Shown one piece after another: positions 1 to 64,000 of a stretch of 64,000 nt of DNA (within the stretch, counting starts at the first letter, position 1; every line of letters begins with the position of its first letter). The translations under genes and the position numbers were made by a program. The stretch is taken from assembly GCF_006716445.1 (NCBI RefSeq), contig NZ_VFPA01000002.1:682001-746000 (forward strand). Direction: 5' to 3'. The notes below the pieces were generated by a model that was not told where the DNA came from, did no database searches, and saw only the letters and a program-made list of their open reading frames with translations. Source of the stretch: Pseudonocardia kunmingensis (GTDB taxonomy: Bacteria; Actinomycetota; Actinomycetes; Mycobacteriales; Pseudonocardiaceae).

Positions 1-110
1 CGGACGAGGAGTACGTGCGCTACCTCTGGAACAAGGTCATGCGCGAGGACCACCTCATGCGCACCGCGAGCGGCTCACTCCGAGAGCGCACCTGGCCGCC
101 CCTGCGTTGA
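1..110 (+). CDS. C-terminal end of an unidentified protein (5' truncated by the window)
   Basis: The reading frame starting at base 3 is open from the window edge to a TGA at 108-110 and gives about 35 residues ending in RERTWPPLR. Nearly every codon ends in G or C, as in the genes around it, which supports real coding. The tail is charged (DEEYVRYLWNKVMREDH) and shows no motif I recognise, so no function is offered. Its last 36 bases overlap the 3' end of the convergent DUF2889 gene on the other strand. Confidence 0.45.
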   Translation, partial: DEEYVRYLWNKVMREDHLMRTASGSLRERTWPPLR

Positions 111-1115
111 CCCGTCGAGGAGCGGTCGGGCGAGTACGGGGACCTCCGCCAGTGCGCGCAGAGCGTCGTTGAGGTGGGTGCAGCCCCTGATCCCCTTGAG
201 CTCGTCGAGGACCGCCTGCCGCAGGTCGGCCAGCCGGGTGCCGATCATCGGTTCGATGTTCCGCACGGCGAGCGGGCACTCCGCGTACGGCAACACCCGC
301 GGGTCCGCCTCGACCGTGAGCAGCTCACCGGTGGCGGGGTCGGCCGTGGCCGTCACCTGGTACTCGTGCACGGCGACCCGTCCGCCCGCCGGGGTCGTCG
401 CGCTGTCCTGGAACATGGCATCGACCTCGAGTACGCCGCTCTCCGCCAGCCGGACGTCGATGCGCCGGGCGCGTCGCATCGAGACGTCGGTGATGTCGTC
501 GAGGTGGTGCCAGGCGCGAGGGTCGTCGCTCGCGGGCAGCGGGTCGACGGGCCGCGTCCGGTGCGACATGCGGCCGGTGCCGTCGCGGTCCAGCGCGCTC
601 GACCCCGGCTGGAACCCGGTGCAGATCCCCTCCATGCGGCGCCGGGGCGATGGCTGCCCCGGCTTTGGTGACATCCACTCGCTCGTCCACTGCGAGTAGG
701 CGAACCCGGAGATCAGCGACGCACCGGCGATGTCGTCGAGCAGCAGGTACAGGGGAGTGCCCGCGGCGCGTTCGGCCGGCACGACCTCGCCGAGGATCCC
801 GCGCAACCGGCCGCCGCCGCGCGCACCGACGAGCCCGCCGATCGTCGGCCGCGGCGGCTCGGTCGTGATGTCCTCGATCGTCCGGTCGAGCGCGACGCCC
901 ACCCGCATGACGTCCTCGGCCAGCACCCGCGGCGGGCCGCCGTCGGCGGGGGTGAGCAGATCGCGCGCCCTGCCGAGCAGGCGCAGCTGGGTACCGCGCC
1001 CTCCTGGCCAGGTCATGTCGATCGATGACGTCCGCCGGACCGAGCCCGGTCGGCGCGCCGGCGTGGCGTTCATCGGGCCGCGAACCGTGGGCGCGCTGTC
1101 GAGGTCGATCGTCAT
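75..1115 (-). CDS. DUF2889 family protein
   Basis: A 346-residue soluble protein with no signal peptide or membrane segment. The conserved C-terminal block (IEPMIGTRLADLRQ, then RGCTHLNDALRAL) and the early TWPGGRGTQLRL segment are what I associate with DUF2889, a family of unknown function found beside acyl-CoA and steroid or terpenoid catabolic genes in actinobacteria and proteobacteria. The ATG at 1113-1115 is chosen because GGGAGA lies just upstream; a TTG at 1136 in the same frame has no comparable ribosome binding site. It follows the tandem CaiB gene on the same strand after 27 bp and is probably the last gene of that operon. The family call is from memory of its motifs. Confidence 0.7.
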   Translation of the reverse strand: MTIDLDSAPTVRGPMNATPARRPGSVRRTSSIDMTWPGGRGTQLRLLGRARDLLTPADGGPPRVLAEDVMRVGVALDRTIEDITTEPPRPTIGGLVGARGGGRLRGILGEVVPAERAAGTPLYLLLDDIAGASLISGFAYSQWTSEWMSPKPGQPSPRRRMEGICTGFQPGSSALDRDGTGRMSHRTRPVDPLPASDDPRAWHHLDDITDVSMRRARRIDVRLAESGVLEVDAMFQDSATTPAGGRVAVHEYQVTATADPATGELLTVEADPRVLPYAECPLAVRNIEPMIGTRLADLRQAVLDELKGIRGCTHLNDALRALAEVPVLARPLLDGSTQGRPGALSE

Positions 1116-1135
1116 GGGTTCTCCCGCCGTGAGCA

Positions 1136-1156
1136 ATGCTACCTATTCAGTAGCAT
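1136..1156. promoter_or_regulatory. Inverted repeat ATGCTAC-N7-GTAGCAT
   Basis: Two perfect 7-bp arms flank a 7-bp centre. The repeat covers the stop codon of the tandem CaiB gene and ends 20 bp before the DUF2889 start, so it could be an operator or a weak RNA hairpin. Similar GCTAC/GTAGC arms occur at 19130-19147. Confidence 0.35.
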
Positions 1157-3407
1157 GAACCACGCCGTCTCGTGCGAGACGCCCCACCTCCGCCGGTGTG
1201 AATCCGAGCTCACCCAGCACCTCCGACGTGTGCTCGCCGACGGCCGGGCACGCGCGGTCGAGGCGCAGCTCCAGGTCGCCGAGATCCCAATAGGCACCGA
1301 ACTGCTGCATCTCGCCCCACTCGCGTTGCGGGTAGGACACCACCAGCCGGGAGCGCCGGTTCTCCTCGTCGTCCCAGACCGCGAACCAGTGGAACTCGCG
1401 CACGGGCTCGGCCGCGACGCCGACGCCGGCCAGCGCGGCCGCCACCTCGGCGCTGGTCCGCTCGGCGAACACGTCGTCCCGGTTGCTGGACTCCTGGTTG
1501 CCGCCCGCCACCGCGTGCAACGCCGCCAGCTGCGCCGCGCCGGGTGCGACGACCGCGACCCAGCCGTCCGCGGTGCGGTGGACGCGGTAGCCGGGGCCGA
1601 GCCCGGTCTGGTCGCCGTCCAGGCGCGGGTAGGGCGCGATCGCACCCTCGTCGTCGAGGAACGTCTCGCTCGCCGTGAACACGGCGGTGCCGAGCAGGCT
1701 CGCGGACGTCGAGGTCGCCCGTCCGGTGCGTGCGCGCTGGAACAGTGCGAGCAGCGTGGCGACGGCTGAGCTCGCCGCGGTGAGTGTGTCGAGAGAGCCG
1801 AGATGGTGGAACAGCGGAGGGTTGCCGGCTCCGGCGTTCTCGACGTTCCAGCCGGCCATGGCCTGGAACACGGAGTCGTAGCCCGGCCGGTCGGCGCGCG
1901 GGCCACGGGTCCCGTAGGCGCTGACATGGCTGAACACCGCGTCGGGGTTGAGCCCGCGCACCGCCGGCTCGTCCAGGCTGAGCTTGGTCGCGGCCCGCCC
2001 CCTGATGTTGTGGTGCACGACGTCGGCCCAGCGGACCAACCGGTCGCGGATCTGCTCGCCGTCGGGACGCCGCAGGTCGAGGGCGATTCCGCGCTTCCCG
2101 CGGTTGCACGCGACGTAGAAGCCGTCGCGCCAGCCGCGGACCGGATCCCCGGAGACGGCCTCGACCTTGATCACGTCAGCGCCGAGGTCGGCGAGCAGCA
2201 TCGAGGCGAGCGGTCCGGCCAGGTACGCGCCGAAGTCCACGACGCGCAGCCCGTCGAGCGGGCGCGGCGGGGCGCCCCCACCGCCGCCTGCCGCGAAGCG
2301 CCCGCCGCCGGCAGCGAGGCCGTCGTGCTCCCCGAGGCCGTCGTGCTCCCCGATGCGAGGCGCCGCAGATCGGACCGCGGGCGGCGGTTCAGTCCGGAAG
2401 GGCGGCGCCGCCTGCCGCGTCCGGCCGTGTTCGGGGTCCTCGACGTCGACGACGAAGCCGCCCGCGAGCACCTCCTCGTCGGCGAGGAGCGCACCCAGCG
2501 GGGCGATGAGCTCCACCGCCACGTCGGCGGCCCGGATCGCGGCCAGCCACGCCTGCGCCGGATGCTCCCGCATCGCCACCCGCATCACGTCGGCGTCGAA
2601 CTGCTCGGCGGCGCGGCCCAGCGCCTGCAGCGTGGAACGCATCAGCGGCATGACGCTCAGGTCGACCCGGTCGGCCGGGTTCATGAGCTGCAGCCAGCGA
2701 CCGTCCGCGCACTCGTACATGGCGGCCTGCCGGTTCGCGAGCGTGCCAGGTTGGCCCTCGACCAGGCTGGCCGACGGATTCTCCGCCCGGTTCCAGGCCA
2801 TGTTCTGGATCAGGTGCACGCCCTGGGCGAGGCTGGTGTGCGCAGGCCCGCCCGCACCCGAGGACTCGCGGTGGATCAGCCGGGCCACGATCCCCGCCGC
2901 GGCGAGGAACGCCGCGCCCCAGCTCGGGGCGGGGAACCGCCACGCGAACGGGCCGTCACGCCATCCCGCCTGGGTGTCCATCAGGCCCTCGCGGGCCTGC
3001 ACGAGCAGGTCGTAGCCGGGTCGCTCGGCGTCGGCGTGCCCGGGCGGCCAGCCCGTCACGCCGCAGACGACGAGCGCCGGGAAGTCGACCGCGAGCGTGG
3101 CGTCGTCGAGGTCGTGGCGGGCTGCCGTCGAGGGCCGCAGGCCGTGGACGAGGACGTCGGCGTCGCGCAGCAGCGATCGCAGCGTGGCGGCGTCGGCCGG
3201 ATCGGTGAGGTCGAGCACGACGCTGCGCTTGCTCCGGTTCCACGTCGCGAACGCCGAGGGATGCTGCGCTCGCAGCGGATCGCCGCCGGGCGGCTCGACC
3301 TTCACGACGTCGGCGCCGGCCTCGGCGAGCATCTGCGCCGCGACCGGCCCGGCAAGGCCCGACGACAGATCGACGATGCGGATGCCGTCCAGGATGGCGC
3401 CGGTCAT
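1143..3407 (-). CDS. Tandem (two-domain) CaiB/BaiF family III CoA-transferase
   Basis: A 754-residue protein made of two complete CaiB/BaiF domains, each near the usual length of about 380-400 residues. Domain 1 begins at residue 5 (GIRIVDLSSGLAGPVAAQ) and domain 2 near residue 380 (GLRVVDFGAYLAGPLAS); a Gly/Ala/Pro-rich linker joins them. Family III enzymes move CoA between carboxylic acids through an aspartyl-CoA intermediate. The expected aspartate is present in both halves (D133 in RPGYDLLVQ, D511 in RPGYDSVFQ). Family members are interlocked dimers, so the fusion may form a pseudo-heterodimer. It overlaps the upstream gene as ATGA (3404-3407), indicating co-translation. The substrate is unknown. 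Confidence 0.9.
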   Translation of the reverse strand: MTGAILDGIRIVDLSSGLAGPVAAQMLAEAGADVVKVEPPGGDPLRAQHPSAFATWNRSKRSVVLDLTDPADAATLRSLLRDADVLVHGLRPSTAARHDLDDATLAVDFPALVVCGVTGWPPGHADAERPGYDLLVQAREGLMDTQAGWRDGPFAWRFPAPSWGAAFLAAAGIVARLIHRESSGAGGPAHTSLAQGVHLIQNMAWNRAENPSASLVEGQPGTLANRQAAMYECADGRWLQLMNPADRVDLSVMPLMRSTLQALGRAAEQFDADVMRVAMREHPAQAWLAAIRAADVAVELIAPLGALLADEEVLAGGFVVDVEDPEHGRTRQAAPPFRTEPPPAVRSAAPRIGEHDGLGEHDGLAAGGGRFAAGGGGGAPPRPLDGLRVVDFGAYLAGPLASMLLADLGADVIKVEAVSGDPVRGWRDGFYVACNRGKRGIALDLRRPDGEQIRDRLVRWADVVHHNIRGRAATKLSLDEPAVRGLNPDAVFSHVSAYGTRGPRADRPGYDSVFQAMAGWNVENAGAGNPPLFHHLGSLDTLTAASSAVATLLALFQRARTGRATSTSASLLGTAVFTASETFLDDEGAIAPYPRLDGDQTGLGPGYRVHRTADGWVAVVAPGAAQLAALHAVAGGNQESSNRDDVFAERTSAEVAAALAGVGVAAEPVREFHWFAVWDDEENRRSRLVVSYPQREWGEMQQFGAYWDLGDLELRLDRACPAVGEHTSEVLGELGFTPAEVGRLARDGVVHATE

Positions 3408-4456
3408 CGGGTGGCGCGCAGCGCCGAGAGCATCGCGGTGAAGTGGTCGGGCTTCCAGCCGTCCTGGTCCTCACCCCAGCCGATCTGCCCGTCGTACTCC
3501 CAGCGCATGAGCGCGTTCGACCCGGTGGCGTGCTCGCACATGTGGCTGACCGTGAATCCCTCCGCCTGCATGGTCCGGCCGGTGACGTCGGCGAGGTCGA
3601 CGAGCATGTGCGCGTTCCACCCGGTCGCCGGGTCCCGGAAGTTGCGCATCCGGCTGCCGGCGGGGTCGAGCCGCTCGAACCGCCCGTCGCGCAGCAGCCA
3701 GCCGACGTTCATCGGCGACCACCCCTGCGCGTCGCCGTCCTGGGGACGGACGAAGCCGAGGAAGCCGGTCTGTGCGCCGGTGTGGCCGAAGATGTACTCG
3801 ATTCGGCCACGGCCGCGCTGCCGCTCGATCTCGCGCCACCGCGGTCCGCCCGGATTCCGGACGGTGTGCTCACCGCGCAGGTGCGACGCCTTGCGGCTCT
3901 GCGCGTGCGGGCCCCCGCGAGGCCCCCAGGTCCGATCGCGCACCGAGAAGCAGTCGATCGGGATGCGCTCACCGCGCAACGTCAGCTCGCCGGTGAGGTG
4001 CCCGAGCTGGTCGAGGTGCGGGTTGTCCAGCATGGGCGCCTGGCCGGGGGTGAACCGGAACGGCGGGTGGACGCTGCGGTGCTCGAACTCCACGGCGAAC
4101 CCGGCGTCGCGGTCGGCGTAGGCGACGTGGTAGTCCATGAGCGGCCGCAGCATCTTCACCGAGAAGCCACCCTGCGGAAACGTGATGTCGCGCAGGTCGG
4201 CGTCGGCCGGCATCGGGACATCGGGTGCCCTGCGGTAGTACGCGAGCCGGCCGGGGTCGGCACCGTTGGCGTCCCAGACGAAGACACGCCAGATGACCTG
4301 GTCGCGGTTGGTGTGGTAGCCCGCGTGCAGCCATCCGCCGATCCGGCGCTCCGAGATGTTGAACGACCACCAGTTCGTCTCGAACTCGTAGGGGTCCTCC
4401 GATGCCCGGTGGTAGGTGTCGTCCTCGGGGACGAACGGGGTGTCCTCGGTGATCAT
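3404..4456 (-). CDS. AttH/DUF7064-like uncharacterised protein
   Basis: A 350-residue soluble protein rich in Trp, Tyr and His. Features include ETNWWSFNISERRIGGWLHAGYH near residue 25, a central RDRTWGPRGGPHAQS and a C-terminal SHMCEH. The DRTWGPR block and overall plan resemble the lipocalin-like AttH / DUF7064-DUF7065 proteins of unknown function found in actinobacterial acyl-CoA clusters. The ATG at 4454-4456 has a good ribosome binding site (AGAGGAG, 7 nt upstream), so an ATG-proximal extension to 4585 is unlikely. It is the first gene of the minus-strand operon followed by the tandem CaiB and DUF2889 genes, divergent from the importer at 4784. Possible role: binding or modifying a hydrophobic substrate (inference). 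Confidence 0.6.
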   Translation of the reverse strand: MITEDTPFVPEDDTYHRASEDPYEFETNWWSFNISERRIGGWLHAGYHTNRDQVIWRVFVWDANGADPGRLAYYRRAPDVPMPADADLRDITFPQGGFSVKMLRPLMDYHVAYADRDAGFAVEFEHRSVHPPFRFTPGQAPMLDNPHLDQLGHLTGELTLRGERIPIDCFSVRDRTWGPRGGPHAQSRKASHLRGEHTVRNPGGPRWREIERQRGRGRIEYIFGHTGAQTGFLGFVRPQDGDAQGWSPMNVGWLLRDGRFERLDPAGSRMRNFRDPATGWNAHMLVDLADVTGRTMQAEGFTVSHMCEHATGSNALMRWEYDGQIGWGEDQDGWKPDHFTAMLSALRATR

Positions 4457-4661
4457 CCAGGTCTCCTCTGCAATGAGGTGCCCCGAAGAGCATGGCTTCA
4501 AAATAGCCCCCTCATTCTGTTCTGGACACCCTGATGTCGCGTTCGGTGGTGGACCACGATCAGGAGCCGGCCTCAATAGGGCCACTCAGTAGCCCGACTG
4601 GCAGGCCCCGGGCGCGGTCGATGCCGACGCCGTCGGGCTCAGATCCTGGTACCTGTGACAC

Positions 4662-4694
4662 TTGACACAAGCGCCCATTTCAGGTCACTCTTTC
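4662..4694 (+). promoter_or_regulatory. Promoter-like element upstream of the first importer operon
   Basis: A perfect -35 hexamer TTGACA (4662-4667) is followed 11 nt later by the block TTCAGGTCACTCTTTC (4679-4694). The same arrangement recurs at 6564-6595 in the same operon. No clear -10 is visible. The rest of the 327-bp gap 4457-4783 between divergent genes shows only a partial GTAGC-type repeat near 4574-4593. Confidence 0.45.
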
Positions 4695-4783
4695 GACCGT
4701 TCTCGTGGGCATGGGCTGATCCGGGGGCGTTTCCGGGCCGGTGGAACCCAGGGGGCAACGGTGCCCGAGGAAAGGACCCGGAT

Positions 4784-6343
4784 GTGAGTCCGCGCAGTCG
4801 GTTGTGGAAGGGCCTGGCCGTCGTCCTCGTGCTGGGAGTGCTCGCCGGGTGCGGTGGCGGGGGTTCCGACGAGAGCCCGGCCGCAGGCGCGGTCGACGAC
4901 AGCGCTGTCCTGCGGGCCGGGTGGACGGTCGGGCCAACGAGCCTCGACCCGCACATGGCCACGGCCGAGGTCGTCTGGTTCCGGTTCGGGATGACCTCGA
5001 TCTATGACCGGCTGTTCACCGTGAACGCTGCGGGCGAGGTCGAGGGCATGCTGGTCGACTCGTGGGAGTACACCGAGGACGGGCTGCAGCTGACGATGAC
5101 GCTGCGCGAGGACGTGACGTTCCGCGACGGCACGCCGCTGGACGCCAGCGCCGTGAAGCTGAGCCTGGACCGGGCCCGCACCCAGCAGAGCCCGGTGGTG
5201 AAGGCGCGGATGGCGGCGGTGACGGCGGTGGAGGTGCCCGCGCCGTACGAGGTGCGGCTGACGTTGGACGGCCCGACGCCTGCGGTGCCCTACATCCTGG
5301 CGGAGAACTCGGGGTTCATCCTGCACCCCGATCTGGTCACCTCGGGCGATCCGGCCACCGAGACCAACGGCTCGGGCGCCTACTCCGTGGAGAGCTTCAC
5401 CCCCGGTGAGTCGCTGGTGCTGGTGCGCGACCGCACCGACTACTGGGATCCCGAGGCCGCCAAGATCGCCCGGATCGAGCACCGGGCCGTTCCCGACTTC
5501 CAGGCCTTCTCCAACGCGCTCGCGGCCGGGCAGATCGACATCGGCCAGTTCCAGCCGAACAACGTGGCGTCGATCGAGGGCCGCAGGGGCCTGCAGGCGG
5601 TGCCCGTCCCGCAGGGCATCAGCAGCGACCTCCTGTTCAACCGCGCGGTGGCGCCGATGGACGACCTGCGGGTTCGGCAGGCGATCAACCTTGCGATCGA
5701 CCGCGAGGCGATCACGCAGGCGCTGTACCCGGGGTCGGAGCCGAAGTACCAGTACTACCGCGAGGGACTGCAGGGCCATGACCCGTCGCTGGGCCCGATC
5801 GGCCGCGACGTCGAGCGGGCCAAGGCATTGCTGGCCGAGGCCGGACACCCGAACGGGGTCGACCTCGGCGAGATGCTGGTCAGCACGGCGACCACGGCCG
5901 GGCTGCTCGACGTCGTGCTCGAGCAGCTCGCCGAGGTGGGCATCCGGGCCGACGCGGTCACGGTCGACGCGCTGCAGATCTTCCCTCGCTGGGCGGAGGG
6001 CAGGAGTGCCGCGCTGCTGCAGTTCTCCTCGACCGGGCTCGAACCCGGTGCCGGTGCATCCACCTCATGGGGGCCGCAGCTGAATCCGGCGGGGACGACA
6101 CCGGAGTTCGACCGGATCCTCGCTGCGGCCGCTGACAACCGGCTCAGCCAGGAGGAGCGCAACGCCGGTTACCAGGAGCTCAATCGCTTCCTGCGGGAGC
6201 AGGCGTGGTCGTCGCCGATCACGTGGATCAACTACCCATGGGTGATGACCGAGCGGCTCCAGGGGTTCAGCGCGGAGATGGACTACGCCACGACGCTGGG
6301 CCCCTACGACTTCCGGTACCTGTCGATGCAGGCGGACAGCTGA
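4784..6343 (+). CDS. Extracellular solute-binding lipoprotein, family 5 (dipeptide/oligopeptide type)
   Basis: A 519-residue binding protein of an ABC importer, anchored outside the membrane. It begins with a basic n-region and hydrophobic stretch ending in a lipobox (VLAGC) and a Gly/Ser linker. The SBP family 5 signature regions follow: TSLDPHMATAEVVW, YDRLF, VTFRDGTPLDASAVKLSLDRA, GSGAYSVESFTPGES and VRQAINLAIDREAI. The GTG at 4784 is chosen because GAGGAAAGGA lies just upstream and the lipoprotein signal starts there. It is first in an A-B-C-D-F order importer operon. It is close in sequence to the lipoprotein at 39769 (shared ITWINYPWV-like and PYDFRYL ends), so the two may bind related ligands. 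Confidence 0.93.
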   Translation: MSPRSRLWKGLAVVLVLGVLAGCGGGGSDESPAAGAVDDSAVLRAGWTVGPTSLDPHMATAEVVWFRFGMTSIYDRLFTVNAAGEVEGMLVDSWEYTEDGLQLTMTLREDVTFRDGTPLDASAVKLSLDRARTQQSPVVKARMAAVTAVEVPAPYEVRLTLDGPTPAVPYILAENSGFILHPDLVTSGDPATETNGSGAYSVESFTPGESLVLVRDRTDYWDPEAAKIARIEHRAVPDFQAFSNALAAGQIDIGQFQPNNVASIEGRRGLQAVPVPQGISSDLLFNRAVAPMDDLRVRQAINLAIDREAITQALYPGSEPKYQYYREGLQGHDPSLGPIGRDVERAKALLAEAGHPNGVDLGEMLVSTATTAGLLDVVLEQLAEVGIRADAVTVDALQIFPRWAEGRSAALLQFSSTGLEPGAGASTSWGPQLNPAGTTPEFDRILAAAADNRLSQEERNAGYQELNRFLREQAWSSPITWINYPWVMTERLQGFSAEMDYATTLGPYDFRYLSMQADS

Positions 6344-6381
6344 GTCCTGCGATGGTGCTGGACGATCAAGCCCGGCCGGAG

Positions 6382-6474
6382 GGAGCGCGCGCCGGCGCTC
6401 CACCGTCCCGTGATCGTCAGTTCGGTGCAAAGGCGGCCAGATCTGGCCGCCTTTGCACCGGATCGGCGATCACG
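6382..6474. repeat. Two intercistronic dyads, including a 38-bp perfect palindrome
   Basis: Between the lipoprotein and permease genes lies a small hairpin (GGAGCGC 6382-6388, GCGCTCC 6395-6401) and then a perfect 38-bp palindrome at 6423-6460 centred on AGATCT. The palindrome is enclosed, after 6 unmatched bases on each side, by CGTGATCG (6409-6416) and CGATCACG (6467-6474), so the dyad spans 66 bp. In importer operons a stem-loop after the binding-protein gene commonly stabilises its message or attenuates downstream genes; that is the likely role here. An inserted repeat unit or a protein-binding site is also possible. Confidence 0.7.
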
Positions 6475-6563
6475 GATCCGACCGGCCGTTGCCGATGGAG
6501 TTCGGACTTGCCCGTCTCGGTGTCCTGAAACTGTCGTTTCGGTCGACCCGGCGGTCGTGGCGC

Positions 6564-6595
6564 TTGACACTCCGGCAGGTTCAGGCCACTCTTTC
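6564..6595 (+). promoter_or_regulatory. Second copy of the importer promoter-like element
   Basis: TTGACA (6564-6569) is followed 10 nt later by TTCAGGCCACTCTTTC (6580-6595), matching 15 of 16 bases of the block at 4679-4694. It lies about 110 bp before the first permease gene and could give that gene its own promoter. The remaining bases of the 360-bp gap show only a small GAAAC/GTTTC dyad near 6527-6541. Confidence 0.45.
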
Positions 6596-6703
6596 TCGCG
6601 TGTGTGGCCCTGCGGGTCGGCCGGGACGGGCCGACGAACCCCGACGTCCGAGCGCTGATCGGCTCGATGCCACGGACGGCCTGCAGATGAGGGAGGTGCG
6701 CTG

Positions 6704-7651
6704 ATGCTCCGCTTCGTGGCCACCCGGCTGTTGACCGTGGTGCCGCTGCTGCTGTTGCTGACGCTCGTCGTCTTCGGTCTGGTCCAGATCGCGCCCGGCG
6801 ATCCGGCCGCGATCATCGCGGGTCCGGAGGCGAGCCCGGAGGCGGTCGAGCAGATCCGGGCCGATCTCGGACTGGACCGGCCCGTGTGGGAGCAGTACCT
6901 GTCCTACATCGGGAACGCCGTGCAGGGCGATCTCGGGACGTCGTACACGACGAACGAGCCGGTGACCGAGGTGATCGGCCGGGCGTTGCCGCGCACGGTG
7001 ACGATCGCGGTGTTCGCGATGCTGCTCGCGGTGGCGATCAGCCTCCCGTTGGGGGTGCTCGCGGCACTGCGACGCAACCGCCTGACCGACCGGCTCGTGA
7101 CCGGCGCGGCGGTGGTGGCGCTGGCGGTGCCCCCGTTCGTGCTGGCAGCGCTGCTGGTGAACTACCTGGCCCTCGGCGGCCTGCAGCTGTTCCCGCCCAC
7201 CGGGTACGAACCGCTGTCGGAAGGGTTCGACGAGTGGTTCCGGTTCGCCGTCCTGCCGGCGATCGCGATCGCGACGATCAGCCTGGCCGAGCTCACGCGC
7301 CAGGCCCGCGGGTCGTTGATCGACGCGATGGAGGAGGACTACGTCCGCACCGCACGGGCGAAGGGGCTCGGGCGGTGGTGGATCGTGGGCAAGCACGCGG
7401 CCAAGAACGCCGCGGTGCCCTACGTGACCGTGCTGGGACTGAACGTCGGCCGCGTCGTCGGTGCGGCGGTGATCGTCGAGGCGATCTTCAACATCCAGGG
7501 GTTCGGGCAGCTCGGAGTCGACGCCGTGCTCAGCCGGGACCTGCCCACGATGCAGGGCGTCGTCCTGGTGAGCGGAGTGATCGTGTTGCTGGTCAATCTG
7601 GCCGTGGACATCTCCTACGGCTACTTCAACCCGCGGGTGCGTGCCGGATGA
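6704..7651 (+). CDS. ABC importer permease, DppB type
   Basis: A 315-residue integral membrane permease. A first membrane helix (residues 7-30) is followed by the DppB-type extracytoplasmic segment (IAPGDPAAIIAG through GNAVQGDLGTSYTT), then the transport domain with several helices. The EAA cytoplasmic loop that docks to the ATPase is recognisable as EEDYVRTARAKGLGRWW with KHAAKNA. It ends in the common DISYGYFNPRVR. The ATG at 6704 has GGGAGG upstream. The stop overlaps the next permease start (ATGA, 7648-7651). It should pair with that permease as the membrane channel. Confidence 0.93.
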   Translation: MLRFVATRLLTVVPLLLLLTLVVFGLVQIAPGDPAAIIAGPEASPEAVEQIRADLGLDRPVWEQYLSYIGNAVQGDLGTSYTTNEPVTEVIGRALPRTVTIAVFAMLLAVAISLPLGVLAALRRNRLTDRLVTGAAVVALAVPPFVLAALLVNYLALGGLQLFPPTGYEPLSEGFDEWFRFAVLPAIAIATISLAELTRQARGSLIDAMEEDYVRTARAKGLGRWWIVGKHAAKNAAVPYVTVLGLNVGRVVGAAVIVEAIFNIQGFGQLGVDAVLSRDLPTMQGVVLVSGVIVLLVNLAVDISYGYFNPRVRAG

Positions 7652-8538
7652 CCGCCCTCGCGCCCGTGAGCGCAGCGGCCCGTCCGCGGGTCTCCTACCG
7701 TCCCGGCCGGGTGATGCGGCGGTTCCTCGCCGACCGCGTCGGGGTCACCGCCCTGGTCGTGGTCCTGATCCTCGTGGTGATCGCGCTGGTCTCGCGGTTC
7801 TGGACGCCGGTGGACCCGACCGCGCAGGAGCTGCTGGACCGGCTGGAGGGGCCCTCGTCGGCGCACTGGCTGGGCACCGACAACGTCGGGCGCGACATCC
7901 TGAGCAGGCTGATGCGGGCCACCTGGACCGCGCTCACCTCGTGCGCGCTGGCGGTGGGGCTCGCGGTCGCGGTGGGTGTTCCGCTCGGCCTGCTGGCCGG
8001 CTACGCGGAGGGGTTCCTCGACGGGCTGCTGGGCCGGATCAGCGACGTGCTGATGTCGCTGCCGCCGCTGCTGTTCGCGGTGGCCATCGTCGGTGCCCTC
8101 GGACCGAGCCTGACCAACGCGATGATCGCCATCGGGGTCCTGTTGATGCCGCGGTTCTTCCGGCTGACGCGGATCAGCACCCGGGAGGTCAAGAACGAGG
8201 ATTTCGTGGAGGCGGCGCGGGCGTCGGGTACGACCACCATGCGCATCCTCGGCCGGCACGTGCTGCCGAACATCGCCTCGCCGCTGCTGATCCAGATCTC
8301 GTTCGGCGCCGCGGTGGCGATCGTCTCGGAGTCCGGGCTGAGCTTCCTGGGGCTCGGTGCGCAAGCACCCACCGCGAGCTGGGGGTCGATGGTCAAGGAA
8401 GGCTTCGACCGGCTCGCCGAGAACAGCTGGAGCATGTACCCGCCGGCCATCATGATCGTGGTCACCGTCCTGGTGCTGTCCCTGCTGGGCGACGGCCTCC
8501 GTGACGCCGTGGGCCGACAGACGGGCGGACGCCGATGA
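7648..8538 (+). CDS. ABC importer permease, DppC type
   Basis: A 296-residue permease and partner of the gene before it. It has a cytoplasmic N-tail, a first helix (VGVTALVVVLILVVIALVS) and the DppC signature HWLGTDNVGRDILSRLM near residue 72, then the transport domain with the EAA-like loop VEAARASGTTTMRILGRHVLPNI and the conserved SGLSFLGLGAQAP. The start is the ATG inside the ATGA overlap at 7648; the frame is open further upstream but that part only shadows the preceding gene. Its stop overlaps the next start at 8535 by 4 nt. Confidence 0.93.
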   Translation: MTALAPVSAAARPRVSYRPGRVMRRFLADRVGVTALVVVLILVVIALVSRFWTPVDPTAQELLDRLEGPSSAHWLGTDNVGRDILSRLMRATWTALTSCALAVGLAVAVGVPLGLLAGYAEGFLDGLLGRISDVLMSLPPLLFAVAIVGALGPSLTNAMIAIGVLLMPRFFRLTRISTREVKNEDFVEAARASGTTTMRILGRHVLPNIASPLLIQISFGAAVAIVSESGLSFLGLGAQAPTASWGSMVKEGFDRLAENSWSMYPPAIMIVVTVLVLSLLGDGLRDAVGRQTGGRR

Positions 8539-9584
8539 CCGGGCCGGTGAGCACCGCCGCGAATACACCTCCGACCGCGCTCACCACGGGCCGCGAGACC
8601 GTGCTCGAGGTCGCCGACCTCGGTGTGGACATCCACGTGGACCGCGACTGGGTCGGCATCGTCGACGGTGTGGACCTGACGGTGCGTGCCGGCGAAACCG
8701 TCGGCCTGGTCGGCGAGTCGGGTTCGGGCAAGACCGTGACGTCCCTGGCGGTGATGCAGCTGCTGCCGCCGAACTCGCGGGTGCGCGGCAGCGTGCGGCT
8801 CGGCGGGCGGGAGCTGATCTCGCTGTCCGAGGGGGAGCTCAACCGGATCCGCGGCGTCGAGATGGGGATGATCTTCCAGGAGCCGCGCCGGAGCCTGAAC
8901 CCGGCGTTCACGGTGGGCGACCAGGTGGCCGAGTCGGTGCGTCGCCACCGGGGTGCGGACCGGAGCAAGGCCTGGGACCGGGCGGTGGAGCTGTTCGAGC
9001 TCGTCGGCATCCCCGACGCGCGGCGCCGCGCGTCCGCGTACCCGCACGAGTTCTCCGGCGGGATGTGCCAGCGGGTGATGCTGGCGATGGCGCTGGCCTG
9101 CGAGCCGTCGCTGCTGATCGCCGACGAGCCCACCACCGCGTTGGACGTCACCGTGCAGCGGCAGGTGCTGTCGCTCATCGGCGAGGTGCAGCAGCGGCTC
9201 GGGATCGGCGTCCTGCTGATCACCCACGACCTCGGCGTGGTCGCCGAGGTGTGCGACCGCGCGGCGGTGATGTACGCGGGCCGGATCGTCGAGCAGGCGC
9301 CCGTCATGGAGCTGTTTGACGCACCGCAGCACCCCTACACGGCGGGCCTGCTGCACGCGATGCCCGACCACGTCCGCCACGTCGAGCGCATGGGCGTGAT
9401 CCCGGGCCGGGTGCCGCCGCCGCACGACTTCCCGGCGGGCTGCCGCTTCCACCCCCGGTGCCCGTTCGCGCAGGAGCCCACTTGCACCGAAGGGGAGATC
9501 CCGCTCCGCGACGTCACGCCCGGGCACACCGCGCGGTGTGCCCGGCTCGGTGACCTCGAGCTGGAGGACGCCTTCTATGGCTGA
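8535..9584 (+). CDS. ABC importer ATP-binding protein, DppD type
   Basis: A 349-residue cytoplasmic ATPase. Walker A is GESGSGKT, the Q-loop lies in [14 protein letters not shown], the ABC signature is FSGGMCQRV, Walker B is [12 protein letters not shown] and the switch His lies in [10 protein letters not shown]-terminal oligopeptide-transporter extension carries the Cys motif [16 protein letters not shown], typical of this subfamily and in some members an iron-sulfur site. It overlaps both neighbours (8535-8538 and 9577-9584), so the importer genes are co-translated. Confidence 0.94.
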   Translation: MTGPVSTAANTPPTALTTGRETVLEVADLGVDIHVDRDWVGIVDGVDLTVRAGETVGLVGESGSGKTVTSLAVMQLLPPNSRVRGSVRLGGRELISLSEGELNRIRGVEMGMIFQEPRRSLNPAFTVGDQVAESVRRHRGADRSKAWDRAVELFELVGIPDARRRASAYPHEFSGGMCQRVMLAMALACEPSLLIADEPTTALDVTVQRQVLSLIGEVQQRLGIGVLLITHDLGVVAEVCDRAAVMYAGRIVEQAPVMELFDAPQHPYTAGLLHAMPDHVRHVERMGVIPGRVPPPHDFPAGCRFHPRCPFAQEPTCTEGEIPLRDVTPGHTARCARLGDLELEDAFYG

Positions 9585-10428
9585 CACGACCAGCGCGACC
9601 GGCAGCGCACCTGCGCTGACCGTGACCGGCCTGCGCAAGAGCTTCCCGGCGCAGCGCAACCTGCTCGGGCGGGTCACCCGCACCGTCGACGCGGTGCGGG
9701 GCGTCGATTTCGAGGTCCGGGCCGGGGAGACCCTCGCGCTCGTCGGCGAGTCCGGGGCCGGGAAGTCCACGGTCGGGCGGCTGGTGCTGCGGCTCATCGA
9801 CCCCGACGCGGGCGAGGTCGGCGTGCTGGGGCGCGACATCACCCAGCTGGCTGGCCGCGAGCTCAGGGCGATGCGCGGTCGCGCCACGATGATCTTCCAG
9901 GACCCGTACAAGTCGCTGGACCCCCGCTCGCAGATCCGCCACTCGCTGGCCGAGCCGCTGATCGCGCAGGGGCGGTGGGGCCGGCGGGGCCGCGTCGAGC
10001 GCCTGGGAGAGCTGCTCGAGCGGGTCGGACTGGCCCCGCACTACCTCGACCGCTTCCCCTACGAGATGTCGGGCGGGCAGCTCCAGCGCGTCGCGGTGGC
10101 CAGGGCGTTGGCCACCGACCCCGAGCTCGTGGTGTGCGACGAACCCGTCGCCGCGCTGGACATGTCGATCCGCTCGCACGTGATCAACCTACTCCGCGAC
10201 CTGCAGCGGGAGCGCAACCTCGCCTACCTGTTCGTGTCCCACGACCTGTCGCTCGTCCGCGTCATCGCCGACCGGATCGCCGTCATGCGCCGCGGCGAGA
10301 TCGTGGAGTGCCGGCCCACCGCCGAGCTGTTCGCCGACCCGCAGCACTCCTACACCCGCGAGCTGCTGTCCGCGATCCCGGCCGCGCATCCGCGCAACCG
10401 GACCTTCCGCGCCGCGCCCGCCGCGTGA
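9577..10428 (+). CDS. ABC importer ATP-binding protein, DppF type
   Basis: A 283-residue second ATPase of the importer. Walker A is GESGAGKST, the signature is MSGGQLQRVAVARAL, Walker B is LVVCDEPVAALD and the switch His is in FVSHDLSLV. It stops soon after SYTRELLSAIP and lacks the Cys-containing C-terminal extension of its partner, so it is short for the subfamily. The start is the ATG at 9577 (MADTTSATG), 8 nt inside the preceding gene. It closes the core importer operon; the next gene begins 53 bp later. Confidence 0.93.
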   Translation: MADTTSATGSAPALTVTGLRKSFPAQRNLLGRVTRTVDAVRGVDFEVRAGETLALVGESGAGKSTVGRLVLRLIDPDAGEVGVLGRDITQLAGRELRAMRGRATMIFQDPYKSLDPRSQIRHSLAEPLIAQGRWGRRGRVERLGELLERVGLAPHYLDRFPYEMSGGQLQRVAVARALATDPELVVCDEPVAALDMSIRSHVINLLRDLQRERNLAYLFVSHDLSLVRVIADRIAVMRRGEIVECRPTAELFADPQHSYTRELLSAIPAAHPRNRTFRAAPAA

Positions 10429-10481
10429 GCGATCGCGTCCGTCACCGAACCCGCTTGCCGCATCCGTACCGGAGGTCGACC

Positions 10482-11399
10482 GTGCCGCCCGATTCTGCCG
10501 AGCCCGTGCCGTCCTGGTTCCGCGAGGCGTTGGCCGTCGCGGCCGAGGTCGGTGAGGTCGACGTGGCCGGCGTGCCGGTCCGCTACCGCGCATGGGGCAC
10601 GCCGGGCAACGGCGGGATCGTGCTGGTGCACGGTGGTGGGGCGCACAGCCGGTGGTGGGATCACATCGCGCCGCTGCTCGCCGCGCCCGCCGGGCGGCGC
10701 ATCATCGCGCTGGACCTGACCGGGCACGGCGACTCCGGCCGCCGCGCGGAGTACAGCCTCTCCGGCTGGGCCGAGGAGGCCGTCGTGGTGGGCAGGGCGG
10801 GCGGTGCCGGGCCGGCGCCGGTCCTCGTCGGGCACAGCATGGGCGGCATGGTCGCGCTCACCGCGGCCCGGATGTTCGGCGCCGAGCTCGGGGGCGCCAT
10901 CACCGTGGACACGCCGGTGCGCGACCTGACCCCGGAGGAGGCGGCGGCCCGCGACGGGCGCGCGTTCGGACCGTTGCGCATCTACCGCAGCCGGGAGAAG
11001 GCGATCAGCCACTTCCGCCTGGTGCCCGCACAGGCGAAGGAACTGGGCTACGTGGTCGCACACATCGCCGAGCACTCCGTACGTCCGGTCGAGGGCGGGT
11101 GGGCATGGAAGTTCGACCCGCAGGCCTTCCGCAGGCCCCCGCTCGCGGCGGCCGAACTCGCCGAGCTCGACTGCAGGGTCGCGCTGTTCCGGGCCGAGCA
11201 TGGGCTCGTCCCCGCGGCGATGAGCGACATGATCGTGGACCGGCTGGGCCGCGCCGTGCCGTCGGTGGAGATCCCTACCGCCGCCCATCACCTGATGGTC
11301 GACGAGCCGATCGCGCTCGTCACAGGGCTGCGCGCGCTGCTCGCCGACTGGGAGTACTCGACGGCCATGCGTCCCGCCGCCGTCTCCGTCCCGAGCTGA
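10482..11399 (+). CDS. Alpha/beta-fold hydrolase
   Basis: A 305-residue soluble alpha/beta hydrolase. HGGGAHSRWWDHI provides the oxyanion-hole region, GHSMGG holds the nucleophile (S119), and the final histidine is probably in TAAHHLMVDEP near the C-terminus. The GTG at 10482 follows GGAGG. It lies 53 bp after the importer ATPase on the same strand and 22 bp before the phosphatase-like gene, so it may hydrolyse an ester, lactone or amide imported by that system. The fold is certain; the substrate is not visible. Confidence 0.85.
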   Translation: MPPDSAEPVPSWFREALAVAAEVGEVDVAGVPVRYRAWGTPGNGGIVLVHGGGAHSRWWDHIAPLLAAPAGRRIIALDLTGHGDSGRRAEYSLSGWAEEAVVVGRAGGAGPAPVLVGHSMGGMVALTAARMFGAELGGAITVDTPVRDLTPEEAAARDGRAFGPLRIYRSREKAISHFRLVPAQAKELGYVVAHIAEHSVRPVEGGWAWKFDPQAFRRPPLAAAELAELDCRVALFRAEHGLVPAAMSDMIVDRLGRAVPSVEIPTAAHHLMVDEPIALVTGLRALLADWEYSTAMRPAAVSVPS

Positions 11400-11421
11400 C
11401 CGACGAACCGAGGAGGCCCAC

Positions 11422-12171
11422 GTGGCGTCGCCCGCACCCGCCCACCGCCCGCGCTGGATCGACCTGGACGGCGCGCACAACGTGCGCGATGTCGGCGGCC
11501 TGCGCGCAGGCTCGGCGCGGGTGCGCGACGGCGTGCTCCTGCGCGGAGACCACCTCGAGGACCTCACCCCGCCCGCGGCGGACCGGCTGTGCGACGAGTT
11601 GGGGTTGCGCGCGATCATCGACCTGCGCGGGCCCCGGGAAGACCCGCGAGCGGCCGACTGGATCGCGGCCAGTGGGGTGGCGCGCTTGCACCTCCCGCTG
11701 GTCGACCTCACCCGCGTGACGGACCGGGAGCGGTCCCGAGGGGATGTCGAGCTGGTCTACCGGGCCATGCTCGACGACGCCGGGCCTGCTCTCGCGCAGA
11801 TCCTGAGGTTCGTCGTGGCCGACGACCGGACCCCCGCGCTCGTCCACTGCGCCGCGGGCAAGGACCGCACCGGGATCACCGTCGCCGTCCTGCTCGCGGT
11901 GGCCGGGGTGGACAGCGCCGACATCGTGGCGGACTACGTGGCCACGGGCGAGCGGCTGGCGCGGGTGCGCGCCAGCCTCGTCCGACGGCCCGCCTACCGG
12001 AACATCGAGTTCGCCCCGCCGTCGCCGGCCGCGCTGTCCGACGCACCCATCCGGACCGTGCTGTCGGCCCTCGACGCCCACGCGGGTGGCGCGGCGGGCT
12101 TCCTCGCCGCACACGGCACCACGGCCGCCGAGATGGAGGCGTGGCGGGCGGCGCTGCTCGCTCCTGCCTGA
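11422..12171 (+). CDS. Tyrosine-phosphatase-like protein (atypical dual-specificity type)
   Basis: A 249-residue soluble protein with the phosphatase P-loop HCAAGKDRTG: nucleophile C143 and phosphate-binding R149. The early block DGAHNVRDVGGLR and LLRGDHLEDLTP are typical of the bacterial Tyr/Ser phosphatase family (Y_phosphatase3) that includes protein and phosphoinositide phosphatases. The GTG at 11422 has GAGGAGG upstream. It closes the first plus-strand operon and could dephosphorylate a protein or a small phosphorylated metabolite. An 18-bp palindrome follows 19 bp after its stop. Confidence 0.85.
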   Translation: MASPAPAHRPRWIDLDGAHNVRDVGGLRAGSARVRDGVLLRGDHLEDLTPPAADRLCDELGLRAIIDLRGPREDPRAADWIAASGVARLHLPLVDLTRVTDRERSRGDVELVYRAMLDDAGPALAQILRFVVADDRTPALVHCAAGKDRTGITVAVLLAVAGVDSADIVADYVATGERLARVRASLVRRPAYRNIEFAPPSPAALSDAPIRTVLSALDAHAGGAAGFLAAHGTTAAEMEAWRAALLAPA

Positions 12172-12190
12172 CGACGAGCGTCCGCGTGCT

Positions 12191-12208
12191 CGCGTTCCGC
12201 GGAACGCG
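12191..12208. terminator. Perfect 18-bp palindrome between convergent genes, probable bidirectional terminator
   Basis: CGCGTTCCGCGGAACGCG reads the same on both strands and lies midway between the convergent genes ending at 12171 and 12229. No U-tract follows, which is usual for actinobacterial terminators. Confidence 0.5.
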
Positions 12209-12228
12209 CCCGTGCATGATCACGGAGC

Positions 12229-13089
12229 TCAGAAGGCGGGTTGCTGCGGGCGGAGCTTGACGTACCCGCCGGCGTCGATGCGGAACTGCATGCCGGTGAC
12301 GAAGCGGGACTCGTCGGACACCAGGAACAGCACGGCATTGGCGATGTCATGCGGCTCGACGTACGGCACTCCCATGGCGCTCATCGCGGGGAACGCGCCC
12401 AGGGCGTCCTCTCGGGTCGGGTTCTCCAGGTCGGGCCGGAACTGCCGATACATGACGTCGCTGTTGAGCATGTCAGTGTTGCAGTTCGTGGGGTGCACGG
12501 CGTTCGCGCGGATCCGTCTCGGTGCGAGCGCGATCGCGAGGTCGTTGACGAACGCCGCGACAGTGCGCTTGGCGAAGGAGTAGCCCAGTCCGCCGGAGCC
12601 GTGTGCGGGATTGTCGGTGGACCCGCTGATCAGAGCGGCCAGCGAGCCGGTCGCGATCACCGAGCCACCGTCGGCCAGGTGGGGCAGCGCTGCGTCGACG
12701 GCGTTCACCACGCCGTTGAAGTCGACGGTGACGGCGTCGAGGAATGCCTGGGCCTCCTGACTGCCGAGCGGGCAGATGCCGGCCTGCGCGACGACGGCGT
12801 CGAGGCGGCCGAGCTCGGACACGCCATCCGCGACCGCCGCCTTGAGCGCGGCGGGATCGCGCACGTCCGCGGTGCGGGCGACGATGCGCCGGTCGAGTTT
12901 CTCGACCTGCCGGACGGTCTCGTCGAGGTCTTCCTGCGTGGCGAGGGGGTAGGCGTTGGTGGAGATGTCGGCGCAGATGTCCACGGCGATGATGTCTGCG
13001 CCCTCCTCGGCCAGCCGGAGGGCGTGGGAGCGGCCCTGCCCCCGCGCCGCGCCGGTGATGAAGACGACCTTCTCCTGCACCCGGCCCAT
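12229..13089 (-). CDS. Mycofactocin-coupled SDR family oxidoreductase
   Basis: A 286-residue short-chain dehydrogenase. The cofactor motif is TGAARGQG and the active-site Tyr/Lys are in YSFAK, with the Ser in VIATGS. The block GQGRSHALRLAEEGADIIAVDIC and the YPLATQEDLDETVRQVEKL insertion are hallmarks of mycofactocin-coupled SDRs, which keep a bound NAD and pass electrons to the redox peptide mycofactocin instead of exchanging NADH. The ATG at 13089 has GGAGT upstream. It is last in the P450-ALDH-SDR operon. Likely role: oxidising the alcohol made by the P450. No mycofactocin biosynthesis genes are in this window. Confidence 0.88.
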   Translation of the reverse strand: MGRVQEKVVFITGAARGQGRSHALRLAEEGADIIAVDICADISTNAYPLATQEDLDETVRQVEKLDRRIVARTADVRDPAALKAAVADGVSELGRLDAVVAQAGICPLGSQEAQAFLDAVTVDFNGVVNAVDAALPHLADGGSVIATGSLAALISGSTDNPAHGSGGLGYSFAKRTVAAFVNDLAIALAPRRIRANAVHPTNCNTDMLNSDVMYRQFRPDLENPTREDALGAFPAMSAMGVPYVEPHDIANAVLFLVSDESRFVTGMQFRIDAGGYVKLRPQQPAF

Positions 13090-13108
13090 CCGGGACTCCT
13101 TCCGTAGG

Positions 13109-14581
13109 TCAGCCACTGGCCACGCCCCAGGCGATGGTCTTGGTCTGGAGGAACTCGTCGAGCCCGTGCTCGCCCCACTCGCGGCCGAGCCCGCTCTGCT
13201 TGTAGCCGCCGAACGCCGCGTGCGGGCTGAGACCACCGCCGCCCCCGTTGACGGTGACCGTGCCGGCGCGGATCTGCTGGGCGATGCCGTAGGCGCGGAC
13301 CGGGTCCCTCGCCCACACCGCAGCGGCAAGCCCGTAGGGGCTGTCGTTCGCCAGCCGCACGGCGTGCTCGTCGTCGTCGAAGGGGATGACCACACCCACG
13401 GGCCCGAAGAACTCGGTGCGGGCGATCGTCATGGCGTTGTCGACGCCGGTGAACAGGGTCGGCTCGACGAAGAACCCCTTGTCGAGCCCGGCGGGGCGAC
13501 CGCCGCCGAACACGATCCGCGCGCCTTCCTCCTCGCCGGTCCTGATGAGCTTCTCCACTTTGTCCCGCTGCGCCTGGCTGATGAGCGGCCCCATCAGCGT
13601 GCCCGGCTCGGCGGGGTCGCCGACCGTGATGCGGGCCAGCGCGGCGGTCGCCTTCTCCACGAGCTCGTCGTGCCGCGAGCGGTGCACCAGGGTGCGGGTG
13701 AGCAGCGAGCAGCCCTGCCCCGCGTGCACGATGATGCCCCGCAGGACGTCGGCGACGGCGAGGTCGAGGTCCGCGTCGTCACAGACGATGTTGGCGGACT
13801 TGCCCCCCAGCTCCAGCACGACCTTCTTCAGCGTGGGTGCGGCCTGGCCGTAGACCATCCGCCCGACGGCGTCCGAGCCGGTGAAGCTGACCATGTCCAC
13901 CATCGGGTTCGTGGTCAGCTCCTGCCCGGCGTCGATATCGCCCGTGACGACGTTGAGCACGCCCGGCGGGAGCCCGGCCTCGTCGGCCATGTCGGCGAGC
14001 AGGAAGGACTCCAGCGGCGTCGTCGGGGCCGGCTTGAGCACGACGGTGCACCCGGCGGCCAGCGCGGGCGCGAGCTTCATGACGCTGAGGAAGAACGGGA
14101 AGTTGTACGCCGAGACGAGCCCGACGACGCCGAAGGGCTCGCGGCGCAGCACACCTTGCCCGATGCCGGCGCCGACGAACGGCATGATCGGGCGCTCCCA
14201 GGCGAACGACGGCATCACCCGCTCGGCCATGTCCCGGAAATGCCGCACCGGGATGCCCACCTGGATGGACTCCGCCAGCGGACGGGTCGAGCCCGCCTCG
14301 GTGATGTTCAGCTCGACGATCTCGGGCGACCGGCGTTCCATCACCGCTGCAAGGCGCAGCATCACCTCGGCACGTTCGCGTGGCGCCATGCGCGGCCACG
14401 GCCCGTCGTCGAAGGCCCGCCGCGCGGCCTCGATCGCACGCACCACGTCGCCGCGGGTGGCTTGCGGTACCTGCCCGATGACCTGTTCGGTCGCCGGGTT
14501 CAGGACCTCGATGCGTCGGTCGCCGTCGCTGTCGGTCCAGCCGCCGTCGATGTAGAGCCGGTAGGTCAGGTCGTCGGTCAC
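13109..14581 (-). CDS. NAD(P)-dependent aldehyde dehydrogenase
   Basis: A 490-residue aldehyde dehydrogenase of normal length. Catalytic C291 is in GQGCS, the general-base E257 in LELGGKS, with SAYNFPFF and FTGSDAVG for cofactor binding. It oxidises an aldehyde to a carboxylic acid. The start is a GTG at 14581. It sits 16 bp after the P450 gene and 19 bp before the mycofactocin-type SDR, giving a P450, alcohol dehydrogenase and aldehyde dehydrogenase series. The product acid would feed the acyl-CoA ligases nearby. The substrate is unknown. Confidence 0.93.
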   Translation of the reverse strand: MTDDLTYRLYIDGGWTDSDGDRRIEVLNPATEQVIGQVPQATRGDVVRAIEAARRAFDDGPWPRMAPRERAEVMLRLAAVMERRSPEIVELNITEAGSTRPLAESIQVGIPVRHFRDMAERVMPSFAWERPIMPFVGAGIGQGVLRREPFGVVGLVSAYNFPFFLSVMKLAPALAAGCTVVLKPAPTTPLESFLLADMADEAGLPPGVLNVVTGDIDAGQELTTNPMVDMVSFTGSDAVGRMVYGQAAPTLKKVVLELGGKSANIVCDDADLDLAVADVLRGIIVHAGQGCSLLTRTLVHRSRHDELVEKATAALARITVGDPAEPGTLMGPLISQAQRDKVEKLIRTGEEEGARIVFGGGRPAGLDKGFFVEPTLFTGVDNAMTIARTEFFGPVGVVIPFDDDEHAVRLANDSPYGLAAAVWARDPVRAYGIAQQIRAGTVTVNGGGGGLSPHAAFGGYKQSGLGREWGEHGLDEFLQTKTIAWGVASG

Positions 14582-14597
14582 GGCGTCCTCCTCGGGG

Positions 14598-15806
14598 TCA
14601 GACGGCCCATCGCAGCTTCAGCGACTCCAGGCCCCACACGCCGCCACCGCGCTCGGCGGGCTGCTCCACGACCTCGTAGTCGGGGATCAGCCGGTGCCAC
14701 TCCTCGAGCAGCACGACGAGCTCCTGGCGGGCCAGGTGGGAGCCGAGGCAGCGGTGCGGGCCGCCGCCGAAACCGAGGTGCCGGGTGACCGTTCGGTCCA
14801 GGTCGACGTGGCGGGCGTCGGCATAGACGGACTCGTCGCGCCCCGCCGCGGAGAGCGGGAACGCCGCCATGTCCCCCGCCTTGACGGGGCAGCCGTGGAA
14901 GTCCGCGTCGCGGGTGGCCTTCCGGGCCGTCTGCACGATGGGGTACGCCCGCATCAGTTCCTCGACGGCGTGCGGGATCAGCCCGGGCTCGGCCACGATC
15001 CGCTTGCGGTCCTCGCGATGCGTCGCGAGGTGGTACAGGGCGTAGGACGACTGGCTCGCCACCGTGTCCAGGCCCGCCATGAACAGCAGGAGCAGGCAGT
15101 TGAGCACGTCGCCGTCGCTGACCGGCCGGCCGTCGATCTCCCAGGACACCGCGGCGCTGACGACATCGCGCGCGTCCGGGTCCGGGTTGGCCCGCCGCTG
15201 CGCGACGAGCCCGGCGAAATAGGTCTGCACGGCCTGCATGCCGGCCATCCGGATCGCGCCGTCGGGGTCGCTCTCGCTGTCCTGGTGCAGGATCATGTGC
15301 TCCCACGACAGGAAGTCGTCGAGCTTGCTCCTGGGCATCCCCATGACCTGCAGGAAGATCGTGGACGGGAAGATCCGCGCGAACTCGCGGACGAAGTCGC
15401 CCCGGCCCCTCGGGTGCATGTCCTCGATCAGCTCGGCGGCCAGCCGGTGTTGATCGTCCTTCATCGCCTTCGTCCGGCCCGGCGAGAAGTAGCTGCCGAG
15501 CAGGTGCCGCCACTGCGTGTGCTCCGGCGGATCGAGCATGATCGGGATCCACTTGTACTGCGGGTTCGGCTCGATCGGCACGATCACCGCGCTGGACCAC
15601 AGGTCGGGCTGCTGCAGCCCGTCGAGGATCGTCTCCTGATCGGTGAAGACCCAGTAGCCGCCCGCCTCCTCGGTCCGGACGGCAGGCCGGGACAGGTCCT
15701 GATAGCCGTCCATGCGATCGAACAGCGTCCCGACGGGGACGGGCGGCGGGCTCATGACGTGGCCCACAACGGGACAGGTCGGGACGGCTGGTTCGGTGCC
15801 GGTCAT
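14598..15806 (-). CDS. Cytochrome P450 (soluble bacterial type)
   Basis: A 402-residue class I P450. The I-helix has MAGLDTVAS, the ExxR motif is EELMR, and the haem-binding loop is FGGGPHRCLG with ligand C353. No membrane anchor is present. The ATG at 15806 is preferred because GAGGAG lies 5 nt upstream; a GTG 6 nt earlier is possible. It needs electrons from a ferredoxin; one is encoded in the divergent operon at 16881. It leads the operon with ALDH and mycofactocin-type SDR. I cannot assign a CYP family. Confidence 0.92.
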   Translation of the reverse strand: MTGTEPAVPTCPVVGHVMSPPPVPVGTLFDRMDGYQDLSRPAVRTEEAGGYWVFTDQETILDGLQQPDLWSSAVIVPIEPNPQYKWIPIMLDPPEHTQWRHLLGSYFSPGRTKAMKDDQHRLAAELIEDMHPRGRGDFVREFARIFPSTIFLQVMGMPRSKLDDFLSWEHMILHQDSESDPDGAIRMAGMQAVQTYFAGLVAQRRANPDPDARDVVSAAVSWEIDGRPVSDGDVLNCLLLLFMAGLDTVASQSSYALYHLATHREDRKRIVAEPGLIPHAVEELMRAYPIVQTARKATRDADFHGCPVKAGDMAAFPLSAAGRDESVYADARHVDLDRTVTRHLGFGGGPHRCLGSHLARQELVVLLEEWHRLIPDYEVVEQPAERGGGVWGLESLKLRWAV

Positions 15807-15965
15807 GACCACTCCTCGTCGAGTGACGGTGTGAGCTGGCTCTCAGGAGCTTAGGGTGGAAGGGCCGATTTAGGTAGCCCCTATTACAGCGAGGCGTCTG
15901 AGCTGTGTCGTCTCAGCTGCGGCGGTGTGCGAATAGTTCGCGCGGTGCCTTCCTCCGTCGACGAA

Positions 15966-15980
15966 TAACGGATACCGTTA
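15966..15980. promoter_or_regulatory. Palindromic operator-like site TAACGG-ATA-CCGTTA
   Basis: A perfect 6-bp inverted repeat around ATA in the 205-bp gap between the divergent P450 and beta-hydroxyacid-dehydrogenase-like genes, 31 bp before the latter. It is a plausible TetR-type operator. Related GGATAC sites lie at 19041-19055, 34273-34287, 43940-43954 and 58683-58694. The gap also holds GGTAGCCCCTATT near 15873. Confidence 0.5.
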
Positions 15981-16011
15981 AGCTGAGGGACGTCCAACGG
16001 AGGGCGCGGGG

Positions 16012-16884
16012 ATGCGTTCGCGGATCAACGGTGACGAGGGTGCGGCTTCCGCCCCGTCCACCAGGATCGGCTTCATCGGCGCCGGCCGGATCGGCGAGCC
16101 GATGGTGGAGCGGCTGCTGGCTGTCGGACACCCCGTCGTCCTGTACGCGCGGCGGGCCGAGGTGCGGCAGCGGCTCGCCGCTGCGGGCGCCGCGGTCGTC
16201 GATGATCCGCGGGACGTCGCTGTGGCCGAGGTCGTGGTCAGCTGCTTGTACAGCGATGCCCAGGTGCTCGAGGTGCTGCCCGCGGTCGTTCGCGCGATGG
16301 ACACCGGCACCGTGCTCGTGTCGCACACGACCGGCACCCCGTCGACGCTGGCCCGACTGGCGGAAGCGAATGTCGCTGGTCGGGCCGCGATCGTCGACGC
16401 CCCGTTCAGCGGCACGGCAGAGGCGATCACGCAGGGCCGCCTCACGGTGTACCTCGGCGGCGACACCGCACACGTCGAGTCGGCGCGGCGGGTCGTCAGC
16501 GCGTACGCCGAACCTGTCATCGCCACGGGAGCGCGAGGTTCGGCGCTGCGGGTGAAGCTGCTCAACAACCTGCTGTTCGCCGCGATCAGCCAGGTCACGC
16601 TTCGCGGGCTGGAGGCGGGCCGCGCCATGGGCGTCGCGGAGCAGACGCTGCTCGACGCCCTCGCCGTCAGCAGCGGCGGCAGCAACGCGGCACGCTACAT
16701 CGCCGGCCGCGGCGGATCCGGGAGCTACATCGCCGGTGTCACGCCGTTCCTGCGCAAGGACGTGGCGGCGTGCCGGGACGTGGCGGCCGAGCTGGGACTG
16801 GACCTGTCGGCATTGCTGGATGCGGCAGGCGATGGACCGATGGACGTCGCCTGCACACCTGTCGAGAAGGGAGTGCGTCGATGA
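16012..16884 (+). CDS. NAD(P)-binding beta-hydroxyacid dehydrogenase family protein
   Basis: A 290-residue member of the 3-hydroxyisobutyrate / 6-phosphogluconate dehydrogenase superfamily. An N-terminal Rossmann domain has GFIGAGRIGEPM near residue 19, a middle segment DAPFSGTAEAITQGRLTVYLGG matches the substrate loop, and K182 in VKLLNNLL is the expected catalytic lysine. It probably oxidises a beta-hydroxy acid to the semialdehyde or keto acid, though imine reductases share this fold. GGAGGG precedes the ATG. It overlaps the ferredoxin start as ATGA, so these two are co-translated. Confidence 0.85.
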   Translation: MRSRINGDEGAASAPSTRIGFIGAGRIGEPMVERLLAVGHPVVLYARRAEVRQRLAAAGAAVVDDPRDVAVAEVVVSCLYSDAQVLEVLPAVVRAMDTGTVLVSHTTGTPSTLARLAEANVAGRAAIVDAPFSGTAEAITQGRLTVYLGGDTAHVESARRVVSAYAEPVIATGARGSALRVKLLNNLLFAAISQVTLRGLEAGRAMGVAEQTLLDALAVSSGGSNAARYIAGRGGSGSYIAGVTPFLRKDVAACRDVAAELGLDLSALLDAAGDGPMDVACTPVEKGVRR

Positions 16885-17072
16885 GGATCACGGTCGACGG
16901 TGGGAAGTGCGCCGGGCACGCGCAATGCCATGCGGTCGCCCCGGACGTGTTCGAACTCGATGAGGTCGGCTACGCCGTGCCGTTCGCCGGCGAGGCCCCG
17001 CCCGGGCTCGAGGAACAGGCCGGCCGGGGCGCCGACGCGTGCCCCGAGGGCGCGATCACGATCGAGAACTGA
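16881..17072 (+). CDS. P450-type small ferredoxin, probably [3Fe-4S]
   Basis: A 63-residue ferredoxin with cysteines C10, C16 and C54 (KCAGHAQC and ACPEGA). A histidine stands where a fourth cluster ligand would be, as in [3Fe-4S] ferredoxins that reduce actinobacterial P450s. It most likely serves the P450 encoded divergently at 14598-15806. The ATG lies in the ATGA overlap with the preceding gene. No ferredoxin reductase is encoded in this window, so reductase must come from elsewhere. Confidence 0.92.
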   Translation: MRITVDGGKCAGHAQCHAVAPDVFELDEVGYAVPFAGEAPPGLEEQAGRGADACPEGAITIEN

Positions 17073-17082
17073 GGGACCGCGG

Positions 17083-17856
17083 GTGGTGGATCTGCTCAGC
17101 CTCACCGGGCGCGTCGCGCTGGTGACCGGGGGAGGGCGTCACATCGGACGCGGCGTCGCGTGCACCCTGGCTGCTGCGGGAGCCGCCGTGGTCGTGAACG
17201 ACGTGGTCGGCGAGCGCGCCGAGCAGGTTGCGGCGGAGATCACCGCGGCCGGCGGCACGGCGATCGGCCTGGCCTGCGACGTCACCGATCCCGCGGCGGT
17301 CACCGCGCTCGTCGAGCGGGCTCAGCGCGCGCTCGGACCGGTGGACGTCCTGGTGAACAACGCGGGCAACGCCGGGGCGGAGCGGGGCTACGCAGCGGAC
17401 CCGCCGCCGTTCTGGGAGACCGGACCGGACGAGTGGCGGTCGTGGTTCGACGTCAACCTGTTCGGCGTGATGAACGCGAGTCGTGCCGTGCTCCCCGCGA
17501 TGGTGGAGCGGCGATCGGGGCGCGTCATCACGATCGTCTCCGACGCGGGGCGGGTCGGCGAGCCGTTCCTCGTGCCGTACTCGGCGGCCAAGGCGGGCGC
17601 GGCCGGGTTCGTACGTGCGCTGGCGAAGGCCGTCGGCCGCTACGACATCACGGTGAACGCGGTGTCGCTCGGCACCGTGCGCGACGCGGCGCCGGACGAC
17701 GAGGCGATCGCTCGGCAACTGCGCCGCTACGTCATCCGCCGCTTCGGCACGCCCGACGACGTCGCGGCGATGGTGCTGTTCCTCGCCTCCGGAGCGGCCT
17801 CCTGGATCACCGGTCAGACGATGCCGGTGAACGGCGGCTACTCGATGGCGCTCTGA
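17083..17856 (+). CDS. SDR family oxidoreductase
   Basis: A 257-residue classical SDR. The cofactor motif is TGGGRHIGRG, NNAG is intact, the catalytic Ser is in TIVSDAG and Tyr/Lys in YSAAK, with the conserved C-terminal ITGQTMPVNGGYS. The GTG at 17083 follows GAGGG. It is 10 bp after the ferredoxin and in the same operon. Likely a 3-hydroxyacyl-CoA or alcohol dehydrogenase, unspecified. The decayed chimeric gene begins 42 bp downstream. Confidence 0.88.
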   Translation: MVDLLSLTGRVALVTGGGRHIGRGVACTLAAAGAAVVVNDVVGERAEQVAAEITAAGGTAIGLACDVTDPAAVTALVERAQRALGPVDVLVNNAGNAGAERGYAADPPPFWETGPDEWRSWFDVNLFGVMNASRAVLPAMVERRSGRVITIVSDAGRVGEPFLVPYSAAKAGAAGFVRALAKAVGRYDITVNAVSLGTVRDAAPDDEAIARQLRRYVIRRFGTPDDVAAMVLFLASGAASWITGQTMPVNGGYSMAL

Positions 17857-17898
17857 GTTGCTGATCACGATCGCACCCGACGGCTTGGAGGCCACCGG

Positions 17899-19030
17899 AT
17901 GGGCGAGGATGCCCCAGAGCGCTACGACGTGATCCTTCGTGGTGGCCGCGTCGTCGACCCCGCGAACGACATCGACGGGTTGCGCGACGTCGGAATCAGC
18001 GGCGACCGGGTCGTCGCCGTCGAACCGACCCTGGACGGGCAACGGACCACGACGGTTGCTCGACTGCCGGGGCGCGATCGTCTGCCCCGGCCTCGTCGAC
18101 CTGCACACGCACGTGGTCAGCTCGGGGCCATGTTCAACGCGATCGGGGCGATCGTGTCCGGCATGGCGAACCACGTGCTGGTCTTCCGCACGGTGTACGA
18201 GGGCCAGGCACGCAGGATTCGTCCCTTCGCCAACGCCATGGCACGCTCCGAGGACCGGGTCGACGGAGTGCACTCCTGGTTCGCGCCGTACTGGTCGCGC
18301 GCGGCAGCCACGCAGCAGGCCCTCTACTCCGTCCGGTACAAGCACGAGTCGAAGGCGACCGACGAGCAGGTGGCGCAGATCGCGTTTGAACGGGCGCCGG
18401 AACGCGATGCGCAACCCCAACGCGATCTTCCGGACCCCCTTGACGATGGAGGACTACCTGGCAGCGCGGTGGATCTCCACGCCGCTGCGGCTGTTCGACT
18501 GCGACGTTCCCTGCGACGGCGCGACCGCGGTGGTGCTCTCGCGCCGCGAGCGCGCTGCCGACCTGCGCAACCCGCCGATCCGCATCGAGGCCGTCGGTTC
18601 GGCGCTGCGGGACCGCAACTCGTGGGCACAGCTGGAGAATCTCGCCACGCAGGCCACGCCGTCCCCGGCGGCGATGCTGTGGAACCGCACCGACCTGACC
18701 CCGTCCGATGTGGACGTGGCCGAGCTGTACGACGGCTTCAGCTTCCACACCTTGACGTGGCTGGAGTCCTTCGGCTTCTGCGAGCGCTACGAGGCGCCCG
18801 CCTTCGTGGAGGGCGGCTCGCGCATCGCGTTGGACGGCGAGCTGCCGATCAACACGAGCGGTGGGCAGCTGTCGGCAGGCCGGCTGCACGGCTACGGCCA
18901 GGTCCACGAGGCCTGCGTGCAACTGTGGGGTCGGGGTGGGGAGCGTCAGGTGGCGGGCGACCCGCAGGTGGCGGTGACGTCCACGGCCGGTGGGCCGCTG
19001 GCAGGTTGCGTCCTGCTGGCCCGTGAATGA
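17899..19030 (+). pseudogene. Chimeric pseudogene: amidohydrolase N-terminus joined to a thiolase-fold C-terminus, frameshifted
   Basis: A normal start (ATG after TTGGAGG) opens with an amidohydrolase N-terminus: YDVILRGGRVVDPANDID, then in the next frame DCRGAIVCPGLVDLHTHVV, which holds the HxH metal motif. From about 18127 the sequence becomes the thiolase-fold family of the intact gene at 49528, starting at the equivalent of its residue 93 (AMFNAIGAIVSGM). Frame 1 runs to about 18395, then frame 2 carries NAMRNPNAIFRTPLTMEDYL to the stop at 19030. The thiolase N-terminal third and the amidohydrolase catalytic domain are absent. One extra base near 18050 and one near 18405 explain the frame changes. 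I read this as a deletion fusion of two genes followed by decay. Confidence 0.8.
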
Positions 19031-19040
19031 CCTATGCACA

Positions 19041-19055
19041 TTACGGATACTGTTT
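19041..19055. promoter_or_regulatory. GGATAC operator-like site upstream of the acyl-CoA ligase
   Basis: TTACGGATACTGTTT matches the perfect palindrome at 15966-15980 at 12 of 15 positions. It lies 130 bp before the ligase start, just after the pseudogene. Confidence 0.4.
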
Positions 19056-19129
19056 CTGGTTTCACATGGCGGCATGCCGCATGACTGTCGGTGGACTGCG
19101 CCGTAATGACTGACTTCTCTGTCTTTAGA

Positions 19130-19147
19130 GGCTACTCTTGCGTAGCC
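19130..19147. promoter_or_regulatory. Inverted repeat GGCTAC-N6-GTAGCC
   Basis: Perfect 6-bp arms around TCTTGC, 38 bp before the acyl-CoA ligase start. The arms resemble the repeat at 1136-1156. Operator or leader hairpin are both possible. Confidence 0.4.
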
Positions 19148-19184
19148 CTACGACGAGGTGTGGTGTGCGGAACCGGAGGCTGGG

Positions 19185-20738
19185 ATGACGGGCGAGGCGA
19201 TGACGCTGATCTCCGAGATCGAGCGGGGTGCCTCCGCGCACAGCGCCGTCCCGGTCGTCTTCGCGAGCACGGAGCGCCCGGCCTCGACCACCTTGGGCGA
19301 GCTGGTGGGCGACGCCGAGCGGGTGGCGGGCGCACTGCAGGGCCTGGGGATCGGTCCGGGCGATGTCGTCGCGGTCCAGATGCCCAACGTGTACGAGGGT
19401 GCGGTCGCCCAGACGGCCGTCGCGCTCTGTGGCGCCGTGCTGCTGCCCATCGTGCAGATCTACGGGCCGCGGGAGCTCGGCTTCATCCTCCGCCAGTCCG
19501 GGGCGCGCGCGATCGTCGTGCCGGGGGTGTGGCGCGGCCGCGACCATGCCGCGGTGGTCGCGGGTCTCGGTGATCTGCCCGGCCTGCGGGCCGTGATCGT
19601 CGCCGACGAGCAGGTGCCCGACGGCGCGGTGGCGTTCTCCGACCTCACCGGGCGGCTGGCCAAGCCGTACTCCCGCCCCGAGGTCAGGCCGGCCGACCGG
19701 GCGATGCTCGTCTACACCTCGGGCACCACGGCGGACCCGAAGGGAGTGCAGCATTCGCACGCCTCGCTCCTCGCGGAGGTCCACTCGCCGCTGATGCTGC
19801 GCGACGGCGTGGGGGAGGCCAAGCACCTGGCGGTGTTCCCGTCCGGACACGTGGCCGGGCTGCTCGGGCTGCTGCGCATCCTGGTCCACGGCAACGAGAC
19901 CGTCGTGCTCGACGTCTGGCACCCTGCCCGAGCTGCTGCGTTGGTCGACGAGCACCAGGTGACGTCCGGTGTCGGCGCGCCCGTCCACCTGGCCGGCCTG
20001 CTCGACGAGCGCGACCGCGGTGCGGTGACCCTGGAGTCGTTGCGCGAGTTCATGGTCGGCGCCGCAGGCGTGCCGCCCTCCCTCGTGCAGCGTGCCGACC
20101 GCGCGGGCATTGCCGCGTACCGCTGCTACGGCTCCAGCGAGCACCCGACGATCAGCTCGGGGGCGACGTCGGATCCGCTGCACAAGCGCGCCACCACCGA
20201 CGGCCGCGTGATCGGTGGGAGCGAGGTGCGCCTCGTCGACGACGACGGCGTGGACGTCGCGTCGGGTGCCGAGGGCGAGATCGTCACCCGCGGCGGCGAG
20301 CTCTTCCTCGGGTACACGGACCCGGCGCTCGACGAGGGCTCGTTCCTTCCGGAGGGCTGGTTCCGCACCGGGGACATCGGCCGGTTCGACGACGAGGGCT
20401 ACCTCACGATCACCGACCGGAAGAAGGACATCATCGTCAGGGGCGGGGAGAACATCTCCTCCAAGGAGGTGGAGGACGTGCTCGCCCAGCACCCCGCCGT
20501 GGCCGAGGCCATCGCGGTGGGCAAGCCGGACGACCGCTACGGCGAGCGGGTCTGCGCGGTCGTGGTGCTGCACGATCCGGCCGGATCACTGGACCTGGAC
20601 GAGGTTGCCCGGCACTTCGCGGAGGCGGGCGTCGCGCGGCAGAAGACGCCCGAGCACCTCGTCGTCCTCGACGAGCTTCCGCGCACCGCCGCGGGGAAGG
20701 TGCAGAAGTACGTGCTCCGCGAGCGCGTCCGGGGCTGA
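19185..20738 (+). CDS. AMP-dependent acyl-CoA synthetase/ligase (ANL family)
   Basis: A 517-residue adenylating enzyme that makes acyl-CoA from acid, ATP and CoA. The P-loop is YTSGTTADPKGVQHS, the hinge region has GWFRTGDIGRF and RKKDIIVRGGENIS, and the C-terminal lysine is in PRTAAGKVQK. The ATG at 19185 follows GGAGG by 5 nt; an in-frame ATG at 19158 lacks such a site. It is a single-gene unit between the pseudogene and the convergent GntR gene, with operator-like sites upstream. Substrate unknown; length and motifs fit a short/medium-chain or aromatic acid ligase. Confidence 0.92.
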   Translation: MTGEAMTLISEIERGASAHSAVPVVFASTERPASTTLGELVGDAERVAGALQGLGIGPGDVVAVQMPNVYEGAVAQTAVALCGAVLLPIVQIYGPRELGFILRQSGARAIVVPGVWRGRDHAAVVAGLGDLPGLRAVIVADEQVPDGAVAFSDLTGRLAKPYSRPEVRPADRAMLVYTSGTTADPKGVQHSHASLLAEVHSPLMLRDGVGEAKHLAVFPSGHVAGLLGLLRILVHGNETVVLDVWHPARAAALVDEHQVTSGVGAPVHLAGLLDERDRGAVTLESLREFMVGAAGVPPSLVQRADRAGIAAYRCYGSSEHPTISSGATSDPLHKRATTDGRVIGGSEVRLVDDDGVDVASGAEGEIVTRGGELFLGYTDPALDEGSFLPEGWFRTGDIGRFDDEGYLTITDRKKDIIVRGGENISSKEVEDVLAQHPAVAEAIAVGKPDDRYGERVCAVVVLHDPAGSLDLDEVARHFAEAGVARQKTPEHLVVLDELPRTAAGKVQKYVLRERVRG

Positions 20739-20785
20739 GGCGAGTCCACCGCCGGCGCGGGCGAGCGCTGACGGGCACGATCTCG

Positions 20786-22147
20786 TCATCCCCGAACCGC
20801 GGTTCCCGGCGTCGTCGACCCGGCCAGCACCTGCAGGTACCGCGCCGTCCTGTTCCGCGCGAGGCTCGAATCCCCGACGACCACGGCATCGACGATCCGA
20901 GCGAGCGCGTCGTGCGCGGGTTCGGCGGTCCGGAAGGACGAGAGCCGGCCGAACGCGGCGGTGAACAGCGCGAGCAGCCGATTGCCCGCCAACCCGGCCA
21001 GTGTCACGAGGACGCCCGCCTCGGCCCGGCCACCGTCGGGGGCTGCGGTGAGCGACGCGAGCAGCGGCTCGGGGTCCGCACCCGGGAACCGAGCGGCTGC
21101 GAGCTCGACCACGCGGAGCTCCACAGCGGCGCGCACCTCGAGCAGGTCGGCCGGGGTGACCGCCAGCCACTCGAGGTAGAGCGCGAGTGCCTGGACCACC
21201 CGGACGGGGTCGGGCCTCGCGACGACCAGGCCGCCGCCCGGCCCCTGGCGCATCTGGGCCACGCCGTTGTGCTCCAGGATGCGTACGGCCTCCCGGAACA
21301 TGGCGCGCCCGACCTGCAACCGATCGCGCAACGCGGCCTCGTTCCCGACGACGTGGCCGGGCGCGTGCCCCTCGCGTCGGATGGCGCCGGCCACGGTCAA
21401 GGCGATCCGCTCCGCGGATGTGGCGCCTGATGCGGGCGCCGCGGCTGGGACCTCGGAGCTCGCCGTGGCGCGCTTCAGCCACGTTCGCTCGCCCTCGAGG
21501 TGCCGACGCATGCGACGAGCAGCCGTCGCCTCGTCGCCGGACACGACGGACTCGGCGATGGCGCGCAGCGCGTGTCCGCGTGCCGACTTCGCGGACGGGC
21601 CGAGCCGGAAATCCGGCCGTGGGCCGCCGGCCAGTGCGCCGGTGACGCGAGTGAGTGTCGGCACGAGGATGGCGAGCATCGGGTTGCGGCTGACCTCGGC
21701 GATCACGAGGCTCGGCGGCATACCGATCGGGTCGGTGGCTGCGACGGTGCGCAACCGCTCGATGTCGTCCTCGACGATCCGCCGGGCGGCGAGCCGCGCG
21801 GCGAGCACCTCGAGCGTGATGCGCGCGTCGTAGAGCTCGTCGACGGAGACGCCGATGAGATGCAGATAGGTTGCGACGGACCCGGCGACCACGGCGGCGG
21901 CCGGGGCGTGGACGACGAGACCGCCCGAGCGACCGCGGCGCATCGCGACGACCTGCTTGTAGGTGAGGATGCCGAGCGCCTCGCGCAGGATCGCACGGGA
22001 CACGCCGTAGCGAACCACGAGCTCGGCCTCCGAGCCGAGCCCCTCGCCCACCGGCCAGCCGCGGCGCACGATGTCGTCCTCGATCCGGCGCGCCACCCGC
22101 TCCGCGAGCTTCTGCTTGACCCCCGAGAGCGCCGGAACCGGCTTCAT
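20786..22147 (-). CDS. Double-length FadR/GntR transcriptional regulator (two tandem units)
   Basis: A 453-residue protein containing two FadR-type GntR units; normal members are about 230 residues. Unit 1: winged helix near residues 10-75 (GLGSEAELVVRYGVSRAILREAL, wing GRSGGLVV), then a helical effector domain with the FCD-like RITLEVLAARLAARRI. Unit 2: winged helix from about residue 240 (GNEAALRDRLQVGRAMFREAVRILEHNG, wing GPGGGLVV) and a shorter FCD domain (RAAVELRVVELAAARF). The ATG at 22147 is chosen; a GTG at 22213 in frame, with TACCAT at -10 spacing, would give a leaderless start 22 residues longer. It is divergent from the crotonase-importer operon, which it may control. Confidence 0.85.
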   Translation of the reverse strand: MKPVPALSGVKQKLAERVARRIEDDIVRRGWPVGEGLGSEAELVVRYGVSRAILREALGILTYKQVVAMRRGRSGGLVVHAPAAAVVAGSVATYLHLIGVSVDELYDARITLEVLAARLAARRIVEDDIERLRTVAATDPIGMPPSLVIAEVSRNPMLAILVPTLTRVTGALAGGPRPDFRLGPSAKSARGHALRAIAESVVSGDEATAARRMRRHLEGERTWLKRATASSEVPAAAPASGATSAERIALTVAGAIRREGHAPGHVVGNEAALRDRLQVGRAMFREAVRILEHNGVAQMRQGPGGGLVVARPDPVRVVQALALYLEWLAVTPADLLEVRAAVELRVVELAAARFPGADPEPLLASLTAAPDGGRAEAGVLVTLAGLAGNRLLALFTAAFGRLSSFRTAEPAHDALARIVDAVVVGDSSLARNRTARYLQVLAGSTTPGTAVRG

Positions 22148-22219
22148 CTTCTCGACCTGCCCTTCCTGCCGCAGACGAGCCCGGGAGAACAGTGCACCCT
22201 TGGCAGGCTGCACGTTAAC

Positions 22220-22229
22220 ATGGTACTAA
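22220..22229. promoter_or_regulatory. Decamer ATGGTACTAA, candidate GntR operator half
   Basis: The same ten bases occur at 30947-30956 at the start of the HAD-ligase gene. Here the site lies between the divergent GntR and crotonase genes, overlapping a possible -10 of the regulator, which would fit autoregulation. The rest of the 226-bp gap 22148-22373 shows no other clear signal. Confidence 0.35.
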
Positions 22230-22373
22230 TTTGTGAATCGAGGAGTTGATGTCGAGAGATGGGTCCGCTCCCGAGTGTCGGCTCAGTCGGCACGCCAGTC
22301 CGTACGTCGGCCGCAAGATCGCGATAACACTGCAGGTCACACCGCTCAATGCTGAGCGCCGGGAGGTCTGACC

Positions 22374-23171
22374 GTGATCGTATTCGATGAGGACGCGCCG
22401 AACGGCGCGGAGGCCAGCCAGTCCGTGGTCTCGAATACAGAGGCCGGAATTGCGTCGATCACGTTGAACCGCCCGCACCGGCTGAACGCCTTCACGGCGG
22501 AGATGCGGGAGCGGTACCTGGCGGCGCTGGCCGCAGCGGACCGCGATCCGGCGGTCCGGGCGATCGTGGTCACCGGCGCGGGCCGGGCGTTCAGCGCCGG
22601 TGCCGATCTCGCGGCGCTCGATGGTCTCGACGCCGCGACCCTGCGGCAGCGGGAGGCCGAGCAGGAGTTCGCGTTCGACATGGCGATGCGGCTACGCACG
22701 CCGCTCGTCGCCGCCGTGAACGGACCGGCGGCCGGGATCGGGATGGCCCACGCCCTGTTCGCCGACGTCCGCCTCGCCTCCGACACAGCCACCTTCACCA
22801 CGGCGTTCGCGCGGCTCGGCCTGACGGCCGAAGGTGGCATCGCCTGGCTGCTGGCGCGGCAGGTCGGCACCGGCTCGGCGCTGGACCTGCTGTACTCCTC
22901 CCGGACCGTGGACAGTGCAGAAGCCCTGCGGATCGGCCTGGTGCAGCGGGTTGTACCGGCCGCTGACCTGGGCGACGTCGCCCGGGCCTACGCCGCCGAC
23001 CTCGTCGCCGGCACCTCGGCCTGGTCCCTGGCACAGATGCGCGAGCAGGTGTACAGCTCCTGGTCGCAGACCTGGGACGACGCCTACGCCACCTCTCGTG
23101 AGCTCGTCTTCGAGAGCCTCGACCGCCCGGAGTTCGCCGACCGTCTCGCGAGACGGCGCGCTCCGGGCTGA
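22374..23171 (+). CDS. Enoyl-CoA hydratase/isomerase (crotonase) family protein
   Basis: A 265-residue crotonase. The oxyanion-hole segments are AFSAGADLAAL and NGPAAGIGMAHAL. Of the two glutamates of true hydratases, the second is present (LTAEGGIAW) while the first position is not Glu, so it may be an isomerase, hydrolase or specialised hydratase. The GTG at 22374 follows GGGAGGT. It is the first gene of a long plus-strand series (crotonase, acyl-CoA synthetase, importer). Confidence 0.87.
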   Translation: MIVFDEDAPNGAEASQSVVSNTEAGIASITLNRPHRLNAFTAEMRERYLAALAAADRDPAVRAIVVTGAGRAFSAGADLAALDGLDAATLRQREAEQEFAFDMAMRLRTPLVAAVNGPAAGIGMAHALFADVRLASDTATFTTAFARLGLTAEGGIAWLLARQVGTGSALDLLYSSRTVDSAEALRIGLVQRVVPAADLGDVARAYAADLVAGTSAWSLAQMREQVYSSWSQTWDDAYATSRELVFESLDRPEFADRLARRRAPG

Positions 23172-23235
23172 GCGGAGCTCACGAACATCGGGAGGTCCCG
23201 TCAACCGCCGCCGTCGTCGAAGGAGTGCGCTCGTC

Positions 23236-25398
23236 GTGACCCTGACCGCGCCCGCAAGCGACCCGCCCACCGACAGCCCCCAGGCCGGGTCACTGACACC
23301 GTTGGTCGCCCCGCGCTCGATCGCCGTGATCGGGGCATCGGACCAGCCGGCCCGGATCGGCGGCCGGATCCTGGCCCGGCTGAAGGAGACCTATCGCGGC
23401 GCTGTGTACCCGGTGAACAGCAGGCGGTCCACGGTCCAGGGGCTGGCGGCGCATCCCGACATCGGCGCGGTCCCCGAGCCCGTCGACCTCGCGATCGTGG
23501 TCGCGCCCGGTGCGGAGGTGCCGGGCATCGCGCGCGCGGCTGCAGATCGCGGCGCGCGGTCCCTGCTGGTCCTGTCGGCCGGTTTCGGGGAGGCCGGCGA
23601 GGAGGGGCGCCGGGCGCAAGAGGAGCTGGCCGCGATCGGCGCCGATGCCGGGATGCGGATCTGCGGGCCCAACTGCATCGGCATCGTCAACCTCACCATC
23701 GGGCTGCGCGCCGTCTTCTCCACGATCGACGGTGTGCCGCAGAAGCTCGGCGGCACGGCGCTCGTCAGCCAGAGCGGCGGGTTCGGCATGTCGATGTTCG
23801 AGATGGCGCAGAGCAGCGGGCTCGGCGTCTCCTACATGTGCGCCACCGGCAACGAGGCGGACGTCTCGAGTGGGGAGCTCGTCGGGCATCTCGCCGAACA
23901 GCCCGACGTGGAGGCGATCGGGCTGTTCCTGGAGGGTCTGCGCCGGCCCGACCTCCTGCTGGCCGGCGCCCGCCGCGCGCTCGAGCTGGGCAAGCCGGTG
24001 GTGGCGGTGCGGACCGGTCGGTCGGCGGTGGGGATGCGCGCTGCGGCCAGCCACACCGGTGCGCTCGCCTCGGCGGACGACGTCGTATCGGCGGCGTTCG
24101 ACGGCGTGGGGATCCTGCGCGTCGAGGGGCCGCGCGAGCTGGTGGAGCAGCTGCGCGCGTTCTCGGCGGGGCGGCGTCCGCGGGGATCGCGGCTGGCCGT
24201 CGTGACCTCCAGCGGTGGCGCCGGCGTGCTGATGGCCGACGTCGCCGAGGCCGCGGGGCTGGAGCTCCCGGAGCCCTCGCCGGAGCCGGCCACCCGGCTC
24301 GGAGCGCTCGTGCCGAGCTTCGGGTCGGTCCGCAACCCGATCGACCCGACCGCACAGATCGTCAACGACCAATCGATGCTGCAGGAGCTGTTCGCCACCG
24401 TCAGCGCGGCGCCGGACTACGACATGGTGTGTGTGTCGGGGGTCGCGCGGGGGCTGGGCCCCGGGCTGCGCGAGACGATCCAGCGGGCCGCCGAGGCCAC
24501 GGACAAGCCGTTCACGGCGTTCGCTTCGCAACCGGACGTCGCGCTGGACCTGACCGAGCGCGGCGTCCCCGCGTTCGTCGATCCGAACCGGATGATCCGC
24601 GCCCTCGGCCGGCTGTGGGCCTACGAGCGTGATCGCGCCGTCCTGCTCGACGCGCCGCCGCGCACCGGTGCCGCGCCCGCGTTGCGCGTCGAACCACCGG
24701 TGAGCGCCGCGCTCGCCGAGCACGTCGCGCGGCGATACGTCGTCGCGGCCGGGGTGCCGGTGCCGGGTGAGCGGCTCGTGGTCGATTCCGAGTCGGCCGT
24801 GGCCGCCGCGGAGGAGATCGGCCGGCCGGTGGCGCTCAAGCTCTCCGCGGACTGGCTGACGCACAAGAGCGAGCACGGCGCGCTCCGGCTCGGTGTTGTC
24901 GACTCCGACGCGGTGCGCTGCGCCTACCGGGAGCTGGAAGAGCTGGCGACGACGCTGCGACCGGAGGGTGCGCCGCCGGCGGCGGTGCTGGTCCAGGAGA
25001 TGGCGCCGCCGCGCGGCCTGGAGATCGTGTGCGCCGCCCTGCGGGACCCGACGTTCGGCCCGGTGGTCACCGTCGGGCTCGGCGGCGTCCTCGTCGAGAT
25101 CACCCGGGAGCGGCGTCTCGCGCTCGCCCCGCTCGACCGTTCGGCCGCTCGCGACCTCGTCGGCGGGCTCGCCGGCGGCAGGCTGGTCGGCCACCCGCGC
25201 GGCCTGAGCGAGGCGGAGGCCGACCGGGTGGCCGATGTCGTCGTCGGCCTTGGCGGCCTGCTGGCCACCGACCACGAGCTGCAGGAGATCGAGATCAACC
25301 CGCTGGTGGTGGCGGACGGCGCGGTCGTCGCCGTCGACGCGCTGGCTGCAGTCTCCACGACAGGGGCGGCCACAACGGCGGAGGCGACGCCGTGCTGA
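23236..25398 (+). CDS. NDP-forming acyl-CoA synthetase, fused alpha-beta type
   Basis: A 720-residue acetate-CoA ligase (ADP-forming)-like enzyme. Residues from about 18 form the CoA-binding Rossmann domain (PRSIAVIGASDQPARIGGRI), followed by succinyl-CoA-synthetase-like domains (SQSGGFGMS, ASHTGALAS with the expected phospho-histidine) and, from about residue 490, an ATP-grasp domain (VALKLSADWLTHKSEHGALRLGV, EIEINPLVV). It interconverts acid, CoA and NTP with acyl-CoA through a phosphohistidine. The GTG at 23236 follows AAGGAG. Its stop overlaps the next permease start. Activation of an imported acid is the likely job. Confidence 0.9.
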   Translation: MTLTAPASDPPTDSPQAGSLTPLVAPRSIAVIGASDQPARIGGRILARLKETYRGAVYPVNSRRSTVQGLAAHPDIGAVPEPVDLAIVVAPGAEVPGIARAAADRGARSLLVLSAGFGEAGEEGRRAQEELAAIGADAGMRICGPNCIGIVNLTIGLRAVFSTIDGVPQKLGGTALVSQSGGFGMSMFEMAQSSGLGVSYMCATGNEADVSSGELVGHLAEQPDVEAIGLFLEGLRRPDLLLAGARRALELGKPVVAVRTGRSAVGMRAAASHTGALASADDVVSAAFDGVGILRVEGPRELVEQLRAFSAGRRPRGSRLAVVTSSGGAGVLMADVAEAAGLELPEPSPEPATRLGALVPSFGSVRNPIDPTAQIVNDQSMLQELFATVSAAPDYDMVCVSGVARGLGPGLRETIQRAAEATDKPFTAFASQPDVALDLTERGVPAFVDPNRMIRALGRLWAYERDRAVLLDAPPRTGAAPALRVEPPVSAALAEHVARRYVVAAGVPVPGERLVVDSESAVAAAEEIGRPVALKLSADWLTHKSEHGALRLGVVDSDAVRCAYRELEELATTLRPEGAPPAAVLVQEMAPPRGLEIVCAALRDPTFGPVVTVGLGGVLVEITRERRLALAPLDRSAARDLVGGLAGGRLVGHPRGLSEAEADRVADVVVGLGGLLATDHELQEIEINPLVVADGAVVAVDALAAVSTTGAATTAEATPC

Positions 25399-26336
25399 GG
25401 GCGACGGGCTTGCGGGTACTGGCCATGATCCCGCTGGTGTTCCTCGTCGCCACGGCGACGTTCTTCCTCGGCCAGCTGTCCACCGTGGATCCCGCCGAGA
25501 TCATCGTCGGGCCGACGGCCACGGCAGAGCAGGTAGCGGCGGTGCGCGCCGAGCACGGTCTGGACCGGCCCGCCGTCGTGCAGTACGTCGACTGGCTCGC
25601 CGGCGCGGTGCGCGGCGACATGGGTGAGTCCGTCTACACCGGCGCCTCGGTCACCACCTCGCTCGTGCAGGCGCTGCCGGTGACCTTGTCGCTGGCGCTG
25701 GGCGGGCTGTTCGTCGGGCTGCTGCTCGGGGTGCCCACCGGGATCTGGAGCGCCCTGCGTGCGGGGCGGCCTGCCGACCGCGCGGTGAGCCTCGTCGCCA
25801 CGGTCGGACAGGCGGTGCCCAACTTCTGGCTGGGCCTGCTGCTGGTGCTGGCGTTCGCGATCCAGCTGCCGATCTTCCCCGCCGTCGGCTACGTCGCGCT
25901 CGACGAGGACCCGGTGGCCTGGGCGCAGAGCCTGGTGCTGCCGTCGATCTCGCTCGGCTTCGTCGCCGCTGCGGCCATCTCGCGCCAGACCCGGTCCAGC
26001 CTGATCGGAGTGCTGCAGCAGGAGTACGTGCGCACGGCGCTCAGCAAGGGGCTGTCCACGAGCCGGGTCGTGGTCAAGCACGCGCTCAAGAACGCCGGCG
26101 CTCCCGTGGTGACGGTGGTGGCCTTCCAGGTGACGGCCCTGCTCAGCGGCTCGGTGGTGATCGAGCGGTTGTTCGCTATGCCCGGTCTCGGTGCGCTGGC
26201 GATCGACGCGGTGCTGCGCCGCGACCCCGACGTCATCCAGGGCATCGTCGTGGTGTCCGTCGTGATCGTGGTCGTGGTGAACCTGGTGCTCGACCTCTCC
26301 TACGCCTGGCTCAACCCGAAGGTGCGGACGGCATGA
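25392..26336 (+). CDS. ABC importer permease, DppB type (second importer)
   Basis: A 314-residue membrane permease. First helix near residues 7-28, then the periplasmic-side segment ending AGAVRGDMGESVYTG, and the transport core with EAA loop QEYVRTALSKGLSTSRVVVKHALKNAG and terminal DLSYAWLNPKVR. The GTG at 25392 sits 7 nt after GAGG and overlaps the synthetase stop; its own stop overlaps the next gene as ATGA. It should pair with the permease half of the following fusion protein. Confidence 0.9.
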   Translation: MLRATGLRVLAMIPLVFLVATATFFLGQLSTVDPAEIIVGPTATAEQVAAVRAEHGLDRPAVVQYVDWLAGAVRGDMGESVYTGASVTTSLVQALPVTLSLALGGLFVGLLLGVPTGIWSALRAGRPADRAVSLVATVGQAVPNFWLGLLLVLAFAIQLPIFPAVGYVALDEDPVAWAQSLVLPSISLGFVAAAAISRQTRSSLIGVLQQEYVRTALSKGLSTSRVVVKHALKNAGAPVVTVVAFQVTALLSGSVVIERLFAMPGLGALAIDAVLRRDPDVIQGIVVVSVVIVVVVNLVLDLSYAWLNPKVRTA

Positions 26337-28276
26337 CCCACTCCCGCCTGCTGAGGCGCCTGCTGCGCCAGCGCGCCACGCTGTTCTGGGCGGCGGTGGT
26401 GCTCGTCGTGCTGGCCGGCGCGGCGTTCGCGCCGCTGCTCGCCCCGTTCGGCCCGGACGACGGCAACATCCGGGAGGGGTTGGCGAGCCCGTCTGCCGAG
26501 CACCTGCTGGGCACTGACAAGCTCGGTCGCGACGTGTTCTCCCGCCTGATGTTCGGCGCGCAGATCGCCCTGCTGGCCGCGTTCGAGGCTGTGGGCATCG
26601 CGGTGCTGGTCGGTGTCCCGCTCGGCCTGCTCAGCGGCTACCTCGGCGGCTGGCTCGACCGGATCGCGATGCGCATCGTCGAGGGCGTGATGTCGGTGCC
26701 GTTCCTGGTGCTGGCCATCGCGCTGATCTCGATCCTCGGGCCCGGCCTGGCCAAGTCGATGGCCGTCGTCGGCGTGGTCTACGCGACGATCATGCTGCGA
26801 CTGACGCGTGGGCTCACCCTCGCCGCGCGGGAAGAGCTCTATGTCGACGGCGTGCGCGTCACGGGCGGGAGCGACCGGCGCATCCTGTTCCAGCACGTGC
26901 TGCCGAACATCCTGCCCGCGCTGATCGTGCAGGTGACGCTCATGCTGGCCGGCGCGATCGTCGCCGAGGCGACGCTGTCGTTCCTGGGCCTCGGGGTGCA
27001 GGCGCCCGCGGCGAGCTGGGGCACCATGCTGTCGGACGCCCAGGCGAGCATCCGGGAGAGCTTCTTCCTTGCGCTGCCGCCCGGTGTCGCCATCCTGATC
27101 ACGGTTCTGGCGTTCAACCAGGTCGGCGACGGGCTGCGGGACCTGTTCGCCCGCGAGGCCAAGGGCGGCTCGCTCGGGGTGAACCCGGTTCAGCCGGTGG
27201 TGGGCTCACCCGTCGCGGCGCTCCCGGGCGCGTCGGTGCCCGACCCGCTGCTGCGGGTGTCGGACCTGACGGTCTCGTTCCCGGGCGCCGACGGCTCCCC
27301 GATGGAGGTCGTGCAGGGCGTGTCGCTGGACGTGGGGCGCGGGGAGATCGTCGGCCTCGTGGGGGAGTCGGGCAGCGGGAAGAGCGTCACGGCGATGGCA
27401 CTGCTCGGGCTGGTGCCCGACCCGGGCCGGGTCGCGGCGGCCACCGTGGCGCTGGACGGGCAGGAGCTGACCGGGCGGACCTTCGACGAGCTGCGCGCGG
27501 TGCGCGGGGGCCGGATCGGTGTGGTGTTCCAGGAGCCGATCGCGAGTCTCAACCCGGCCTACACGGTGGGCGACCAGGTCGCGGAGGTGCTGCGCGAACA
27601 CACCGACATGGGCCGCGAAGAGGTGGCCCGGCGGGTGGTCGAGCTGTTCGAGCAGGTGCACGTCCCGGACCCGCAGCTGCGGATGCGCGACTATCCGCAC
27701 CAGTTCTCCGGCGGGATGGCGCAGCGGGTGATGATCGCGATGGCGCTCGCGTGCCGGCCGCAGCTGCTGATCGCCGACGAGCCGACGACCGCGCTGGACG
27801 TCACGGTGCAGGGCCAGGTGCTCGATCTGTTGCTGGAGCTGCGGGGGAGTACCGGCATGTCGATCCTGCTGATCACCCACGACCTGGGCGTCGTCGCGGA
27901 CGTGGCCGACCGGGTCGCGGTGATGTATGCCGGGCAGCTGGTCGAGGCCGGACCGACCGCGGAGGTCTTCGCGCGGCCCGCGCACCCCTATACCGAGGGG
28001 TTGCTCGGCTCGCTGCCGCGCAACGTGCGCCGCGTCGGGCGGCTGCCCTCGATCCCCGGTGTGGTGCCGCCGCCTGCGCAGTGGCCGCAGAGCTGCCACT
28101 TCGCGCAGCGGTGCCGCTATGCGCAGGACCGCTGCCGCGCGGCCCCGGTGGAGCTGCTGGCGTCGCAGCCCGGCCCGGCCCGGGCCGCGCGTTGCGTCCG
28201 ATCCGGCGAGCTGGAGCTGACCGGGGTCGCCGAGGCACCCGACCGCGCGCTGGTACCGACGGAGGAGGGCCGATGA
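26333..28276 (+). CDS. Fused DppC-type permease and DppD-type ATPase
   Basis: A 647-residue two-domain transporter subunit. Residues 1-285 are a complete DppC permease ([19 protein letters not shown]-like [37 protein letters not shown]). After a Pro/Val-rich linker, residues 303-640 are an ATPase: Walker A GESGSGKS near 343, signature FSGGMAQRV, Walker [13 protein letters not shown], and the Cys motif [15 protein letters not shown] near 588. The two halves are separate genes in the importers at 4784-10428 and 34387-41343. The fusion fixes one permease to one ATPase. It overlaps both neighbours by 4 nt. Confidence 0.92.
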
Positions 28277-29322
28277 TCGCGGCTGGACAGGTGCCCGCCG
28301 CGGCGCGGGAGGCCGTCGCGCCCGTGCTGCGGGTGGAGGGACTCACCGTCACGATGGCGGGCCGTCGCCGCGTGCCGTGGCGCCCCCCGTCTCGCGTCAC
28401 CGCGGTGACGGGCGCCGACCTGCAGCTCGACGCGGGCAGCACGCTCGGCCTGGTCGGCGAGTCGGGGTCGGGCAAGTCGACGACGGCCAGGGCGATCCTG
28501 CGCCTGCTGCGCGCGGACGCCGGCCGCATCGAGGTGGCCGGGTTCCGGGTGGACGAGTTCGGCCGCCGCGCACCGACGGCCTACCGCAGGGCCGTGCAGG
28601 CCGTGTTCCAGGACCCGCTCGGATCGCTCGATCAGACGATGACCATCGGGAACATCCTCGCCGAGCCGCTGGCCGTGCACTCCATCGCCCGGGGACGGGC
28701 TGCGGTGGACCGGGTCGCCGACCTGCTCGACCAGGTCGGCCTGGCCGCGCATCACCTGCGCCGCTACCCCTACGAGCTCTCCGGTGGCCAGCGTCAGCGT
28801 GTGGCGATCGCCAAGGCGCTGGCCGTCGAGCCGCGGTTGATCATCCTGGACGAGCCGGTGAGCGCGCTCGACGTCTCGGTGCAGAGCCAGGTCGTCAACC
28901 TGCTCGAAGACGTCCAGGAACGCACGGGCGTCGCCTACCTGTTCATCGCGCACGACCTGGCGGTGGTGCGCCACACCAGCGAGCGGATCGCGGTGATGTA
29001 CCGCAGCCGGATCGTCGAGGAGGGCCCGGCCGACCGGGTCTGCGAGCAGCCGGCCCATCCGTACACGCAAGCGCTGCTCGCCGCCGCGCCCGACCCGGAC
29101 CCAGCGCGCCAGCGCGAGCAGCGCAGGCGCCGCCGCGAGCTCGACATCGTGCCCGTGGGGCCGGCGCCCGACGCGACCCGCGGCTGCCCGTTCGCCGCGC
29201 GCTGCCCGCACCGCATGGCCGTCTGCGAGCGGTCCTTCCCAGACTGGTCGCCGGTCGAGGGCGGCGGCCGCGTCGCCTGCCATCTCGCCATCGACGCCAC
29301 GACCCTGCAGAGGAACCGATGA
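28273..29322 (+). CDS. ABC importer ATP-binding protein, DppF type (second importer)
   Basis: A 349-residue ATPase. Walker [10 protein letters not shown], signature LSGGQRQRVAIAKAL, Walker B LIILDEPVSALD, switch His in FIAHDLAVV, and a C-terminal Cys motif GCPFAARCPHRMAVC. Unlike the F-type ATPases of the other importers here, it keeps the Cys-containing extension. The ATG at 28273 lies in an ATGA overlap; the following lipoprotein also starts in an ATGA overlap at 29319. It is the second ATPase beside the fused permease-ATPase. Confidence 0.92.
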   Translation: MIAAGQVPAAAREAVAPVLRVEGLTVTMAGRRRVPWRPPSRVTAVTGADLQLDAGSTLGLVGESGSGKSTTARAILRLLRADAGRIEVAGFRVDEFGRRAPTAYRRAVQAVFQDPLGSLDQTMTIGNILAEPLAVHSIARGRAAVDRVADLLDQVGLAAHHLRRYPYELSGGQRQRVAIAKALAVEPRLIILDEPVSALDVSVQSQVVNLLEDVQERTGVAYLFIAHDLAVVRHTSERIAVMYRSRIVEEGPADRVCEQPAHPYTQALLAAAPDPDPARQREQRRRRRELDIVPVGPAPDATRGCPFAARCPHRMAVCERSFPDWSPVEGGGRVACHLAIDATTLQRNR

Positions 29323-30902
29323 ACAGGACCACCCGAGCGCTCGCCGCCGTACTCGGCGCCGCCATGCTGGTGATCACCGGCTGCGGCGGCGGCGCCGGCA
29401 GCGGCGCGAGCACCGCCACTGAGCTGGTGACCACCCAGGGGGTGCCGGCCGCCCCGACCGGAACGCTGCGCTACGCGACGTGGCAGGAGACCCCGTCGTT
29501 CGACCCGCCCCGGACCACCACCCAGAACGGTCCGGTGATCTTCCCGGTGTACGACACGCTCACCAGCATGGACGAGAACTTCGACGTCGTGCCGTGGCTG
29601 GCCACCGGGTGGAGCCAGCCGGACCCCAGCACGTGGCGGTTCACGCTGCGCGACGACGTGGTCTTCCACGACGGGTCTCGGTTCGACGCCGAGACGGTGA
29701 AGCTCAACCTCGAGCGCGCGAAGACCGTCACCGGCGGGCCGTACACCAACATCTACGCGCCGATCGCCGAGGTGACGGTGCTCGACCCGGTCACGGTGGA
29801 CGTCGCGTTCTCGGTGCCGTCGCCCAACTTCCCGTACAGCATGGCGACCGTCGCGGGCGCGATGGTGAGCCCGAAAGCGGTCCAGGACGGCACGGACCTG
29901 ACCCGCAACCCCGCCGGCAGCGGCGGCTGGATCTGGGAGGCGGGGGAGCACCGCGAGGGCGCGCAGCACGTGTTCCGGGCCAACCCCGACTACTGGAACC
30001 GCGACGCGGTGAAGGCCGAGACCGTCGAGGTAAAGATCATCCAGGAGGACAACGCCCGGCTCAACGCCACGCAGAGCGGGCAGGCCGACGTCATGGCGAC
30101 GCTGCAGCCGGGCCAGATCGAGGCCGCGGAGTCGGCCGGTCTGCGGACCCTGTCGGACTTCACCATCACCGCAAGCTTCCTGATCATGGATCGGGAGGGT
30201 TCGCTGGTCCCGGCGTTCGCCGAACCGAAGGTGCGCGAGGCGGTCGGGTACCTGCTCGACCGCGAGGCCTACAACATGGCGGTGCTGGCGGGCAAGGGCG
30301 AGTCGGCGAGCGGCGGGTTCGCCGCACCGGGGTCGACGTGGTATGACCCCGAGCTCGAGTCGCTGCGCCAGGCCGATGTCGACAAGGCCAGGCAGCTGCT
30401 GGCCGAAGCCGGATACCCGCAGGGCTTCAGCTTCCAGGTCGGCAACCAGCCGGTGATCAAGACGGTGAACGAGACGGTCGCGCAGCTGCTCGCCGACGGC
30501 GGGATCACCATGGAGATCGTCGACGTCGGGCAGGGGCAGTACACCGCAGAGGTGCGCAAGGGACATTTCCCTGCGGGCTACTTCGTGCCGACGTCGATCG
30601 ACATCGACCAGTGGTGGACCCGCACCGTGTCGAACGCGGGCATCTACAACCCGTTCGACCTGACCGACCTGGCCGACCTCGATGCCCGCTACGCCGAGGG
30701 CGCGGCGCTGTCCGACCCGCCCGCCCGCAAGGCCGTGTTTGACGAGCTGCAGCGGGCCACGGTCGAGCGCGGCGTGCTGTTCCCGCTGAGCCAGATCCCG
30801 CGCTCCGCCGGCCTGCGCAGTACCGTGCACGCCTCGCAGCAGCCGGTGTTCGCGCCCGAGGACATCGCCCCGCGCCCGTTCCACCTGTGGGCCGAGCAGT
30901 GA
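29319..30902 (+). CDS. Extracellular solute-binding lipoprotein, family 5 (second importer)
   Basis: A 527-residue binding lipoprotein with signal peptide and lipobox VITGC at the N-terminus, followed by a Gly/Ser linker. SBP family 5 segments include FDPPRTTTQNGPV, YDTLTSMDENFDV, DDVVFHDGSRFDAETVKLNLERA, GSGGWIWEAGE and VREAVGYLLDREAY. It is clearly more distant from the lipoproteins at 4784 and 39769 than those are from each other, suggesting another ligand. Placed last in its operon, unlike the first importer. Confidence 0.92.
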   Translation: MNRTTRALAAVLGAAMLVITGCGGGAGSGASTATELVTTQGVPAAPTGTLRYATWQETPSFDPPRTTTQNGPVIFPVYDTLTSMDENFDVVPWLATGWSQPDPSTWRFTLRDDVVFHDGSRFDAETVKLNLERAKTVTGGPYTNIYAPIAEVTVLDPVTVDVAFSVPSPNFPYSMATVAGAMVSPKAVQDGTDLTRNPAGSGGWIWEAGEHREGAQHVFRANPDYWNRDAVKAETVEVKIIQEDNARLNATQSGQADVMATLQPGQIEAAESAGLRTLSDFTITASFLIMDREGSLVPAFAEPKVREAVGYLLDREAYNMAVLAGKGESASGGFAAPGSTWYDPELESLRQADVDKARQLLAEAGYPQGFSFQVGNQPVIKTVNETVAQLLADGGITMEIVDVGQGQYTAEVRKGHFPAGYFVPTSIDIDQWWTRTVSNAGIYNPFDLTDLADLDARYAEGAALSDPPARKAVFDELQRATVERGVLFPLSQIPRSAGLRSTVHASQQPVFAPEDIAPRPFHLWAEQ

Positions 30903-30946
30903 CCACCGGCTCGACATGGCAGGTCACTTGGCAGCGCGGATAATAG

Positions 30947-30956
30947 ATGGTACTAA
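30947..30956. promoter_or_regulatory. Second copy of decamer ATGGTACTAA
   Basis: Identical to the site at 22220-22229 beside the GntR gene, preceded by TAATAG. It begins on the proposed start codon of the HAD-ligase gene; if the gene is leaderless or starts later, the site would cover the promoter. Confidence 0.35.
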
Positions 30957-32911
30957 ATAGGGCACTCGCGCGGCCGTGGCTGTTCGACGTCGACGGCACG
31001 GTGGTCGACGGCATCACCGGACGTTCGCTGCGGCCGTTCGCCCGGGAGCTGCTCGGCGCCCTTCGCGAACGCGGTATCCCGGTGCTGCTGTGGAGCTCGG
31101 GCGGTGCCGAGTACGCCTGGCGGCGGGCCCGCGAGACCGGGATCGACGACCTCGTCGCCGCCGCCTACGCCAAGCAGGCGCGCGACCGGGCCGGCCGGTG
31201 GATCCTGCCGGCCGAACTGGCCGCGGACCCGCCCAGCGTGCTCGTCGACGACCTCCCGGCCGAGGTACCGGAGGTAGGCGAGGTCATCGGCGTCTCCGCC
31301 TACATCGGACCCAACCCGCGCGACTCCGCACTCGAGGCCCTGCTGAAGCGGGTCCGGGCAGTTCCACTACCGAAGGACATGAACGTGCCGACCAGTGACA
31401 ATCGACCGCTTCCCGCCCGGCTGCGCAGGGTGCTCGCCGCCGCGCCGAACGCGATCGCGCTGACCTTCGAGGACCGTGAGTACCCGTGGGCCTTCGTCCA
31501 GCGTGCGGTGGACGATCTGGACCGGTTGCTCGGTGCGGTGGCTGCGCCGGACGTGCGCCGCATCGGCATCGTGCTGCGCAACCGGCCCGGGCATTTCGCC
31601 GCGCTCGTCGCGGTGATCGCCACCGGGCGTGAGGTCGTGACGTTGAGCCCGTTCCACGGTGACGTCGCGCTCGCCGAGGACATCCGGACGCTCGCCCCGC
31701 AGGTCGTCGTGGCCGATGCCCGGGACTGGGCGCGGGCAGGGGTGGCGGCGGCAGCGACCGAAATCGGCGCGCTGCCGCTGCGGACCGGCGAGGACGATCG
31801 GCCGCTGCTCCCCCACCCGGCGGACTGGACGCCCGCGCCTCCGCCCGCCGAGCCAGGCGATGTCGCCGTCCTGATGCAGACCAGCGGAACGACCGGGCGT
31901 CCCAAGCGGGTGGAGCTGGGCTACGCCGAGCTCACCGCGGCGTTCGAGGCGTCGGGCACTCCGGTGCGGGTGGAGGAGGTGCGGCTGCGCTCGCACCCCG
32001 CGATCCTGTGGACCTCGCTGGTGCACATCGGCGGGCTGTACTTCGTGATCGCCAACGTGGCGGCGGGGCTGCAGACCGCGCTGCTGGAGCGGTTCGAGGT
32101 GGAGCGCTGGGCCGAGTTGGTCCGCCGGACGAAGCCCCGGCGGGTCGGGCTGGCGCCGACGGCGATGCGGATGGTGTTGCAGTCCGATCTGCCTGCCGAC
32201 ACGTTCGAGGGCGTCCGGCAGGTGTCGTCCGGCACGGCCCCGCTGAACCCCGACGACGCCGACCGCTTCGCCGCGCGGTTCGGGGTGCCGGTGTTCAGCG
32301 TCTACGGCGCCACCGAGTTCGCGGGGGCGATCGCCGGCTGGAACGCGGCGCTCTACGACGAGTGGGGCGCGGCCAAGCGCGGGAGCGTCGGCCGTGCGTT
32401 CCGCAGCATCGAGCTGCGGATCGTCGACGACACGACGGGCCGGTCGGTCCCGACCGGAACCGTCGGGGTGCTCGAGGCCCGTGGCGCCCAGCTGCCCGGC
32501 GACGGGTGGGTGCGCACCACCGATCTCGCCAGCCTCGACGCCGAGGGGTTCCTCTACATCCACGGGCGTGCCGACGACGCGATCAACCGGGGCGGGTTCA
32601 AGATCGTGCCGAGCGTGATCGAGGACGCCCTGCGCGAACACCCCGCGGTCCGCGACGCGGCGGCCGTGGGGATCCCGGACGATCGTCTCGGCGAGCTGCC
32701 CGTCGTGGCGGCGACGGTACGCGACGGCATCGCTCACCCCGGTCCGGAGCAGCTGCGCGAGTGGCTGGCGCAGCGGCTGGCCCGCTACCAGCTGCCCGCG
32801 GAGATCAAGATCGTCGATGACCTCCCACGTACCCCGTCGCTGAAGATCAGTAGGCCGGATGTGCAGGCGATGTTCGCCGAGCCCACACCGACGCAGGAAG
32901 GACCGGCATGA
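30947..32911 (+). CDS. HAD-like phosphatase domain fused to an AMP-dependent acyl-CoA ligase
   Basis: A 654-residue two-domain protein in one open frame. Residues 1-140 are a small capless HAD domain: motif I FDVDGT (D14, D16), motif II SSGG near 50-53, motif IV VDD (D101, D102). Residues from about 150 are an ANL ligase: P-loop MQTSGTTGRPKRV (310-322, with Arg where Gly is usual after the Lys), YGATEFAG, WVRTTDLAS and C-terminal K633 in PRTPSLKISRP. HAD domains act on phosphate esters; ligases make acyl-CoA. An internal ATG at 31379 (MNVPTSD) could give a free ligase but has only a poor ribosome binding site. It overlaps the MaoC gene as ATGA. Confidence 0.85.
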   Translation: MVLNRALARPWLFDVDGTVVDGITGRSLRPFARELLGALRERGIPVLLWSSGGAEYAWRRARETGIDDLVAAAYAKQARDRAGRWILPAELAADPPSVLVDDLPAEVPEVGEVIGVSAYIGPNPRDSALEALLKRVRAVPLPKDMNVPTSDNRPLPARLRRVLAAAPNAIALTFEDREYPWAFVQRAVDDLDRLLGAVAAPDVRRIGIVLRNRPGHFAALVAVIATGREVVTLSPFHGDVALAEDIRTLAPQVVVADARDWARAGVAAAATEIGALPLRTGEDDRPLLPHPADWTPAPPPAEPGDVAVLMQTSGTTGRPKRVELGYAELTAAFEASGTPVRVEEVRLRSHPAILWTSLVHIGGLYFVIANVAAGLQTALLERFEVERWAELVRRTKPRRVGLAPTAMRMVLQSDLPADTFEGVRQVSSGTAPLNPDDADRFAARFGVPVFSVYGATEFAGAIAGWNAALYDEWGAAKRGSVGRAFRSIELRIVDDTTGRSVPTGTVGVLEARGAQLPGDGWVRTTDLASLDAEGFLYIHGRADDAINRGGFKIVPSVIEDALREHPAVRDAAAVGIPDDRLGELPVVAATVRDGIAHPGPEQLREWLAQRLARYQLPAEIKIVDDLPRTPSLKISRPDVQAMFAEPTPTQEGPA

Positions 32912-34191
32912 GCGAGACCCGCACGGACGCCCAGCAGCAGGAGGAGTTCGCGAAGCAGACCTCCGCGGAGCTGCAGGACGCGGACATCGACAAGGACCGC
33001 GCGATCCTCGGCCGCGACTGGGCGAGCCGGGAGCAGGAGTACCTGAGCACGGCGACGCCGGAGGCGATCCGCAACTTCGCGCACTCCTACGGCGACGACA
33101 ACCCGCTGTTCACCGACCCCGACTACGGGCGGGGAACCCGGTGGGGTGGGCAGATCGCCCCGCCGATCATGGCTGGGATCCTCAACTCCCCGCTGCGCGG
33201 GGAGAAGCCGAGCCGCGAGGAGCGGGGCGGCAGCTACCGCGGGATCCACGCCTTCGTCTCGGGCGGGACGTGGGACTGGTACCGGCCGATCCGCCCCGGC
33301 GACACCGTGTACAGCTTCGGCGGGCTGGAGTCGGTCGACGTCAAGCGCTCCGAGTTCGCGGGCCGGTCGGTGGTCAAGGTCCGCCGCCAGGTGAAGATGA
33401 ACGGAAACGCCGAGGTCATCGGCGTGTATCGCACGCTGGTGATCTACACCGAGCGGAAGAGGGCCCGCGAGCGCGGGAAGTACTCGGGCCTCGAGGCGCC
33501 CTCCTACACCGACGAGGACATCGCGAAGCTCGAGGAGCTCTACGCCGCGGAGCAGCGCCGCGGCGCGGCCACCCGCCATGTCGAGGACGTCGCCGTCGGC
33601 GAGGAGCTCGCGCCGATGGTGAAGGGTCCGCTCACCACCACCGACATGATCGTGTTCCACGCGGGTGGGTACGGGTTCGTGCCGTACGGGCTCAGGACCG
33701 GGCGCATGGCGCACCAGAACCGGCAGCGGATCGCGCCGTTCTTCGTCAAAAACTCCTACGGGGTGCCGGACGTCGCGCAGCGCGTGCACTGGGACTCGGC
33801 GTGGGCGCAGGCGATCGGCAACCCGCGCGCGTACGACTACGGCGTGCTGCGCGAGTGCTGGGCGCACCACTTCCTCACCGACTGGGCGGGCGACGACGGC
33901 TGGGTGGTTTCGCAGCACGACGAGATCCGCAAGTTCAACTACCAGGGCGACGTGCAGTACTTCGGCGGTGAGGTCACCGCGAAGCACGAGCGGGCCGGCC
34001 AGTGGTTCGTCGACGTGGCGTTCCGGGGGACCAACCAGCGCGGTGAGGAGACGATCCGCGGTACCGCGATCCTCGCCCTGCCGAGCCGGGAGCACGGTCC
34101 CGCCCTGCTCCCCGATGTTCCCGTCGAGCTGCAGCGCAAGGCGATCGAGATGCTGAGTACGCACGGCGAGCTGCTGGCCGACACGCGCTGA
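32908..34191 (+). CDS. MaoC-type acyl dehydratase, double hot-dog
   Basis: A 427-residue protein with two hot-dog halves. The N-terminal half (about 30-190) has the dehydratase motif YGDDNPLF, where the usual catalytic His after NPL is replaced by Phe, as in FAS1-like dehydratase regions. The C-terminal half (about 220-400) has HVEDVAVGEELAPMVKGPLTTTDMIVF and ends with a MaoC-like GEETIRGTAILALPSR. Such proteins hydrate enoyl-CoAs made in side-chain degradation. It overlaps the HAD-ligase gene by 4 nt. Activity depends on residues I cannot confirm. Confidence 0.8.
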   Translation: MSETRTDAQQQEEFAKQTSAELQDADIDKDRAILGRDWASREQEYLSTATPEAIRNFAHSYGDDNPLFTDPDYGRGTRWGGQIAPPIMAGILNSPLRGEKPSREERGGSYRGIHAFVSGGTWDWYRPIRPGDTVYSFGGLESVDVKRSEFAGRSVVKVRRQVKMNGNAEVIGVYRTLVIYTERKRARERGKYSGLEAPSYTDEDIAKLEELYAAEQRRGAATRHVEDVAVGEELAPMVKGPLTTTDMIVFHAGGYGFVPYGLRTGRMAHQNRQRIAPFFVKNSYGVPDVAQRVHWDSAWAQAIGNPRAYDYGVLRECWAHHFLTDWAGDDGWVVSQHDEIRKFNYQGDVQYFGGEVTAKHERAGQWFVDVAFRGTNQRGEETIRGTAILALPSREHGPALLPDVPVELQRKAIEMLSTHGELLADTR

Positions 34192-34386
34192 TCCGGGCGC
34201 TGCGCAAGGTTCGCGGCGAATGAGGATCCTGTAATCAGGCAAGCTCCAGCCTTGCTCGGGTGAAAATCGTGATTTAGGATACTTTGAATCCGACGACCGG
34301 GTGCCTGGTTCGGCGCCCCGTTCTTTCGTGCCGGCAGTTGTGCCGCCGCGCGGTCACGTTCAACGGCGAACGGAGGTATACGTCCC
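34192..34386. promoter_or_regulatory. Upstream region of the third importer with a GGATAC site
   Basis: A less GC-rich 195-bp gap. It contains TTTAGGATACTTTGA (34273-34287), related to the palindrome at 15966-15980, about 100 bp before the importer start. GGAGGT lies 9 nt before the ATG at 34387. No terminator for the preceding operon is evident. Confidence 0.35.
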
Positions 34387-35442
34387 ATGGTTTCGCCACC
34401 GCACTCCGCGGCACCCGAGCAGGGGGCGTCACACACAGGCGTCGCAGACGACGAGGTGCTGCGCGTCGAGGATCTGTCGGTCGAGTTCCGCACCGAACAC
34501 GGTTGGGTGCGCGTGGTCGACCGCGTGCAGCTGGCGATCGCGCGTGGCCAGACGGTCGGGCTCGTCGGCGAGTCGGGTTCGGGGAAAACTGTGACGTCGC
34601 TCGCGGTGATGGGGTTGCTGCCGCGCGACGATTCGCGGATCCCCCAGGGCTCGATCCGGCTGGCCGGGCGTGAGCTCGTGGGCCTCTCGGAGCGGGAGCT
34701 GTCCGAGGTGCGCGGCCCGGATGTCGCGATGATCTTCCAGGAGCCGCGCCGGAGCCTCGATCCGGCGTTCTCGGTGGGGGACCAGGTCGCCGAGGTATTC
34801 CGCCGGCACCGGGGGTTGGCCCGGCGGCCGGCGCTCGCGGAGGCCGCGCGGATGCTGGACATGGTCGGGATCTCGGACGCGAAGCGGCGAGTGGCGGACT
34901 ACCCGCACCAGTTCAGCGGCGGCATGTGCCAACGGGTGATGCTGGCGATGGCGTTGGCGTGCGAGCCGAAGTTGCTGATCGCCGACGAGCCGACGACCGC
35001 GCTGGACGTCACGGTGCAGGCGGAGATGCTGCGGCTGATGAACGAGCTTCAGGCCGAGCTGGACGTTTCGATCCTGTTCATCACCCACGACCTCGCCGTC
35101 GTCGCCGAGATGTGCGACCTGGTGACGGTGATGTACGCCGGCCAGGTCGTGGAGGTGAACCCGCTGTACGACCTGTTCGCCCGTCCCCAGCACCCCTACA
35201 CCGAGGGCCTGCTGGCCGCGATCCCCGACCACAGCGCCCGCGGCGGCCGCTTGCAGGCGATCCAGGGTGCGGTGCCGGCGGCCTGGGACTTCCCGACGGG
35301 GTGCCGGTTCCACCCGCGGTGCGACCACGCGGTGCCGGGGCGGTGCGACGTGGGCGAGGTGTCCTTGCGGGCGGGCCCGGACGGGAGGCCCGCGCGGTGC
35401 GTGCGGCTGGGCGAGATCGAGCTGGCGGGGACGCCGCAGTGA
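34387..35442 (+). CDS. ABC importer ATP-binding protein, DppD type (third importer)
   Basis: A 351-residue ATPase. Walker [23 protein letters not shown], signature FSGGMCQRV, Walker [22 protein letters not shown], and C-terminal Cys motif [16 protein letters not shown]. It is similar to the ATPase at 8535 throughout. The importer here is ordered D-F-B-C-ligase-A. The ATG at 34387 follows GGAGGT. Its stop overlaps the next GTG start (35439-35442). Confidence 0.93.
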
Positions 35443-36311
35443 CCCCGGTGGTGGAGGTGTCGGGCCTGTACAAGTCGTACCCGGCGCGGCGCAACATGCT
35501 GGGCCGGGTGGTCGAGACCACCGACGCCGTCCGCGACGTCGGGTTCACCATCGAGCCGGGCACGACGCTGGGCATCGTCGGCGAGACAGGCGCCGGGAAG
35601 TCCACGGTCGGGCGGCTGGTGCTGCGGTTGATCGAGGCGGACTCGGGCACGGTGTCGATGTTCGGCGAGGACGTGCGGGCGCTCTCGGCGCCGCAGTTGC
35701 GGTCCCTGCGCAGGCGGGCACAGATGATCTTCCAGGATCCGTTCAGCTCGCTCGACCCGCGCATGGTGATCCGCGACGTGGTGGGGGAGCCGTTCACGAT
35801 CCATCACGGGCTGCGCGGGGAGGAACGCGACCACCGCGTGCTGGAGTTGCTGGAACGGGTGGGGATGCGCGCCGACCACCTCGACCGGTACCCGCGGGAG
35901 TTCTCCGGCGGGCAGCTGCAGCGCATCGCGATCGCGCGGGCGCTGGCCACCGATCCGGACTTCATCGTCTGCGACGAGCCGGTGGCCGCGCTGGACGTGT
36001 CGATCCAGGCGCAGGTGCTGAACCTGCTGCTCGACCTGCAGGCCGAGCGCGGGATCAGCTACCTGTTCATCTCCCACGACCTGTCCCTCGTGCGCTTCCT
36101 GGCACACCGCGTGGCGGTGATGCAGCGCGGGGAGATCGTGGAGATGGGCGATGCGGAGGAGCTGTTCGCCGAGCCGCGGCACCCGTACACGAAGGCGTTG
36201 GTGGCGGCGATCCCGACCGCGCGCCCGCGTCGCGAGCGGGCGCGCGGCGTGGCGCTGCCGACCGGGTTGGTCCCGGCCGACCCGTCGCGGAACGGGGTGG
36301 TGTCGTGCTGA
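35439..36311 (+). CDS. ABC importer ATP-binding protein, DppF type (third importer)
   Basis: A 290-residue ATPase with Walker A GETGAGKST, signature FSGGQLQRIAIARAL, Walker B FIVCDEPVAALD and FISHDLSLV. Like its counterpart at 9577, which also shares a start like LRKSFPAQRNLLGRV, it lacks the Cys-bearing C-terminal extension. The GTG at 35439 overlaps the preceding stop, and the next permease GTG overlaps its stop at 36305. Confidence 0.92.
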   Translation: MTPVVEVSGLYKSYPARRNMLGRVVETTDAVRDVGFTIEPGTTLGIVGETGAGKSTVGRLVLRLIEADSGTVSMFGEDVRALSAPQLRSLRRRAQMIFQDPFSSLDPRMVIRDVVGEPFTIHHGLRGEERDHRVLELLERVGMRADHLDRYPREFSGGQLQRIAIARALATDPDFIVCDEPVAALDVSIQAQVLNLLLDLQAERGISYLFISHDLSLVRFLAHRVAVMQRGEIVEMGDAEELFAEPRHPYTKALVAAIPTARPRRERARGVALPTGLVPADPSRNGVVSC

Positions 36312-37249
36312 AAGTCCTGGTGCGCCGGCTGCTGTCAGCGATCCCGCTGTTGTTGTTGCTGAGCCTGTTCGTGTTCGTGCTGCTCGACCTGATGGAGGGA
36401 GATGCGGCGCGCGCGGCGGCGGGCGAGGACGCCACCCCCGAGGACGTCGAGGCCGCTAGGGAGCGGCTGGGGTTGAACCAGCCGCTGCTCGTGCGCTATG
36501 TGGTGTGGCTGGTCAACGCGGTGCAGGGGGATCTGGGCGAGTCCTTGTTGTCCAGCCAGTCGGTGTCGAGCCTGATCGCCGAGCGGGTGCCGGTGACGCT
36601 GTCGCTTGCCGTGGTCACGCTGGTGATCGCGGTGGCGGTCGGGATCCCGCTCGGGGTCGCCGCGGCGATGCGGGCGAACCGCCTGTTGGACCGGGTGGTC
36701 ACGGCGCTTGCCTCGCTGACGATGGCGATGCCGCCGTTCGTGATCGGGCTGGTGCTGGTGTTGGTGTTCGCGGTGAACAGCAGCCTGTTCCCGGCCACCG
36801 GGTACTCGTCGATCGGCGAAGACGGGGTGGGCGGCTGGTTGCAGCACCTTGTGCTGCCCGCGCTCGCGCTCGCGGCGATCTCGGCGGCGGAGTTCGCCCG
36901 CCAGACCCGTGCCGCGCTCGTCGACACGCTCGGGCAGGACTTCATGCGCACCGTGCGCGCGAAGGGCCTGCGCAGTCGGATGATCATCGGAAAGCACGGG
37001 ATGAAGAACGCCGGCATCCCGATCGTCACGGTGTTCGGCCTGCAGGCCGGGCGGATCCTCGCGGGGGCGGTCACCGTCGAGTTCGTCTTCGCGCTGCCGG
37101 GCTTCGGCAGCCTGGCCGTCACCGCGGTCAACCAGCGCGACATCCCGGTGATCCTCGGCATCGTCATGGTCAGCGCGGTCACCGTTCTGGTGATCAACCT
37201 GATCGTCGACGTCTCCTACGGCTACTTCAACCCCCGGTTGCGTTCGTGA
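36305..37249 (+). CDS. ABC importer permease, DppB type (third importer)
   Basis: A 314-residue permease: first helix IPLLLLLSLFVFVLLDLM, segment VNAVQGDLGESLLSS, EAA loop QDFMRTVRAKGLRSRMIIGKHGMKNAG and terminal DVSYGYFNPRLRS. It is alike in layout to the permease at 6704. Its GTG start overlaps the ATPase stop by 7 nt; the DppC partner follows 13 bp later. Confidence 0.92.
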   Translation: MLKVLVRRLLSAIPLLLLLSLFVFVLLDLMEGDAARAAAGEDATPEDVEAARERLGLNQPLLVRYVVWLVNAVQGDLGESLLSSQSVSSLIAERVPVTLSLAVVTLVIAVAVGIPLGVAAAMRANRLLDRVVTALASLTMAMPPFVIGLVLVLVFAVNSSLFPATGYSSIGEDGVGGWLQHLVLPALALAAISAAEFARQTRAALVDTLGQDFMRTVRAKGLRSRMIIGKHGMKNAGIPIVTVFGLQAGRILAGAVTVEFVFALPGFGSLAVTAVNQRDIPVILGIVMVSAVTVLVINLIVDVSYGYFNPRLRS

Positions 37250-37262
37250 AGGGCGGGTCGGC

Positions 37263-38198
37263 ATGACACAGGACGCAACAGCGACGGCGACCCCGACACC
37301 GCCCGCCTCCGGTGGTGGCGTCCCGCTCCGGCGGCGCAGGGGGAACGGGCGGGCGCTGCGGCAGCTGCGTCGCAACCGCGCCGCGATGGCCGCGCTCGGG
37401 TTCCTGGTGCTGGTCGTGGCGGCGGCGGTGCTGGCGCCGGTGCTGATGCCGACCGATCCGGCGGCGCAGGACCTGATCAACCAGCTGCAGGGGCCGAGCG
37501 CACAACACCTGCTGGGCACCGACACCTTCGGCCGGGACGTGCTGTCGCGGCTCATCTCGGGTGCACAGGTCACGCTGCTCGCGGTGGTGCAGGCGCTGGT
37601 GATCTCCACGGTCCTGGGCATTCCGCTGGGCCTGGTGGCCGGGTTCGCCGGCGGCCCCGTCGACGCGGTGCTTTCCCGGATCTCCGACGCCCTGCTCAGC
37701 CTCCCGCCGCTGATCCTGGCACTGGCGATCGTCGGCATCATCGGCCCCGGCCTCGGCAACGTCATGATGGCGATCGGGATCGTGCTCGCGCCGCCGCTGT
37801 TCCGGCTCGCGCGCGGCGCGGCCCAGTCGGTGACCAGCGAGACCTACATCGAGGCGTGCCGGGCCATCGGGTGTTCGCCATGGCGCCTGCTGTGGCGGCA
37901 CGTGCTGCCCAACGCCAGCTCGCCGCTGCTGGTGCAGCTGACCTTCTCCGCGGGCGTGATCGTGATCGCGGAGGCCAGCCTGAGCTTCCTGGGGCTGGGC
38001 GTGCAGCCGCCGGAGGCGAGCTGGGGCACGATGCTGCGCGACGCGTTCGACGCCATCTACGACTCGCCGTCGTTCATGGTCGCCCCGGCGTTGATGATCG
38101 TGCTGACGATCCTCGCCTTCGCCGTCCTGGGCGACGGCCTGCGTGACGCGCTGGAGGGCCGGGGTGTGAAGGCTCGCCGGAAGCGCGGTGGATCGTGA
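37263..38198 (+). CDS. ABC importer permease, DppC type (third importer)
   Basis: A 311-residue permease with a long cytoplasmic N-tail rich in Thr, Pro and Arg (to residue 40), then HLLGTDTFGRDVLSRLI, EAA-like EACRAIGCSPWRLLWRHVLPNASS and [19 protein letters not shown]. The stop overlaps the ligase start (38195-38198), which ties the ligase into the transport operon. Confidence 0.92.
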   Translation: MTQDATATATPTPPASGGGVPLRRRRGNGRALRQLRRNRAAMAALGFLVLVVAAAVLAPVLMPTDPAAQDLINQLQGPSAQHLLGTDTFGRDVLSRLISGAQVTLLAVVQALVISTVLGIPLGLVAGFAGGPVDAVLSRISDALLSLPPLILALAIVGIIGPGLGNVMMAIGIVLAPPLFRLARGAAQSVTSETYIEACRAIGCSPWRLLWRHVLPNASSPLLVQLTFSAGVIVIAEASLSFLGLGVQPPEASWGTMLRDAFDAIYDSPSFMVAPALMIVLTILAFAVLGDGLRDALEGRGVKARRKRGGS

Positions 38199-39772
38199 GC
38201 GCGATGGTTCCGGCCGCGGACGACGACCCGGGCACCGTCGCGCTCGACCCGGCGCACGTGCTGCCGCGGCGGGTCGCCGCGTGGGCCGCGTCCGACCCGC
38301 ATCGGCCGTTCCTGACCGAGGTCTCCGGGCGCTCGCTGACCTACGGCGAGACCTGGGACGCGGTGCGGCGCTGGCGCACGTGGCTGCGCGACCGGGGCGT
38401 GCGCCGCGGCGACCGGGTCGTGACGATGCTGCCGGCCTCGGCCGACGCCGTGTGCCTGTGGCTGGCCGCCGGCTGCATCGGTGCGCTGGAGGTCCCGGTC
38501 AACCCGGAGCTGCGCGGGGAGTTCCTCACCCACGCGTTGACGCTTCCGGGTGCGTCGCTGTGCGTGGTCCGCCCGGAGTCGGCGCCCGTCGTGGCGGGCA
38601 GCGGCGTCGCCGGGCTCGACGTCGCCGTGATCGACCGCGGCAGCGACGTCACCGCCGGCTGCGCGCCGGACGATTCGGGTGAGCTGCCGGGCCCCGACGA
38701 TCCCAGCTGCATCATCTTCACCTCCGGCACGACCGGCCCGGCCAAGGGTGTCGTGCTGTCGTGGGCCCAGTTCGCGGCCACCATCGGCCGCATCCCGCGG
38801 TCGTGGCTCTCGGAGCGCGACGCCGTCTACTGCTGTCACCCCATGTTCCACGTGACGGGCCGGACCCCGTTGCTGTCTATGGTGGACGTCGGTGGGCGGG
38901 TGGTGCTGCGGGAGCGCTTCTCCGCGAGCGCGGTGCTCGCCGACGTGCGCGAGCACGGCTGCACGAGCACCACGGCGTACGTCCCGCTGATGCTGGCGGC
39001 CCCCGAGCAGCCCGGCGACGCCGACAACCCCCTGCGCGTCGTGATGGCGTCCTGCGGCGCGGCACTCGCCCGCCGGTTCACCGACCGGTTCGGAGCGCGC
39101 GTCGTCGAGTGCTACGGCAGCACCGAGGCCGGGTTCCCGATGCTGCTGCGGGACGCGCCTCCTGACGGGTCCCGCCGGTGGTGCGGCCGGCCCCGGCGCG
39201 GGTACGCCGCGCGGGTGGTCGGGTCCGACGGCGCGGACGTCCCCGACGGCGAGGCCGGGGAACTGTGGCTGCACCCGCCCGCACGGTCGCTGATGATGCG
39301 GGAGTACCTCGGCCTGCCCGACGCCACCGCGGCGGCGTTCGCCGATGGCTGGTACCGCACGGGCGACGCGGTGGTCCGCCATCCGGGAGGCGAGTTCGAG
39401 TTCGTCGACCGGTTGCGGGACACGATCCGGCGGCACGGCGAGAACATCTCGTCCTCGGCCCTCGAGGCCGTTGTCGGTGCCGACCCGGCCGTGGAGGCCT
39501 GCGCCGTGATCGGCGTGCCCGACCCCGTCGCCGGGCAGGAGGTGCTGGTCGCCGTGGTCCCGGTCCAGCCCGGCGCCGTGGTGCCGGACGAGCTCTGGGC
39601 CCGCCTGCACGAGCGGCTGCCGCGTCACATGCGGCCGTCCTACGTCCTCGTGTGCGCCGACCTCCCCCGCACCCCGACGAACAAGGTCCGCAAGGCGGGG
39701 CTGCTGGACCGGCTGGACCTCGCGTCCGCGTGGCGCCCCGACAGCACGACACGACGGAGGCCAACGACATGA
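38195..39772 (+). CDS. AMP-dependent acyl-CoA ligase embedded in an importer operon
   Basis: A 525-residue ANL enzyme. P-loop FTSGTTGPAKGVVLS, CYGSTEAG, GWYRTGDAV, hinge DRLRDTIRRHGENIS and C-terminal Lys in PRTPTNKVRK. It sits between the permease and the binding lipoprotein genes and overlaps both by 4 nt (38195-38198, 39769-39772), so uptake and CoA activation of the same compound are probably coupled. Members with the RHGENIS hinge resemble carnitine/crotonobetaine-CoA-ligase-like enzymes, but the substrate is not determinable here. Confidence 0.92.
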   Translation: MSAMVPAADDDPGTVALDPAHVLPRRVAAWAASDPHRPFLTEVSGRSLTYGETWDAVRRWRTWLRDRGVRRGDRVVTMLPASADAVCLWLAAGCIGALEVPVNPELRGEFLTHALTLPGASLCVVRPESAPVVAGSGVAGLDVAVIDRGSDVTAGCAPDDSGELPGPDDPSCIIFTSGTTGPAKGVVLSWAQFAATIGRIPRSWLSERDAVYCCHPMFHVTGRTPLLSMVDVGGRVVLRERFSASAVLADVREHGCTSTTAYVPLMLAAPEQPGDADNPLRVVMASCGAALARRFTDRFGARVVECYGSTEAGFPMLLRDAPPDGSRRWCGRPRRGYAARVVGSDGADVPDGEAGELWLHPPARSLMMREYLGLPDATAAAFADGWYRTGDAVVRHPGGEFEFVDRLRDTIRRHGENISSSALEAVVGADPAVEACAVIGVPDPVAGQEVLVAVVPVQPGAVVPDELWARLHERLPRHMRPSYVLVCADLPRTPTNKVRKAGLLDRLDLASAWRPDSTTRRRPTT

Positions 39773-41343
39773 GACCCCACTGGAAGGCCGGCATCGCCGC
39801 CCTGATCGCCGCCGTCCTGCTGGTCGCGTGCGGTTCCGGGGGCGAGGGCTCCGGCGGGAGCAACGGTGTGGCGCAGGGAGGCCCGGCGGATCCGGACGCG
39901 ACGATGCGGGTGGGCTACGGCGTCGCCCCCACCAGCCTGGATCCGCACGCGGCGACCAGCGAGGTCGTGTCCTTCCGGTTCGGCCTCGCGCTGGTCTACG
40001 ACCGGCTCTTCACGATCACCGCCGACGGTCTGGCCGAGGGCATGCTCGTGGAGTCCTACTCCTACAGCGACGACGGCCTCGCCCTGACGATGTCACTGCG
40101 CGACGGCGTGACGTTCCGGGACGGGACGCCGCTGGACGCCGAGGCGGTGCGGGTGAACCTGGAGCGGGCAGCCGCGATGGAGAGCCCGGTGGTCAGCAAG
40201 CGGCTGGAGCAGGTCACCGGCGTCGAGGCGACGGGGGCGCTCGAGGTGCGGCTCACGTTGAGCGAGCCCACCCCGACGATCCCGTACGTGCTCGCCAACG
40301 TCGCGGGCTTCATCATGCATCCCGAGCTGATCGCGAACGGTGACCCGGCCACGGAGGCCAACGGGTCGGGCGCCTACAGCGTGGAGAGCTGGACCCCCGG
40401 TGAGACGCTGACGCTGCACCGCGACCGCACGGACTACTGGGATCCGGACGCGGCGAAGATCGCCCGCTTCGAGTACTCCGCCATCACCGACCAGCAGGCC
40501 TACACCAACGCGATCATCGGCGAGCAGATCGACGTGGGGCAGTTCCAGCCCCAGAACGTCGCCGGGGTCGAGGGCCGGGACGGGCTCGTGACGGTGATGG
40601 TGCCCCAGGGCATCGGCCTGGAGATGTTCCTCAACCTCAGGTCGGCACCGCTCGACCGGGTGGAGGTCCGGCAGGCGATCAACCACGCCTATGACCGCGC
40701 CGCCATCGTGGAGGCCCTCTACCCCGGCTCGGAGCCGAAGTGGCAGCACACCCGCGAAGGGCTTCCCGGCTACGTGCCCGACCTGCAGGACGCGTTCCCG
40801 TACGACCCCGAGCGTGCCAGGCAACTGCTCGCGCAGGCCGGCTTCCCCGACGGGATCGACCTCGGAGAGATCCTCGTCAGCCAGTCGGTCGGGCCGGAGC
40901 TCACCGCGGTGCTGCAGGAACAGCTCGGCAAATCCGGTATCCGGATGACCCCGGTGGTCGTCGACAACCTGCAGATCTTCCCCCGCTACGCGGAGGGCGA
41001 CAACGCCGGGATGCTGCAGTACACCCCGTCGATCGAGACGCCGGCGTCCTTCGCCGTCAACCGTTTCGGCGCCCGGCACCCCGGTGGCTTCCCCGACTCG
41101 CCGGAGTTCCAGCAGCTGCTGGCGGCCGCGGACGACAACCGGCTGGAGGAGGGCGAGCGCGAGCAGGCCAACCAGGCGCTCAACAGGTTCGTCACCGAGC
41201 AGGCATGGGGCGCGCCGATCGTCTGGATCAACTACCCGTGGGTGCTGAGCGACCGGGTGCAGAACTTCGGTGCCGAGATGGACTACGCCACGACGTTCGG
41301 CCCCTACGACTTCCGGTACCTGACCATGGCCGCCACCGACTGA
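39769..41343 (+). CDS. Extracellular solute-binding lipoprotein, family 5 (third importer)
   Basis: A 524-residue binding lipoprotein: signal helix AALIAAVLLVAC with lipobox LVAC, Gly/Ser linker, then TSLDPHAATSEVV, YDRLFTITADG, VTFRDGTPLDAEAVRVNLERA, GSGAYSVESWTPGET and VRQAINHAYDRAAI. It is a close relative of the lipoprotein at 4784, including the end PYDFRYLTM. GGAGG lies 8 nt before the ATG at 39769. It is the last gene before a strong hairpin. Confidence 0.93.
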   Translation: MRPHWKAGIAALIAAVLLVACGSGGEGSGGSNGVAQGGPADPDATMRVGYGVAPTSLDPHAATSEVVSFRFGLALVYDRLFTITADGLAEGMLVESYSYSDDGLALTMSLRDGVTFRDGTPLDAEAVRVNLERAAAMESPVVSKRLEQVTGVEATGALEVRLTLSEPTPTIPYVLANVAGFIMHPELIANGDPATEANGSGAYSVESWTPGETLTLHRDRTDYWDPDAAKIARFEYSAITDQQAYTNAIIGEQIDVGQFQPQNVAGVEGRDGLVTVMVPQGIGLEMFLNLRSAPLDRVEVRQAINHAYDRAAIVEALYPGSEPKWQHTREGLPGYVPDLQDAFPYDPERARQLLAQAGFPDGIDLGEILVSQSVGPELTAVLQEQLGKSGIRMTPVVVDNLQIFPRYAEGDNAGMLQYTPSIETPASFAVNRFGARHPGGFPDSPEFQQLLAAADDNRLEEGEREQANQALNRFVTEQAWGAPIVWINYPWVLSDRVQNFGAEMDYATTFGPYDFRYLTMAATD

Positions 41344-41368
41344 CGAGCGGGCACCCACTGACGAACGG

Positions 41369-41395
41369 GACGGGCACCCGGTGCGGGTGCCCGTC
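41369..41395. terminator. Strong hairpin, rho-independent-like terminator
   Basis: GACGGGCACCCG (41369-41380) and CGGGTGCCCGTC (41384-41395) form a perfect 12-bp stem with a GTG loop, 26 bp after the lipoprotein stop and 44 bp before the convergent CaiB gene end. No U-tract, as usual in actinobacteria; likely serves both strands. Confidence 0.75.
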
Positions 41396-41438
41396 ACGTC
41401 GGCAGTGGAGGAAGGCCGGCCGTGGGGGAGCCTGTACT

Positions 41439-43919
41439 TCAGGTGACGATATTGCGGGCATGCAGGTCGGCGATCCGTTCGTCGTCGTACCCGAGCTCCT
41501 GCAGGAGCGCATCGGTGTGGTCGCCGGCGAGGCAGCCGCCGTCGGCCTTCGTCACCGAGCGGGAGAAGCGGGTCGCCGGGGCCGGGCGGCGGTGCTCGTC
41601 GAACACCGGACTCATCGCGGTCACGTGGTAGCCCGCGTCGGCAGCCTCGTCGCTCATCAGTGTCAGCTCGGGGGCGTGCTCGGCCACTGCGACGCAGCCG
41701 ACGCCTGCCGCGGTGAGCTCCGCCTCCCAGTCGGCCTTCGCCTTCGTCGCGAAGACGCCGCCGAGCACGTCGGCCAGCGCCGCGTCGGCATCAGCACGTT
41801 GCGCAGGCGACGCGAACCGCGCATCGGCCGCGAGGTCGGTGTACGGGCGCAGCGCGGTGGCCAACCCCTCCCACTCGTCCGCCGCGGGTGCGGCCAGGAA
41901 CACCCAGCCGTCCGCGGCCCGGTACATGCGGTAGAGCGCGCCGAAGCCGTGGCCGTCGGGGTCGACGCGCGGCGCGGCGGGCCGGCCGGCGTAGTCGATG
42001 TTGCGGTCGATGAGGGCGTGCGTCGCGGACGACAGCATCGTCGTGGTCATGTTCCCCAGCGCCCGCCCGCGGCGGCGGGCGAGCAGCCCCAGCAGCATCG
42101 CCGAGCCGACGCCGAGCGCGGCGATGCCGTCACCCTGCAGGCTGATCACGGCCGAGGCCGCGTTGAGGCGGACGGCGGCCTTCTTGATCTCCTCGAGGGA
42201 GCCCGTGGCGCCTGCGGCGTCGGGGGCATCGGTGAGGGCGAGGCCGGACGCCGCGCCGATCGAGGGCGCATAGGCCGGGCGCCCGCCGTAGGGCCCACCG
42301 GTGCCGTATCCGGGGGCGCTGAGGTAGACGAGGTCGGGGTTGAGCTTCTTGAGCGTCGCCGGGTCGACGCGGGCGCGCTCTGCGGCGCCCGCGCGGTAGC
42401 TCTGCAGCACGATGTCACTGCGCCGGGCCAGCTCGTGGACGATCGCGAGCCCCTCGTCGGTGGCCATGTCGACGGCGATGCTCTCCTTGCCCTGCATCAC
42501 CTTCGCCCCGCCCGCCTCGGGGAACTGGACGAGCGTGCGGATCTGGTCACCACCGAGCGGCTCGATCTTGAACACCCGGGCGCCGAGGTCGGTGAGCAGG
42601 GTGGCCCCGTAGGGCGCCGCGTACATCGAGCTCAGCTCCAGCACGGTGACCCCGGCAAGCGGCAGCGCGGCGGGTGCATCGCCGTTTCCGGGGTCGACGG
42701 CCGGAGTGGAGGCCGCGGCCTCGGCGCGGATCTGCTCGGCGTGCTCGTCGAGGCCAGGGGCCGGGCGCGGCGGTGACAGCGGCACGTCATCGACGTGCAC
42801 CAGCGTGGAGGGCTGGCGCACCGGGCCGAACGCCGGGTCGTCGACGGTGACCACCCGCCCGTCGTGCACGAGCTGGGCGTGCGCCAGCGCGTCGGGTCCG
42901 GAACGGAACACCTCGGCGCTGACGTTCGGGTTGGTCGCGAAGACCTGCTCCCACTCCGCGAGCGTGCGCTCGCCGACCTTCCTCAGCATGATCTCCCAGA
43001 GCTCGACGCGCCGCGCGCGGTCGTCGAATTGCGGGAAGCCCTTCCACTTCGGGTCGCCCGGCAGCTCGGCCATGTCGAGCTCCTGCAGCATGGCCTGGAA
43101 CAGCCGCGCCTGGGTCTGCGCGAACTGCAGCCAGTAGCCGTCCTTCGTCGCGGCCACGAGCAACGGGTAGATCAGGTGGCCTTGGGGCTGCCCGTGGTCG
43201 TCGAAGGCGTTGACGGTCGTGAACGCGTCCGGCCACCGCTGACCGACGAGCTCGCTGAACCAGTTCCAGGTGTCGATCGTCGCGACGCCGCGGACCAGGT
43301 CCGCCTCGACGCGCTGGCCGCGTCCACTCGTCTCGCGCTCGATCAGCGCGGCGAGGATGCCGTGCAAGGCCGTCTGCGCCGCGCCCCACGAGGCGTAGGG
43401 GACCGAGACGAACGCCGGGCCGGGGCGGTTGGTCGAGAGCCGTTTGACGTGGAAGTAGCCGAGCTTGGCCAGGACCATGCCCTCGTAGCCGGGGAGATCG
43501 CGCCACGGCCCTGTCATGCCCCAGCCGGTGATCGCCGCGCTGACCAGCCGGGGGTTGAGATCGGCGAGCCGCTCGGCGGTGAGGCCGAGCCGCGCCAGCG
43601 TGGCCGGGGCGGACGTCGTGACGAGCACGTCGGCCCGGGCGAGGAGCCGATCCAGCGTCGCGCGGTCGGCCTCGTCGTGCAGGTCGTCGTCGTGCAGGTC
43701 GAGGACGATGCTGCGCTTGCCCCGCGCCAGCCCCGGCCAACCGGGCTGCGCCCGCAGCGGGCTGCCACCCGGCGGTTCGACCTGCACCACGTCGGCGCCG
43801 GCATCGGCAAGGAACTGGGTGGTGAACGCGCCGGGGAGCGACGTCGACAGATCGACGACCGTCAGCCCGTCGAGCGGAGTGGTGCCGCAGGCTTCCCCGT
43901 TGTGGGCATCCGCGCTCAC
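41439..43919 (-). CDS. Tandem CaiB/BaiF protein lacking the usual catalytic aspartates
   Basis: An 826-residue two-domain protein of the family III CoA-transferase fold. Domain 1 starts at residue 18 (GLTVVDLSTSLPGAFTTQ), domain 2 near 415 (GVTVLELSSMYAAPYGA). The position of the catalytic Asp reads Glu in domain 1 (E146 in PGYEGMVLAKLG) and Ala in domain 2 (A551 in RPAYAPSIGAASG). The other two tandem proteins in the window keep Asp in both halves. It may act with Glu, act on a restricted reaction, or be a non-transferase CoA-binding protein. The GTG at 43919 follows GGAGGTGTAGG. It lies 105 bp downstream of an SDR gene on the same strand. Confidence 0.88.
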   Translation of the reverse strand: MSADAHNGEACGTTPLDGLTVVDLSTSLPGAFTTQFLADAGADVVQVEPPGGSPLRAQPGWPGLARGKRSIVLDLHDDDLHDEADRATLDRLLARADVLVTTSAPATLARLGLTAERLADLNPRLVSAAITGWGMTGPWRDLPGYEGMVLAKLGYFHVKRLSTNRPGPAFVSVPYASWGAAQTALHGILAALIERETSGRGQRVEADLVRGVATIDTWNWFSELVGQRWPDAFTTVNAFDDHGQPQGHLIYPLLVAATKDGYWLQFAQTQARLFQAMLQELDMAELPGDPKWKGFPQFDDRARRVELWEIMLRKVGERTLAEWEQVFATNPNVSAEVFRSGPDALAHAQLVHDGRVVTVDDPAFGPVRQPSTLVHVDDVPLSPPRPAPGLDEHAEQIRAEAAASTPAVDPGNGDAPAALPLAGVTVLELSSMYAAPYGATLLTDLGARVFKIEPLGGDQIRTLVQFPEAGGAKVMQGKESIAVDMATDEGLAIVHELARRSDIVLQSYRAGAAERARVDPATLKKLNPDLVYLSAPGYGTGGPYGGRPAYAPSIGAASGLALTDAPDAAGATGSLEEIKKAAVRLNAASAVISLQGDGIAALGVGSAMLLGLLARRRGRALGNMTTTMLSSATHALIDRNIDYAGRPAAPRVDPDGHGFGALYRMYRAADGWVFLAAPAADEWEGLATALRPYTDLAADARFASPAQRADADAALADVLGGVFATKAKADWEAELTAAGVGCVAVAEHAPELTLMSDEAADAGYHVTAMSPVFDEHRRPAPATRFSRSVTKADGGCLAGDHTDALLQELGYDDERIADLHARNIVT

Positions 43920-43939
43920 CCTACACCTCCATTGGTGAA

Positions 43940-43954
43940 GAACAGTATCCTCAT
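43940..43954. promoter_or_regulatory. GGATAC site before the tandem CaiB gene
   Basis: On the minus strand the bases read ATGAGGATACTGTTC, sharing GGATACTGTT with the site at 19041-19055. It lies 21 bp before the gene start. Confidence 0.4.
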
Positions 43955-44024
43955 CAAGACAGTGTGGCGGGGGTCTCAGGGCACGTCAAGGTGCCCACTC
44001 GTCAAAGAGTGTTCCGATTCTGGG

Positions 44025-44795
44025 TCACCTCGGGGCCATCCGGATGGCCCCGTCCAGGCGCACCGTCTGGCCGTTCAGGTACGGGTTCTCCAGCATGTCC
44101 ACGGCGAGGCGGGCGAAGTCGGCAGGCTGCCCGAGGCGCTTCGGGTGGGGTACCGACGCGGCGAGGCCGTCGCGGATGTCCTCGCGCAGGCGTCCGAGCA
44201 TCGGGGTGTCCATGACGCCGGGAGCGATGGTGTTGACGCGGATCTGCCAGCTGGCGAGGTCGCGTGCGGCGACCAGCGTCAGGCCGTGCACACCGGCCTT
44301 GGACGCGCTGTAGGACGTCTGCCCGATCTGGCCGTCGAAGGCGGCCACCGATGCGGTGAGCACGATGGCGCCGCGGTCGCCGTCGTCGAGCTCCTCGTTC
44401 GCGGCGATCCGGGAGGCGGACAGGCGTAGGACGTTGTACGTGCCGATCAGGTTGATCCGCACGACCTCGGTGAACGTGTCGAGCGCGCCGGGGGTTCGGT
44501 CCTTGCCGATGATGCGGGTCCGGTCGCCGCCGCGGCCGGCGCAGTGCACGACCGCGCGCAGCGGCCCCAGCTGCTCCGCGGCGTCGAGTGCCTCGGCGAG
44601 CGCGGCCTCGTCGGTGATGTCGGCGACCACGAACGTGGCCGCCGAGCCGAGCTCGGCGACGGCCTTCGCACCCTGCTCCTCGGAGATGTCGGCGATCACC
44701 ACGCGCCCGCCGTGCTCGACGATCCGCCGGGCGGTGGCCAGTCCGAGTCCGGAGGCGCCGCCGGTGACCAGCGCCGATGTTCCGTCGATCTGCAC
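44025..44795 (-). CDS. SDR oxidoreductase, 17-beta-HSD10 / 3-hydroxyacyl-CoA dehydrogenase-like
   Basis: A 256-residue SDR: cofactor motif TGGASGLG, NAD-type acidic residue in VVIADISEEQG, catalytic Ser in VLTASVAAFDGQIGQ and YSASK. The layout with TFVVADITDEAALAEALDAAEQLG, HCAGRG and the insert before SVAAFDGQIGQTSYSASKAGV resembles human HSD17B10-type 3-hydroxyacyl-CoA dehydrogenases. It probably oxidises a (2-methyl-)3-hydroxyacyl-CoA. The start is a GTG at 44795 behind AAGGGAACGAG. It is divergent from the lipoprotein at 44937. Confidence 0.85.
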   Translation of the reverse strand: MQIDGTSALVTGGASGLGLATARRIVEHGGRVVIADISEEQGAKAVAELGSAATFVVADITDEAALAEALDAAEQLGPLRAVVHCAGRGGDRTRIIGKDRTPGALDTFTEVVRINLIGTYNVLRLSASRIAANEELDDGDRGAIVLTASVAAFDGQIGQTSYSASKAGVHGLTLVAARDLASWQIRVNTIAPGVMDTPMLGRLREDIRDGLAASVPHPKRLGQPADFARLAVDMLENPYLNGQTVRLDGAIRMAPR

Positions 44796-44877
44796 TTCTC
44801 GTTCCCTTCCACGGGGTGATGCGGCTGGGTCGGACAGTACAGCGCTTCGCCTTTCAGTGTCCTGATTGCTGGACAGT

Positions 44878-44892
44878 CAGAACGACGTTCTG
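44878..44892. promoter_or_regulatory. Operator-like inverted repeat CAGAAC-GAC-GTTCTG
   Basis: Perfect 6-bp arms in the 141-bp gap between the divergent SDR and lipoprotein genes, 44 bp before the lipoprotein start. A TGTCC/GGACA dyad (44858-44875) and two GGACAGT copies (44832, 44871) lie beside it. Likely a control region for both genes. Confidence 0.45.
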
Positions 44893-44936
44893 TAACTTCG
44901 GAAGACGGGCCTGCAGCGCACCCCGAGGAGGAGCCC

Positions 44937-46490
44937 TTGACGAAGCGATGGGCGGTGGCCGCCGCGTTGTGCCTGGTCGCGACGGCGTGCGGCAGCGGGG
45001 ACGGTGGCGCGGACGGCGCCGCGACCGCGGAGGTGGATCGGTCCGCGGCCCTGCGCGTCGCGATCAACTACGCGCCGACCAGCGTGGATCCGCACACGGT
45101 CTCGTCCCCGACCGCGGGCCACGCCTACGTGTCGCTGCTCTACGACCGCTTGACGCAGATGGGACCCGACCTCGAACTGCGTCCGATGCTCGCCACCGAG
45201 TGGACGTTCGGCGACGGCGGCCGCAGCGTCACCTTCTCGCTCCGTGACGACGTCACGTTCTCCGACGGCGCCCGGGTGGACGCCGCCGCCGTCACGGCGA
45301 GCCTTGACCGGGCGATGACCGTGGCGGGGTCGACGGCGAAGGGCAACCTCGCGATGATCTCCGCTGTCGAGGTCGTGGACCCGGTGACGGTCCGGATCAC
45401 CACGAACCGGCCGGCGGCGGACCTGCCCTACGTCCTGTCCGGCGTCGAGGGCAGCGTCATCAGCCCGGCGGCCCTCGACAAACCGGACCTCGATGTCACC
45501 GCGGTGGGGTCGGGGCCGTACACGCTGGGTCGTCTCGCCGTCGACGACAGTGTCGTGCTGGAGCGGCGCGAGGGGTACTGGGACCCGCAGGCGCAGCAGG
45601 CAGCCCGCATCGAGCTCACGGGCGTGCCCAACGACTCGGCCCGGATGAACGGCCTGCGCTCCGGCCAGTTCGACATGATGATGACGACAGCGGGCCAGTT
45701 CGACCAGGTCTCCGAGCTCGGTGACCCGTACGTGACGCACAGCTACCCGCCCGCGACCACGTATGCCGTCTACCTGAACACCGCGCGCCCGAACATCGAC
45801 AAGGTGAAGGTCCGGCAGGCGCTGAACTACGCGATCGACCGGGAGGGGATCAGCAGGGCATTGCTCGATGGCCGGTGCACCCCGTCGGCGCAGCCGCTGC
45901 CGTCCGTGTACCCGGGTCACCTGGACCCGCCGCCGGTCGAGTACGCGCACGACCCGGAGCGGGCCCGGCAGCTGCTCGCCGAGGCGGGCGTCCCGGACGG
46001 CTTCGGAATGACGATCCTCGTCCCGGCCGGGATCTCCCTGTATGAGCAGCTCGCCGCAGCCGTCCAGGCGCAGCTCGCCGAGGTCGGCATCGCGGCGGAG
46101 CTCACGGCCCAGACAGGAACGCAGATCTTCGGCAGCTGGGGCGACGGCGGCTTCGACGGGTTGGTGAACGCCCGCACGACCAGGCCGACGGCCGCGATGA
46201 CCTTGCAGGCGTCCTACCTGACGCCGAGCCGTTTCCCCGGCCCCACGCCTCCCGGCTTCGCCGAGGCGGTCTCGAGCGCCTACGACCCGACGCTCGACGA
46301 GGCCGCCTACGAGGCCGCCGTGACGAAGGCGTCGACGATCGGCGCCGAGTCCGCACTGGACGTGTTCCTCTGCTCGGTGCCGGCGATGTGGACCTCCACC
46401 GACCGGGTCCGGGGCGGCGACATGATGGGACTGTCGTACTTCTCCGCGTTCGGCGACCTGCGCTACGTCGGGATCGCGGGGGAGGGGTGA
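44937..46490 (+). CDS. Orphan extracellular solute-binding lipoprotein, family 5
   Basis: A 517-residue binding lipoprotein: signal helix WAVAAALCLVATAC with the lipidated Cys at 18, then TSVDPHTVSSPTAG, YDRLTQMGPDLEL, VTFSDGARVDAAAVTASLDRA, GSGPYTLGRLAVDDS and VKVRQALNYAIDREGI. The TTG start follows GAGGAG. There are no permease or ATPase genes in this operon, so it must use another importer or act as a sensor. The decayed gene at 51434 is its paralog. Its stop touches the crotonase start (TGATG). Confidence 0.9.
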   Translation: MTKRWAVAAALCLVATACGSGDGGADGAATAEVDRSAALRVAINYAPTSVDPHTVSSPTAGHAYVSLLYDRLTQMGPDLELRPMLATEWTFGDGGRSVTFSLRDDVTFSDGARVDAAAVTASLDRAMTVAGSTAKGNLAMISAVEVVDPVTVRITTNRPAADLPYVLSGVEGSVISPAALDKPDLDVTAVGSGPYTLGRLAVDDSVVLERREGYWDPQAQQAARIELTGVPNDSARMNGLRSGQFDMMMTTAGQFDQVSELGDPYVTHSYPPATTYAVYLNTARPNIDKVKVRQALNYAIDREGISRALLDGRCTPSAQPLPSVYPGHLDPPPVEYAHDPERARQLLAEAGVPDGFGMTILVPAGISLYEQLAAAVQAQLAEVGIAAELTAQTGTQIFGSWGDGGFDGLVNARTTRPTAAMTLQASYLTPSRFPGPTPPGFAEAVSSAYDPTLDEAAYEAAVTKASTIGAESALDVFLCSVPAMWTSTDRVRGGDMMGLSYFSAFGDLRYVGIAGEG

Positions 46491-47278
46491 TGACTGCTCG
46501 CCGCTTCTCGACCCTGGACGTCCGCGTCGACGGGCCGGTCGCCTGGGTCCGGTTCGACCGCCCGGACGCGCGCAACGCCGTGACGACGGAGATGGTCGTC
46601 GAGATGCACGCGGCCCTCACCGGGCTCAGCCGCGACGACGCGCTGACCGTCGTGGTGCTGACGGGGGCGGGTTCGACGTTCTGCCCCGGCGCGGACCTGA
46701 ACCGGGCCGGATCGTCCGAGCCCGTGGATCTCCCGGGCCTCGAGGTGTACCAGTCGGCGACCCTGCTCCACGCGATGCCGCAGCTGACGGTCGCGGCGGT
46801 CAACGGTGGGTGCGCTGGCGCGGGGTTCGCGTGGGCGGCCGCCTGCGACCTGCGGGTCGCGGCAGCCGGAGCGCGGTTCTCCACCGCGTTCCTGCAGGTC
46901 GGGCTGGCGAGCGAGCTCGGGCTGCCGTGGACCCTGTCGCGGTCGGTCGGCGGCGCGATGGCCCGTGACCTGTGTTTCCTGCCCCGCAAGCTCGACGCCG
47001 AGGAGGCTTTCCGCATGGGGTTCCTGTCCCGGGTGTTACCCGACGAGCGCTTCGCCGACGAGGTGGGCGCGTTGGTGGACGAGCTCGGGTCGCGCAGCCC
47101 GGCGGCGGTGCGCGCGATGAAGGCGAACTTCCTGCTCGCCGAGCGCAGCGACCTCGCCGGCTACGTGGAACAGGAGGCGCGGCGCCACCAGGCCTTCTTC
47201 ACCGGCGCCGCCCGCGAGGAGACCGTACGGGCGCTGCGGCGCCAGGGCGAGCGGGTGCACCGGGGGGCAGAGGCGTGA
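46490..47278 (+). CDS. Enoyl-CoA hydratase/isomerase (crotonase) family protein
   Basis: A 262-residue crotonase with oxyanion segments CPGADLN and NGGCAGAGFAWAAACDL, and a glutamate in GLASELGLPW. The first hydratase Glu position is not Glu (GAGFAW), so the activity could be isomerase- or hydrolase-like. It is overlapped by the lipoprotein stop (1 nt) and overlaps the racemase start (47275-47278), putting it inside a tightly packed operon with the racemase, kinase and thiolase-fold genes. Confidence 0.87.
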   Translation: MTARRFSTLDVRVDGPVAWVRFDRPDARNAVTTEMVVEMHAALTGLSRDDALTVVVLTGAGSTFCPGADLNRAGSSEPVDLPGLEVYQSATLLHAMPQLTVAAVNGGCAGAGFAWAAACDLRVAAAGARFSTAFLQVGLASELGLPWTLSRSVGGAMARDLCFLPRKLDAEEAFRMGFLSRVLPDERFADEVGALVDELGSRSPAAVRAMKANFLLAERSDLAGYVEQEARRHQAFFTGAAREETVRALRRQGERVHRGAEA

Positions 47279-48432
47279 CCGGCCCGCTCACCGGGATCCG
47301 GGTGCTCGAGCTCGCCGCGATCGGGCCGCTGCCGCTGGCCGGGATGCTGCTCAGCGACCTCGGAGCGGAGGTCGTGCGCGTCGACCGGGTCCACGGCACC
47401 GCCGCCGACCTCGGCGGAGCCCGCTTCGACGTGCACGGTCGCGGGCGCCGATCGGTCGGGATCGACCTGAAGCAGCCGTCGGGGGCGGAGTTGCTGCTGC
47501 AGCTGTGCGAGCGGGCCGACGTCCTGATGGAGGGCTTTCGCCCGGGCGTCATGGAGCGGCTGGGCGTCGGACCGCAGGAGTGCCACGCGCGCAACCCCGA
47601 CCTGGTCTACGGCCGGATGACGGGGTGGGGGCGCGGAGGGCCACTGTCCGCGACCGCGGGTCACGACATCAACTACATCGCCGTGGCGGGAGCGCTGCAC
47701 CCCATCGGCCATGCGGACCGCCCACCCGTGCCGCCGCTCAACCTCGTCGGCGACTTCGGCGGCGGCGGCACGGTGCTCGCGCTGGGCGTGGTCGCCGCGC
47801 TCGCCGCCCGGGCGCGCGGGCAGGCGGACGGCCAGGTCGTCGACGCGGCGATGGTCGACGGCACCGGGCTCCTGATGGGCGTCGTCCAGGGACAGCTGGC
47901 CTCCGGGAGATGGACCGAGGAACGGGAGAGCAACGGCCTCGACGGCTCGGCCCCCTGGTACCGGACCTACGAGACGGCGGATGGCCGGTACGTGGCCGTC
48001 GGGGCGATCGAGCCGAAGTTCTGGGCCGAGCTACTCGACCGGCTCGGGATCGCCGGGGACCCCGCGTTCCGGGACCGGTACGACCGGAGCGGGTGGCCCC
48101 GGATGCGCGAGCGGCTGATCGAGGTGTTCGCCACGCGGACGCGCGACGGGTGGGAGCGGCACTTCGCGGGCTCGGACGCGTGCGTCGCGCCGGTGCTCAC
48201 TCCCCGCGAGGCGACGGCTCACCCGCAGGCCCTGGCCAGGGCGGCCTACACGGATCTCGAGGGCGTGCCGCATCCGGCACCTGCCCCGCGGCTCTCGGCG
48301 ACGCCCGCCCGCGTCGCCGGTCCGGCCCCGACTCCCGGGGAGCACACCGACGCGGTGCTCGCCGAGTGGGGCGTGTCCGAGGAGGAGATCGCCACGTTGC
48401 GGGCGGCGGGCACCGTAGGAAGGAGCGGGTGA
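47275..48432 (+). CDS. Alpha-methylacyl-CoA racemase
   Basis: A 385-residue single-domain CaiB/BaiF-fold protein. H130 and D131 in ATAGHDINYIAVAGAL, D160 in GDFGGGG and E246 in VGAIEPKFW line up with the catalytic His, Asp and Glu of Mycobacterium MCR (H126, D156, E241), and identify a racemase and not a CoA-transferase. It interconverts (R)- and (S)-2-methylacyl-CoAs so that a stereospecific dehydrogenase can act. The GTG start overlaps the crotonase stop. Its presence implies a methyl-branched substrate. Confidence 0.88.
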   Translation: MTGPLTGIRVLELAAIGPLPLAGMLLSDLGAEVVRVDRVHGTAADLGGARFDVHGRGRRSVGIDLKQPSGAELLLQLCERADVLMEGFRPGVMERLGVGPQECHARNPDLVYGRMTGWGRGGPLSATAGHDINYIAVAGALHPIGHADRPPVPPLNLVGDFGGGGTVLALGVVAALAARARGQADGQVVDAAMVDGTGLLMGVVQGQLASGRWTEERESNGLDGSAPWYRTYETADGRYVAVGAIEPKFWAELLDRLGIAGDPAFRDRYDRSGWPRMRERLIEVFATRTRDGWERHFAGSDACVAPVLTPREATAHPQALARAAYTDLEGVPHPAPAPRLSATPARVAGPAPTPGEHTDAVLAEWGVSEEEIATLRAAGTVGRSG

Positions 48433-48451
48433 TCGTGGTGGAGGAGCCGAG

Positions 48452-49480
48452 TTGAGCATCGTCACGAGCAGCGACGAGCTGGTGGAGCAGCTGACGGCCC
48501 GCACCGCGGTGGCCGTCCGCGGGTGGGCGCCGGATGCGGGCGTGGTGGGCATCGAGCCGCTCACCGGCGGCGCGTCGAGCCTGACCTACGTGGCGGAGCT
48601 GTCCGGCGCCCCGCGCGGCGACGAGCGCATCGTCCTCAAGGTGGCCCCACCCGGGCTCGCGCCGGTCCGCAACCGTGACGTGCTGCGCCAGGCGCGGCTC
48701 ATGGAGGCGGTGGAGGGGAAGCCCGGGGTGCGGGTGCCCCGGGTCCTGTTCTCCGATGTCGGCGACCCGCCGCACACCCCGCCGTTCCTGGCGATGGCGC
48801 TCGTGCCCGGCGACTGCGTGGAACCCGTCCTCGCGCCTCGCGGAACGCTGCCTCCCGCGCAGGTGCGCGCCCGAGCCCTCGACGCCGCCCGGATGCTCGC
48901 CGCCCTGCACCGCGTCGATCCTGTGGCGACCGCGCTCGCCACGGAGCCGGTGGTCTCGCTCGGTGCCGAGATCGACCGCTGGACCAGGGCGTTCACCACG
49001 GTCCCCGACGACCTGAGCGAGGGGTACGAGGCCGTCGCGGACCGGTTGCACGCCACGATGCCGCCGGCGATGGCGCCGGTCGTCACCCACGGCGACTACC
49101 GGATCGGCAACACCCTGTGCGAGGGCGACCGGGTCACCGCGATCATCGACTGGGAGATCTGGTCGCTCGGCGACCCCCGTGTCGACATCACGTGGTTCAC
49201 CTTCTTCACCGACGAGGCGCAGCACCCCGCGGCCCCGTCCGCCGAGCCGACCGGGATGCCGACCAAGGCCGAGATCGTCGACGCTTACCACGAGGCGCGT
49301 GGCGAGCTGCTCACGGACCTGCGCTGGTTCGAGGCCCTCACCAAGTACAAGGAATCCGCGGCGACCGCCCTGCTGATCAAGCGCGGCCGCCGGAGTGGGC
49401 CGCTGAACGAGTCGATGCGGCGCATGCTGCCCGCACTGGCGCAGCTGCGGCGGGAGGCGATGGCGCTCGTCTCCCCGTGA
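48452..49480 (+). CDS. APH-family kinase (ACAD10/11 kinase-domain-like)
   Basis: A 342-residue aminoglycoside-phosphotransferase-fold kinase. It has Lys in IVLKVAPPG, the Brenner motif HGDYRIGN (H213, D215, N220) and DWEIWSLGDP (D233). The block VAPPGLxPVRNRDVLRQAR is shared with the kinase at 56893, so the two are paralogs. This subfamily includes the kinase domains of ACAD10/ACAD11 and LvaA, which phosphorylate hydroxyacyl-CoAs, not antibiotics. The TTG at 48452 follows GAGGAG. Unlike the kinase at 56893, no acyl-CoA dehydrogenase is adjacent; neighbours are a racemase and a thiolase-fold gene. Confidence 0.85.
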   Translation: MSIVTSSDELVEQLTARTAVAVRGWAPDAGVVGIEPLTGGASSLTYVAELSGAPRGDERIVLKVAPPGLAPVRNRDVLRQARLMEAVEGKPGVRVPRVLFSDVGDPPHTPPFLAMALVPGDCVEPVLAPRGTLPPAQVRARALDAARMLAALHRVDPVATALATEPVVSLGAEIDRWTRAFTTVPDDLSEGYEAVADRLHATMPPAMAPVVTHGDYRIGNTLCEGDRVTAIIDWEIWSLGDPRVDITWFTFFTDEAQHPAAPSAEPTGMPTKAEIVDAYHEARGELLTDLRWFEALTKYKESAATALLIKRGRRSGPLNESMRRMLPALAQLRREAMALVSP

Positions 49481-49527
49481 CCAGGGCGCAGCACACCTCG
49501 TCCACACCACAACCTTCTGGAGGTCCG

Positions 49528-50679
49528 GTGAGTCGCACGTTGCAGGACGCCGCCGTCGTGGGGATCGGCCGGACCCCGTACGTGAGGTCGTCCGGTCGCA
49601 CACCGGTGTCGATGGCCGCCGAGGCCGCCCGGGATGCTTTGGCCGACTGCGGGCTCACGCCGGCCGACGTCGACGGCTTCACATGCTTCGGCACCACCGA
49701 CACCGCGCGCCCGAGTGCGGTCGCCCACGCCATAGGAGTGGAGGATCTCGGCTGGTGTGTCAGCGTCTCCGGCGGCGGGAACATCGTCACCTCGACCGTC
49801 AGCGGCGCGGCCATGGCCGTCATCTCCGGCCAGGCCGACGTGGTGGTCGTCTACCGCGTGCTCGGCTCGGAGACCCGTTACGGAAGGGCCCTCGACCGGG
49901 TCGACGTCGGCGGTGAGGGCCAGTTCGCCGGCCCCCAGGGCTACCTGGTGCCGCCGCAGTGGTTCGCCATGTTCTGCCGGCGCCACCAGTACGAGTACGG
50001 CTCGACGTCGGAGGACCTCGGTGCGATCGCCGTCCAGCAGCGGGCCCACGCGTCACGCAACCCCCATGCGGTCGCGCGCACGCCGATCACGATCGACGAC
50101 TACCTGAACAGCCGGTGGATCAGCGAGCCGTTCCGGCTGTACGACTGCACCTACGAGGTCGACGGCGCGGTCGCGATCGTGGTGACCTCGGCCGAGCGGG
50201 CGGCGGACCTGCCCCACAAGCCGGTCCACCTGCTCGGCGCGGCCGACAGCAACCGCTTCGGCGGCTCCGTCGACCAGTGGGACGACCTGACCAGCATGTA
50301 CTCCCGAGACACGGCTCCCAAGCTGTGGTCCCGCACCGGCCTTCGGCCCTCCGACATCGACGTGGCCTGCATGTATGACTGCTTCACCTTCACGGTCATG
50401 GCCACGTTCGAGGACTTCGGGTTCTGCGGCAAGGGCGAGGTGGGCGGCTTCTTCCGCGAGGGCCGAGCCACCTTCGGCGGTGACGTGGTCGTCAACCCGC
50501 ACGGCGGGCTGCTCTCGGAGGGCTACATCCACGGCCTCAACCACCACTACGAGGCAGTGCTCCAGCTGCGGGGCGAGGCGGGTGACCGCCAGGTGGCCGG
50601 GGCCGAGAGCGCACTCGTCACCTCCGGCGCGGGCCCCTACGGGGGCGCCCTCGTCTACGGCACGGAGGCCATGCTGTGA
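49528..50679 (+). CDS. Thiolase-fold protein (lipid-transfer/Ltp2-like), possible aldolase
   Basis: A 383-residue thiolase-superfamily protein. It has the N-terminal AAVVGIGRTPYVRSSG, PSDIDVACMYDCFTFTVMATFEDFGFC and the late NPHGGLLSEGYIHG. The region that normally holds the nucleophilic Cys (CASG) reads VSVSGGGNI, so classical thiolysis is unlikely. Thiolase-fold proteins without this Cys that are encoded next to DUF35 partners include Ltp2, which cleaves side chains by a retro-aldol reaction. The GTG at 49528 follows TGGAGG. It overlaps the DUF35 gene by 4 nt. Confidence 0.82.
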   Translation: MSRTLQDAAVVGIGRTPYVRSSGRTPVSMAAEAARDALADCGLTPADVDGFTCFGTTDTARPSAVAHAIGVEDLGWCVSVSGGGNIVTSTVSGAAMAVISGQADVVVVYRVLGSETRYGRALDRVDVGGEGQFAGPQGYLVPPQWFAMFCRRHQYEYGSTSEDLGAIAVQQRAHASRNPHAVARTPITIDDYLNSRWISEPFRLYDCTYEVDGAVAIVVTSAERAADLPHKPVHLLGAADSNRFGGSVDQWDDLTSMYSRDTAPKLWSRTGLRPSDIDVACMYDCFTFTVMATFEDFGFCGKGEVGGFFREGRATFGGDVVVNPHGGLLSEGYIHGLNHHYEAVLQLRGEAGDRQVAGAESALVTSGAGPYGGALVYGTEAML

Positions 50680-51104
50680 CCGACGCCCACTCCATCCCGC
50701 CCCAGCCGGTGCCCGACCCCGACACCGCGCCCTTCTGGGCGGCGGCGGCAGCCGGTCACCTGGCCCTGTGCCGCTGCCAGGACTGCAAGCTCTGGATGCA
50801 GCCCCCTCTCGACCGGTGCCGTGTCTGCGCGGGGCCGACGGCCTTCGAGGACGTGACCGGCTACGGCACCCTCTACTCGTTCATCGTGCAGCATCGTGCG
50901 ACGGTGCCCGGCTACCTCGACGACCTGCCCTACACCGTGGGCCTGGTCGAGCTGGACGAGCAGTCCGGGCTCCGCTTGCCCGGCAGGCTCGTCGGCATCG
51001 ACCACGGCGAGGTGGCCTGCGGGATGCGGGTGCGGGCCGAGCTGGTCGACCTGCCGGGAGGTGAGTTCCGGGTTCCGGTCTTCCGGCCCGTGGATCCGCC
51101 GTGA
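50676..51104 (+). CDS. DUF35 zinc-ribbon/OB-fold protein
   Basis: A 142-residue protein. A rubredoxin-like zinc ribbon with CQDCKLW and CRVCAGP (two Cys pairs) lies near residues 33-58 and an OB-fold follows (GTLYSFIVQHRATVPGY to the end). DUF35 proteins are obligate partners of thiolase-fold enzymes, as ChsH2 is for Ltp2 and hydratases. The GTG start overlaps the preceding stop, so the two proteins probably form a complex. Confidence 0.9.
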   Translation: MTDAHSIPPQPVPDPDTAPFWAAAAAGHLALCRCQDCKLWMQPPLDRCRVCAGPTAFEDVTGYGTLYSFIVQHRATVPGYLDDLPYTVGLVELDEQSGLRLPGRLVGIDHGEVACGMRVRAELVDLPGGEFRVPVFRPVDPP

Positions 51105-51433
51105 CCGCCCCGGGTCGTGCAGCGGAGCGAGCGCCGCCGAGACGGTGACCTTCAACCGCTGGGTGCGGGCGAGCACCGCGGCGCGCTCACCGTATCAAGT
51201 TCGGTAACTCCGGCGGTAGGCCTTGTCGTGAAAAGAGTATCTGCATTACTGTGCGCCGCACATGCATGCGGCCGCGCTTCGGGTGGTCGATACGCGAAGA
51301 GCCAGCATGTTCTCGCTAAATCGTGCGACCGACTGCAGATCATCTCAGTATCTCACGCCCACGATTGCGAGTCCTGATCTGTGTCAGCGGGGAGGTATGA
51401 CGCTGTGACGGGCCCGGGCGGATCGAGGAGAAC
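51105..51433. other. Intergenic region before the decayed lipoprotein gene
   Basis: 329 bp, AT-richer between about 51190 and 51380. It contains GAGTATC-type matches to the GGATAC site (51226-51240 and 51345-51352) but no good palindrome. GGAGGT precedes a three-codon ATG-ACG-CTG-TGA unit at 51397-51408, 25 bp before the lipoprotein start; it may be accidental. No protein-coding gene seen. Confidence 0.4.
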
Positions 51434-52528
51434 ATGAAGCGGCAACGACGCTGTCTGGCCGGGTTGGTGGCGATCGGTCTCGCTCTCGCGGGGTGCGGTG
51501 GTGGCGAGGCGGGGTCCGGTGGGGCCGCTGGGGTCGCAGGTCCGCCCGACACGGACGGCGCCCTGCGGTTCGCCTGGACGATCCCGGCGCAACCGCTCGA
51601 TCCGCACACGCCGGTGTCGAGCGTCGCGCAGTCGCCCTACATCTTCCCGATCTATGACCGCCTGACCCAGCTGGTCGGCGGCCCGACACTCGAGCCGATG
51701 CTGGCCACCGAGTGGTCCTTCAGCCCGGACGGGCAGCAGGTGACCTTCGTGCTGCGCGACGACGTGACCTTCCACGACGGCACCGTGCTCGATGCGGACG
51801 CGGTGAAGGTGAGCCTGGACCGGGCACGGAACATCGACCAGGTCAAGGTCCGCCAGGCCCTCAACTACGCGATCGACCGCGAGGGCCTGGACGAGGCGAT
51901 CCTCGACGGGCAGCGCACCCCGCAGGCGCAGCCGCTCACGAGCGTCTACGAGGGGCATCTCGAGACCCCGCCCGTCGAGTACACGCACGACCCGGAAAAG
52001 GCCAGACGGTTACTCACCGAAGCGGGACCGCCGGGCGGCTTCGAGATGTCGCTGCTGGTCGGTTCGGGCCTCTCGCCGCAGGACAAGATGGCGCCGGTGC
52101 TGCAGGCGCAGCTGGGCGAGGTCGGCGTCCGGGTGGCCATCGGGTCCTTCGACCCGGTGTAGGTCAACGACCTGTGGAAGCCCGGCTCCGAGTACGACGC
52201 CTACCTCAACACCCGGGTGGCCGGCCCGACCGCCGGGATCACGCTGCGCGACAACTACCTCCTGCCCAGCCGGTACCCCGGCCCCACGCCTCCCGGCTTC
52301 CAGGAGGCCGTGAGCAGATCGTTCGAGACGGCACTGACGGACGAGGAACGCGTCGCGACGCTCCGGCAGGCATCGGAGATCGCCGTGAACGAGGCGATGG
52401 ACCTGTTCCTCTGCGCGCTCCCGACCCAGATCGCCTACAGCGACCGCATGATCGGGGCGGAGTCGATGGGGCATTCCGACTTCCAGGGGGTCTTCGACCT
52501 GCGCTACGCCGGCATCGCGGCCGACTGA
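51434..52528 (+). pseudogene. Decayed solute-binding lipoprotein gene: internal deletion plus in-frame TAG
   Basis: The 5' part encodes a lipoprotein signal (LVAIGLALAGC) and SBP family 5 segments close to the gene at 44937. At SLDRAR the text jumps directly to NIDQVKVRQALNYAIDREG; in the paralog the same points are residues 126 and 286, so about 159 residues, including most of domain 1, are missing without a frame change. A TAG at 52160-52162 then interrupts the same frame, after which RVAGPTAGITLRDNYLLPSRYPGPTPPGF continues to a TGA at 52528. Both lesions make a functional binding protein unlikely. Its end overlaps the convergent CaiB gene by 25 bp. Confidence 0.88.
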
Positions 52529-54804
52529 CCACCACCTGGACTTCCCGTCGCCGGGTCGGCAACGATCGCGTACCCCTCGCGCAGCGACCCGACGGTCTGG
52601 AGCAGTGCGGTCGCCTCCGCCCAGTCGGCCCGCGTGGCGGCCGGGCCGGGCCGCACCGGGCGGAAGTAGCCGCTCACCAGGCGGAACCGGCCGAGCTGCG
52701 GGTCGCGCACGACGTGGGTGAAGCCGTTCTCGGTCAGGTAGGGGTCGGTGAGGAACCCGGCTCGCGGTGCGCTGGTGCAGGCCGGCACGCCGAGCCGGTC
52801 GAGCTCGGTGAGCCAGTGCTCCACCGGGCGCGTAGCGAGCGCTTCCGCGACCGCGTCGTGGGTGAGGGTGCCCAGCCCGAGCAGCGCGGCCACGGCCTGT
52901 TGCTGATCAGGGGTGCACGCCGCGAGCGCGAGCCATCCGTCGGCGGCCCGGTGGTAGCGGCGCGCGGGTTCCGGGCCGCGGTGGTCCCGGCCGCCCTGCT
53001 CGGTGGGCGGGCGGCCCGGATAGCCGGCCAGTTCGGCGATCTGCACGAAGGTCGACGTCGCGGCCAGTGAGGTGGTGACGTGCTGGCCGTGCCCGGTTCG
53101 TTCCCGCTCAATCAGGGCGGCGAGCGCGCCGAACGCGGTGAGCGCGCCGGTGGCCACGTCGACGGTCGGTGCCGCGGTGGCGACCGGCTCGTCGTCGCCA
53201 CCCTGCGCCGCGGCAAGCCCGGAGCGCGACTGCAGGACGGGGTCGAAGCCCGGCAGGTCGGCGAACGGTCCGGACCGACCGAAGGCCGACACCGATGCCC
53301 GTACCAGGCGCGACTCGCCTGTCGTGAGCACCGAGTCGGTGAGCTCGAGCCGTGCCGCGTTCGCCGGGCGCAGGTTGTCGACCAGCACGTCGGCCTGCTC
53401 CGCGAGCCGCAGCAGCGCCGCATGACCCTCGGGACTGCGCAGGTCGACCGACGCCACGGTCTTGGCGTGGTTGACCGCCGCGTACGCCGAGGAGAACACC
53501 CCGTACGGGTCACCGCGCGGCGGCTCCACCTTCACCACGCTCGCGCCGAGGTCGGCCATCAGCGTCCCGGCGAACGGCGCGGCGAGGAACGTGCTGATGT
53601 CCACCACGCGCAAGCCCGTGAGCGGGAGTGACGGTGCTGGACCCTGCGGTGCCGGCCGGGCCCGGGTGTCGGACCAGAGATCGTCCGCGTTCACGAGGTG
53701 AGCGGCGCCGGGCAGGTGCCGGATCCCCACCGGGGTCGCCGAGAACGCGAGTGGGACACCAGGCAGGACGACCGCGCCGGCCTCGGGGTGCTCCACGGTG
53801 ACCGGCGGCGCCGCGGAGGCGACGATCTCGCCGCTCAGCCACTCCTCGCGCGGGAGGACCGGCGCGCACGGCACACCCGCCTCCCCGAGGATGGCGAGCC
53901 ACTCGTCGCGCGGTCGTTCGGCGAAGGTGCGCTCCAGCTCGGCGCCGACGGCGCGCCCGATCTCGGGCCGCAACGTGTTCGTGAACTCGCCCTCGACTCC
54001 GGGCAGGAGCATGACGTCCATCCGGTCCAGTGCGGTCAGGGCCGGGAGGAAGAACTGGACGGTGAGCGCTGAGAGGTGCAGCCACTGCCCGTCGCCGCAG
54101 CAGTAGGTACGGAAGCTCGGCCGGGTTCCCAGGCGGCCGTCCGGCGTCACGACGTGCTCGGCGTCGATCCCCTCCACCACCAACGTCGCGAGGCAGGCGG
54201 CCGAGGCGTGCAGGCCCGTCGTCTCCACGGCCCGACCGTGTCCGGTGCTCCGGACACCGAGAAGACCCGCGGTGGCCAGCACCGCGCCGAGCGCACCGTG
54301 CACCGCTGCCAGCATCGGCACGGCCGACGCGATCGGGCTGCCCGGCTCGTAGGAGGGGTGGTAGGTCGCGAACCCGCCGAGCGCGGAGACCAGCAGCGGG
54401 TCGGCGGGCAGGTGGCGCCAGCGGCCCTGCGCGCCGCACGGCGGCATCGCGACGTGCACGAGCGCCGGTGCGGACGCCAGCAGCGATTCCGCATCGAGAC
54501 CCGCGGGCCGCTGCGCACCGGCCGGGGCGTCGTCCAGCAGCACGTCGGCCGCACCGGCGAGACGGCGCAGGCCTGCCGCGTCCCGGCCGGGAGCGACGGG
54601 CGTGAACCGCTTCCCGCGGTCCCAGCAGAGGTCACCGGGGCCCGACGGCGAACCCGGGTCCGCCGGCCGCCACCCCGGTGGGACCACGCGCACCACATCG
54701 GCGCCCAGGTCGGCCAGCAGCATCCCGGCCGTCCGGCCGGCCTGCCCCGTCGTCAGCTCCAGAACCCGCACACCGGCAAGCGGACCCGTCCGGCCGGTCG
54801 TCAT
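52504..54804 (-). CDS. Tandem (two-domain) CaiB/BaiF CoA-transferase
   Basis: A 766-residue protein of two family III domains. Domain 1 begins near residue 9 (GVRVLELTTGQAGRTAGM), domain 2 near 393 (GLRVVDISTFLAAPFAGT). Candidate catalytic aspartates are D135 (ADPLLVSALGG) and D521 (LPGFDPVLQ). Domain 1 is divergent: the first helix region lacks the usual GPxxxQ pattern. The ATG at 54804 shares one base with the SDR stop. It is the last gene of the operon APH kinase, ACAD, SDR, CaiB. Its end overlaps the decayed lipoprotein gene. Confidence 0.88.
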   Translation of the reverse strand: MTTGRTGPLAGVRVLELTTGQAGRTAGMLLADLGADVVRVVPPGWRPADPGSPSGPGDLCWDRGKRFTPVAPGRDAAGLRRLAGAADVLLDDAPAGAQRPAGLDAESLLASAPALVHVAMPPCGAQGRWRHLPADPLLVSALGGFATYHPSYEPGSPIASAVPMLAAVHGALGAVLATAGLLGVRSTGHGRAVETTGLHASAACLATLVVEGIDAEHVVTPDGRLGTRPSFRTYCCGDGQWLHLSALTVQFFLPALTALDRMDVMLLPGVEGEFTNTLRPEIGRAVGAELERTFAERPRDEWLAILGEAGVPCAPVLPREEWLSGEIVASAAPPVTVEHPEAGAVVLPGVPLAFSATPVGIRHLPGAAHLVNADDLWSDTRARPAPQGPAPSLPLTGLRVVDISTFLAAPFAGTLMADLGASVVKVEPPRGDPYGVFSSAYAAVNHAKTVASVDLRSPEGHAALLRLAEQADVLVDNLRPANAARLELTDSVLTTGESRLVRASVSAFGRSGPFADLPGFDPVLQSRSGLAAAQGGDDEPVATAAPTVDVATGALTAFGALAALIERERTGHGQHVTTSLAATSTFVQIAELAGYPGRPPTEQGGRDHRGPEPARRYHRAADGWLALAACTPDQQQAVAALLGLGTLTHDAVAEALATRPVEHWLTELDRLGVPACTSAPRAGFLTDPYLTENGFTHVVRDPQLGRFRLVSGYFRPVRPGPAATRADWAEATALLQTVGSLREGYAIVADPATGSPGGGQSAAMPA

Positions 54805-55568
54805 CAGTACAGCCCGCCATCCACCCGGATCAGTGCCCCGGTCGTGTAGCTGGAGGCGTCGCCTGCCAGGTAGAGGGCGGTGCCGACGATCTCCTCCGGC
54901 GTGCCGGGCCGGCCCGAGGCGCTGCGCGTGCGCCGGCGGTTCTCCTCGGGCCACGCCTTGGAGATGTCGGTGAGGAACGGGCCGGCGGAGATGGTGTTGA
55001 CCCGCACGGTGGGGCCGTACTCGAGCGCGAAGACCGTGGTCAGCGCGTTCAGCGCGGCCTTGGCGCCGGCGTAGGGCCCGAACTTCGGCTGCGGCATCAG
55101 CGCCCCGGACGAGGACACGTTGATGATCGAGCCGCCGTCCCCGTCGGCCATCCGCCTGCCGACGAGCGACGCCAGCCGGAACGGGCCCTTGAAGTTCACG
55201 CCGACGACCTTGTCGAACAGTTCCTCGCTGGTGTCCTCCGATGACGGCGCGAGCGGGGACATCCCGGCGTTGTTGACCAGGATGTCGACCTTGCCGAACT
55301 CGGCGTAGGCGGCGTCGGTGAGCCGGCCGAGGTCGTCCCAGTGCCCGACGTGGGCCGCGACGGGCAGCGCGCGCCTGCCGAGGCTGCGGACCTCTTCGGC
55401 GGCGGCCTCGCACGAGTCGAGCTTGCGGCTGGTGATGACGACGTCGGCCCCGGCGGCGGCGAAGGCGCGCACCATCTCCAGGCCGAGCCCACGGCTGCCG
55501 CCGGTGACCAGGGCGACCTTCCCGCTGAGGTCGAAGAGATCCGCTGCGCCGCGGGCCGCCGTCGTCAT
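54804..55568 (-). CDS. SDR family oxidoreductase
   Basis: A 254-residue SDR: cofactor motif TGGSRGLG, NNAGMSP, catalytic Ser in INVSSSGALMPQPKFG and YAGAK, terminal GALIRVDGGLY. The middle part resembles gluconate-5-dehydrogenase- or 3-oxoacyl reductase-like SDRs. In the levulinate pathway the corresponding gene (LvaD) is a 3-hydroxyacyl-CoA-level SDR, which suits the neighbours here. The ATG at 55568 overlaps the ACAD stop as ATGA. Confidence 0.88.
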   Translation of the reverse strand: MTTAARGAADLFDLSGKVALVTGGSRGLGLEMVRAFAAAGADVVITSRKLDSCEAAAEEVRSLGRRALPVAAHVGHWDDLGRLTDAAYAEFGKVDILVNNAGMSPLAPSSEDTSEELFDKVVGVNFKGPFRLASLVGRRMADGDGGSIINVSSSGALMPQPKFGPYAGAKAALNALTTVFALEYGPTVRVNTISAGPFLTDISKAWPEENRRRTRSASGRPGTPEEIVGTALYLAGDASSYTTGALIRVDGGLY

Positions 55569-56884
55569 GCGTTCACCCGCCCGGCGAGGCCGTCGTCGCC
55601 CAGGATGTGGGCGTAGCGCTTGCGCGCGGCCTCCAGCTTCGGCGGGATGTGCTCGCTCGGGAACAGGCCCTCGGCCGCGCTGTGGTTGCGCAGCACCTGC
55701 TTGGCGATCGTGGTCCGGTGCACCTCGGTGGGGCCGTCGGCGAGCGCGAGGCTGGGGACGCCCATCCACCAGTGGGCCAGCGGGAGTTCGTTGGTGGTGC
55801 CGAGCGAGCCGTGCAGGTGCAGGGCGCGCTGGATGATGTCGTGCAACACCTTGGCCATCGCGACCTTGCACATCGCGATCTGGGTGCGGGCGGCGCCGTG
55901 CGGCTGGGTGTCGATCACCCAGGCGGTGTTCAGCACGAGCAGCCGGTACTGCTGCAACTCGATCCAGGAGTCGGCGATGAACTGCTGCACGGCCTGCTTC
56001 TCGGCGAGCACGGTGCCCTGGGTGCGTCGTGACAGAGCGCGCTCGCACATCATGTCGAAGGCGCGCGTGCACTTGCCGACGGTGCGCATGGCATGGTGCA
56101 CGCGGCCGCCGCCCAGGCGGGCCTGCGCCACTGTGAAGCCCTCGCCGGGACCACCGAGCATCGCGTCGAGCGGCACCCGGACCTGGTGGTAGCGGATGTA
56201 GCCGTGGATGCCCTCGTCCTCGGAGTCGCGCTCGTCCATCGTGCCGACGTTGCGCTTGATCTCGATGCCCGGCGTCTCGGCGGGGACGACGAACATCGAC
56301 ATCCGCGAGTGCGCGGGCGCGTCGGGCTCGGTGACGGCCATGACGATGAGGAAGGAGGCGTAGCGGGCGTTGGAGGAGAACCACTTCTCCCCGTCGATCA
56401 CCCACTCGTCCCCGTCCTGCCAGGCGCGGCAGCGGAACTCCTTCGGGTCGGCCCCGGCGTGCGGCTCGGTCATGGAGAACGTGGAGACGATGTCACCGTC
56501 GAGCAGTGGCTGCAGGTAGCGGGCCTTCTGCTCGTCGGTGCCGAACATCGCGAGGATCTCGGCGTTGCCGGTGTCGGGAGCCGCGGTGCCGAAGACCGTC
56601 GGTGCCCAGTACGAGCGGCCGAGGATCTCGTTGAGATAGGCGAGCTTGACCTGGCCGTAGCCGGGGCCACCGAGCTCGGGGCCGAGGTGGCAGGCCCACA
56701 GGCCCTGGGCCCTGACCTGCTCCTGCAGCGGCTTGATGATCGCGCGGGCCTTGGCGTTGCCGGTGTCGTACGGGTCGCCGCCGTGCGGGAACAGCAGGTC
56801 GAGCGGCTCCACCTCCTCACGCACGAAGCGTGCCGCCCAGTCCAGCTTGGCCTGGTACTCCGGTTCGATCGAGAAGTCCAGCAT
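55565..56884 (-). CDS. Acyl-CoA dehydrogenase family protein, ACAD10/11 type
   Basis: A 439-residue flavoprotein, somewhat longer than ordinary acyl-CoA dehydrogenases (about 380-400). It has GPELGGPGYGQVKLAYLNEILGR, FSMTEPHAGADP, GEKWFSSNA, and the late LHGSLGTTNELPLAHWWM and ALADGPTEVHRTTIAKQVL, typical of the ACAD10/ACAD11 branch. In that branch the dehydrogenase-like domain removes phosphate from a 4-phosphoacyl-CoA made by the kinase and does not simply desaturate. The ATG at 56884 has AGGAGAA upstream. The kinase gene ends 8 bp before it. The specific reaction here is inference. Confidence 0.87.
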   Translation of the reverse strand: MLDFSIEPEYQAKLDWAARFVREEVEPLDLLFPHGGDPYDTGNAKARAIIKPLQEQVRAQGLWACHLGPELGGPGYGQVKLAYLNEILGRSYWAPTVFGTAAPDTGNAEILAMFGTDEQKARYLQPLLDGDIVSTFSMTEPHAGADPKEFRCRAWQDGDEWVIDGEKWFSSNARYASFLIVMAVTEPDAPAHSRMSMFVVPAETPGIEIKRNVGTMDERDSEDEGIHGYIRYHQVRVPLDAMLGGPGEGFTVAQARLGGGRVHHAMRTVGKCTRAFDMMCERALSRRTQGTVLAEKQAVQQFIADSWIELQQYRLLVLNTAWVIDTQPHGAARTQIAMCKVAMAKVLHDIIQRALHLHGSLGTTNELPLAHWWMGVPSLALADGPTEVHRTTIAKQVLRNHSAAEGLFPSEHIPPKLEAARKRYAHILGDDGLAGRVNA

Positions 56885-56892
56885 CGGTTCTC

Positions 56893-57933
56893 CTAGGTGA
56901 GGTGGGTGGTGGCGGCCGCGAGCAGCAGCGGGATCCCGCGCCGCATCTTCTCGACCTGCTCGGTGACCTCGCCGCGACGCTCGGCGTTCTTGACCAGCAG
57001 TGCCGACGCGGCGGCCTGCTTGTACCGGACGAGCGCGTCGAACCAGCCCATGTCGGGAACGGTGCGACCAGTGGCGTGCTCGTACACCGCGAGCAGCTCG
57101 TCGGGCTCCAGCGTCGGTGCCTCGGGTGCCGACACCGTGGGGTGCGTGGGATCGGACATCAGGCGCATCCAGGCGAGGTCCAGCCGCGGGTCGCCCACCG
57201 ACCAGATCTCCCAGTCGATCACCGCGCGGATCTCCGCACCGAGGCACTGCATGTTGCCCAGCCGCCAGTCGCCGTGCAGCACCGCAGGCTCGAGCGTGGC
57301 GGGGACCGACCCAGCGAGCAGATCCCGGCACCGCGCCTCCGCCTGGGTCGCGGCTGGTTCGAGCTCGCAGGTGCCGAACGCCTTCGTCCAGCGGCCGATC
57401 TCGGCCTCGAGGGCAACGGGCGCCTCGTCCAGCCCGAGTGCGGCCGGGCCGGTGGCGTGCAGGGCGGCCAGCATGCGCGCCGCGCCGGCGGCACGGGCCC
57501 GCATCTCGTCGGCCGGCGGTCGGGTCCCGGCGGCCACGTGCCGCGGTTCGTAGCTCTCGCCCTCGGCGAAGGACATCACGAACAGCGGCGGCACCTCGGG
57601 CGGGGCACCGGCCTCGGTGCCGAGCACTGCGGGCACCGCGACGTCCGCGACGTCCGCGAGCGCGGCCAGCACCCGCGCCTGGCGCAGGACGTCGCGGTTG
57701 CGCACCGGCTCAAGGCCCGGGGGCGCCACCTTCACGACGACCTGGTCCCCGGCGTCGGTGCAGGCGGAGTAGGTGATGCTGGACGTCCCGCCGGGCAGCG
57801 GCGTCAGGTCGCGCAGCGGCGTGCCCGCCGCGATCGTCGCGCGACGCAGCACGTCCTGCGGGTCGGCCACGCCGACCCGCGCCCGTGTCACGGACTCCCG
57901 GGTCGTGGCGGTGGTCTGCATGTGCTCGGGCAT
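56893..57933 (-). CDS. APH-family kinase (ACAD10/11 kinase-domain-like, LvaA-like)
   Basis: A 346-residue APH-fold kinase with Lys in VVVKVAPPG, HGDWRLGN (H220, D222, N227) and DWEIWSVGDP (D240). It shares VAPPGLxPVRNRDVLRQAR and the C-terminal RYKQAAASALLVKNAERRG pattern with the kinase at 48452. It is first in its operon, just ahead of the ACAD10/11-type gene, matching the kinase plus ACAD domain order of human ACAD11 and the LvaA/LvaC pair of Pseudomonas putida. The ATG at 57933 follows GGAGA. It is divergent from the TetR gene. Confidence 0.87.
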   Translation of the reverse strand: MPEHMQTTATTRESVTRARVGVADPQDVLRRATIAAGTPLRDLTPLPGGTSSITYSACTDAGDQVVVKVAPPGLEPVRNRDVLRQARVLAALADVADVAVPAVLGTEAGAPPEVPPLFVMSFAEGESYEPRHVAAGTRPPADEMRARAAGAARMLAALHATGPAALGLDEAPVALEAEIGRWTKAFGTCELEPAATQAEARCRDLLAGSVPATLEPAVLHGDWRLGNMQCLGAEIRAVIDWEIWSVGDPRLDLAWMRLMSDPTHPTVSAPEAPTLEPDELLAVYEHATGRTVPDMGWFDALVRYKQAAASALLVKNAERRGEVTEQVEKMRRGIPLLLAAATTHLT

Positions 57934-58000
57934 GAGGTCTCCGTCTCGGTCGCCGGCGAGAACTGAGTACCGGTGCACAAGAACTGGATTCTGTCCCGGC

Positions 58001-58019
58001 AGTACTCGGACCGTACACT
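58001..58019. promoter_or_regulatory. Imperfect operator AGTACTCGGACCGTACACT and -10 of the TetR gene
   Basis: AGT/ACT outer and CGG/CCG inner pairs are symmetric about the central A, in the 93-bp gap between the divergent kinase and TetR genes. TACACT (58014-58019 region) lies about 8 bp before the TetR ATG, consistent with a leaderless transcript and with autorepression. Confidence 0.4.
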
Positions 58020-58026
58020 GGGCGTT

Positions 58027-58686
58027 ATGACGAGTCCACAGGCCGCGGACGGCCGGCTTGCCGAGGAGTCGCTCGCCGCGCAGGCCGTCCGTCGCCGCAC
58101 CGGTGACCGGTACGCCGTGGCCGAGGACGAGGTGCGCCGCCTGCTCGACGTGGGCCTGGAACTGATGCGCGAGGATCCGGCGGGCAATCCCAAGATTGCC
58201 GAGATCGTGCGCCGTGCGCGGGTCTCCAACGATGCCTTCTACCGGGCCTTCCGCAGCAAGGACGACCTGATGGCGGCGATCGCCGACGATGGTGCGCGCC
58301 GCCTGCTCGGCCACGTGCGCCATCAGCGCGACAAGCACGTCGACCCGGTGGAGCAGATCAGGGCATGCGTCCTGGCCGTGTTCAAGCAGGCCGCCGACCC
58401 CGAGGTGGCGGCTACGACCCGCGCGGTGCTGCGGCACACGACCCGCGCCGCGAAGCCGTCGTCCGGCGGGGTCGAGCTGCGCAAGCAGCTTTCCGACCTC
58501 CTCGCGGAGTCGCTCGCCGCGTGCGGGAGCGCGGATCCCGCGCGGGACGCCCTCGTCGCCGCGTGCGCCGTGTTCGCCGTCATGGAGCAGTTCCTGTGGA
58601 CCGAACGCGCGCCATCGGACGACGACGTCGAGCATCTGGTCGCCTGGATCGTGCCGTCGGTCGTCGTGTCGTCACCGGCGGGATGA
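58027..58686 (+). CDS. TetR family transcriptional regulator
   Basis: A 219-residue regulator. After an unstructured start, the helix-turn-helix is near residues 58-85 (PKIAEIVRRARVSNDAFYRAFRSKDDLMAAI), followed by a helical ligand domain. The ATG at 58027 has no ribosome binding site but follows a -10-like TACACT, suggesting leaderless translation; an in-frame ATG at 57973 is less likely. It lies between the divergent kinase-ACAD operon and the ligase operon, so it is the natural local regulator; an acyl-CoA ligand would be typical. Confidence 0.88.
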   Translation: MTSPQAADGRLAEESLAAQAVRRRTGDRYAVAEDEVRRLLDVGLELMREDPAGNPKIAEIVRRARVSNDAFYRAFRSKDDLMAAIADDGARRLLGHVRHQRDKHVDPVEQIRACVLAVFKQAADPEVAATTRAVLRHTTRAAKPSSGGVELRKQLSDLLAESLAACGSADPARDALVAACAVFAVMEQFLWTERAPSDDDVEHLVAWIVPSVVVSSPAG

Positions 58687-58694
58687 GTATCCGC
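58683..58694. promoter_or_regulatory. GGATAC site before the last acyl-CoA ligase
   Basis: On the minus strand reads GCGGATACTCAT. It overlaps the TetR stop codon in the 92-bp gap before the ligase at 58779 and shares GCGGATACT with the other such sites. Confidence 0.35.
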
Positions 58695-58778
58695 AATCTG
58701 TGGACGGGCGATTTCCGCGCTGTTAACGTCGGATCCGGCAGAGCACCCGCGTCGCTCCGCCGGTGACGAGGAGGTCGC

Positions 58779-60332
58779 ATGCACCTGAGCCGGCTCGCCG
58801 CGACGTACGGCGCCAAGCCCGCCGTCGTCATGGCGAACTCGAGGGAGGTCATGACCTACCGGGAGCTCGAGGAGCGGTCGAACCGCATCGCGCAGCTGTT
58901 CCGGCAGCGCGGCCTGCGCCCTGGCGACCACATCGCGATCCTGCTGGCGAACCAGATCGAGCTGTTCCCGATCGTCTGGGCGGCGCAGCGGTCCGGGCTG
59001 CTCTACACCCCGGTGAACTGGCACCTGAGCGAGGCCGAAGCGGCGTACATCGTCGCCGACTGCGGTGCCCGCATGTTGATCTCGGCGGCATCCCTCGAAC
59101 CCGTCGCGGCGGCCGCGGCCACCGCGGCGCCGGCGCTCGAGTCGCGGGTCGTCGTGGGCGACGTGGCGGGGCAGCAGTCGCTCGACGACGCGGTGGCCGG
59201 CCTGCCGGCATCCCCCATCGACGACGAGGTCGAGGGCAACTACATGTTCTACTCGTCGGGCACGACGGGGCGCCCCAAGGGCATCACGCCCGAACTGTCC
59301 GGGGCGCCGTTCGGCACCGGGCTCACGATCGACACCACGATGGCGACGGCGTTCGGGTTCTCCGCCGACTCGGTCTACCTCTGTCCCGGCCCGCTCTACC
59401 ACGCCGCGCCGCTGGGGTGGTCGATCGGGACGATCCGGAACGGCGGAACGGTCGTCGTCATGGAGCGGTTCGATGCGCGCCAGGTGCTCGAGCTGGTTCA
59501 GGAGCAGCGGGTGACGCACGGGCAGTTCGTCCCGACCATGTTCGTCCGCATGCTGAAGCTCGATTCCACCGTGCGCGCCGCCCACGACCTGTCCAGCCTG
59601 CAGGTGGTGGTGCACGCGGCCGCACCGTGCCCGGTCGAGGTCAAGCAGAAGATGATCGACTGGGTCGGGCCGATCCTGTTGGAGTATTACGCGGGCAGCG
59701 AGGGCAACGGCTTCTGCATGATCGACAGCCCGACGTGGCTGGAGCGTCGGGGGTCGGTGGGACGGGCGCTGATCGGCGAGGTCCACGTGTGCGACGGCGA
59801 CGGCGTCGAGCTGGAGCCCGGACAGATCGGGACGATCTGGTTCGGCGGGACGAAGCGCTTCGCCTACCACAACGATCCCGGGAAGACGGCCTCTGCGTAC
59901 AACGACCGTGGCTGGAGCACCCTCGGCGACCTCGGCCACGTGGACCCCGCCGGGTTCGTCTACCTGTCCGACCGGCGCTCCGATCTGATCATCTCCGGCG
60001 GGGTGAACGTCTACCCGCGCGAGATCGAGGACGTCCTGGTGCTGCACCCGGCCGTCGCCGACGTGGCGGTCATCGGGCTGCCCGACGAGGAGATGGGCCA
60101 GCGGGTGCACGCGGTCGTGCAGCCGGCGGCCCAGGAGCTGCCCGACACCCTCGCCGACGAGCTCATCGCGTTCTGCCGGGAGCGGATCGCGGGGTTCAAG
60201 GTGCCGCGCACGTTCACGTTCGACCGCGAGTTCCCCCGGCTGCCCAGCGGCAAGGTGTTGCGGCGCGTGCTGGTGGAGCGGTACGGGCCGGCGTCATCGA
60301 GTGCAGCGTCATCGAGCGCACCGAGCGCATGA
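58779..60332 (+). CDS. AMP-dependent acyl-CoA ligase
   Basis: A 517-residue ANL enzyme: P-loop YSSGTTGRPKGITPE, EYYAGSEGNG, GWSTLGDLGHV, hinge DRRSDLIISGGVNVYP and C-terminal Lys in LPSGKVLRR. It sits downstream of the TetR gene and is divergent from the kinase-ACAD operon; in the levulinate pathway LvaE is the matching acyl-CoA ligase. A Ser/Ala-rich tail (ASSSAASSSAPSA) follows the catalytic end. GACGAGGAGG precedes the ATG at 58779. It probably activates the acid processed by this module. Confidence 0.92.
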   Translation: MHLSRLAATYGAKPAVVMANSREVMTYRELEERSNRIAQLFRQRGLRPGDHIAILLANQIELFPIVWAAQRSGLLYTPVNWHLSEAEAAYIVADCGARMLISAASLEPVAAAAATAAPALESRVVVGDVAGQQSLDDAVAGLPASPIDDEVEGNYMFYSSGTTGRPKGITPELSGAPFGTGLTIDTTMATAFGFSADSVYLCPGPLYHAAPLGWSIGTIRNGGTVVVMERFDARQVLELVQEQRVTHGQFVPTMFVRMLKLDSTVRAAHDLSSLQVVVHAAAPCPVEVKQKMIDWVGPILLEYYAGSEGNGFCMIDSPTWLERRGSVGRALIGEVHVCDGDGVELEPGQIGTIWFGGTKRFAYHNDPGKTASAYNDRGWSTLGDLGHVDPAGFVYLSDRRSDLIISGGVNVYPREIEDVLVLHPAVADVAVIGLPDEEMGQRVHAVVQPAAQELPDTLADELIAFCRERIAGFKVPRTFTFDREFPRLPSGKVLRRVLVERYGPASSSAASSSAPSA

Positions 60333-60349
60333 CGAATTCAGGAGGAGAT

Positions 60350-61114
60350 GTGTCGGACGAGGTCCTCGTCGAGCGCCGCGGCGCCGTCCAGGTCATCACG
60401 ATCAACCGCCCGCAGGCCAAGAACGCCCTGAACGAGTCGGTGGGGAAGGCCGTGGCCGCCGCCGTCGACGAGCTCGACGAGTCGGACGAGCTGTGGGTGG
60501 GGGTGCTGACCGGCGCGGGCGGTACGTTCTCGGCCGGGATGGACCTGAAGGGGTTCCTGCGCGGGGAGAGCCCGTCGATCGAGGGCAGGGGGCTCTGTGG
60601 GATCACCCAGACCCCACCGCGCAAGCCGCTCATCGGCGCCGTGGAGGGCTGGGCCCTGGCCGGCGGGTTCGAGCTGCTGCTCGCCTGCGACCTGGTCGTC
60701 GCCGCGCGCACCGCGAGGTTCGGGGTCCCGGAGGTGAAGCGGTCGCTCGTGGCCGGGGCGGGTGCGGCCATGCTGCTGCCGCGGCGGGTGCCGTTCGCGA
60801 TCGCGCTCGAGATGCTGCTGACCGGCGAGCCGTTCGGCGCCGAGCGCGCGGCCGAGGTCGGCCTCGTCAACCGGCTCACGGACGACGGCGGTGCCCTCGA
60901 CGGTGCGCTCGAGCTGGCCGCCACAGTGGCGGCGAACGGGCCACTCGCGGTGGCGGCGACCAAGCAGATCGCCCGGGCGAGCGCCGACTGGACGCTGGAC
61001 GAGGGCTGGGCGCGCCAGTCCGAGGTCATGAAGCCGGTGTTCGGGTCGGAGGATGCGCGGGAGGGCGCCACGGCGTTCGCGGAGAAGCGGGCGCCGGTGT
61101 GGAAGGGGCGCTGA
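60350..61114 (+). CDS. Enoyl-CoA hydratase/isomerase (crotonase) family protein
   Basis: A 254-residue crotonase. Oxyanion segments TFSAGMDLKGF and EGWALAGGFELLLACDL; the first hydratase Glu is present (GGFEL) but the second is replaced in RSLVAGAGAAM. The GTG at 60350 is preferred because AGGAGGAG lies just before it. An ATG at 60329, overlapping the ligase stop as ATGA, would add seven residues and is the alternative start. It is the second gene of the ligase operon. Confidence 0.88.
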   Translation: MSDEVLVERRGAVQVITINRPQAKNALNESVGKAVAAAVDELDESDELWVGVLTGAGGTFSAGMDLKGFLRGESPSIEGRGLCGITQTPPRKPLIGAVEGWALAGGFELLLACDLVVAARTARFGVPEVKRSLVAGAGAAMLLPRRVPFAIALEMLLTGEPFGAERAAEVGLVNRLTDDGGALDGALELAATVAANGPLAVAATKQIARASADWTLDEGWARQSEVMKPVFGSEDAREGATAFAEKRAPVWKGR

Positions 61115-61128
61115 GGGCGGGTCCGGTC

Positions 61129-61971
61129 GTGCACCGGCTGCAGCCCGCGAAGCTCGTCCACGTCAATCACCTGGTCGACGACTTCGCGGGGACGACGGCG
61201 TTCTACACGGAGGTCTGCGGCGCGCGGGAGTACTGGCGCGGGTACGACGAGGAGCAGCGCCGCGACGCGAACCTCATGGTGATCGGCGAGCTGTGCGTGG
61301 AGTTGTTCGCGCCCGTCGACAGATCATCGCTGCTCGGCGCATCGCTCTCGCGGTACGGGCCCGGCTGGCACTCCTTCGAGTGGCAGGTGCCCGATCTCGA
61401 GGAGGCGAAGGACGCCCTCGACGCGCGTGGCGTCCGGGTCACCACCTACCGGCCGGGCGCGTTCCTCATGGCCCACCCGGCCGACTGCCACGGGATGCTC
61501 CTTGAGCTGTGCCCGCTGGAGATGTCCGGTGACCCCCGGATCGAGCCCGACTGGTCCGCCGCACCGTGGCGCGACGAGCATCCACTCGGCGTCACCGGCC
61601 TGAACGCGCTGTCGGTGGCGGTGCGCGATCTCGCTGCAGCGTCGGCGTGGATCCTCGACCTCGTCTCGGGAGCGGAGGTCGTCTACCGCGAGTTCCGCGA
61701 GGAGGCGGACGCCGACGCGGTCGGCGTGCGCGTGGCCGATCACGTCGTGGAGTTCGTCCAGGCCCGCTCCGAGCGCGGCCCGATCGCCGAGTTCGTGGCG
61801 CGGTACGGGCAGCGCCTGCGGGCGGTCGAGCTCGGGGTGCTCGATCCGGACAGGGCCGCGCGGCACCTGGTGTCGGCCGGCTACGAGGTCGTTCCCGGCG
61901 CCCGCGCGGGCGCGCTCTCCTTCGAGGTCAACGGTGCGCGCTGGGAGCTCGCCGAGCAGCGGGGCCGCTGA
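61129..61971 (+). CDS. Protein with two VOC (glyoxalase-fold) domains
   Basis: A 280-residue protein with two VOC domains of about 130 residues. The first starts at KLVHVNHLVDDFAGTTAFYTEV and ends at GMLLELCPLEM; the second runs from GLNALSVAVRDLAAASAWI to ALSFEVNGARWELAEQ. VOC proteins are metal-dependent epimerases, dioxygenases or lyases; methylmalonyl-CoA epimerase is one family member. A His-Glu metal set is plausible in domain 1 (HVNH, ELF, ELC) but domain 2 seems incomplete. The GTG at 61129 is 12 bp after the crotonase stop. No specific function assigned. Confidence 0.75.
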   Translation: MHRLQPAKLVHVNHLVDDFAGTTAFYTEVCGAREYWRGYDEEQRRDANLMVIGELCVELFAPVDRSSLLGASLSRYGPGWHSFEWQVPDLEEAKDALDARGVRVTTYRPGAFLMAHPADCHGMLLELCPLEMSGDPRIEPDWSAAPWRDEHPLGVTGLNALSVAVRDLAAASAWILDLVSGAEVVYREFREEADADAVGVRVADHVVEFVQARSERGPIAEFVARYGQRLRAVELGVLDPDRAARHLVSAGYEVVPGARAGALSFEVNGARWELAEQRGR

Positions 61972-62224
61972 GGTCTCCCCGGCGCGAGGGCGGATCCGGC
62001 ACACCGAAGCCGCACCACGCCGCCGATGATCAATCCGACAAGCGCACCAGCGCGCCGTTCAGGACGCTCAGGTCCTTCTCACGCCGATCATCGCGTCGTG
62101 ATCGCAGCCAGCAGTACACCAGCGCTCATGTGAGCACGGCCATGTGCTGCTCGGACAGATCTTCGACCGACCTTGGTGCTCCGCGGAGGCTGACCCGGTC
62201 CGCACGACCGGACGTCCGTCGGGC
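61972..62224. other. Gap between convergent operons
   Basis: 253 bp without a gene on either strand. A small dyad CGATCA/TGATCG (62085-62090, 62099-62104) with an 8-nt loop may be part of a terminator. Nothing else recognised. Confidence 0.35.
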
Positions 62225-63247
62225 CTACCCGACGGGCGTACCACTCGTCGTGTCGCTCGCGGTGCGGGGTGTTGCGGCGTCGTGGGGGTGATGGCAGCGG
62301 TCGGGACGGCCGGCGGGGCTGATCCGGAGTTCGGGTGTGCGGGTGTCGCAGAGTCCGGGTCGGCTGTGGGGGCAGCGGGGGTGGAAGCGGCAGCCGGGTG
62401 GGGGCTCGTCGGGTGGGGGGACCGTGCCGGGGATGGCGACGAGGCGGGTGCGGGCGCCGCGGACGGGGATCGCCGCGAGCAGTCCCTCGGTGTAGGGGTG
62501 CGAGGGGGTGTGCAGGACGTCGCGGACGGGGCCGGTCTCCACGATCTGCCCGCAGTACATGACGGCGATGCGATCGCTGGTGTGGGCGATCACGCCGAGG
62601 TCGTGGGTGATGAGGAGGACGGCGATGCCGGTGTCGGCCCGCAGCTCGGTGAGCAGGTCGAGGACGTGGGCCTGGACAGTGACGTCGAGGGCGGTGGTCG
62701 GCTCATCCGCGATCAGGAGCTTCGGTTCGCAGGCCAGCGCCATGGCGATCATGACGCGTTGACACATGCCGCCGGAGAAGGTGTGGGGGTAGTCGCGGGC
62801 GCGGCGGGCGGGGTCGGGGATGCGGACCCGGTCGAGCATGTGGATGGCGCGGTCGCGGGCCTCGGCCCTGGAGACGTCGCGGTGGCGGCGTACGACCTCG
62901 GCGATCTGGTCACCCACCCGCATGGTCGGGTTGAGGCTGCGGACCGGCTGCTGGAAGATCATCCCGAGGTCGCGGCCGAGGATCTCGGCCCGGGCCCGCG
63001 GGGACAGCGCCAGCAGGTCGCGCCCGTCGAACCGCACCGAGCCGCGGACGACGCGGCCGCCGGTGTGTTCGGTGAGTCCCATGAGTGCCAGCGAGGTGAC
63101 GCTCTTGCCGGAGCCGGATTCGCCGACGAGGCCGAGGATCTCGCCGCGGTCGATGGTGAAGCTGACGTCGTTGACGGCACGGAGGGGGCCGCGGCGGGTG
63201 GGGAACTCGACGGTGAGGTCGCGGACCTCGAGCAAGGGTTCGTTCAC
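62225..63247 (-). CDS. ABC importer ATP-binding protein, DppD type (fourth importer)
   Basis: A 340-residue ATPase. Walker [23 protein letters not shown], signature FSGGMCQRV, Walker [22 protein letters not shown], and C-terminal Cys motif [16 protein letters not shown]. The GTG at 63247 is chosen because AAGGAG lies 6 nt upstream; the frame extends to 63556 but that portion only shadows the permease gene. It follows the permease with a 2-bp gap. No F-type ATPase follows within the window. Confidence 0.9.
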
Positions 63248-63249
63248 GC

Positions 63250-64000
63250 TCAGCTCCTTCTGCGGCCTGCGGAAAGGGCGGTGCGGACCCCGTCGCCGAG
63301 CTGGGAGAGGGCCAGGACGGTGAGGCCGATGGCGATGCCGGGGGCGTAGACGAGGTAGGGGGCGGTGTAGAGGTTGTCGAATGCCTCGCGCAGCAGGCTG
63401 CCCCAGCTCGGCAGTGGAGGGCTGACGCCGAGACCGAGGAAGCTGAGGCTGGCTTCGGCGAGCATGGTGACGCCGAGCAGGATGCTGATCTGCGCCACGA
63501 CGGGGGCGACGATGTTGAGCAGCACGTGCCGGACCATGATCCGCAGTGGCGTGCACCCGATCGCCCGGCTGGCCTCGATGTAGGTCTCGGCGCGTACGGC
63601 GAGGGTGGCGCCGCGGACGATGCGGAAAAGGGACGGGGCGAAGACGATGCCGATCGCGAGCATGGCGTTGGTCAGGCCCGGGCCGAGGACGGCGACGACC
63701 GCGACGGCGAGGATCAGCGCCGGGGCGCTCATCACGGCGTCGTTGAGCCGGGAGAGGATCGTGTCGACCAGCCCGCCGAGGTAGCCGGCGGCCAGGCCGA
63801 GGGGCAGCCCGATCAGCAGCGCCACAGCGACGGCCTGCAGCGCGGCGAGCAGCGAGGTGCGGGCGCCGTAGAGGAAACGGCTGAACACGTCGCGGCCCAG
63901 CTCGTCGGTGCCCAGCCAGTGCGTCGCTCCTGGTGGTCTCGACACGGCGTCGAGGTCGATGGCGGCGTAGTGCGTCGGCGCGAGCACCGGAGCGAGCAGT
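63250..64000 (-). CDS. ABC importer permease, DppC type, 5' end outside the window
   Basis: About 250 residues of a permease, reading in from the window edge (LLAPVLAPTHYAAID), so the N-terminal helix is beyond 64000. [22 protein letters not shown]-like EASRAIGCTPLRIMVRHVLLNI and [14 protein letters not shown] identify the DppC family. It is the membrane partner of the ATPase just downstream; the DppB permease and binding protein should lie outside the window. Confidence 0.9.
   Translation of the reverse strand, partial: LLAPVLAPTHYAAIDLDAVSRPPGATHWLGTDELGRDVFSRFLYGARTSLLAALQAVAVALLIGLPLGLAAGYLGGLVDTILSRLNDAVMSAPALILAVAVVAVLGPGLTNAMLAIGIVFAPSLFRIVRGATLAVRAETYIEASRAIGCTPLRIMVRHVLLNIVAPVVAQISILLGVTMLAEASLSFLGLGVSPPLPSWGSLLREAFDNLYTAPYLVYAPGIAIGLTVLALSQLGDGVRTALSAGRRRS

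Follow-up and report, generated by a model that had tools for sequence, protein, structure and literature searches.

Gene organization of the locus

The window (the whole 64,000-nucleotide stretch of Pseudonocardia kunmingensis DNA that was analyzed) harbors genes for an APH-fold kinase (kin1), an ACAD, an SDR, and a tandem CaiB protein and, divergent from these, genes for a TetR regulator, an acyl-CoA ligase, a crotonase, and a VOC protein (Table 1). All of these had been named in a preliminary description of this DNA, which also correctly gave the distance of 8 bp between the stop codon of kin1 and the ATG of the ACAD gene and the presence of HGDWRLGN and DWE in kin1. Frames overlap at the ACAD/SDR (4 bases), SDR/CaiB (1 base), and ligase/crotonase (4 bases) junctions. 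A longer kin1 frame reaching position 58635 was rejected as an open shadow over the TetR gene. Two points go beyond the earlier description, namely, the presence of a second kinase gene, kin2, and the order kinase-ACAD-SDR, which is that of lvaA-C-D.

Table 1. Genes of the kinase-ACAD locus and of the kin2 cluster in the window
Feature	Position	Strand	Remarks
Crotonase and CaiB, immediately preceding kin2	46487-48432	+	
APH-fold kinase 2 (kin2), kin1 paralogue	48452-49480	+	
Ltp-type thiolase and ChsH2-like OB-fold protein, immediately following kin2	49480-51104	+	NCBIfam matches below cut-off
Tandem CaiB (class III CoA-transferase)	52504-54804	-	766 aa; two PF02515 stretches; translationally coupled
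SDR, in lvaD position	54804-55568	-	254 aa
ACAD, LvaC/ACAD11 group	55565-56884	-	439 aa; R256, H264, R267, catalytic D383
APH-fold kinase 1 (kin1), RQ clade	56893-57933	-	346 aa; PF01636, 97.6 bits
TetR regulator, divergent from kin1	58027-58686	+	
Acyl-CoA ligase, FadD4-like	58779-60332	+	NCBIfam FadD4, 612 bits (below cut-off of 850)
Crotonase, EchA19-like	60329-61114	+	305 bits (below cut-off of 400)
Two-domain VOC, methylmalonyl-CoA epimerase-like	about 61138-61971	+	NCBIfam match below cut-off

The kin2 protein is 40 to 46% identical to kin1, both fall in the RQ clade described below, and kin2 lies about 6 kb from the ACAD gene in the window. In Streptomyces loci, the kin2 orthologue is the usual kinase neighbor of the ACAD-SDR pair. 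A region of approximately 80 kb has ten genes, at identities of at least 66%, in common with a large-plasmid Streptomyces cluster, and the window crotonase listed last in Table 1 shares 81% identity with one from the Streptomyces NBC_00080 cluster. The Ltp-type thiolase and the ChsH2-like OB-fold protein are a possible C-C cleavage pair.

Active-site residues of the ACAD

The catalytic position of the ACAD is occupied by Asp (D383), the equivalent of D753 in ACAD11, and not by Glu, which the preliminary description had named as an outcome contrary to its reading. R256, H264, and R267 correspond to the phosphate-holding residues R626, H634, and R637, which are required in ACAD11 according to published mutation data. 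The motif ADGPTEVHR is present as described, but it does not form the ending of the protein, as it comprises residues 382 to 390 of 439. The signature of Asp and R/H/R is kept in 80 of 80 fetched relatives and is absent from all 24 other ACADs of the same genome that were examined; the signature check covered 30 of the 52 ACAD matches. In fold comparisons, 4hr3 and ACAD11 were the nearest solved folds, and ACAD11 resembles the protein more closely than other ACADs do. Judged by sequence, the window ACAD belongs with LvaC and ACAD10/11. One ACAD tree, on which we do not rely, omitted 22 ACADs of the same genome and 18 loci, the latter consisting of 17 near-copies (mostly mycobacterial) and the window's own copy (L009).

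kin1 and the RQ kinase clade

The kin1 protein has the APH fold with the catalytic Asp/Asn and the metal Asp present; K67, Q84 (at the alphaC Glu position), D221, N226, and D239 are invariant in alignments A1 and A3 (alignment-copy numbering). The alphaC Glu is replaced by Gln, and Arg176 of ACAD11 is replaced by Ala. Both residues are lost in all 33 RQ-clade rows and in 20 of 20 further kinases, out of 22 from other genomes in a sample begun from the kinase. Forty of 44 APH rows were used, the four omitted being second pieces of listed genes. In trees with ACAD11, 3dxp, and 9o56 as references and without LvaA, the RQ kinases form a separate actinobacterial clade with support of 100/99. One tree was built after removal of duplicate own-genome genes and of matches scoring below 150 bits, and the second consisted of 47 hand-picked rows.

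As kin1 falls in this separate clade, lacks the alphaC Glu and Arg176, and is only about 25% identical to the ACAD11 kinase, orthology to ACAD11-type kinases was rejected. The proposal of an ACAD10/11-like module can thus be retained for the ACAD, by its residues and nearest folds, and has to be given up for the kinase. An identity as an antibiotic kinase was rejected as well, since the score against the APH(3') NCBIfam was 20.4 bits with a cut-off of 205; the grouping with antibiotic phosphotransferases that had been raised as contrary evidence did not occur. The ACAD11 kinase domain is absent among the best 50 kinase fold matches, which is evidence neither way. A literature search, with subscription papers mostly outside its scope, found no description of an actinobacterial kinase-ACAD pair of the RQ clade.

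Linkage, partner swap, and the conserved unit

Among the 22 kinase-first matches, obtained with at most 8 candidates scored per genome, 15 have an ACAD with the signature within 2 kb, compared to an expectation of about 0.10, and 5 have no such ACAD nearby. The kinase-ACAD linkage exceeds this simple expectation for chance in a sample that was begun from the kinase. Pseudomonadota ACADs that are 63 to 75% identical to the window ACAD adjoin kinases of another, non-RQ type. These sequences indicate a partner swap in which the ACADs are kept and the kinase neighbors differ between phyla. Placing the Pseudomonadota ACADs inside or beside the actinobacterial ones gave a p-AU of 0.279 (37 rows), so both placements are tenable and the swap may have occurred in either direction. 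The signature is found in all 39 distant relatives (L080 to L118, mostly mycobacteria), of which 6 have an APH gene in the examined flank, indicating that the signature does not require an adjoining kinase.

An SDR scoring above 200 bits, with its frame end 0.3 to 1.5 kb behind the ACAD frame, is found in 37 of 41 loci (L039 to L079) and at the same position in 1 of the 39 distant loci. When each frame in these 80 loci was assigned to its best query only, the crotonase was found in 12 (above 380 bits), TetR in 4 (above 200 bits), and the ligase in 2 (above 300 bits); no CaiB match exceeded 169 bits, and the VOC protein never appeared at the 60-bit print limit. By these scores, the CaiB, VOC, and FadD4-like ligase proteins of the window were rejected as conserved module partners. 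The preliminary description had stressed these three, which prove to be local companions, and it is the SDR that is conserved in the nearer relatives. What is conserved as a unit is kinase-ACAD-SDR. Other CaiB, VOC, and ligase genes are present in such clusters, for example in L119.

Proposed function and alternatives

The assignment of phosphorylation-dependent acyl-CoA dehydration to LvaA/LvaC and ACAD10/11 is recent. We consider it probable, at roughly two in three, that the kinase-ACAD-SDR unit, part of the catabolic region of approximately 80 kb, dehydroxylates a hydroxyacyl-CoA at the expense of ATP. An RQ-clade kinase, kin1 or kin2, would phosphorylate the hydroxyl, most likely at C4, although the 4-hydroxy position, like the substrate itself, is inferred. 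In the ACAD, D383 would take the C2 proton while R256, H264, and R267 hold the phosphate; hydride would pass to FAD and back, and phosphate would be expelled to give a 2-enoyl-CoA with no net oxidation. Next would come hydration by a crotonase or a MaoC protein and oxidation by an SDR, after which the thiolase/OB-fold pair would cleave the product. Alternatively, the SDR may act earlier, in the manner of LvaD, converting a 4-oxo group to the hydroxyl. The kinase would be a partner recruited from a clade other than that of the ACAD10/11 kinases, with two paralogues in the region.

It is also conceivable, with a distinctly smaller probability, that the kinases resemble the Sterolibacterium 25-hydroxysteroid kinase (25-HSK) and that they phosphorylate a free compound, terpenoid or steroid-like, at an alcohol group that is perhaps tertiary, the ACAD acting elsewhere in the pathway. 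Against the hydroxyacyl-CoA reading, a substrate other than a CoA ester is conceivable for the RQ kinases, given the loss of both the alphaC Glu and Arg176. An ordinary lva-type operon for a levulinate-like acid, with a kinase orthologous to LvaA or ACAD10/11, would account for the identical gene order and for an ACAD of the right group, but kin1 lies in a clade apart from ACAD11, 3dxp, and 9o56, LvaB is missing, and the genes around the unit greatly exceed what levulinate would need, making this improbable. Slightly more improbable still is the view that the ACAD is an ordinary alpha,beta-dehydrogenase whose active site is odd, the kinases serving another step and the linkage reflecting shared membership in a catabolic island. 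The 33 of 39 distant relatives with no APH in the examined flank and the 6 kb between kin2 and the ACAD gene are consistent with it; the Asp and R/H/R pocket and the 15 of 22 close pairs argue against it.

Under the reading of ATP-driven hydroxyl removal, the constancy of the signature across phyla beside variable kinase neighbors suggests a search rule, R..HxMR plus DG[PA], for such pathways, and there is reason not to read RQ-type kinases as aminoglycoside phosphotransferases. The swapped kinase-ACAD pairs are a natural set for asking whether the phosphorylated intermediate passes directly. More tentatively, the RQ kinases may form, next to LvaA/ACAD10/11 and 25-HSK, a third family of kinases that activate hydroxyls, recruited independently and binding the substrate in a different manner. 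Two paralogues would then feed the one phosphate-eliminating ACAD in this genome, which could thereby deal with two hydroxyl groups, or with two stereoisomers, of a bulky natural product. If they are such a third family, bacterial catabolism would have in dehydration by phosphate elimination a modular device of general use, the kinases of which can be exchanged.

Comparison with known systems

When compared against ACAD11, the window ACAD shares the catalytic Asp, the R/H/R pocket, and the fold of LvaC and ACAD10/11 and likewise adjoins an APH kinase and an SDR gene; it has HAMR in place of HCMR and, in the fold alignment, shares 37 to 38% identity with ACAD11. The APH fold, HGD..N, DWE, and Arg86 of the LvaA and ACAD10/11 kinases are common to kin1 (again compared against ACAD11), from which it differs in the features given above. 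25-HSK (9fsg), in which a hydroxyl is activated with ATP, and Rv3168 (3ats) have the alphaC Gln and the APH fold, as does kin1, but carry WGDAR in place of HGDWR, and Rv3168 is about 26% identical to kin1. In the 47-row tree, the RQ clade is joined to 25-HSK/Rv3168 at 92/75, a node that is not starred and that depends on the root. The idea that an ACAD of this type is the missing 25-phosphosteroid lyase was dropped because that substrate carries no CoA.

The genes lvaA-C-D encode a kinase, an ACAD, and an SDR, and in the region analyzed in that work, Pseudomonas citronellolis is also without lvaB (PMC6692424). The window shares this order and a nearby CoA ligase gene with the lva operon. In the lva operon, LvaB stands between the kinase and the ACAD, whereas only the 8-bp gap is found there in the window. 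In contrast to lva, the ligase of the window is FadD4-like and divergent, and the CaiB, VOC, and crotonase proteins, the second kinase, and the thiolase/OB-fold pair are additional.

Gene layout of the kinase-ACAD locus

The kinase-ACAD module is real and conserved and, judged by sequence, probably phosphate-eliminating. The ACAD adds a new member to a known group, and the pairing of such an ACAD with a kinase of the RQ clade (actinobacterial APH-fold kinases with Gln at the alphaC Glu position and loss of ACAD11 Arg176) is a new variation. The gene set of the preliminary description was borne out by ORF calls and family scans of the window, and the ORF calls place the leftward kinase, ACAD, SDR, and tandem CaiB genes in close coupling. 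The Pseudonocardia kunmingensis genome comprises 9.14 Mb in ten contigs (window, C2:682001-746000); the closest relatives at this locus are from Streptomyces and Nocardia.

Features of the window (first eight rows from ORF calls and family scans)
Feature	Position	Direction
kin1, APH-fold kinase	56893-57933	leftward
ACAD	55565-56884	leftward
SDR	54804-55568	leftward
Tandem CaiB	52504-54804	leftward
TetR	58027-58686	rightward
Acyl-CoA ligase	58779-60332	rightward
Crotonase	60329-61114	rightward
VOC	61138-61971	rightward
kin2, APH-fold kinase	48452-49480	rightward
kin2 unit	46487-51104	
Other tandem CaiB	1143-3407, 41439-43919	
Intact family 5 solute-binding proteins	4802-6343, 29319-30902, 39730-41343, 44937-46490	
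Solute-binding remnant	51434-52528	

Tandem (two-domain) CaiB proteins occur three times in the 64 kb. The solute-binding remnant consists of two open pieces and lacks about 150 central residues of its intact relative (44937-46490); the first piece has stretches 53 and 63% identical to that protein, and the second has no Pfam match.

Linkage of signature ACADs to APH kinases

The P. kunmingensis genome has six ACADs with the signature (catalytic Asp replacing Glu, plus ACAD11 R626, H634, and R637; in the window D383, R256, H264, and R267). Four of them have an APH gene less than 2 kb away, as does 1 of the 46 other ACAD matches, 24 of which were covered by the signature check; by our own arithmetic, chance would give this association about 3 times in 10,000. 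Among the relatives, 41 loci have an ACAD of at least 63% identity, and the examined flank contained an APH kinase at 39 of them; the same held for 6 of 39 more distant, mostly mycobacterial loci. The other 33 of these 39, mostly mycobacterial, have the full signature with no APH gene in the examined flank, for which a kinase in trans or another reaction are suggested alternatives. DGA replaces DGP in 18 of the 80 ACADs.

Since an ACAD-first start biases linkage, 246 genomes of the class were also searched with the kinase alignment (cut-off, 1e-50), which gave matches in 22 genomes, P. kunmingensis among them. Fifteen of the 22 kinase matches outside this genome lie within 2 kb of a match to the window's ACAD (1e-55), versus about 0.10 expected under uniform placement, a simple estimate that ignores clustering of catabolic genes. 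For two others, such an ACAD is 10.0 and 11.2 kb away. The last five have no close one: four sit on contigs that lack a match to the window's ACAD, and the fifth is 246 kb from its nearest. The 15 adjoining ACADs carry the full signature in 11 cases and Tyr for H634 in three, with one outside the residue check.

Proposed kinase exchange and the two RQ kinases

At 12 loci of Pseudomonadota, including Sphingopyxis and Novosphingobium, ACADs 63 to 75% identical to that of the window adjoin kinases with Glu in alphaC and Arg at the Arg176 place; the one measured is 25% identical to kin1. ACADs of both neighbor-kinase types form a single clade (29 rows; support, 100/99). If the neighbor is the partner, the kinase would have been exchanged at least once; a tree test bearing on direction gave p-AU 0.279, which favors neither direction.

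The closest relative of kin1 in its own genome is kin2 (46%). In the plasmid cluster of Streptomyces NBC_00080, it is the kin2 orthologue (73.5%) that adjoins the ACAD-SDR pair. Outside the window, the loci examined yielded kin1-type genes only at L039, L040, and L041 (70 to 73% identical), with deeper relatives at L053 and L142. These three genomes also carry, on the same contig, a kin2-type gene (74 to 75% to kin2) at 30.1, 4.6, and 4.6 kb, respectively (7.4 kb in the window), and kin2-type genes occur without kin1 in other genomes of this comparison. L051 has no APH gene in its flank and an RQ-clade member elsewhere in its genome. The kin2 unit (crotonase, CaiB, kin2, Ltp-type thiolase, ChsH2-like OB-fold protein) parallels the kin1 locus, and by sequence either kinase may serve the ACAD. 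The window's left edge is spanned by yet another APH-family protein, the third (C2:680.7-682.1 kb; 16729-18111 of the own-genome stretch L122), which has 460 aa and the sequence QGDTGPGN and is far from kin1 and kin2.

Surrounding region and possible substrate

When 24 genes of the Streptomyces NBC_00080 cluster were compared with the window plus 18 to 19 kb on each side, 10 had counterparts of at least 66% identity over about 80 kb: MaoC (86%), two ligases (76 and 77%), two ACADs (75 and 88%), the window's divergent crotonase (81%), SDR (86%), kinase (73.5%), a 103-aa protein (66%), and aldehyde dehydrogenase (71%). The remainder had weaker matches (P450, 46%) or none. The 103-aa protein, with no NCBIfam match at 1e-20, is conserved directly upstream of a CoA ligase in L122 (13064-13375), L119 (18852-19163), and L120 (21048-21356).

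The P450, the Ltp-type thiolase with its ChsH2-like OB-fold protein, and the EchA19-like crotonase (thiolase and crotonase subtype matches being below family cut-offs) would fit a bulky substrate resembling a terpenoid or steroid. Two other kinase-ACAD pairs, one in Sphingopyxis (L070, 7144-12024) and one in another P. kunmingensis stretch (L125, 7829-13611), have SMP-30/gluconolactonase-like genes nearby, and lactones of 4-hydroxy acids would fit as feedstock for those two; the scan of eight proteins around the window's own pair gave no member of this family. By eye, ABC permease- and ATPase-like genes accompany most of the four intact solute-binding proteins, and repeated oligopeptide-type uptake systems are predicted in this catabolic region.

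Comparison with known systems

The kinase-ACAD-SDR order equals the lvaA-(B)-C-D order of the Pseudomonas putida levulinate operon as described in PMC6692424. Unlike that operon, the locus here lacks LvaB, as does the P. citronellolis region in the same description. The 25-hydroxysteroids provide a second known case of ATP-dependent dehydration via a phosphorylated alcohol (PMC8449060, PMC7411048). In the values given in PMC11342911, the kinase domains of ACAD10 and ACAD11 are 29% identical to LvaA, whereas identity to LvaC is 62% for the ACAD domain of ACAD10 and 56% for that of ACAD11, which makes the kinase the looser half of the pair; at the kin1 locus, this looseness extends to a clade other than that of the ACAD11-type kinases.
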